Origin: a virus
Length of the DNA stretch: 20,576 nt
Strand: one strand, 5' to 3'
IMG/VR virus record: IMGVR_UViG_3300025889_015601
Span: 1 to 20,576 of that record
Shown here one piece after another: positions 1 to 20,576 of the stretch; the stretch's first letter is position 1, and the number at the start of each line of letters is the position of its first letter. The notes beneath the pieces were generated by a model that worked only from the letters and a program-made list of their open reading frames with translations, ran no database searches and was not told the DNA's origin. The translations under genes were made by a program, and so were the position numbers.

Positions 1-1
1 A

Positions 2-2206
2 CAAGACGCAGACGGAAATATATTTGCCGGTGATGCAACGACTGGTGGTGGGTATGATCCTTCAACAGGATCTGCCTGCTTTAACATCTTTATGGGATGT
101 AATGCTGGTAATAGTATTACTGATGGATGTTATAATAACTTCTTAGGTCTTAATGCAGGAATCAACAACACCACTGGAAGTTCTAATAACTTCTTAGGTG
201 CTGCTGCAGGACTCTCCAACACCACTGGATGTTATAATAACTTCTTAGGTTTTTATGCAGGAAGAAACAATACCAATGGATCTAATAATAACTTCTTTGG
301 TTTTTATGCAGGAAGATCCAACACCACTGGAGGTTTTAATAACTTCTTAGGTAATAATGCAGGAAAATGCAACACCACTGGAGGTTATAATAACTTCTTA
401 GGTTTTTATGCAGGAAGAAACAACACCACTGGATCTGATAATAACTTCTTTGGTCTTAATGCAGGAAAATGCAACACCACTGGAACTTATAATAACTTCT
501 TAGGTACTAGTGCAGGAAAATGCAACACCACTGGAACTAATAATAACTTCTTAGGTAATAGTGCAGGACTCTCCAACACCACTGGAAGTTCTAATAACTT
601 CTTAGGTAAGAATGCAGGATCCAATAACACCACTGGAAGTTGTAATAACTTCTTAGGTTGTGGTGCAGGATTCTCCAACACCACTGGAACTCATAATAAC
701 TTCTTAGGTCAGAATGCAGGACTCTCCAACACCACTGGAAGTTCTAATAACTTCTTAGGTAAGAATGCAGGATCCAATAACACCACTGGAAGTTGTAATA
801 ACTTCTTAGGTTCTAATGCAGGATACGCTAACACCACTGGATCCTGTAACAATATGATCGGTTTTGGTGCCGGTAAATGCGCAACGGTCACTGGACAACA
901 TAATACCTTCTTAGGAACTTATGCCGGTAAGTGTGCTTCTGGTTCTGGTGCTAATAATAACTTCTTTGGTTTTCAGGCAGGAGTCTTCAACACCACTGGA
1001 ACTTTTAATAACTTCATTGGTACAAATGCAGGAGTCTCCAACACCACTGGAAATAATAATAACTTCCTTGGTGTTAATGCAGGACAATACAACACCACTG
1101 GATCTTATAATAACTTCTTTGGTCCTGGTGCAGGAAGAAAAAACATCACTGGATCTAATAATAACATCCTTGGACGTGAAGCAGGATGTTTCAACACCAC
1201 TGGATCTTGTAATAACTTCTTTGGTTGTGGTGCAGGAAGATGCAACACCACTGGAGGTTGTAATAACTTCCTTGGTTTTCAGGCAGGATTCAACAACACC
1301 ACTGGAGGTAATAATAACTTCATTGGTAATAGTGCAGGATTCTCCAACACCACTGGATCCTGTAACAATATGATTGGTTTTGGTGCCGGTCAATGTGCAA
1401 CGGTCACTGGATCACATAATACCTTCTTAGGAACTTATGCCGGTAAGTGTGCTTCTGGTTCTGGTGCTAATAATAACTTCTTTGGTTTTCAGGCAGGAGT
1501 CTTCAACACCACTGGAACTCATAATAACTTCTTTGGTTGTAATGCAGGAGTCTCCAACAACACTGGAGGTAATAATAACTTCTTAGGTACTGGTGCAGGA
1601 TTAGCAAACACCACTGGAAGTAGTAATAACTTCTTAGGTCTTAGTGCAGGATTCTCCAACACCACTGGAAGTAATAATAACTTCTTTGGTTGTCGTGCAG
1701 GATGCAATAATACAACAGGTAGTAATAATATTGCGTTTGGTTTTAATGCTGGACAAACATCTGGATCTCCATCAGGATTGATTGATCTGACGACAAGTGA
1801 TAATTGTATTATAATGGGTAATGCAAATCACTCATGCGCCGCAATACAAGTAGCATGGACAGTTATTTCTGATATTAGAGATAAGTGTGTTTATGGTGAT
1901 GTACCTCATGGAAGAGGATTCTTACAGAATATTAATCCTATCAAATATTCATTTAAGAATAGAGAAACGAATGAGGTTACTGATAAAAGAGTCAGATATG
2001 GATTCAGTGCTCAAGAGGTTGCAGAACTTGAAGGTGATGAAACAATCATTGCATCAAAATCTAACATAGATAAGTGGGGTGTTACTCATGAGCACTTACT
2101 TCCTGTTCTTGTTAATGCAATCAAAGAACTTGATGTCGAAAACCAAGAACTCAAAGAAAGATTGTCTTCACTGGAAGAAAAAGTTAATTCTTTACTGAAT
2201 AATTGA
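2..2206 (+). CDS. Tail fibre protein with 17-residue repeats and C-terminal S74 chaperone domain (5' end outside window)
   Basis: The reading frame is open from base 2 with the repeat already under way, so the true start lies upstream; the ATG at 92 is internal. About 32 repeats of 17 residues follow (pattern xNAGxxNTTGSxNNFLG), four of them 18 residues long. Such Asn/Gly/Thr-rich repeats are expected to form an elongated trimeric beta-structured shaft. The last ~110 residues match the peptidase S74 intramolecular chaperone: SDIRDK has Ser and Lys five residues apart (Ser codon at 1868), the spacing of the endosialidase catalytic dyad; YGFSAQEVAEL follows, then a C-terminal coiled coil (AIKELDVENQELKERL). 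Family knowledge says this domain trimerises the fibre and then cleaves itself off just before the Ser. Probable role: host receptor binding. Genes for surface-sugar chemistry lie directly downstream. Confidence 0.9.
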   Translation, partial: QDADGNIFAGDATTGGGYDPSTGSACFNIFMGCNAGNSITDGCYNNFLGLNAGINNTTGSSNNFLGAAAGLSNTTGCYNNFLGFYAGRNNTNGSNNNFFGFYAGRSNTTGGFNNFLGNNAGKCNTTGGYNNFLGFYAGRNNTTGSDNNFFGLNAGKCNTTGTYNNFLGTSAGKCNTTGTNNNFLGNSAGLSNTTGSSNNFLGKNAGSNNTTGSCNNFLGCGAGFSNTTGTHNNFLGQNAGLSNTTGSSNNFLGKNAGSNNTTGSCNNFLGSNAGYANTTGSCNNMIGFGAGKCATVTGQHNTFLGTYAGKCASGSGANNNFFGFQAGVFNTTGTFNNFIGTNAGVSNTTGNNNNFLGVNAGQYNTTGSYNNFFGPGAGRKNITGSNNNILGREAGCFNTTGSCNNFFGCGAGRCNTTGGCNNFLGFQAGFNNTTGGNNNFIGNSAGFSNTTGSCNNMIGFGAGQCATVTGSHNTFLGTYAGKCASGSGANNNFFGFQAGVFNTTGTHNNFFGCNAGVSNNTGGNNNFLGTGAGLANTTGSSNNFLGLSAGFSNTTGSNNNFFGCRAGCNNTTGSNNIAFGFNAGQTSGSPSGLIDLTTSDNCIIMGNANHSCAAIQVAWTVISDIRDKCVYGDVPHGRGFLQNINPIKYSFKNRETNEVTDKRVRYGFSAQEVAELEGDETIIASKSNIDKWGVTHEHLLPVLVNAIKELDVENQELKERLSSLEEKVNSLLNN
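562..1530 (+). repeat. Segmental duplications inside the tail fibre repeat array
   Basis: Beyond the basic 51-bp periodicity, two larger duplications are visible. Bases 563-660 recur almost exactly at 716-813 (offset 153 = 3 repeats). Bases 831-1003 recur at 1347-1519 with a handful of differences (offset 516 = 10 repeats plus the six extra bases of two 18-residue units). The array has grown by recombination between repeats. Confidence 0.85.
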
Positions 2207-2211
2207 TTTTA

Positions 2212-2220
2212 TGGTATAAT
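2212..2220 (+). promoter_or_regulatory. Extended -10 promoter candidate before the sulfotransferase gene
   Basis: TGGTATAAT gives a perfect TATAAT (2215-2220) with the TG of an extended -10 element, in the 40-base gap between the tail fibre stop and the ATG at 2247. No good -35 hexamer lies 16-18 bases upstream (TTACTG or TTTACT only). The AT-rich run that follows could also be incidental. Confidence 0.4.
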
Positions 2221-2246
2221 ATATAATAGTATCGAATGATAAATTA

Positions 2247-3146
2247 ATGGATAAAACTTTTTATTTTATGGCAGGGCTTCCCCGTTCGGGAAGCACTTTG
2301 CTTTCTTCAATCTTAAATCAAAATCCAAGATTTTATTCTGGACCATCAAGTCCAGTTCTTGGTGCAATGTTTGCCGTAGAGCAAAACTTTATGGGTAATG
2401 AGTTGTACCATGGATATCCAAAACCAGATCAAGTCAGAGAGATCATTGGTAGCATTCCACATCATTTTTATAGTGATGTTCAAAAACCAGTTGTCTTTGA
2501 TAAAAATCGTGCATGGACTGCAAGAGTTCCTTATATTGAAGGGTACATTGGACAACAGGCAAAGATTCTTGTTCCAGTTCGTAGAATAGATGAGATTCTA
2601 ACTTCTATTCTGACAATGATTCATCGAAATCCTTTTCAGGAAGGCCAACCAAGAATTAATTTTGTAGATGAACAATTAATCAAAACTGATATACCTATTA
2701 ATGATTTGAATAGATGTATGTATCTTCTAAATGATGGTGGTATTGTTTATGAGTCACTGAATGCGATTATGATGGGATTCCAACAAAATGTAAGTGACAA
2801 AATGCATTTTGTGGACTATAATGATCTTGTAGATAATCCTGAAAAAATAATGGAAGACATCTATGATTTTCTTGGGGAAGAGTTTTATGATCATGACTTT
2901 GGATCAATCTCAAATATTCATAGGGAAGATGATTTGATAACTTATGGACTAAGTGATATGCATCAGGTTCGTTCTGAGGTCAAGAAAACTTCTTCTCCAC
3001 CAGCATCAATTCTTCCAGAAGAAATTCTTGATCTTTATGAACAAAACAAAAGACGACTTGAGTTTTGGGGAACACCTGATATTGTTACGATAACCCCTAA
3101 GGTAAAGGCACCACCTACAAAGGATAATAATATTATCTTTAAATAA
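2247..3146 (+). CDS. Sulfotransferase family protein (PAPS-dependent)
   Basis: 299 aa, a normal length for a single-domain sulfotransferase. The N-terminus carries the 5'-phosphosulfate-binding loop PRSGSTLLSS (residues 12-21) straight after the first beta strand, as in the P-loop sulfotransferase family that moves sulfate from PAPS to a hydroxyl or amino group. A later stretch, HFVDYNDLVDNPEKIMEDIY, has the typical 'Y-x-D-L ... P ... i' pattern of the family's C-terminal half. The acceptor cannot be read from the sequence. It sits between the tail fibre and two sugar-modifying genes, so a surface glycan, LPS or the fibre itself is the likely target. No clear Shine-Dalgarno precedes the ATG. 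Confidence 0.85.
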   Translation: MDKTFYFMAGLPRSGSTLLSSILNQNPRFYSGPSSPVLGAMFAVEQNFMGNELYHGYPKPDQVREIIGSIPHHFYSDVQKPVVFDKNRAWTARVPYIEGYIGQQAKILVPVRRIDEILTSILTMIHRNPFQEGQPRINFVDEQLIKTDIPINDLNRCMYLLNDGGIVYESLNAIMMGFQQNVSDKMHFVDYNDLVDNPEKIMEDIYDFLGEEFYDHDFGSISNIHREDDLITYGLSDMHQVRSEVKKTSSPPASILPEEILDLYEQNKRRLEFWGTPDIVTITPKVKAPPTKDNNIIFK

Positions 3147-3149
3147 ATA
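3142..3149 (+). promoter_or_regulatory. Late-type promoter box AATAAATA
   Basis: AATAAATA overlaps the stop codon of the sulfotransferase gene and lies 23 bases before the next ATG. T4-like cyanophage late promoters are described as NATAAATA, recognised by the gp55-type late sigma factor. The box is short and AT-rich, so chance occurrence is possible, but its position in the intergenic gap fits. Confidence 0.5.
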
Positions 3150-3171
3150 ATAGAGATTTAACTAAAACAAA

Positions 3172-3519
3172 ATGGCAATTACACACACAAGAACAATTGA
3201 AAATCTTGAAGTCATAAATGATGGAAACAATGTAGTATGTGATATTCAAGTTAAATGGGTATCCTCTGATGATTCTGATGTAGAAAGAACTACAATTGAA
3301 GGTTTTGAAAATTATCAAGTTAATTGTGAAGATGTTACTCCAGATTCTGAAGGTTCTGAAGGATTTGTTGCATTTGAAGACTTGACTGAAGAGATTGTAT
3401 TGGGTTGGATTGCAGATGAACTTGCAGAAGAAAGAGTCACTGCACAACACACTTCTTGGATCAATTCTGTTCTTAATCCCCCAGCACCTGTTACAGTAAA
3501 CAAAGAAACTCCTTGGTAA
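3172..3519 (+). CDS. Small acidic protein, probable late/structural cyanophage protein
   Basis: 115 aa, starting MAITHTRTIENLEVINDG. The N-terminal half looks beta-rich (alternating polar and hydrophobic residues through DGNNVVCDIQVKWVS); the rest is acidic. I recall proteins with this MAITHT...IE.L opening as common small proteins next to tail genes in T4-like cyanophages, but their role is unknown to me. A late-type AATAAATA box lies 23 bases upstream, suggesting virion-phase expression. Function not assigned; accessory structural or tail-associated protein is a guess. Confidence 0.75.
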   Translation: MAITHTRTIENLEVINDGNNVVCDIQVKWVSSDDSDVERTTIEGFENYQVNCEDVTPDSEGSEGFVAFEDLTEEIVLGWIADELAEERVTAQHTSWINSVLNPPAPVTVNKETPW

Positions 3520-3523
3520 TTTT

Positions 3524-4423
3524 ATGACAAAAATTAAGTATTCTATATTTCATTGCCAAGGTGGATTTGGTAAACATATTGCAGCAACAGCAGTAGCTAA
3601 ATGTATTAAAAACAATCATCCAGGCAGACAACTTATTGTTGTTTCTGTCTGGTCTGAAATATTTCAAAATCTTCCATTTGTAGATAGAGTATATCAACTT
3701 GGTAATACAAGTTATTTTTATCAAAGTTATATTGAAAATGAGGATTCAATAATTTTCCATAATGAACCTTATTTCACTACTGATCATATTCATAAAAAAC
3801 TGCCTCTGATTCAAACTTGGTCTAAGATGTATGGATTAGAATATCGAGGTGAAATGCCAGATATTAAATTTAATCCTTTACAGAAAAAGATTGCAAAAGA
3901 ATTTTGGGAAAGTCGTGCAAACGAAAAACCTATTATGGTTCTTCAAACTAATGGTGGAATGTATAATGAACAGAGACCATATCTATGGGCAAGAGATATG
4001 CCTGTGGCACTTGCACAAAAACTTGTAGATCATTATTCCGATAAGTATCATATTTTTCAAGTCAAAAAACCTTCTTCTGAAGCATTAGATGGTGTGGAAG
4101 TGGTTCAAGATCCAATGAGTAATATGGAACTTGTAAGTATCTTACTGAATAGTGAGAAGAGAATACTTATTGATAGTTGCCTACAACACGCAGCAACAGC
4201 ATTGAAATTGCCTTCTGTGGTATTATGGAATGGAACTAGTCCAAAGGTCTTTGGATGGGATATACATACCAATATTCAAGCAGAGAAACCTGCCAACTTT
4301 AAACTTCCAAATAGTTATTTGTTTGACTTTGATTTTACTGGAGTAGAAGCAGAGTATCCTTATGTGGATGAGGATGAAGAAATCTTTAACTTTGATAAAA
4401 TTATAGAAGCAGTTGATAAATGA
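3524..4423 (+). CDS. Glycosyltransferase family 9-like protein
   Basis: 299 aa. The pattern is that of a GT-B fold heptosyltransferase-type enzyme. The N-terminal strand/loop HCQGGFGKHIAATAVAKCI resembles the GGiGD...t.al opening of GT9. A second Rossmann-like half begins near PIMVLQTNGG. The C-terminal segment at roughly residues 212-245 (LIDSCLQHAATALKLPSVVL, followed by WNGTSP) matches the nucleotide-sugar-binding 'DSg..HlAaal..P.v.lfG.t.P' block. It probably transfers a sugar to a surface polysaccharide or virion protein; donor and acceptor are not readable. It overlaps the carbamoyltransferase by 4 bases (ATGA), so the two are probably translationally coupled and act on the same product. 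Confidence 0.75.
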   Translation: MTKIKYSIFHCQGGFGKHIAATAVAKCIKNNHPGRQLIVVSVWSEIFQNLPFVDRVYQLGNTSYFYQSYIENEDSIIFHNEPYFTTDHIHKKLPLIQTWSKMYGLEYRGEMPDIKFNPLQKKIAKEFWESRANEKPIMVLQTNGGMYNEQRPYLWARDMPVALAQKLVDHYSDKYHIFQVKKPSSEALDGVEVVQDPMSNMELVSILLNSEKRILIDSCLQHAATALKLPSVVLWNGTSPKVFGWDIHTNIQAEKPANFKLPNSYLFDFDFTGVEAEYPYVDEDEEIFNFDKIIEAVDK

Positions 4424-6096
4424 ATGTTATTGGACTTTATGGTGCGATTGGATGGAATGTTTTAATTTCTGATAATCCTAGTTTGAGGGAACAAATGAAT
4501 GAAAGTTGGACACATGGTGCAAGTGTGTCTTTATTTTCTAATGGAAATCATGTAACTAGTATCAGTGAAGAAAGACTTACTGGTATTAAATATGATGGAA
4601 ACTTCCCACGAAAATCGATAGACTATTGTTTATCGACAGGGAATCTTTCTAAAGAAGATATTGATGTAGTTGTCGTTCCATCGATGGCAAATATAAACTT
4701 CTATAAGAATTATATTAATCAAACTCTTCAATCTAAACTTAAAAGATATTTCCCAAAAGCAAAAGTTGAGATAGTATCTCATCATATGTGTCATGCATAT
4801 TCATCAGTGTTCTCTTCAGATTACAATGAAGGAACATTTATTACGATGGATAATGCTGGATCTATTTTATTCAATTCTACTGGCAATGCTTTTTCTACAG
4901 AAAATCATTCTATAGGATACTTTAATAAAGAAAAAGGTATTTTTAGGTATCATCCCGGTATTCCTGAAATGAATAACTTCGGAAACTATTATTGGGCTTG
5001 GGCATATCAAATTTATGTTGAGATGGTTCAGAAACAAATTGATATTACTGATCCAAAGTATCGTGAGACATTCTGTGGCAAGGTCATGGGTCTTTCGGCA
5101 TATGGTAATGTAAAAGAGTTTGAAAAAGATTATCGACAAACTTTTGAAGGTATTCCTTCAGTTACATTCAACTCTTTTCCTGGACAGGATTATGTTTATG
5201 GAAACATGAGTCCAGAAAACAAAGCAAGAACTCTTCAACATAATTTTGAACAGGGAATGCTTGTTTATATGAAGACACTCAAAGAACAAGGATATATTGA
5301 TGAAAATCTTTGCCTTGCTGGTGGCGTGTTTCTGAATATTCTCACAAACTCTGTCATTCGTAAGAATGAAATTGTAAAGAATATGCACATCCCACCATTT
5401 CCTGATGATACTGGATTATCATTTGGTGCTGCATGTTATGGTGTTTTTAAGGCAAAAGAAAAAGTAACTCTCCCACACAATATTTCACTTCTTGGACGCA
5501 CTTATAGTGAAGAAGAGATTGAGGAAGCACTTAAAGGGAAAAACTATAAGAAGTTTGATAACTTTGAAGAACTGTGTGAGAAGGTTGCTAAACTTCTTGC
5601 TGATAATAAAATTGTTGGGTGGTTTCAAAATCGTTCAGAGTTTGGACCTAGAGCACTTGGTTCTCGTTCAATTCTGATGAACCCATCAATAAAAGAAAAT
5701 AAAAAGACAATCAATACTCGCATTAAACATAGAGAAGAGTGGCGTCCATTTGCAGGTATTATGCTTGAAGAATATCAAGAAGAATACTTTATAGATGTAT
5801 ATCCAAATGAATATATGCTATACTCTCTGGTAGTAAAACCACATCAAAGAAAGAAACTTGGTGCGATCACACATAAAGATTTCTCATGTAGAATTCAAAC
5901 TGTAAATGAAAAGTTGCATCCAGAAGTTGCAACACTTCTTCAAAAATATAATAAAGAAACTGATTGTCCGGTTCTTTTAAATACTTCTTTCAATGATAAT
6001 GGTCAACCAATTGTAGAGAATCCAAAGGATGCGATCAAAACCTTTGAAAGTATTGATCTAGATTGTCTTGTAATTGGAAATTATTTTTTAATCTGA
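4420..6096 (+). CDS. Carbamoyltransferase, NodU/CmcH/TobZ family
   Basis: 558 aa, full family length. Carbamoyltransferases of this type make carbamoyl-AMP and pass the carbamoyl group to a sugar or antibiotic hydroxyl. Seen in the N-terminal Kae1-like domain: an ISEER motif (48-52), the metal-binding HHMCHAYSS (121-129), an acidic DNAGS turn (144-148) and CLAGGVFLN (298-306). In the C-terminal domain: FGPRALGSRSIL (from residue 408) and CPVLLNTSFNDNGQPIV, both typical of the YrdC-like half. Start ATG overlaps the previous stop. With the GT9-like and sulfotransferase genes it forms a three-enzyme sugar-decoration set beside the tail fibre. Such genes occur in several cyanophages; the acceptor is not known. 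Confidence 0.92.
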   Translation: MNVIGLYGAIGWNVLISDNPSLREQMNESWTHGASVSLFSNGNHVTSISEERLTGIKYDGNFPRKSIDYCLSTGNLSKEDIDVVVVPSMANINFYKNYINQTLQSKLKRYFPKAKVEIVSHHMCHAYSSVFSSDYNEGTFITMDNAGSILFNSTGNAFSTENHSIGYFNKEKGIFRYHPGIPEMNNFGNYYWAWAYQIYVEMVQKQIDITDPKYRETFCGKVMGLSAYGNVKEFEKDYRQTFEGIPSVTFNSFPGQDYVYGNMSPENKARTLQHNFEQGMLVYMKTLKEQGYIDENLCLAGGVFLNILTNSVIRKNEIVKNMHIPPFPDDTGLSFGAACYGVFKAKEKVTLPHNISLLGRTYSEEEIEEALKGKNYKKFDNFEELCEKVAKLLADNKIVGWFQNRSEFGPRALGSRSILMNPSIKENKKTINTRIKHREEWRPFAGIMLEEYQEEYFIDVYPNEYMLYSLVVKPHQRKKLGAITHKDFSCRIQTVNEKLHPEVATLLQKYNKETDCPVLLNTSFNDNGQPIVENPKDAIKTFESIDLDCLVIGNYFLI

Positions 6097-6105
6097 GATT
6101 GATTT

Positions 6106-6204
6106 ATGAATTTTAAAGTATATACAAAAGAAAATTGTCCTCACTGTTATAAGATTAGTGGGAAATATATGATAAGAGATTTAATATCAAATAAGAACTT
6201 ATAA
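6106..6204 (+). pseudogene. Truncated glutaredoxin/thioredoxin-like ORF (32 aa)
   Basis: The ORF starts 9 bases after the carbamoyltransferase stop and reads MNFKVYTKENCPHCYKISGK, then stops after 32 residues. The opening beta strand followed by a CPHC redox motif is the start of a glutaredoxin (usually 75-90 aa). The remainder of the fold is absent and no continuation is visible in the other frames. It is most likely a remnant of a phage glutaredoxin gene cut off by rearrangement; a stand-alone redox micro-peptide is less likely. Confidence 0.6.
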
Positions 6205-6220
6205 CTTATCTCTCAAGAAC

Positions 6221-6256
6221 GACAAACCTAGTCTACGGGGTCTAGACCAGTTTGTC
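6221..6256 (+). other. Imperfect hairpin between the tail-fibre module and the small-gene cluster
   Basis: GACAAAC (6221-6227) pairs with GTTTGTC (6250-6256). An inner stem GTCTA/TAGAC closes a 7-base loop across a small internal loop. There is no T-run after it, so it is not a standard terminator. It may be an RNA-processing or partial termination site at the boundary between the late fibre module and the next gene block. Confidence 0.45.
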
Positions 6257-6289
6257 AAGTGTCTACAAAACCCCCCGGAGACCCCTCAC

Positions 6290-6517
6290 ATGGTCTATAC
6301 TTACAAAGTCAGTCAAACACCTATGAAGACTAAATTCGTTACTGTAGAACCCAAGAACCAACGGAGTAAGAACCGATTCGTTAACTTGATGCATGAACTT
6401 CATTCATGTAGAGTAGAACAAGAGACAGAAGACCAAATGTTTCTTTCATCTATTACTGGTAAGTACCACTTCTGGGTAAATAAAACTAATGATAAAAATT
6501 GGTTTATAGTCAAATGA
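6290..6517 (+). CDS. Small hypothetical protein (75 aa)
   Basis: MVYTYKVSQTPMKTKFVTVE opens a basic-to-mixed protein with no recognised motif. A GGAG sequence about 10 bases before the ATG supports this start. Its TGA overlaps the ATG of the following mini-ORF (ATGA). It heads a chain of small + strand genes typical of cyanophage accessory regions. Function unknown. Confidence 0.6.
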   Translation: MVYTYKVSQTPMKTKFVTVEPKNQRSKNRFVNLMHELHSCRVEQETEDQMFLSSITGKYHFWVNKTNDKNWFIVK

Positions 6518-6611
6518 TTTCAAAAGAAACAGAAGATGTAATTTTTTATGTCTTTTTATATTGACTATAGTTACAATCATTACAGTTCTTTATTCACTTA
6601 TTCTTTCATAG
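6514..6611 (+). pseudogene. Small membrane protein gene, apparently split by a -1 frame change
   Basis: An ATG overlapping the previous stop opens MISKETEDVIFYVFLY, ending at TGA 6562-6564. In the -1 frame the overlapping sequence has no ATG but reads the strongly hydrophobic ILTIVTIITVLYSLILS up to TAG 6609-6611. Joined, they would make a ~32-residue single-pass membrane peptide. Either a frameshift mutation has split it, there is a sequence error, or ribosomes shift; no classical slippery heptamer is present. Confidence 0.4.
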
Positions 6612-6628
6612 TATAATGAGAAAATCTA

Positions 6629-6778
6629 ATGAATAAAAAAGAAACACTCACTCTTGCTATGCAACAAATTGAAACCACACTTGATTTACTCAAAGGTAAT
6701 GACTACGAAACTTATATGAATCTCAAACTTATTTCAGTTTATTATGAGTTACAACGACAACTTGACAAACTTTTTTAA
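6629..6778 (+). CDS. Small helical hypothetical protein (49 aa)
   Basis: ATG at 6629, stop 6776-6778; starts MNKKETLTLAMQQIETTLDL. Regular spacing of Leu/Ile/Met suggests one or two amphipathic helices. I recall similar ~50-aa proteins in many T4-like cyanophages, function unknown. Its last codons contain the -35 hexamer of the promoter for the next gene. Confidence 0.6.
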   Translation: MNKKETLTLAMQQIETTLDLLKGNDYETYMNLKLISVYYELQRQLDKLF

Positions 6779-6790
6779 CTCACCTATACT
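6762..6790 (+). promoter_or_regulatory. Near-consensus sigma70 promoter, TTGACA-17-TATACT
   Basis: TTGACA at 6762-6767 and TATACT at 6785-6790 are separated by exactly 17 bases, and the gene at 6813 starts 22 bases after the -10. The -35 lies inside the end of the preceding ORF. It should be used by the unmodified host RNA polymerase, i.e. early. Confidence 0.8.
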
Positions 6791-6812
6791 ATTAAGGTAA
6801 TTCTCAAGACTG

Positions 6813-7046
6813 ATGAAATTTATTTACATTGTTGACCATTATGTGCCATTCCCCTCATCAGAATACGGCGGAGTATGGAATGTTGTTGCAGAAAATGATG
6901 AAGAATGTTTTGATTTAATTGTTGAAGAAGATGGTAAGTATTATTCTCATTATTTCAGTGAATTGAGACAGAATATCAACAAGGCAGATAAATATTCTTT
7001 GTTAGATGAACTACCATCTAAAGTTGTAACCTCTTTCTTAACTTAA
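6813..7046 (+). CDS. Hypothetical protein (77 aa)
   Basis: MKFIYIVDHYVPFPSSEYGG begins a small acidic protein with a beta-strand-like opening (FIYIVDHY) and an acidic middle (AENDEECFDLIVEEDG). No motif recognised. It is the first gene after the strong early promoter at 6762-6790 and is followed after two bases by the CP12-like gene, so both are probably co-expressed early. Confidence 0.7.
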   Translation: MKFIYIVDHYVPFPSSEYGGVWNVVAENDEECFDLIVEEDGKYYSHYFSELRQNINKADKYSLLDELPSKVVTSFLT

Positions 7047-7048
7047 TC

Positions 7049-7279
7049 ATGTCACAACCACGTCAAAGGGATGTTAATGATCCCCTCTATGACCCAAATG
7101 ATAAGTACAATGCCTATAAGGTAGACTTACATACGAATGAAGCACATTCACCTGATGAGTGGGATCCCCTCACAGAAGGTAAACTATCAGACCCATCAGA
7201 ACGACACAAAGATAAAGTGTTAGATGAATTCTGCGACACTCACCCTGGTTCCCCAATGTGTAAAGTTTTCGATGACTGA
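7049..7279 (+). CDS. CP12-like protein (C-terminal GAPDH-binding motif)
   Basis: 76 aa. The C-terminus LDEFCDTHPGSPMCKVFDD matches the end of CP12, where two Cys eight residues apart (C-x8-C) with a Pro between are followed by a basic/aliphatic pair, an aromatic residue and Asp. In CP12 this part forms a disulfide hairpin and inserts into the GAPDH active site, shutting down Calvin-cycle flux as a GAPDH-CP12-PRK complex. Cyanophages are known to carry cp12 genes. The CP12 N-terminal Cys pair and the AWD.VEEL core are not seen; instead there is a disordered DPLYDPNDKYNAY-type N-terminus. So it may be a reduced GAPDH-only inhibitor or a convergent tail. Expressed from the promoter at 6762, with an 8-base overlap into the next gene. 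Confidence 0.55.
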   Translation: MSQPRQRDVNDPLYDPNDKYNAYKVDLHTNEAHSPDEWDPLTEGKLSDPSERHKDKVLDEFCDTHPGSPMCKVFDD

Positions 7280-7463
7280 TAAACAAAAAGACGCACTCAA
7301 TCTTATGATTGAAAGTGTAATCAAACCTGACAGTAGTCTCCGTGGTTGTGCATACAATCAAGGGTGTTATGATGAATTGATGGAATGGCGTCAAAAGATG
7401 CTTGACCTACTCTATAGTTATGAAAAAGATGGAATTTCCACATCAGCCACCACAGGGCTATGA
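7272..7463 (+). CDS. Small hypothetical protein (63 aa)
   Basis: The ATG at 7272 overlaps the end of the CP12-like gene by 8 bases; a longer reading from 7224 would overlap far more. The product starts MTDKQKDALNLMIESVIKPD and has two likely helices with Cys pairs in between (GCAYNQGCYDE). No family recognised. Part of the overlapping early operon. Confidence 0.6.
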   Translation: MTDKQKDALNLMIESVIKPDSSLRGCAYNQGCYDELMEWRQKMLDLLYSYEKDGISTSATTGL

Positions 7464-7707
7464 ATACTGGACTGATGATTACTCAAAGACAGTAAAACGT
7501 ATTTGGATTCGTAACATCAGTCGAGAGTTTATCTATGGTGATGATAAACACCCTAGTTCAGTTTGGGGGTTCTTTTGTAGAAAGAAAGGAGTGTTTATGG
7601 CTCCAGTCAATCACAAGAAACCAGGTAAAGTAGTAAATATATCAGACACAACTCCATACACAGCTATGAAGTTAAATCTCAATCCACTCATGGCAGCATT
7701 CTCATGA
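7429..7707 (+). CDS. Conserved-type cyanophage hypothetical protein (92 aa)
   Basis: In-frame starts exist at 7402, 7420 and 7429; I favour 7429 (MEFPHQPPQGYEYWTDDYSK) because the Pro/Gly/Tyr opening looks like the true N-terminus of related phage proteins I recall, and it gives the smallest overlap with the previous gene. Features: basic, aromatic, beta-rich (RIWIRNISREFIYG, VWGFFCRKKGVFMAPVNHK). Function unknown. Its stop overlaps the next start (ATGA at 7704). Confidence 0.65.
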   Translation: MEFPHQPPQGYEYWTDDYSKTVKRIWIRNISREFIYGDDKHPSSVWGFFCRKKGVFMAPVNHKKPGKVVNISDTTPYTAMKLNLNPLMAAFS

Positions 7708-7889
7708 ATCCAGACACCATAACATTATCTACACCTTCAAGGTCTTTTGCATATGAAACATTTTCAAGAGACATTGAGGCTTGTAATGATATTAGAGAAC
7801 TAAAAGAAACATTACGTTGTTATGTGAAACTATATTATAAACAACAAGAAACTTTATCTTCTATCGGTATTCCCTCTTCTATTGATTGA
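7704..7889 (+). CDS. Small helical hypothetical protein (61 aa)
   Basis: ATGA overlap with the upstream gene. The central part (FAYETFSRDIEACNDIRELK followed by LRCYVKLYYKQQETLSSI) predicts two amphipathic helices with a helical-hairpin look. I recall similar short proteins in other marine cyanophages without a known role. Coupled into the 6813-8873 gene chain. Confidence 0.65.
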   Translation: MNPDTITLSTPSRSFAYETFSRDIEACNDIRELKETLRCYVKLYYKQQETLSSIGIPSSID

Positions 7890-7894
7890 TTACT

Positions 7895-8152
7895 ATGTCT
7901 GATTATGTGCCACAGGTGAATGATTATGTGAGATGGGAGAAAGCTTCAGCTATTCATGAAGGATGGGTATATTATAGAGACGAACAAGATGATTATATTA
8001 CAATTGAACTTGGGACAAAACCTAAACCATATTGTACTATAACCCGTACTCATAAACATTGTAAATATCACACATTGTTGTTATGTTACCAACATCAGTG
8101 GAATGAATTACAATATATAAAAAAGAGAAATTCAATTTACGATGAAGATTAG
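7895..8152 (+). CDS. Hypothetical protein (85 aa)
   Basis: The ATG at 7895 is preferred over an upstream in-frame TTG at 7886. MSDYVPQVNDYVRWEKASAI opens a protein with an SH3-like small-barrel appearance (VNDYVRW..., HEGWVYYRDEQDDYITIELG, several His/Cys later: HKHCKYH). The His/Cys cluster might bind metal, but no family motif is clear. The stop lies 11 bases inside the next gene. Confidence 0.7.
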   Translation: MSDYVPQVNDYVRWEKASAIHEGWVYYRDEQDDYITIELGTKPKPYCTITRTHKHCKYHTLLLCYQHQWNELQYIKKRNSIYDED

Positions 8153-8873
8153 GACACTGTTACTTGCATTAACAATGATAGTTGTGCCACCTGCAATGGC
8201 ACATCCACAATTTTATCCACATCAACATACTCATGAAGGTGTAGATACTATTAATACATTTGCACATCATGAACCTGAAGTAGAACCATTTTCATATGAT
8301 TCAATGGGTTGTATGTTACTTGAAGAATGTACTGAAGGTGTGGAACCAATCTGGGGTATTGGTTATATTAAAGAACAATATCCTAACTCTGATTGGACTC
8401 CAGTTCAAGAAGAATTTAGTCGTATGTTGAATGCATTGACTCTTATTGATGTTCAGGTATATCTTGCCGATGAAAGTTATTTCCCTGTTGGACATCGTGG
8501 TGTATATCATACCGTAGGTAATAATTTCTTTCTGAACAGAGCATTCATGCATCGTCCTGATGTATTGATGTCAGTTATGAGACATGAAGGGTGGCATGCA
8601 GCCCAGGATTGTATGGCAGGAACCATTGATAATAGTATGATTGCTATTATCAAACCAGAGGAAGATGTTCCTATGTTATGGCAAGAAATGGTAGAACGAA
8701 CATATCCAGTGTCGGCACAACCATGGGAGAAAGAGGCAACTTGGGCAGGTAAAACCGAAGGTATGACTCAAGATGCACTTGAATCTTGTGCTCGTGGGAC
8801 TATGTGGACCGATTATTCTCCTACTCCAATGACAAAAGAATGGCTCGTCAAGAATGGTTACATTAAAGATTGA
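8142..8873 (+). CDS. Secreted zincin-like metallopeptidase candidate
   Basis: 243 aa. Residues 1-20 (MKIRTLLLALTMIVVPPAMA) form a clear signal peptide: basic start, hydrophobic core and an AMA|H cleavage site. The mature part has HEGWH at 148-152, an HExxH zinc motif on a predicted helix (VMRHEGWHAAQ), and WEKEATWAG at 195-203, where a Glu could be the third ligand. Four to five Cys would suit a periplasmic disulfide protein. Overall it fits a gluzincin-type peptidase exported to the periplasm, where it could act on envelope proteins or help lysis. The substrate is unknown. It ends the overlapping chain that starts at 6813. Most other small genes here have no export signal. Confidence 0.7.
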   Translation: MKIRTLLLALTMIVVPPAMAHPQFYPHQHTHEGVDTINTFAHHEPEVEPFSYDSMGCMLLEECTEGVEPIWGIGYIKEQYPNSDWTPVQEEFSRMLNALTLIDVQVYLADESYFPVGHRGVYHTVGNNFFLNRAFMHRPDVLMSVMRHEGWHAAQDCMAGTIDNSMIAIIKPEEDVPMLWQEMVERTYPVSAQPWEKEATWAGKTEGMTQDALESCARGTMWTDYSPTPMTKEWLVKNGYIKD

Positions 8874-8878
8874 TGTGT

Positions 8879-8896
8879 GACAGTTTGAACACTGTC
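8879..8896 (+). other. Short hairpin after the metallopeptidase gene
   Basis: GACAGT (8879-8884) and ACTGTC (8891-8896) form a 6-bp stem with a 6-base loop, five bases after the stop codon. No T-run follows. It could be a weak terminator or a 3'-end stabiliser; low confidence. Confidence 0.3.
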
Positions 8897-8905
8897 CATA
8901 ACACC

Positions 8906-8934
8906 TTGACTCCTTGACCTAAATACCCTATACT
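8906..8934 (+). promoter_or_regulatory. Sigma70 promoter, TTGACT-17-TATACT, with a dyad over the -10
   Basis: TTGACT at 8906-8911 and TATACT at 8929-8934, spacer exactly 17. The geometry is identical to the promoter at 6762. The -10 is flanked by the inverted repeat ACCCT (8925-8929) / AGGGT (8938-8942), which could be an operator or be incidental. It drives the small gene at 8962. Confidence 0.75.
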
Positions 8935-8961
8935 TACAGGGTAGTCAATCAGGTTCTCCTC

Positions 8962-9135
8962 ATGTCTCTAGCCTACGCTCAGAAGTCCAAGTATAGAGTT
9001 ACGATCGAACTCGATGTATTTGAAGATTTTGACGCTCACAATATCCAGTGGGACAAACTATTGGATATTCAAGGTAATGAAAGCGTTACTGCATATGTTG
9101 AGGAGTTGAGTGCACCTGACCACTTCTTCTCCTGA
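8962..9135 (+). CDS. Small hypothetical protein (57 aa)
   Basis: Starts MSLAYAQKSKYRVTIELDVF and ends APDHFFS at TGA 9133-9135. The KYRVTIELDVFEDFDAHNIQ stretch predicts a beta strand then an acidic helix. It lies directly behind a strong promoter and before a hairpin, forming its own transcription unit. I recall related cyanophage proteins of this size; function unknown. Confidence 0.65.
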   Translation: MSLAYAQKSKYRVTIELDVFEDFDAHNIQWDKLLDIQGNESVTAYVEELSAPDHFFS

Positions 9136-9141
9136 TAATAT

Positions 9142-9176
9142 CGGGGGTGATAAATATAATTATATTATCACCTCCG
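9142..9176 (+). terminator. Long hairpin (about 17 bp) between transcription units
   Basis: CGGGGGTGATAA (9142-9153) pairs with TTATCACCTCCG (9165-9176), continued by TATAA/TTATA across one bulged A. It gives a near-continuous stem with almost no loop. No T-run follows, so it is not a classical terminator, but it is the strongest structure in this part and sits just after the 8962 gene. It may act in both directions or protect RNA ends. Confidence 0.55.
9149..9156 (+). promoter_or_regulatory. Late-type promoter box GATAAATA inside the hairpin
   Basis: GATAAATA matches the cyanophage late consensus NATAAATA and lies in the left arm of the 9142-9176 hairpin, 60 bases before the ATG of the basic protein gene. 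Late transcripts starting about 10 bases downstream would lack the left arm and therefore the hairpin. Confidence 0.55.
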
Positions 9177-9216
9177 TCAATCTGTTGGAGTTAGGAACAC
9201 AACTACAGAAAAAAGA

Positions 9217-10014
9217 ATGAAGAACCTACAACTTTTTTTAGAACTTGCCTCTGAAAGAGCACAAGCTCTTAAAGATCGTCAAGATAAATTCAAAGAAACT
9301 CAAGCCAATTCTGCTGGAGAGAGTGGTTCAAGAACTCTTGATTCACCAGAAACTAGAGACAAAACCGTAAGTGCCCGAGAAAGATATAAAAGGGGAATGG
9401 TTGAGGTTTATGACCCTGAAATGGGTACAGTTCGTGGTCCTCGTGCAAAACGAAGCACTGCTGATCGTAGAGCACCTGGAACTAAACCAAGAGTCAAGGC
9501 AGTTGGTGGTGGTAAGACTGCACCAGTAGATTATAAACCACAAGGTGAGAAACCTAATAGAAGTAGAACAACCTCACAAAGAACACAACAACCACAACAG
9601 GAACGTGGTTCTGCAGAAGTCAAACAATCATATGCAGAGAAGATTAAGGCAGATAGAAGAGCTGCAGCCAAGGCAAGAGCCGCTGCCAGAAAGTCTGGTG
9701 GTGAAGTAAAAACAACGACCACATCTTCTAAAGATGCTGAAAAGAAAGCAGACCAGTTGTTAAAGACCAAGAAGGCAGAACCAAAGAAGACTGAACCTGC
9801 AAAACCACGTAAAAAGTATGCTCATGCTGATGGTGGTGGTATGACTAGGAAAGAAAGAGACGCAACTAGAAATAAAGAAATAGGTCAGAGTAGAAAAGAT
9901 GCCAAGGCTCAAATGAGGTCTGAGTTTGAGAAGAAACATGGTAGAAAACCAAACAAAAAAGAGGCAATGCAACTGACCGCCAAGGCTCATGCTGCTGCCA
10001 AAGCCCTATCATAA
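9217..10014 (+). CDS. Highly basic, low-complexity protein (265 aa)
   Basis: MKNLQLFLELASERAQALKD starts with a short amphipathic helix, followed by ~230 residues rich in Lys, Arg, Ala, Gln and Thr (for instance KADRRAAAKARAAARKSGG, DAEKKADQLLKTKKAEPKK). The protein is probably disordered and strongly positively charged. Such composition suggests nucleic-acid binding: a DNA-condensing internal capsid protein or a histone-like factor. The late-type promoter box upstream supports a virion or late role. The C-terminal part (MRSEFEKKHGRKPNKKEAMQ) looks more ordered. No family assigned; the charge alone does not prove DNA binding. Confidence 0.75.
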   Translation: MKNLQLFLELASERAQALKDRQDKFKETQANSAGESGSRTLDSPETRDKTVSARERYKRGMVEVYDPEMGTVRGPRAKRSTADRRAPGTKPRVKAVGGGKTAPVDYKPQGEKPNRSRTTSQRTQQPQQERGSAEVKQSYAEKIKADRRAAAKARAAARKSGGEVKTTTTSSKDAEKKADQLLKTKKAEPKKTEPAKPRKKYAHADGGGMTRKERDATRNKEIGQSRKDAKAQMRSEFEKKHGRKPNKKEAMQLTAKAHAAAKALS

Positions 10015-10030
10015 CTATTGGGCAGTCATG

Positions 10031-10091
10031 TGCAGGGGTGTATTTGACATAAGACCCAATCTACGATATAATAAATAATAATACCCCTGCA
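10031..10091 (+). promoter_or_regulatory. Inverted repeat enclosing the endonuclease promoters
   Basis: TGCAGGGGT (10031-10039) and ACCCCTGCA (10083-10091) are perfect 9-bp complements; TATT/AATA adds 4 bp after a small internal loop. The right arm ends 9 bases before the ATG at 10101. Long transcripts entering from upstream would fold this stem next to the ribosome site; transcripts from the promoter inside the loop would not. Confidence 0.65.
10044..10072 (+). promoter_or_regulatory. Consensus sigma70 promoter TTGACA-17-TATAAT, overlapping a late-type box
   Basis: TTGACA (10044-10049) and TATAAT (10067-10072) are both perfect, with a 17-base spacer. AATAAATA (10070-10077) overlaps the -10 and fits the late consensus NATAAATA. 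The GIY-YIG gene starts 28 bases after the -10. Confidence 0.8.
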
Positions 10092-10100
10092 AATTGAAGA

Positions 10101-10772
10101 ATGAATTACTATACCTACGCCTATCTTCGCGAAGATGGAACACCTTACTACATAGGCAAAGGGAGAAAAAATAGAATAAACAATCAACATGTAAATGTAC
10201 CTGTACCACCAAAAGATAGACGGGTCTATCTTAAACAGGGACTGTCTGAGATTGATGCATATAGGCACGAAATGTACCTGATAGATGTACTTGGCCGTAA
10301 AGATTTGGGTACAGGTATGTTAATAAACAGAAGTCCTGGTGGTGAAGGTAACTCAGGGCCAAGACCTTCTATGAAAGGTAAAAATAATCCAAGATATGGA
10401 AAACCAAGTACAATTCGTGGTAAAATATGGGTAAATAACGGACTTGACCATAAGATGGTATTTGAAGATGCAATACCTGATGGATGGGTAAATGGACGCC
10501 TGAATGTTCATGAAAATAAAGAACAGTTTAGACAACAGGGTTTGAATAACAATCCTAATGCAAAACACTACCGAATTGTGTTCATTGATGGTAGTGAGGT
10601 TGAGTGTTACCAACTATCTAAATGGGCCAGGGAAAATAATATAAGTTATGGTATATGTAAAGCTATACTTCACCAGACAAGATACAATAAAAGGAAGTAT
10701 ATTAAGAAGAACGCATCCACTAACATCAAGAGCATACATGAGGTGACTACAGAGTTACTCACCTCCAATTGA
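10101..10772 (+). CDS. GIY-YIG homing endonuclease with NUMOD-type DNA-binding modules
   Basis: 223 aa. The GIY-YIG nuclease domain spans residues ~1-80: Y6-A7-Y8 in place of GIY, Y17-I18-G19, then R25, H30, catalytic E57 (YRHEMYLID) and N76 (LINRSPGGEGN). A NUMOD3-like basic segment follows (SGPRPSMKGKNNPRYGKPST, 85-104), then a W-x-NNG...IPDGWVNGR module (110-133), and a C-terminal helix-turn-helix-like stretch (YQLSKWARENNISYGICKAI). All expected catalytic residues are present, so it is probably active. It is free-standing: no intron or split host gene is visible. It nicks or cuts a cognate site to spread itself. The last five codons plus stop are supplied by the first copy of the repeated promoter cassette (LLTSN-stop). 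Confidence 0.9.
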   Translation: MNYYTYAYLREDGTPYYIGKGRKNRINNQHVNVPVPPKDRRVYLKQGLSEIDAYRHEMYLIDVLGRKDLGTGMLINRSPGGEGNSGPRPSMKGKNNPRYGKPSTIRGKIWVNNGLDHKMVFEDAIPDGWVNGRLNVHENKEQFRQQGLNNNPNAKHYRIVFIDGSEVECYQLSKWARENNISYGICKAILHQTRYNKRKYIKKNASTNIKSIHEVTTELLTSN

Positions 10773-10782
10773 CTCCTATAGT
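10754..10782 (+). promoter_or_regulatory. Promoter-like cassette, copy 1 of 11
   Basis: GTTACTCACCTCCAATTGAC is followed, as in every copy, by the -10-like box at bases 24-29 (TATAGT here). GTTACT occupies the -35 position at 17-base spacing. This copy overlaps the last codons and TGA stop of the endonuclease gene and lies 19 bases before the ATG at 10802. The leader has no Shine-Dalgarno. Confidence 0.7.
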
Positions 10783-10801
10783 ATAAGACCACCATTTTAT
10801 T

Positions 10802-11689
10802 ATGACATTAACACACCTCTCTCATCCCGAAGATACTATTTTGACTGGTGATTTGACAGTATTTGATTTACTTTATGATGTGGGTGATATCTCCATGAAA
10901 ATGGATGGTATGTCGTTAGTATGGGGAACCAATCCTGCTAATGGTAAGTTTTTTGTGTGTACAAAAAGTGCATTTAATAAGAAAAAGATTCGTCTATGTT
11001 ATACTACTGAAGACATTCTGACCCATTTTGGTCATCAAATTGAAGTTGTAGATATTCTATCTAATTGTCTCAAGTATCTTCCACGTACAGAAAACATTTA
11101 CTGGGGTGATTGGCTTGGTTTCGGTCACACTGACACACTGACACAAAATACCCTCACGTATGTATTTCCTGAGGTTATTGAACAGAGACTAGTGATTGCA
11201 CCACATACACAAGTCTTTCTGACTCAAGATAATATTATGTGTAATGCAGTTTGTAAACCAGTCACAGAAACATTTGAGAATAGTGATGTAATCAAGTGGG
11301 TACAACCTGCTGTTGACCGTATTTACGGTGGTTATGATGCACCAAACATCAACACTGACAACATCAAATTTCTGACTGACAAAGAGGCATATCAAGCCAA
11401 GATGGGCATCAATGCTCTCATCAAGTCAGGTCAGTTTGTTGATGATGCATCACTGACTGACATTCTAGGTTGTCCTTTCCTTGCCAATCTGTATCAGTTG
11501 GTGTTAGATATCAAATATGATTTGATGGATAGTTTGATTATCAATGACGCACCAAAGTCATATCTTCCTAATGGCAAAGAAACTGATGGTGAAGGTTATG
11601 TCTTCCATTCTGTAACCTATGGCTCAGTGAAGTTGGTCAAACGTGCAGAGTTTGCGTATGCTAACTTCAACCATGGTTTTGGTAACTGA
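10802..11689 (+). CDS. Ligase-fold nucleotidyltransferase-like protein (DUF6267-like)
   Basis: 295 aa. Motifs of the covalent nucleotidyltransferase (ligase/capping) fold appear in order: K33-M-D-G (motif I, the AMP-accepting Lys), GKFFVCTKSAFNK (49-61), GDWLG (102-106, motif III position), EGYVF (264-268, motif IV) and KLVKR (277-281, motif V). I recall a phage family (DUF6267) with the same K.DG...GKFFV.TKS.FNK signature. It may seal or adenylylate RNA or DNA; no OB-fold or known partner domain is visible, so the substrate is open. Start 19 bases after the cassette -10. Another ligase (T4 Rnl1 type) lies at 19353. Confidence 0.65.
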   Translation: MTLTHLSHPEDTILTGDLTVFDLLYDVGDISMKMDGMSLVWGTNPANGKFFVCTKSAFNKKKIRLCYTTEDILTHFGHQIEVVDILSNCLKYLPRTENIYWGDWLGFGHTDTLTQNTLTYVFPEVIEQRLVIAPHTQVFLTQDNIMCNAVCKPVTETFENSDVIKWVQPAVDRIYGGYDAPNINTDNIKFLTDKEAYQAKMGINALIKSGQFVDDASLTDILGCPFLANLYQLVLDIKYDLMDSLIINDAPKSYLPNGKETDGEGYVFHSVTYGSVKLVKRAEFAYANFNHGFGN

Positions 11690-11694
11690 TTATT

Positions 11695-11856
11695 ATGACA
11701 CAATTTAATGTAAAAGGTGCATGGACCGATCGTAATGGTCGTAGGCATAACTTTGAGATACAAACTGATAGTGCGGACAGATCTTTGATACGGGATATTG
11801 TAGAATCACAGTATCCAACAGAGAGAGTTGTAATTAACTCGGTTCGTCAACGGTAA
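11695..11856 (+). CDS. Small hypothetical protein (53 aa)
   Basis: MTQFNVKGAWTDRNGRRHNF opens a small beta-rich protein ending in TERVVINSVRQR. It starts five bases after the ligase-like gene stop and ends with two TAA stops that run straight into cassette copy 2. The strand pattern (FNVKGAW, RHNFEIQ, VVINSV) resembles a small beta-alpha-beta domain; no family is assigned. Confidence 0.6.
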   Translation: MTQFNVKGAWTDRNGRRHNFEIQTDSADRSLIRDIVESQYPTERVVINSVRQR

Positions 11857-11860
11857 TAAA

Positions 11861-11889
11861 GTTACTCACCTCCAATTGACCCCTATAGT
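11861..11889 (+). promoter_or_regulatory. Promoter-like cassette, copy 2 of 11
   Basis: Same 20-base invariant core; -10-like TATAGT at 11884-11889; 16 bases to the helicase ATG. The preceding gene's TAATAA stop directly abuts it. Confidence 0.7.
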
Positions 11890-11905
11890 ATAACACCACA
11901 ATTTT

Positions 11906-13084
11906 ATGATCACTCTTCGCCCACATCAAAACGAAGCCCGTGACGCAATGTATGTCAACAGCAAAGGCCAGATACTGGTCCCGACAGGAGGCGGGAAGAC
12001 ACTGATTGCAATCACTGATGCAATGAAACGGTTCGAGGTAAATGTTCCTCGCACTATTGTAGTTGTGGCTCCTAGACTACTCTTGGCCAATCAGTTGTGC
12101 AGTGAGTATATGGAACACATCACCAATGCTAATGTTTTGCATGTGCATTCTGGTGACACAAAACACTTCAGCACTACAAAGTCTGAACATATCAAACTGT
12201 TTGTTGATATGTGTCAAACAGTCCGTGAACATGTTATTATCTTTACCACATATCACTCTCTCCACCGTGTTCAGGAGTCTGGTATTGCGGTAGATACCAT
12301 TTACTTTGATGAGGCACATAACTCCTGTCAGAATAACTTCTTTGGGCCCACTGAGTATTTCAGTAAGAAGGCTGATCGCACTTATTTCTTTACTGCTACC
12401 CGTAAGACTTCAGTCACACCAAAAAAACATGGAATGAATGATGTTGACACTTATGGTCAGGTAATTGCACGTGTGTCTGCACCAACTCTGGTTGATGGAG
12501 GTTACATCTTGCCACCTAAAGTCAAGGTGATTGAGATGGATAAGGTTGACAAAAAGTCACTCACACCTTATCTTGAGAGCAACAATGTCCTTGCGTCTAT
12601 TGATGAACTAGACATCAAAAAGATTCTAGTATGTGTCAAGACCACACGACAACTGCAAAATATCTTTATGACAGACTTTGCAGAACAACTCAAGGAACGT
12701 GGTTATTCTTACCTCTATATTACCAGTAAGACCGGTGCAGTTGTTGATGGTAAGAAGGTCAAGCGTGAGGAGTTCTTTGATACACTCAATGCATGGGGCA
12801 AAGATGTAGATAAGAAGTTTGTTGTTTTGCACAGGTCCATACTTTCAGAAGGTATTAATTGCTCAGAGCTTGAAGGTGTTGTATTCCTTCGTAATATGGA
12901 CACAGTAGAGATGTTACAGACTGTGGGCCGAGTAATTCGTGTGGGCAGTAAATCGAAGACATGCGGTATGCTATGTGTGCCAGTATATAATAATATCGGA
13001 GTATCCACCGAGAGAGCATTGCAACGTTGTGTTGACATTGTATTCGAGAAAGGAGAAATGTGCGACAGCATTTCTCGCCGGTAA
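11906..13084 (+). CDS. SF2 DNA/RNA helicase (UvsW-like type)
   Basis: 392 aa with the full set of superfamily 2 motifs: RPHQNEA near the N-terminus (Q-like, 5-11), Walker A PTGGGKT (26-32), IVVVAPRLLL (Ia), DEAH (135-138, motif II), FTATRK (162-167, motif III), HRSILSEGINCSELEGVVFL (309-328, motifs IV-V) and QTVGRVIRVG (338-347, motif VI). The overall layout matches phage UvsW-type helicases, though it lacks the extra N-terminal domain of T4 UvsW (587 aa). Likely role: unwinding branched DNA or R-loops in replication/recombination, or RNA remodelling. It is driven by cassette copy 2, with no Shine-Dalgarno. A small hairpin (13053-13060 with 13069-13076) lies in its last codons. Confidence 0.88.
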   Translation: MITLRPHQNEARDAMYVNSKGQILVPTGGGKTLIAITDAMKRFEVNVPRTIVVVAPRLLLANQLCSEYMEHITNANVLHVHSGDTKHFSTTKSEHIKLFVDMCQTVREHVIIFTTYHSLHRVQESGIAVDTIYFDEAHNSCQNNFFGPTEYFSKKADRTYFFTATRKTSVTPKKHGMNDVDTYGQVIARVSAPTLVDGGYILPPKVKVIEMDKVDKKSLTPYLESNNVLASIDELDIKKILVCVKTTRQLQNIFMTDFAEQLKERGYSYLYITSKTGAVVDGKKVKREEFFDTLNAWGKDVDKKFVVLHRSILSEGINCSELEGVVFLRNMDTVEMLQTVGRVIRVGSKSKTCGMLCVPVYNNIGVSTERALQRCVDIVFEKGEMCDSISRR

Positions 13085-13085
13085 T

Positions 13086-13140
13086 CGGCCCAGTCATACC
13101 AAGGGATCTGGGAGTATCATAAATTGATTTTTCCATATCG
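13086..13140. repeat. 55-bp duplicated intergenic element, copy 1
   Basis: CGGCCCAGTCATACC onward is repeated at 18962-19016 with the same length, no gaps and about 6 mismatches in 55; the first 24 bases are identical. Weak similarity (AGAATTAT.GAAAAA) continues some 40-50 bases downstream in both. On the minus strand both copies can be read as ATG plus a peptide MEK(S/T)(I/V)Y..PRSLGMTGP. Its role is unknown. Confidence 0.8.
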
Positions 13141-13199
13141 AACCCCTTTATGACCTAACACACCTTCAGTCACATAGAATTATTGAAAAAAGAGTTTTT

Positions 13200-13406
13200 A
13201 TGTCTTTCCACCACACAAATTCAAACATTCTTGATACAAAACCAGGAGTATTGCCAATCGTTATTGATGAGAACCTGGTAGCAATACCTGTGGCGGGTTC
13301 AACAACTAAACTGATGGTGATACATAATGGACAACCGGTCAAAGTATGTCGCAACCGTCAATCAGCACTCAATTTGATAGATAAGTTAAGAAAACGAAGG
13401 AAATAA
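13200..13406 (+). CDS. Small basic hypothetical protein (68 aa)
   Basis: MSFHHTNSNILDTKPGVLPI begins a protein with two beta-hairpin-like stretches (PIVIDENLVAIPVAG, TKLMVIHNGQPVKVC) and a basic tail, LIDKLRKRRK. The tail could contact nucleic acid. It follows the duplicated 55-bp element and ends with TAA abutting cassette copy 3. AAAAAAGAG eight bases before the ATG may serve as a weak ribosome site. Function unknown. Confidence 0.65.
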   Translation: MSFHHTNSNILDTKPGVLPIVIDENLVAIPVAGSTTKLMVIHNGQPVKVCRNRQSALNLIDKLRKRRK

Positions 13407-13407
13407 A

Positions 13408-13436
13408 GTTACTCACCTCCAATTGACCACTATAGT
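13408..13436 (+). promoter_or_regulatory. Promoter-like cassette, copy 3 of 11 (abuts a start codon)
   Basis: Invariant core with TATAGT at 13431-13436. Unlike all other copies, an ATG follows at once (13437), so a transcript starting 6-7 bases after the -10 would begin inside the ORF. Confidence 0.7.
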
Positions 13437-13619
13437 ATGACATACAATTCAAATCCTTACATCCAAAACCTGCTCGAAATGGGTTACGACAAACAAGACG
13501 TACAAGTTGCGTCTACAATGTTTCAAAAGAAAACATTCCCATGTGTTATTCATGGTCGTCAATTTGACACTGAAGAACAGTATTATGCTGAACTTCATGA
13601 ATACATGAGTGGCATGTGA
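13437..13619 (+). CDS. Small hypothetical protein (60 aa)
   Basis: MTYNSNPYIQNLLEMGYDKQ opens a helical protein ending ELHEYMSGM. The first ATG touches the cassette -10 box, so it can only be used by read-through RNA; the in-frame ATG at 13479 (MGYDKQDV) would fit a transcript from this cassette. Its TGA overlaps the next ATG (TGATG). IQNLLEMGYDKQDVQVASTM looks like a small UBA-like helical segment; no firm family. Confidence 0.55.
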   Translation: MTYNSNPYIQNLLEMGYDKQDVQVASTMFQKKTFPCVIHGRQFDTEEQYYAELHEYMSGM

Positions 13620-13750
13620 TGAACACACCTAATTGGAAGCATCACTCCAAAAAAGATAAGAAGACCAAGGGTACCTGTAAGGGTATTCTAAGGGGGCGTA
13701 AGCAGTCTCTAAGGTCACTCAAACTCAAACTAAGTACCAAATCACCATGA
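13619..13750 (+). CDS. Very basic micro-protein (43 aa)
   Basis: MNTPNWKHHSKKDKKTKGTC and a Lys/Arg-rich remainder ending STKSP. It is coupled on both sides: TGATG with the gene before and ATGA with the gene after, which argues strongly that it is real. The charge (about 15 Lys/Arg) suggests RNA or DNA binding, similar in style to a ribosomal or anti-termination peptide; that is a guess from composition. Confidence 0.65.
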   Translation: MNTPNWKHHSKKDKKTKGTCKGILRGRKQSLRSLKLKLSTKSP

Positions 13751-13959
13751 ACATTGACAATCAACTTCTATCTGTTATTGAAGGTCTTGATTGGGCATTA
13801 GAAGAGTATAAAGATGCAATGGATGATCCAACCAAAGGTTATTCTTTCTATACTGGTTACTCTCGTGCGACAATAGAAACTGCCAAAGACAGACTATTAA
13901 CAATTGTGGAAAACTATCGTAATCTTACACAGGAGGAAAAGTTACTCACCTCCAATTGA
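13747..13959 (+). CDS. Small acidic helical protein (70 aa)
   Basis: MNIDNQLLSVIEGLDWALEE followed by a Tyr/Gly-rich turn (DDPTKGYSFYTGYSRATIE) and a second helix. The C-terminal residues LLTSN and the TGA stop are encoded by cassette copy 4. GGAGG at 13932-13936 could pair with CCTCC in the same cassette. Function unknown. Confidence 0.6.
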   Translation: MNIDNQLLSVIEGLDWALEEYKDAMDDPTKGYSFYTGYSRATIETAKDRLLTIVENYRNLTQEEKLLTSN

Positions 13960-13969
13960 CCACTATATT
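13941..13969 (+). promoter_or_regulatory. Promoter-like cassette, copy 4 of 11
   Basis: Invariant core; variant -10 TATATT at 13964-13969. It supplies the C-terminus and stop of the gene before. 22 bases to ATG 13992. Confidence 0.65.
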
Positions 13970-13991
13970 GTAACCCCTACACTTGACAATC

Positions 13992-14201
13992 ATGAACAAT
14001 TCATCTACTGTACTTAAAGAACTTCAATCACTTCAAAAAACTTATAAAGTTCAGAACTTTAAGTTTACCTCTAGTCAACAGACACGATATGATGAACTTC
14101 TTGAACTTCGTCGTGCATTCATTGCATATTGGCAAGAAAATGGTATGGTTTGGACTGGACCTAGTAATGTAGGTAAGGCTAAAACAGAAGCCGCAGCTTG
14201 A
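13992..14201 (+). CDS. Small hypothetical protein (69 aa)
   Basis: The ATG at 13992 is preferred to an in-frame TTG at 13983. MNNSSTVLKELQSLQKTYKV is followed by a basic helix (YDELLELRRAFIAYWQENG). The pattern suggests two helices; no motif is known. TGATG overlap with the membrane micro-protein that follows. Confidence 0.6.
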   Translation: MNNSSTVLKELQSLQKTYKVQNFKFTSSQQTRYDELLELRRAFIAYWQENGMVWTGPSNVGKAKTEAAA

Positions 14202-14287
14202 TGGACATTACTAACACATCATTGTTACTCACTGGCATCATGTTTGTCGGTGGTATTATTCTCTTCTTCAAAGCAATTTACCGATGA
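14201..14287 (+). CDS. Single-pass membrane micro-protein (28 aa)
   Basis: MDITNTSLLLTGIMFVGGII then LFFKAIYR: one transmembrane helix with a positively charged C-terminus (N-out, C-in by the positive-inside rule). TGATG overlap before it, ATGA overlap after it. Too short for family assignment. Confidence 0.55.
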   Translation: MDITNTSLLLTGIMFVGGIILFFKAIYR

Positions 14288-14412
14288 TTGAAACTCTCTC
14301 TTTTGAATATGGTAACAGCGTTACCATTTTAGGTTTGGTTGGTGTTATCTCAACTGCCATCATTCTTGTAACCGTCTTTACTCGATACAACAATTCACCT
14401 CTGCGTAAGTAA
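14284..14412 (+). CDS. Single-pass membrane micro-protein (42 aa)
   Basis: MIETLSFEYGNSVTILGLVG followed by a hydrophobic helix (VISTAIILVTVF) and a basic tail, TRYNNSPLRK. Its size and layout resemble small photosystem or phage membrane peptides, but I see no specific match. Coupled by ATGA to the 28-aa membrane peptide, so the two may form a pair. Confidence 0.55.
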   Translation: MIETLSFEYGNSVTILGLVGVISTAIILVTVFTRYNNSPLRK

Positions 14413-14420
14413 TCATTACT

Positions 14421-14738
14421 ATGAAATTTGATCCTAAACAAACAGAAACATTTGAGACTGAAGGTTCAACATTTGAGTACAATCATGCTAGGTCAGAATA
14501 TCTCGCAGAAGATATTCTTGGCCAGTATGAAGACCAAATGAAGACTATGGCCAAAGCATATAAAAAGGCAAAGAAAGAACATAAGAAAACATATTATGGA
14601 CGTAACCTATTGTCTCTTCATTCAGAATGGAATGTTGAAGACAATGATGAAACTTTGTATCTCATCTTTGATGATGAAGAAGAATGTTTCACTGATGTCA
14701 AAACTGATAACGAATACTACTCAAATCCAAACGATTAA
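14421..14738 (+). CDS. Acidic hypothetical protein (105 aa)
   Basis: MKFDPKQTETFETEGSTFEY, then a Lys-rich helix (MKTMAKAYKKAKKEHKKTYY) and a very acidic C-terminal part (LYLIFDDEEECFTDVKTDNE). The alternating charge blocks suggest a protein-interaction role, possibly a DNA-mimic-like tail; not assignable. Ends in TAA abutting cassette copy 5. Confidence 0.65.
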   Translation: MKFDPKQTETFETEGSTFEYNHARSEYLAEDILGQYEDQMKTMAKAYKKAKKEHKKTYYGRNLLSLHSEWNVEDNDETLYLIFDDEEECFTDVKTDNEYYSNPND

Positions 14739-14739
14739 A

Positions 14740-14768
14740 GTTACTCACCTCCAATTGACCCCTGTAGT
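14740..14768 (+). promoter_or_regulatory. Promoter-like cassette, copy 5 of 11
   Basis: Invariant core; -10 is TGTAGT (14763-14768), one change from TATAGT and possibly weaker. 19 bases to ATG 14788. Confidence 0.65.
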
Positions 14769-14787
14769 GTAACCACGCAATCAACTT

Positions 14788-15129
14788 ATGACAATCACAC
14801 AAACCAAAGCAGAATATCAAACAGAATGTTTGATTGAAGTTCTTAACAATGAGTGGAAGGTATTTGCTATTGAGAATGGCCGTAACTTTCATGAGTATCT
14901 AACAATGGAAGTTGGTCGCAAATATATCAAAGTGTGGCAATCAAAATGCTATGATGGTGTTGTAAGAGAGGGTCGCAGTTGTTTTATGTTTGTAGATAAA
15001 GAAACTGGTGCATGTTATAAACCAGCCAGCCACAAGGCACCAGCCAAAGGCATTAGATTTTATATTGAATCACTTCTAGATACACCTGAAGTTGTTGATC
15101 AATACGGTTCATTCCTTTATCGTCGCTGA
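14788..15129 (+). CDS. Hypothetical protein (113 aa)
   Basis: MTITQTKAEYQTECLIEVLN starts a mixed alpha/beta protein with Tyr/Trp/Lys-rich strands (GRKYIKVWQSKCYDGVV, SCFMFVDKETGACYKPASHK). The DKETGACYKPAS..AP..GIR segment resembles a conserved phage domain I remember only as hypothetical. TGATG overlap with a membrane peptide downstream. Confidence 0.65.
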   Translation: MTITQTKAEYQTECLIEVLNNEWKVFAIENGRNFHEYLTMEVGRKYIKVWQSKCYDGVVREGRSCFMFVDKETGACYKPASHKAPAKGIRFYIESLLDTPEVVDQYGSFLYRR

Positions 15130-15206
15130 TGTTTACCATTATTCGTTTCTTTTATTATATTGCCGTCGGGGCATTCTTTGTAACCATTATCAAACACTTT
15201 TCCTAA
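15129..15206 (+). CDS. Single-pass membrane micro-protein (25 aa)
   Basis: MFTIIRFFYYIAVGAFFVTI plus IKHFS: almost the whole peptide is one aromatic-rich membrane helix. TGATG overlap with the upstream gene supports translation. Function unknown. Confidence 0.5.
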   Translation: MFTIIRFFYYIAVGAFFVTIIKHFS

Positions 15207-15211
15207 CTATC

Positions 15212-15415
15212 ATGTCACTCTCTGCAACTTGTGTCTCTAAACTTGTTGACGCACTCAAATCTGATGTTATTAACCACATCTATGGAGATGAGCGTTATAT
15301 GGAAATTATGCATGACTTAGTTTCTGATGCATTACGTGCCAAACTTGGTGATGTTGATGAGGATTTGTTCTATGAACTCGGTATGTGTTTAATTGACCGT
15401 ATTGAACTGAAATAA
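15212..15415 (+). CDS. Small helical hypothetical protein (67 aa)
   Basis: The ATG at 15212 is the sensible start (an upstream in-frame start at 15092 would lie inside another gene). MSLSATCVSKLVDALKSDVI and the acidic C-terminal helices (DLFYELGMCLIDRIELK) suggest a compact helical protein. Ends in TAA abutting cassette copy 6. Confidence 0.6.
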   Translation: MSLSATCVSKLVDALKSDVINHIYGDERYMEIMHDLVSDALRAKLGDVDEDLFYELGMCLIDRIELK

Positions 15416-15416
15416 A

Positions 15417-15445
15417 GTTACTCACCTCCAATTGACCCCTATAGT
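15417..15445 (+). promoter_or_regulatory. Promoter-like cassette, copy 6 of 11
   Basis: Invariant core; TATAGT at 15440-15445; 21 bases to ATG 15467. The leader (ACCACGCAATCA) matches those after copies 5 and 9. Confidence 0.7.
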
Positions 15446-15466
15446 GTAACCACGCAATCAATTCAA

Positions 15467-15649
15467 ATGGAGTTTAGAATCATTGTTCCATCTGCTCGAT
15501 ATGAAGATGTAACCACAAATGATTTGGATCAAGCATGGCGTATCTGTTGTGATCTATCTGAAGAGTTTGGATATGCAGAGGTTAAACGTAATCTTTGTGG
15601 CCCAGAGCCAATTCTAGGATCTTTCACTAACGGTAAATCAGACAAATGA
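15467..15649 (+). CDS. Small hypothetical protein (60 aa)
   Basis: MEFRIIVPSARYEDVTTNDL predicts a beta strand then a helix (DQAWRICCDLSEEFGYAEVK). No family recognised. First gene behind cassette copy 6; ATGA overlap with the next reading frame at 15646. Confidence 0.6.
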   Translation: MEFRIIVPSARYEDVTTNDLDQAWRICCDLSEEFGYAEVKRNLCGPEPILGSFTNGKSDK

Positions 15650-15753
15650 TCTACAACATCGCATCAGACATCAAGACCCGCAGAATTGTGTGGATTGATT
15701 CAACAACAATGAAGACAATGACCGCAGTTCAAGTATCAGCCTCAACCCGCTAA
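15646..15753 (+). CDS. Short ORF (35 aa), N-terminal part of a probably frameshifted gene
   Basis: MIYNIASDIKTRRIVWIDST begins with an ATGA overlap and a plausible strand-rich sequence, then reads poorly (MKTMTAVQVSASTR) to TAA at 15751-15753. In the +1 frame the sequence from 15722 on looks like genuine protein and ends exactly where cassette copy 7 begins, so the original gene probably ran 15646-15826. Confidence 0.5.
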   Translation: MIYNIASDIKTRRIVWIDSTTMKTMTAVQVSASTR

Positions 15754-15826
15754 TCTATGGGCATTTGTAATACAATTTCTGTGGTGGTTACAGTATTACA
15801 ATGTAAGGCCCTTTGTCGGATATTAA
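15722..15826 (+). pseudogene. Detached C-terminal part of the 15646 gene (+1 frame)
   Basis: Open from just after a TGA (15719-15721) to TAA at 15824-15826, with no start codon. It reads PQFKYQPQPANLWAFVIQFL then WWLQYYNVRPFVGY: a proline-rich linker and a Trp/aromatic membrane-type helix. Its stop coincides with the TAA that opens cassette copy 7, as for most real genes here. Confidence 0.45.
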
Positions 15827-15827
15827 A

Positions 15828-15856
15828 GTTACTCACCTCCAATTGACCACTATAGT
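15828..15856 (+). promoter_or_regulatory. Promoter-like cassette, copy 7 of 11
   Basis: Invariant core; TATAGT at 15851-15856; 18 bases to ATG 15875. Confidence 0.7.
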
Positions 15857-15874
15857 GTAACCACGACAAGCATT

Positions 15875-16072
15875 ATGACATTTCTCAACTGGGTCCAAGA
15901 AGCAATCGGTTGTAAAGTAGAAGATGAAAAAACTGGAATGGTTCATACCATTACCGGTGGTAAGTTTCTCGCCGATTCACCTATGTGGCCAATGGTTCAA
16001 CTTACAGATGAGAATGGAGTTGTAAGATATGCAACTCTTGATAGGTTTGAAGAACTGGTTTCTGTCGGGTAA
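15875..16072 (+). CDS. Small hypothetical protein (65 aa)
   Basis: [20 protein letters not shown] followed by [20 protein letters not shown] and a C-terminal strand-helix. It looks like a small SH3- or KOW-like beta barrel ([36 protein letters not shown]), of the kind that reads through DNA or RNA grooves; this is inferred from pattern only. Flanked by cassette copies 7 and 8, so it is a single-gene module. Confidence 0.6.
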
Positions 16073-16076
16073 TAAA

Positions 16077-16105
16077 GTTACTCACCTCCAATTGACCACT
16101 ATAGT
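16077..16105 (+). promoter_or_regulatory. Promoter-like cassette, copy 8 of 11
   Basis: Invariant core; TATAGT at 16100-16105; 17 bases to ATG 16123. It heads the pentapeptide-repeat operon. Confidence 0.7.
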
Positions 16106-16122
16106 ATAGACACCACAATTTT

Positions 16123-16383
16123 ATGATCACCACATACAACGGATACGAAATCAAACCAGGTGCTAATCTTAAGAATGCTAGTCTTAAGGGTGCTAATCTT
16201 GAGGATGCTGATCTAAGAGGTGCTAATCTTGAGAATGCTAATCTATGGGGTGCTATTCTTAGGGGTGCTGATCTTAAGGGTGCTATTCTTAAGGGCGCTA
16301 ATCTAAGGGGTGCTAATCTAAGGGTTGCTAACCTTAAGGATGCTAATCTTAAGGGAACTATTTTAGAAGGACTTAAACTATGA
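16123..16383 (+). CDS. Pentapeptide-repeat protein 1 (86 aa)
   Basis: A head segment ([16 protein letters not shown]) is followed by about 14 pentapeptides of the A(N/D)LxG type and a tail, GTILEGLKL. Such repeats coil into a right-handed four-sided beta helix. Known members include DNA-mimicking gyrase protectors (Qnr, MfpA), but the A(N/D)LxG pattern is widespread in cyanobacteria with no single function. First of five tandem genes; ATGA overlap with the next. Its 3' half is duplicated perfectly at 17026-17157. Confidence 0.85.
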
Positions 16384-16982
16384 TAGTCAACGGATACGAA
16401 CTTAAACCGGGTGTTGATCTTAAGGATGCTGATCTTAGGAATGCTAATCTTGAGAATGCTGATCTTAAGGGTGCTTATCTTAAGGGTGCTTCTCTATTTG
16501 GTGCCAATCTTAAGGGTGGTAATCTTGAGGATGCTAATCTAAGGGGTGCTAATCTAAGGGGTGCTGATCTTAGGGATGCTAATCTTAAGAGTGCTAATCT
16601 AAGGGGTGCTGATCTATGGGGTGCTAACCTTAAGGGTGCTGATCTTGAAGGTGCTTATCTTGAAGGTGCTTATCTTGAGGTTGCTAATCTTGAGGGTGCT
16701 GATCTTGAGAATGCTAATCTTGAGGGTGCTTATCTAAGTTCTGCTAACCTAAGTGGTTCTGACCTAAGGCGTGCTAATCTTGAGGGTGCTTCTCTATGGG
16801 GTGCTAACCTTAAGGGTGCTGATCTTAAGTGTGCTAACCTTAAGGGTGCTAAACTAAGGGGTGTTAATCTTAAGTGTGCTTATCTTAAGTGTGCCAATCT
16901 TGAGGGTGCTAATCTTAAGGGTGCTAATCTTAAGGGTGCTAATCTTAAGGGAACTATTTTAGAAGGACTTATAAACTCATGA
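16380..16982 (+). CDS. Pentapeptide-repeat protein 2 (200 aa)
   Basis: Head [14 protein letters not shown], about 36 pentapeptide units and tail [10 protein letters not shown]. This is the longest of the array: nine full turns of a pentapeptide helix if all units fold. The DNA repeat is a 15-base unit (AATCTTAAGGGTGCT and variants) kept nearly constant even at third codon positions, which indicates recent expansion or gene conversion rather than old divergence. ATGA overlaps on both sides. Confidence 0.85.
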
Positions 16983-17143
16983 ACATCAACGGATACGAAC
17001 TTAAACCGGGTGCTAACCTTAAGGATGCTGATCTTAAGGGTGCTATTCTTAAGGGCGCTAATCTAAGGGGTGCTAATCTAAGGGTTGCTAACCTTAAGGA
17101 TGCTAATCTTAAGGGAACTATTTTAGAAGGACTTAAACTATGA
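16979..17143 (+). CDS. Pentapeptide-repeat protein 3 (54 aa)
   Basis: Head [14 protein letters not shown] and only about seven pentapeptides before the tail GTILEGLKL. From 17026 on it is identical to the end of protein 1, so it looks like a short recombinant between a head of one gene and the end of another. ATGA overlaps join it to both neighbours. Whether so short a helix folds alone is doubtful; it may be a recombination by-product that is still translated. Confidence 0.7.
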
Positions 17144-17727
17144 TAGTCAACGGATACAAAATCAAACCAGGTGCCAATCTTAAGGGTGCTGATCTAAGCG
17201 GTGCTAATCTTGAGGATGCTAACCTTAGGAATGCTAAACTATGGGGTGCTGATCTTTATGGTGCTAATCTAAGGGGTGCTAATCTTAAGGGTGCTTCTCT
17301 ATTTGGTGCCAATCTTAAGGGTTCTAATCTTAGGGATGCTGATTTAAGTTGTGCTGATCTTGAGGATGCTGATCTTGAGAGTGCTAAGCTTGAGAATGCT
17401 AATCTTAAGGGTGCTAATCTTGAGGATGCTAATCTTAGGAATGCTAATCTTAAGGGTGCTAATCTTGAGGATGCTGATCTTTGGAGTGCTGATCTTTGTA
17501 ATGCTGATCTTAGGAATGCTGATCTTATGAATGCTATTCTTAGGAATGCTGATCTTAGGAATGCTGATCTATGGGGTGCTGACCTAAGGGATACTAATGT
17601 AACCAACACCATTCTTGATAAGGAGAAAATCAATGATGATAAAGACCTCAGGATCAAAGAACTTGAGGAGGAACTTAAGAACATTAAAGCAACACTCAAA
17701 GAATCTTCTGGACACTTGAACAACTGA
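17140..17727 (+). CDS. Pentapeptide-repeat protein 4 with coiled-coil tail (195 aa)
   Basis: Head [14 protein letters not shown], about 29 pentapeptides rich in A(D/N)L(R/W)(N/G), then a non-repeat tail: [20 protein letters not shown] and further heptads ([15 protein letters not shown]). The tail should form a coiled coil, giving a dimeric or trimeric rod, unlike proteins 1-3 which stop at the helix. ATGA overlap with gene 3; a 64-base gap with its own -10-like box follows. Confidence 0.85.
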
Positions 17728-17742
17728 CCACTGAACCCTTTA

Positions 17743-17762
17743 TAGGGCATCCAAATGCCTTA
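17743..17762 (+). other. Small hairpin after pentapeptide gene 4
   Basis: TAGGGCAT (17743-17750) pairs with ATGCCTTA (17755-17762) around a CCAA loop, with one G-T pair. It overlaps the TATAAT box at 17761. It may be a weak terminator or operator. Confidence 0.4.
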
Positions 17763-17766
17763 TAAT
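17761..17766 (+). promoter_or_regulatory. Isolated -10 box TATAAT before pentapeptide gene 5
   Basis: A perfect TATAAT lies 25 bases before the ATG at 17792 but with no -35 match 16-18 bases upstream (CTTTAT). It may be activator-dependent, or the gene may rely on read-through. Confidence 0.35.
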
Positions 17767-17791
17767 ACTTTCATACACAAGAGACACCTCA

Positions 17792-18340
17792 ATGAACATC
17801 AACGGATACGAAATCAAACCTGGTGCTAACCTTGAAGGTGTTGATCTAAGAGGTGCTAATCTTGAGAATGCTAACCTTGAGGGTGCTAATCTTAAGGGTG
17901 CTGACCTTGAGGGTGCTGACCTTTTTTGTTCTAACCTTAAGGGTGCTAATCTTAAGGGTGCTATTCTTGAGGGTGCTATTCTTGAGGGTGCTATTCTTAA
18001 GGGTGCTAATCTTGAGGGTGCTAATCTAAGGCGTGCTAATCTTGAGGGTGCTGATCTTGAGGATGCTAATCTAAGGCGTGCTAATCTTAAGAGTGCTAAT
18101 CTATGGGGTGCTATTCTTAGGGGTGCTAATCTATGGGGTGCTAATCTTAAGGGTGCTGATCTTTGGAATGCTGATCTAAGTGGTGCCAACCTTTGGGAGG
18201 TTAAACTTGAGGATGCTAATCTAACAAATACCATTCTTGAGAAGAAAGATGATGACAAAGATCTTAGGATTAGAGTCAAAGAACTTGAGGAAGAGAATAA
18301 GAAACTAAAAGCAACACTCAAAGGACTTATAAACTCATGA
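17792..18340 (+). CDS. Pentapeptide-repeat protein 5 with coiled-coil tail (182 aa)
   Basis: Head [14 protein letters not shown], about 27 pentapeptides (many [10 protein letters not shown]), then [20 protein letters not shown] and a heptad tail ([17 protein letters not shown]). Same architecture as protein 4, with tail sequences clearly related ([11 protein letters not shown]), so the two descend from one gene. Its stop overlaps the start codon of a truncated sixth copy at 18337. Confidence 0.85.
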
Positions 18341-18357
18341 ACATCAACGGATACGAA
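18337..18357 (+). pseudogene. Stub of a sixth pentapeptide gene (head only)
   Basis: ATG and the codons for MNINGYE are identical to the heads of genes 3 and 5, and the preceding ~14 bases match the junction at 16965-16978. After the seventh codon the sequence changes to AAGGGAGGTGGGTG and runs into cassette copy 9. The gene has been cut off by recombination with a cassette-bearing module. Confidence 0.75.
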
Positions 18358-18360
18358 AAG

Positions 18361-18389
18361 GGAGGTGGGTGTTATAGTTACTCACCTCC
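18361..18389 (+). other. GGAGGTG / CACCTCC hairpin at the stub-cassette junction
   Basis: GGAGGTG (18361-18367) is the perfect complement of CACCTCC (18383-18389), which belongs to cassette copy 9. In RNA reading through this point, a Shine-Dalgarno-like and an anti-Shine-Dalgarno-like stretch would form a 7-bp stem. Confidence 0.6.
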
Positions 18390-18405
18390 AATTGACCACT
18401 ATAGT
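18377..18405 (+). promoter_or_regulatory. Promoter-like cassette, copy 9 of 11
   Basis: Invariant core; TATAGT at 18400-18405; 18 bases to ATG 18424. This copy is not preceded by a complete gene but by the pentapeptide stub. Confidence 0.7.
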
Positions 18406-18423
18406 GTAACCACGCAATCAGAC

Positions 18424-18669
18424 ATGACTTTTATCAAATCAACAAAAAACGGGTGTACTTACACTCTTGATGGTAATCATCAAATCATTCTAATGTATCA
18501 TCCACTCTTTGCTGATGGTAACTACGAAACAAATCGTGGCGCTTATGAGTATGTTGAGTGGGATGAGTTGGATGAGGATGTGTTAGACGAAGCTGACCGT
18601 TGTTATGCACTACTCCGTCAAGAAGTAACACAAGACACACCAATGGCAGAAGAAGTTTACGGCGGATAA
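18424..18669 (+). CDS. Acidic hypothetical protein (81 aa)
   Basis: MTFIKSTKNGCTYTLDGNHQ. The ATG at 18424 is chosen because the longer frame from 18337 would translate the promoter cassette. The C-terminal half is very acidic (YVEWDELDEDVLDEADRCYA). No motif recognised; acidic small proteins of this kind sometimes act as inhibitors or DNA mimics, but nothing specific supports that here. Confidence 0.6.
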   Translation: MTFIKSTKNGCTYTLDGNHQIILMYHPLFADGNYETNRGAYEYVEWDELDEDVLDEADRCYALLRQEVTQDTPMAEEVYGG

Positions 18670-18705
18670 TTTACACCTTACCACACACACTTTTCTTTTT
18701 TAATC

Positions 18706-18918
18706 ATGGCACAAATCACCTACACCTTTCGAGTTCCTTACACTGTACCGACAGAAGCTGGAACTCGCCACATGAATGTCGAGGCGATGTATAATGATGA
18801 AGCAATGAGACTTGTTGAGGGTATGATACCAAACTCCACTGCAACTTGGCCAACAATTGTAAGAGAACACAACAGCGATAATGATAACAAAGGAGGGTTT
18901 TTGTCCTGGTTTTTTTAA
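18706..18918 (+). CDS. Hypothetical protein (70 aa)
   Basis: MAQITYTFRVPYTVPTEAGT opens a beta-rich protein with a helix (YNDEAMRLVEGMIPNSTATW) and a flexible tail ending KGGFLSWFF. It resembles small beta-alpha proteins of unknown function. It is the last gene before a rho-independent terminator at 18930, so it closes the unit that starts at cassette copy 9. Confidence 0.6.
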   Translation: MAQITYTFRVPYTVPTEAGTRHMNVEAMYNDEAMRLVEGMIPNSTATWPTIVREHNSDNDNKGGFLSWFF

Positions 18919-18929
18919 TTCTCTCCTCT

Positions 18930-18952
18930 GCCCCTCTTGCCGGGGCTTTTTT
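18930..18952 (+). terminator. Rho-independent terminator
   Basis: GCCCC (18930-18934) and GGGGC (18942-18946) form a GC stem around a 7-base loop, directly followed by TTTTTT (18947-18952). It lies 12 bases after the stop of the 18706 gene. It is the only classical terminator seen in the window. Confidence 0.85.
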
Positions 18953-18961
18953 GTGCGTCTC

Positions 18962-19016
18962 CGGCCCAGTCATACCAAGGGATCTCGGGATATTATAAAC
19001 TGTTTTTTCCATATCG
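18962..19016. repeat. 55-bp duplicated intergenic element, copy 2
   Basis: Same length as the copy at 13086-13140, about 49 of 55 bases identical, with the first 24 exact. It begins 10 bases after the terminator T-run. The 19017-19102 stretch that follows has no ORF of note and only weak similarity to the region after copy 1. Confidence 0.8.
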
Positions 19017-19102
19017 GGTCGGGATAACCTACTATCACACCTGATAGGAAGTAGAATTATAGAAAAATCAGTTTATGTAAAAAACTATCATCTTTATATG
19101 TA

Positions 19103-19294
19103 ATGGACTATAAGCAACTATCTAACACAATCTACCCTGACCTTGTTGATTACATTTTGAACAAACATGGTCAAGAGATGAGAAGTTTTTATCAAACTTG
19201 TGTTGATGAGTATTTGAATGAAGAGTTTGGTGAGTTACATTCAGGACCACGAAATAAACTGACAAAGGAGTTAATGAATCAGTTGATTTCTTAA
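19103..19294 (+). CDS. Small hypothetical protein (63 aa)
   Basis: MDYKQLSNTIYPDLVDYILN predicts helices throughout (FYQTCVDEYLNEEFGELHSG, KLTKELMNQLIS). Similar in style to the 15212 protein (both opening with a Leu/Asp-rich helix and a conserved-looking DEYL/DLFYEL segment), so they may be distant relatives. It stands between the duplicated element and cassette copy 10. Function unknown. Confidence 0.6.
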   Translation: MDYKQLSNTIYPDLVDYILNKHGQEMRSFYQTCVDEYLNEEFGELHSGPRNKLTKELMNQLIS

Positions 19295-19302
19295 GAGATA
19301 AA

Positions 19303-19331
19303 GTTACTCACCTCCAATTGACCCCTATAGT
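19303..19331 (+). promoter_or_regulatory. Promoter-like cassette, copy 10 of 11
   Basis: Invariant core; TATAGT at 19326-19331; 21 bases to ATG 19353. It drives the RNA ligase gene. Confidence 0.7.
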
Positions 19332-19352
19332 GTAACCACCCAATTGACTGAC

Positions 19353-20495
19353 ATGGCTATCTTTCCAGAAATAAACCACATAAATGATATATTGCCTTTT
19401 ATTGCTGACCGTCCTGAATTTAAGGTCACTGATAAAGGTTGGTATTCTGCAATCAACTATATGGTTGCTTATGATGATTCTTTCGATTGTCCAGTTCGTG
19501 CAGAATGTAGAGGATTGATATTTGATAAGTCCGGCAATTTAATCTCTAGGCCTTACCATAAGTTCTTTAATGTCGGCGAGAAGTCTTACACTTCTTTAGA
19601 TTCTCTCGATTTATCTGAGCCACATGTTGTGTTAGAGAAATTAGATGGTTCTATGATTAGGCCTATTCCTTGTGATACTGGGTTTAGATTAGGAACTAAA
19701 GCAGGTGTTACTGATGTTGCCATGAATGCGGAAGTCTTTATCGCTGATAAACCAAACTATTCCAATTTTATTGAAACTTTACTTAATACCTTTACTCCTA
19801 TCTTTGAGTGGGTTTCTCGAAAGAATCGTATCGTAGTTGATTATGATAAAGACGACCTTATCTTAACCGCAATACGTGTAAATTCCACCGGTCACTATAT
19901 TGGTTATGATGCTATTCGCCGTGTAGCCGGTATTTACAACATTCCTGTCGTTAATACTGTAGAAAACAAGTCTTCTGACGATATATCTAAATTTGTTATG
20001 ACTATTCGCGACTGGGGTGATGATGTCGAGGGCATTATTATCCGTTTCGATGATGGTCGTATGCTTAAAGTCAAGACCGCTGATTATGTTCTTCGTCACA
20101 AATGCAAGGAATCTATTCGTTTAGAAAAGAATGTACTTTCTGTAATTCTTAACGACTCTTTGGACGACTTGCTTCCATTACTTGATAGTTCTCCATCTGA
20201 TCGCGATAGAATTGTTGAGTTTGCTAATGACTTTAACCTGGCCATTTTTAACTTCTGCGATACTGTCTCCAACCTCTTTGAAGAGGGCTATGCTAAGTAT
20301 CCTGAATCTAGAGATTTTGCCGTTAAGTATGTGAAGAATGTTGATCCAAAATATGCTCCGTTTCTGTATAAGATGATGAAGAGTGGTAATTCCAACTCTT
20401 GTCGTGATATTGTGACGGAATATCTAAAGAAAAACATTAACACCAAGAATAAAGTAAATAATGTTCGTTGGATATTTAACGACCTCAGTTGGTGA
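19353..20495 (+). CDS. T4 RNA ligase 1-type RNA ligase (Rnl1 family)
   Basis: 380 aa from the ATG at 19353 (an in-frame TTG at 19344 adds three residues). Motifs in order: ECRGLIFD (51-58) and RPYHKFFNVGE upstream of the active site, as in T4 Rnl1; K96-L-D-G (motif I, AMP-bound Lys; K99 in T4); FEWVSRKNRIVVDY (from 151, motif IIIa); EGIIIRF (226-232, motif IV); LKVKT (238-242, motif V). A helical C-terminal domain completes the Rnl1 length (T4: 374 aa). In T4, Rnl1 works with Pnkp to repair tRNA cut by host anticodon nucleases. No Pnkp gene is in this window. Third-codon choice seems richer in T and C than in the neighbours, hinting at separate origin, but this was not measured. Confidence 0.9.
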   Translation: MAIFPEINHINDILPFIADRPEFKVTDKGWYSAINYMVAYDDSFDCPVRAECRGLIFDKSGNLISRPYHKFFNVGEKSYTSLDSLDLSEPHVVLEKLDGSMIRPIPCDTGFRLGTKAGVTDVAMNAEVFIADKPNYSNFIETLLNTFTPIFEWVSRKNRIVVDYDKDDLILTAIRVNSTGHYIGYDAIRRVAGIYNIPVVNTVENKSSDDISKFVMTIRDWGDDVEGIIIRFDDGRMLKVKTADYVLRHKCKESIRLEKNVLSVILNDSLDDLLPLLDSSPSDRDRIVEFANDFNLAIFNFCDTVSNLFEEGYAKYPESRDFAVKYVKNVDPKYAPFLYKMMKSGNSNSCRDIVTEYLKKNINTKNKVNNVRWIFNDLSW

Positions 20496-20501
20496 TCTGA
20501 G

Positions 20502-20529
20502 TGCATAGGGTCTACACAGACTCTATGCA
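20502..20529 (+). terminator. 12-bp hairpin after the RNA ligase gene
   Basis: TGCATAGGGTCT (20502-20513) pairs with AGACTCTATGCA (20518-20529) around an ACAC loop, with a single G-T pair. It lies six bases after the stop and six before the core of cassette copy 11. There is no T-run, so it may be an RNA 3'-end stabiliser or a factor-assisted terminator. Confidence 0.6.
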
Positions 20530-20535
20530 ATTAAA

Positions 20536-20564
20536 GTTACTCACCTCCAATTGACCACTATAGT
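20536..20564 (+). promoter_or_regulatory. Promoter-like cassette, copy 11 of 11
   Basis: Invariant core; TATAGT at 20559-20564. The window ends 12 bases later, before the gene it should drive. Confidence 0.7.
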
Positions 20565-20576
20565 GTAACCACGTTG

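Follow-up and report, generated by a model that had tools for sequence, protein, structure and literature searches.

The CxxxPxxxxC end shared by CP12, GapB and ADK3 is reported as a GAPDH-binding element. CP12 in its oxidised state is reported to insert its tail into the active site of GAPDH, where a near-terminal acid meets an arginine of the coenzyme site; in Chlamydomonas CP12 it is the penultimate acid that meets the GAPDH arginine (PMC4436894, PMC3838966). Crystals show the CP12 tail only, as one helix with a disulfide (PMC3906501). Classical CP12 from plants and freshwater cyanobacteria (3b1j, 3qv1, 6gfo) carries an N-terminal Cys pair and an AWD_VEEL core, both absent from the protein described here; the common part is the tail that becomes ordered on GAPDH. 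GapB and ADK3 likewise have this tail without the CP12 N-terminal half, although in them it is fused to an enzyme, whereas the present protein is free and small.

Cyanophages encode two kinds of CP12-related protein. Ordinary cyanophage CP12 (T4-GC 337, PHROG 627; P-HM2, P-SSM4, S-SSM7) also has the C-x3-P-x4-C hairpin and an acidic end and lacks the Cys pair; it differs from our protein in its pair of confidently predicted N-terminal helices and in the Glu that precedes its last Cys. The second kind is T4-GC 63 / PHROG 2603 (Syn1_235, PSSM2_066, S-CAM1 SXBG_00058), the family of the present protein, which is a sequence variant within it. Table 3 of Sullivan et al. 2010 (PMC3037559) contains a row "337 + 63" assigned to CP12, with entries of 231 bp for Syn1 and 267 bp for P-SSM2. 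Since Syn1_235 and PSSM2_066 have exactly these lengths and each carry the T4-GC 63 label in their database entries, the CP12 grouping is already in print. The link between T4-GC 63 and CP12 is therefore not new; the table itself separates the two kinds only through their cluster numbers. In the open-licence literature searched, neither locus tags nor accessions nor the PHROG number led to a paper on this gene, and the host copies, phage double carriers and Glu replacement described below were not found in print there.

The gene and its locus

The DNA analysed, hereafter the window, comprises the 20,576 bases of a virus record. Its DNA similarity to Synechococcus myoviruses (RB11-B and S-B05 among them) is fragmentary, and its host is plausibly a marine picocyanobacterium. 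The features of the locus are as follows.

6762..6790, + strand: sigma-70-like promoter match TTGACA-17-TATACT (11/12 consensus)
6813..7046, + strand: small gene between the promoter and the CP12-tail gene, 77 aa, PHROG 21741 (ORF, PHROG match)
7049..7279, + strand: CP12-tail protein gene, 76 aa, PHROG 2603 / T4-GC 63 family (ORF and PHROG profile)
7049..7198, + strand: N-terminal part, residues 1-50, family-specific, predicted largely disordered (no hhalign CP12 match; AlphaFold)
7199..7276, + strand: CP12-like tail, residues 51-76 (hhalign, conservation table)
7232-7234 and 7259-7261, + strand: C62 and C71, with Pro66 between them (conservation table)
7272..7463, + strand: next gene, PHROG 495, overlapping the CP12-tail stop codon; the mechanical ORF starts at 7224

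An earlier, sequence-only reading had drawn attention to positions 7220-7279, which encode residues 58-76 and the stop codon of the 76-aa ORF, and had described a C-x8-C-KVFDD tail. That tail is real: the protein, whose C-terminal sequence is ...LDEFCDTHPGSPMCKVFDD, ends in C-x3-P-x4-C followed by five residues (KVFDD). Among the 322 stop-to-stop ORFs of at least 30 aa in the window, the CP12-tail gene's own is the only one with a C-terminus of this kind, and 100 base-shuffled windows yielded nine such C-termini in 34,248 ORFs (0.09 per window).

The gene starts two bases after the 77-aa gene. The same reading had placed it behind an early promoter, one of the strongest in the window. The site at 6762 is a good consensus match, equal second on the + strand (11/12); it precedes 6813-7046, and the CP12-tail gene comes second. 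The label "early" is presumptive. Across the whole window, a 12/12 sigma-70-like site on the + strand at 10044-10072 outranks it; that match precedes a 223-aa ORF at 10101-10772. Promoter-like sites in the 3 kb of this locus show no excess over shuffled sequence (12 vs 13.0, sd 3.9). Among the 84 loci with enough upstream DNA, a TTGACA-17 site lies at -281 to -288 in 17, the window copy included and mostly from the window's clade, and a site of at least 10/12 occurs within 320 bases upstream in 21, again mainly from that clade; it is thus not a family feature. Expression timing of a family member was reported in none of the papers listed by a literature search. The ordinary cp12 of P-HM2 is reported to belong to the middle genes and, in light, to be one of the most highly expressed (PMC5082946).

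A conserved family of cyanomyoviruses

The PHROG 2603 profile matches the protein over its full length (residues 1-76, E 9.2e-40). With E values of up to 10 admitted, the phage collection yields 163 matching records, 71 of them at least 60% identical, including S-CAM1 (82.9%), Sf-CH11, Syn1, S-RIM44 and ACG-2014f; among the matches listed, the relatives are annotated "hypothetical", and the lowest-ranking matches comprise ordinary CP12s plus a few unrelated phages. Viral contigs contributed 143 confirmed relatives, and the sequences of 80 of these, together with six isolates and the window protein, form the 87 window-type members compared here. All 87 keep C-x3-P-x4-C, a penultimate Asp and a final Asp or Glu. 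By a simple counting method applied to 55 distinct sequences, dN/dS comes to 0.10 for the whole protein, with 0.14 in residues 1-50 and 0.05 in residues 51-76. The family is under strong purifying selection, with the tail its most constrained part. A chance ORF is ruled out by the retention of both Cys and the Pro in 87/87 members, by the dN/dS of about 0.10 and by the rarity of such tails in shuffles.

Of 21 records scanned with the CP12 profile, 12 held the T4-GC 63 kind only, seven of them isolates with records of at least 190 kb (S-CAM1, Syn1, ACG-2014f, S-B43, P-SSM2, Sf-CH11 and Sf-FP1); seven isolates held ordinary CP12 only, and two viral contigs held both. Both kinds occur together in six of the 80 viral contigs, on the same strand and 1.0-1.8 kb apart, with 70 of the 80 holding at least 1.7 kb from the gene's start onward. 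The gene talC is present in all ten records of at least 190 kb that carry the family, the two-gene carrier G002 included, and a transaldolase in 15 of 18 records, among them all seven T4-GC 63-only isolates. The T4-GC 63 family is conserved in cyanomyoviruses and spread through T4-like cyanophages. Because the gene is labelled "hypothetical", Syn1, S-CAM1, ACG-2014f and P-SSM2 look CP12-less in databases, and counting the tail-only form changes which cyanophages seem able to act on host carbon fixation.

Homology of the tail to CP12

Aligned with ordinary phage CP12 by hhalign, the family scored 46.0 over 21 tail columns, compared with a best score of 20.5 in 200 column shuffles, and the last 26 columns gave a probability of 96.8. 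Pfam CP12 (PF02672) is matched by 27/27 aligned members and any other family by at most four. The profile search proposed in the earlier reading does find CP12 on the tail of the window protein, covering profile positions 43-70 only, but the score falls below the Pfam cut-off (20.2 vs 22.7 bits).

PSSM2_066 of P-SSM2 belongs to PHROG 2603 (E 1.9e-31), exceeds the Pfam CP12 cut-off with 29.9 bits and shares a 47-column alignment with the window family. The P-SSM2-type branch to which it belongs, comprising P-SSM2, AG-345-E08 and 37 environmental relatives (37 of the 80 loci read), aligns with phage CP12 over 48 columns. Judged by these alignments, this branch is a bridge between the window family and CP12. 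With homology beyond shuffles and a bridging branch over the cut-off, the proposal that the tail fits the GAPDH-binding end of CP12 was borne out, and profile comparison identifies the last ~26 residues as homologous to that tail. The tail also matches a 23-residue CP12 peptide, SFQQYCDDNPDAAECRIYDD, solved in PDB entry 3zdf, which we take to be a GAPDH complex. Transthyretin-like PDB matches (best E 0.06, residues 22-62) were rejected, having no backing from the family profile.

One position departs from CP12. The Glu at -7, before the last Cys, is invariant in the CP12s compared (93/93 phage, 80/80 genome-scan) and is replaced in 87/87 window-type members, by Met in 92% and Gln in 8%. P-SSM2-type tails have Glu before the last Cys in 36/36 and Tyr at -3 in 36/36; at -3, window-type tails have Phe. 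With this Glu lost, GAPDH affinity or the target itself may have changed in window-type tails. No mention of Glu69 of CP12 was found in our literature search.

N-terminal half and predicted structure

The absence of the PRK-side N-terminal half, also claimed from the sequence, was corroborated: this part has neither an hhalign match to phage CP12 nor confident helices. The family minus its tail scores 11.3 against phage CP12, compared with 46.0 for the whole, and the window protein has neither the AWD_VEEL core nor the N-terminal helices. AlphaFold gave it a mean pLDDT of 55.2 and no confident fold, its helices being limited to one in the tail (53-64) and a short one at 21-29, as against 79.4 and two confident N-terminal helices for a CP12 control.

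The N-terminal Cys pair is indeed missing, but this is no special reduction, since the phage and picocyanobacterial CP12s compared also lack it: the pair is absent from 80/80 genome-scan CP12 loci and from each of the 74 distinct ordinary phage CP12s; one additional Cys occurs in two of the latter. As a mark of special truncation, the missing pair is thus ruled out. According to the predicted structures, what distinguishes the window protein is the missing helical half rather than the missing Cys pair.

Chromosomal copies in picocyanobacteria

The expectation that hosts lack the tail-only form was overturned. In 300 Cyanobiaceae genomes, sampled from the family of one Prochlorococcus, the family profile found close relatives in 19 genomes at 20 places (E 1e-16 to 1e-28); a class-wide draw of 388 genomes returned eight, all among the same 19. 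Several host copies lie on single contigs of 2.2-3.3 Mb and are on that account chromosomal. All 19 copy-bearing genomes also encode a full CP12 (over the Pfam cut-off, full profile), so that, with phages and hosts both holding the two genes, the tail-only form is not simply a CP12 substitute.

Identity between the window protein and the 19 distinct host copies ranges from 49 to 67%. Two of the 19 keep Glu at -7, and the last residue is Cys in nine, Glu in nine and Asp in one. In a tree of 79 rows and 76 columns, the host copies fall together in a single clade (100/100) among phage sequences, which would agree with transfer from phage to host, but the alignment is too short to settle the direction. 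A GAF-domain gene lies near the host copy in 7 of 12 host regions. One host genome (G267) has two copies ~15.7 kb apart, and an AOX/PTOX-type alternative-oxidase gene (L267, 8703-9326) follows a host copy by ~350 bases.

Proposed function and alternatives

Conserved in the tail are the two cysteines with the proline between them, the positions of hydrophobic and aromatic residues, and the acidic end, a pattern from which we infer a redox-gated plug for GAPDH without the PRK half. This is the best reading, and we give it an even chance. During infection, the two tail cysteines would close into a disulfide, the tail would fold onto the host photosynthetic GAPDH (Gap2), and, in the manner of CP12 and the GapB tail, the acidic end would be inserted into the coenzyme/active site. 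Because the helical N-terminal half is absent, GAPDH would be occupied without PRK being held. The reductive Calvin-cycle step would thereby be throttled and carbon would run through the pentose phosphate pathway, a role suggested by the talC carried by the same phages. If the tail alone plugs GAPDH, the family provides a natural experiment on what portion of CP12 is required. Counting against the plug are the Pfam score below cut-off, the loss of Glu at -7, the Cys-ending host tails, the low pLDDT and the double carriers.

An alternative is an antagonist: a tail acting as a decoy of host CP12 would block the GAPDH/CP12/PRK complex and free part of the cycle, or PRK. The lack of the PRK-side half and the coexistence with full CP12 in 19/19 host genomes and the six phage contigs favour such a role; against it, CP12 binding by itself is reported to be able to inhibit GAPDH, so the tail alone may still inhibit. 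We regard the decoy as rather unlikely. The substitution at -7 in 87/87 members, the Cys ends of 9/19 host copies and the conserved, family-specific N-terminal half (dN/dS 0.14) would instead suit a re-used tail, now a tag under redox control for some other NAD(P)-dependent enzyme or another partner, as in GapB/ADK3. The tail is otherwise CP12-like, however, and Glu at -7 persists in two host copies and in 36/36 P-SSM2-type tails; we regard the tag, too, as rather unlikely. A convergent or decayed tail that has no CP12 function and is kept for another small-protein role would account for a similarity confined to 21 columns and a sub-threshold Pfam score, but it is very unlikely given 200 shuffles far below the real score, a bridging branch over the cut-off and a tail that is the most constrained part of the protein.

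A broader extension of the GAPDH plug is distinctly doubtful: a second, PRK-blind CP12 lineage may exist in cyanophages and some picocyanobacteria beside ordinary CP12, competing for GAPDH and uncoupling it from PRK control, as a regulator in hosts and a tool in phages, and hosts may have acquired the gene from phages. If so, control of GAPDH would be separated from control of PRK within one cell. The chromosomal copies beside full CP12 raise the question of what a tail-only form does in an uninfected picocyanobacterial cell.

Other features of the window

Sulfotransferase and carbamoyltransferase genes lie at 2247-6096, with small or unassigned genes between them, one of 299 aa without a Pfam match. 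A run of pentapeptide-repeat genes spans 16123-18340 (16380-16982 confirmed by Pfam), and a T4 RNA ligase 1-like gene (PF09511) occupies 19344-20495. A dispersed intergenic repeat with the core GTTACTCACCTCCAATTGACC extends over 10754-20556, with 11 core matches, 10 of them exact and none expected by chance; the 56-nt repeat family built on this core has eight copies in 9000-16200. At some copies, the repeat contains the stop codon of the preceding gene, and exact copies also occur in 9 of 278 loci, from the window's clade.
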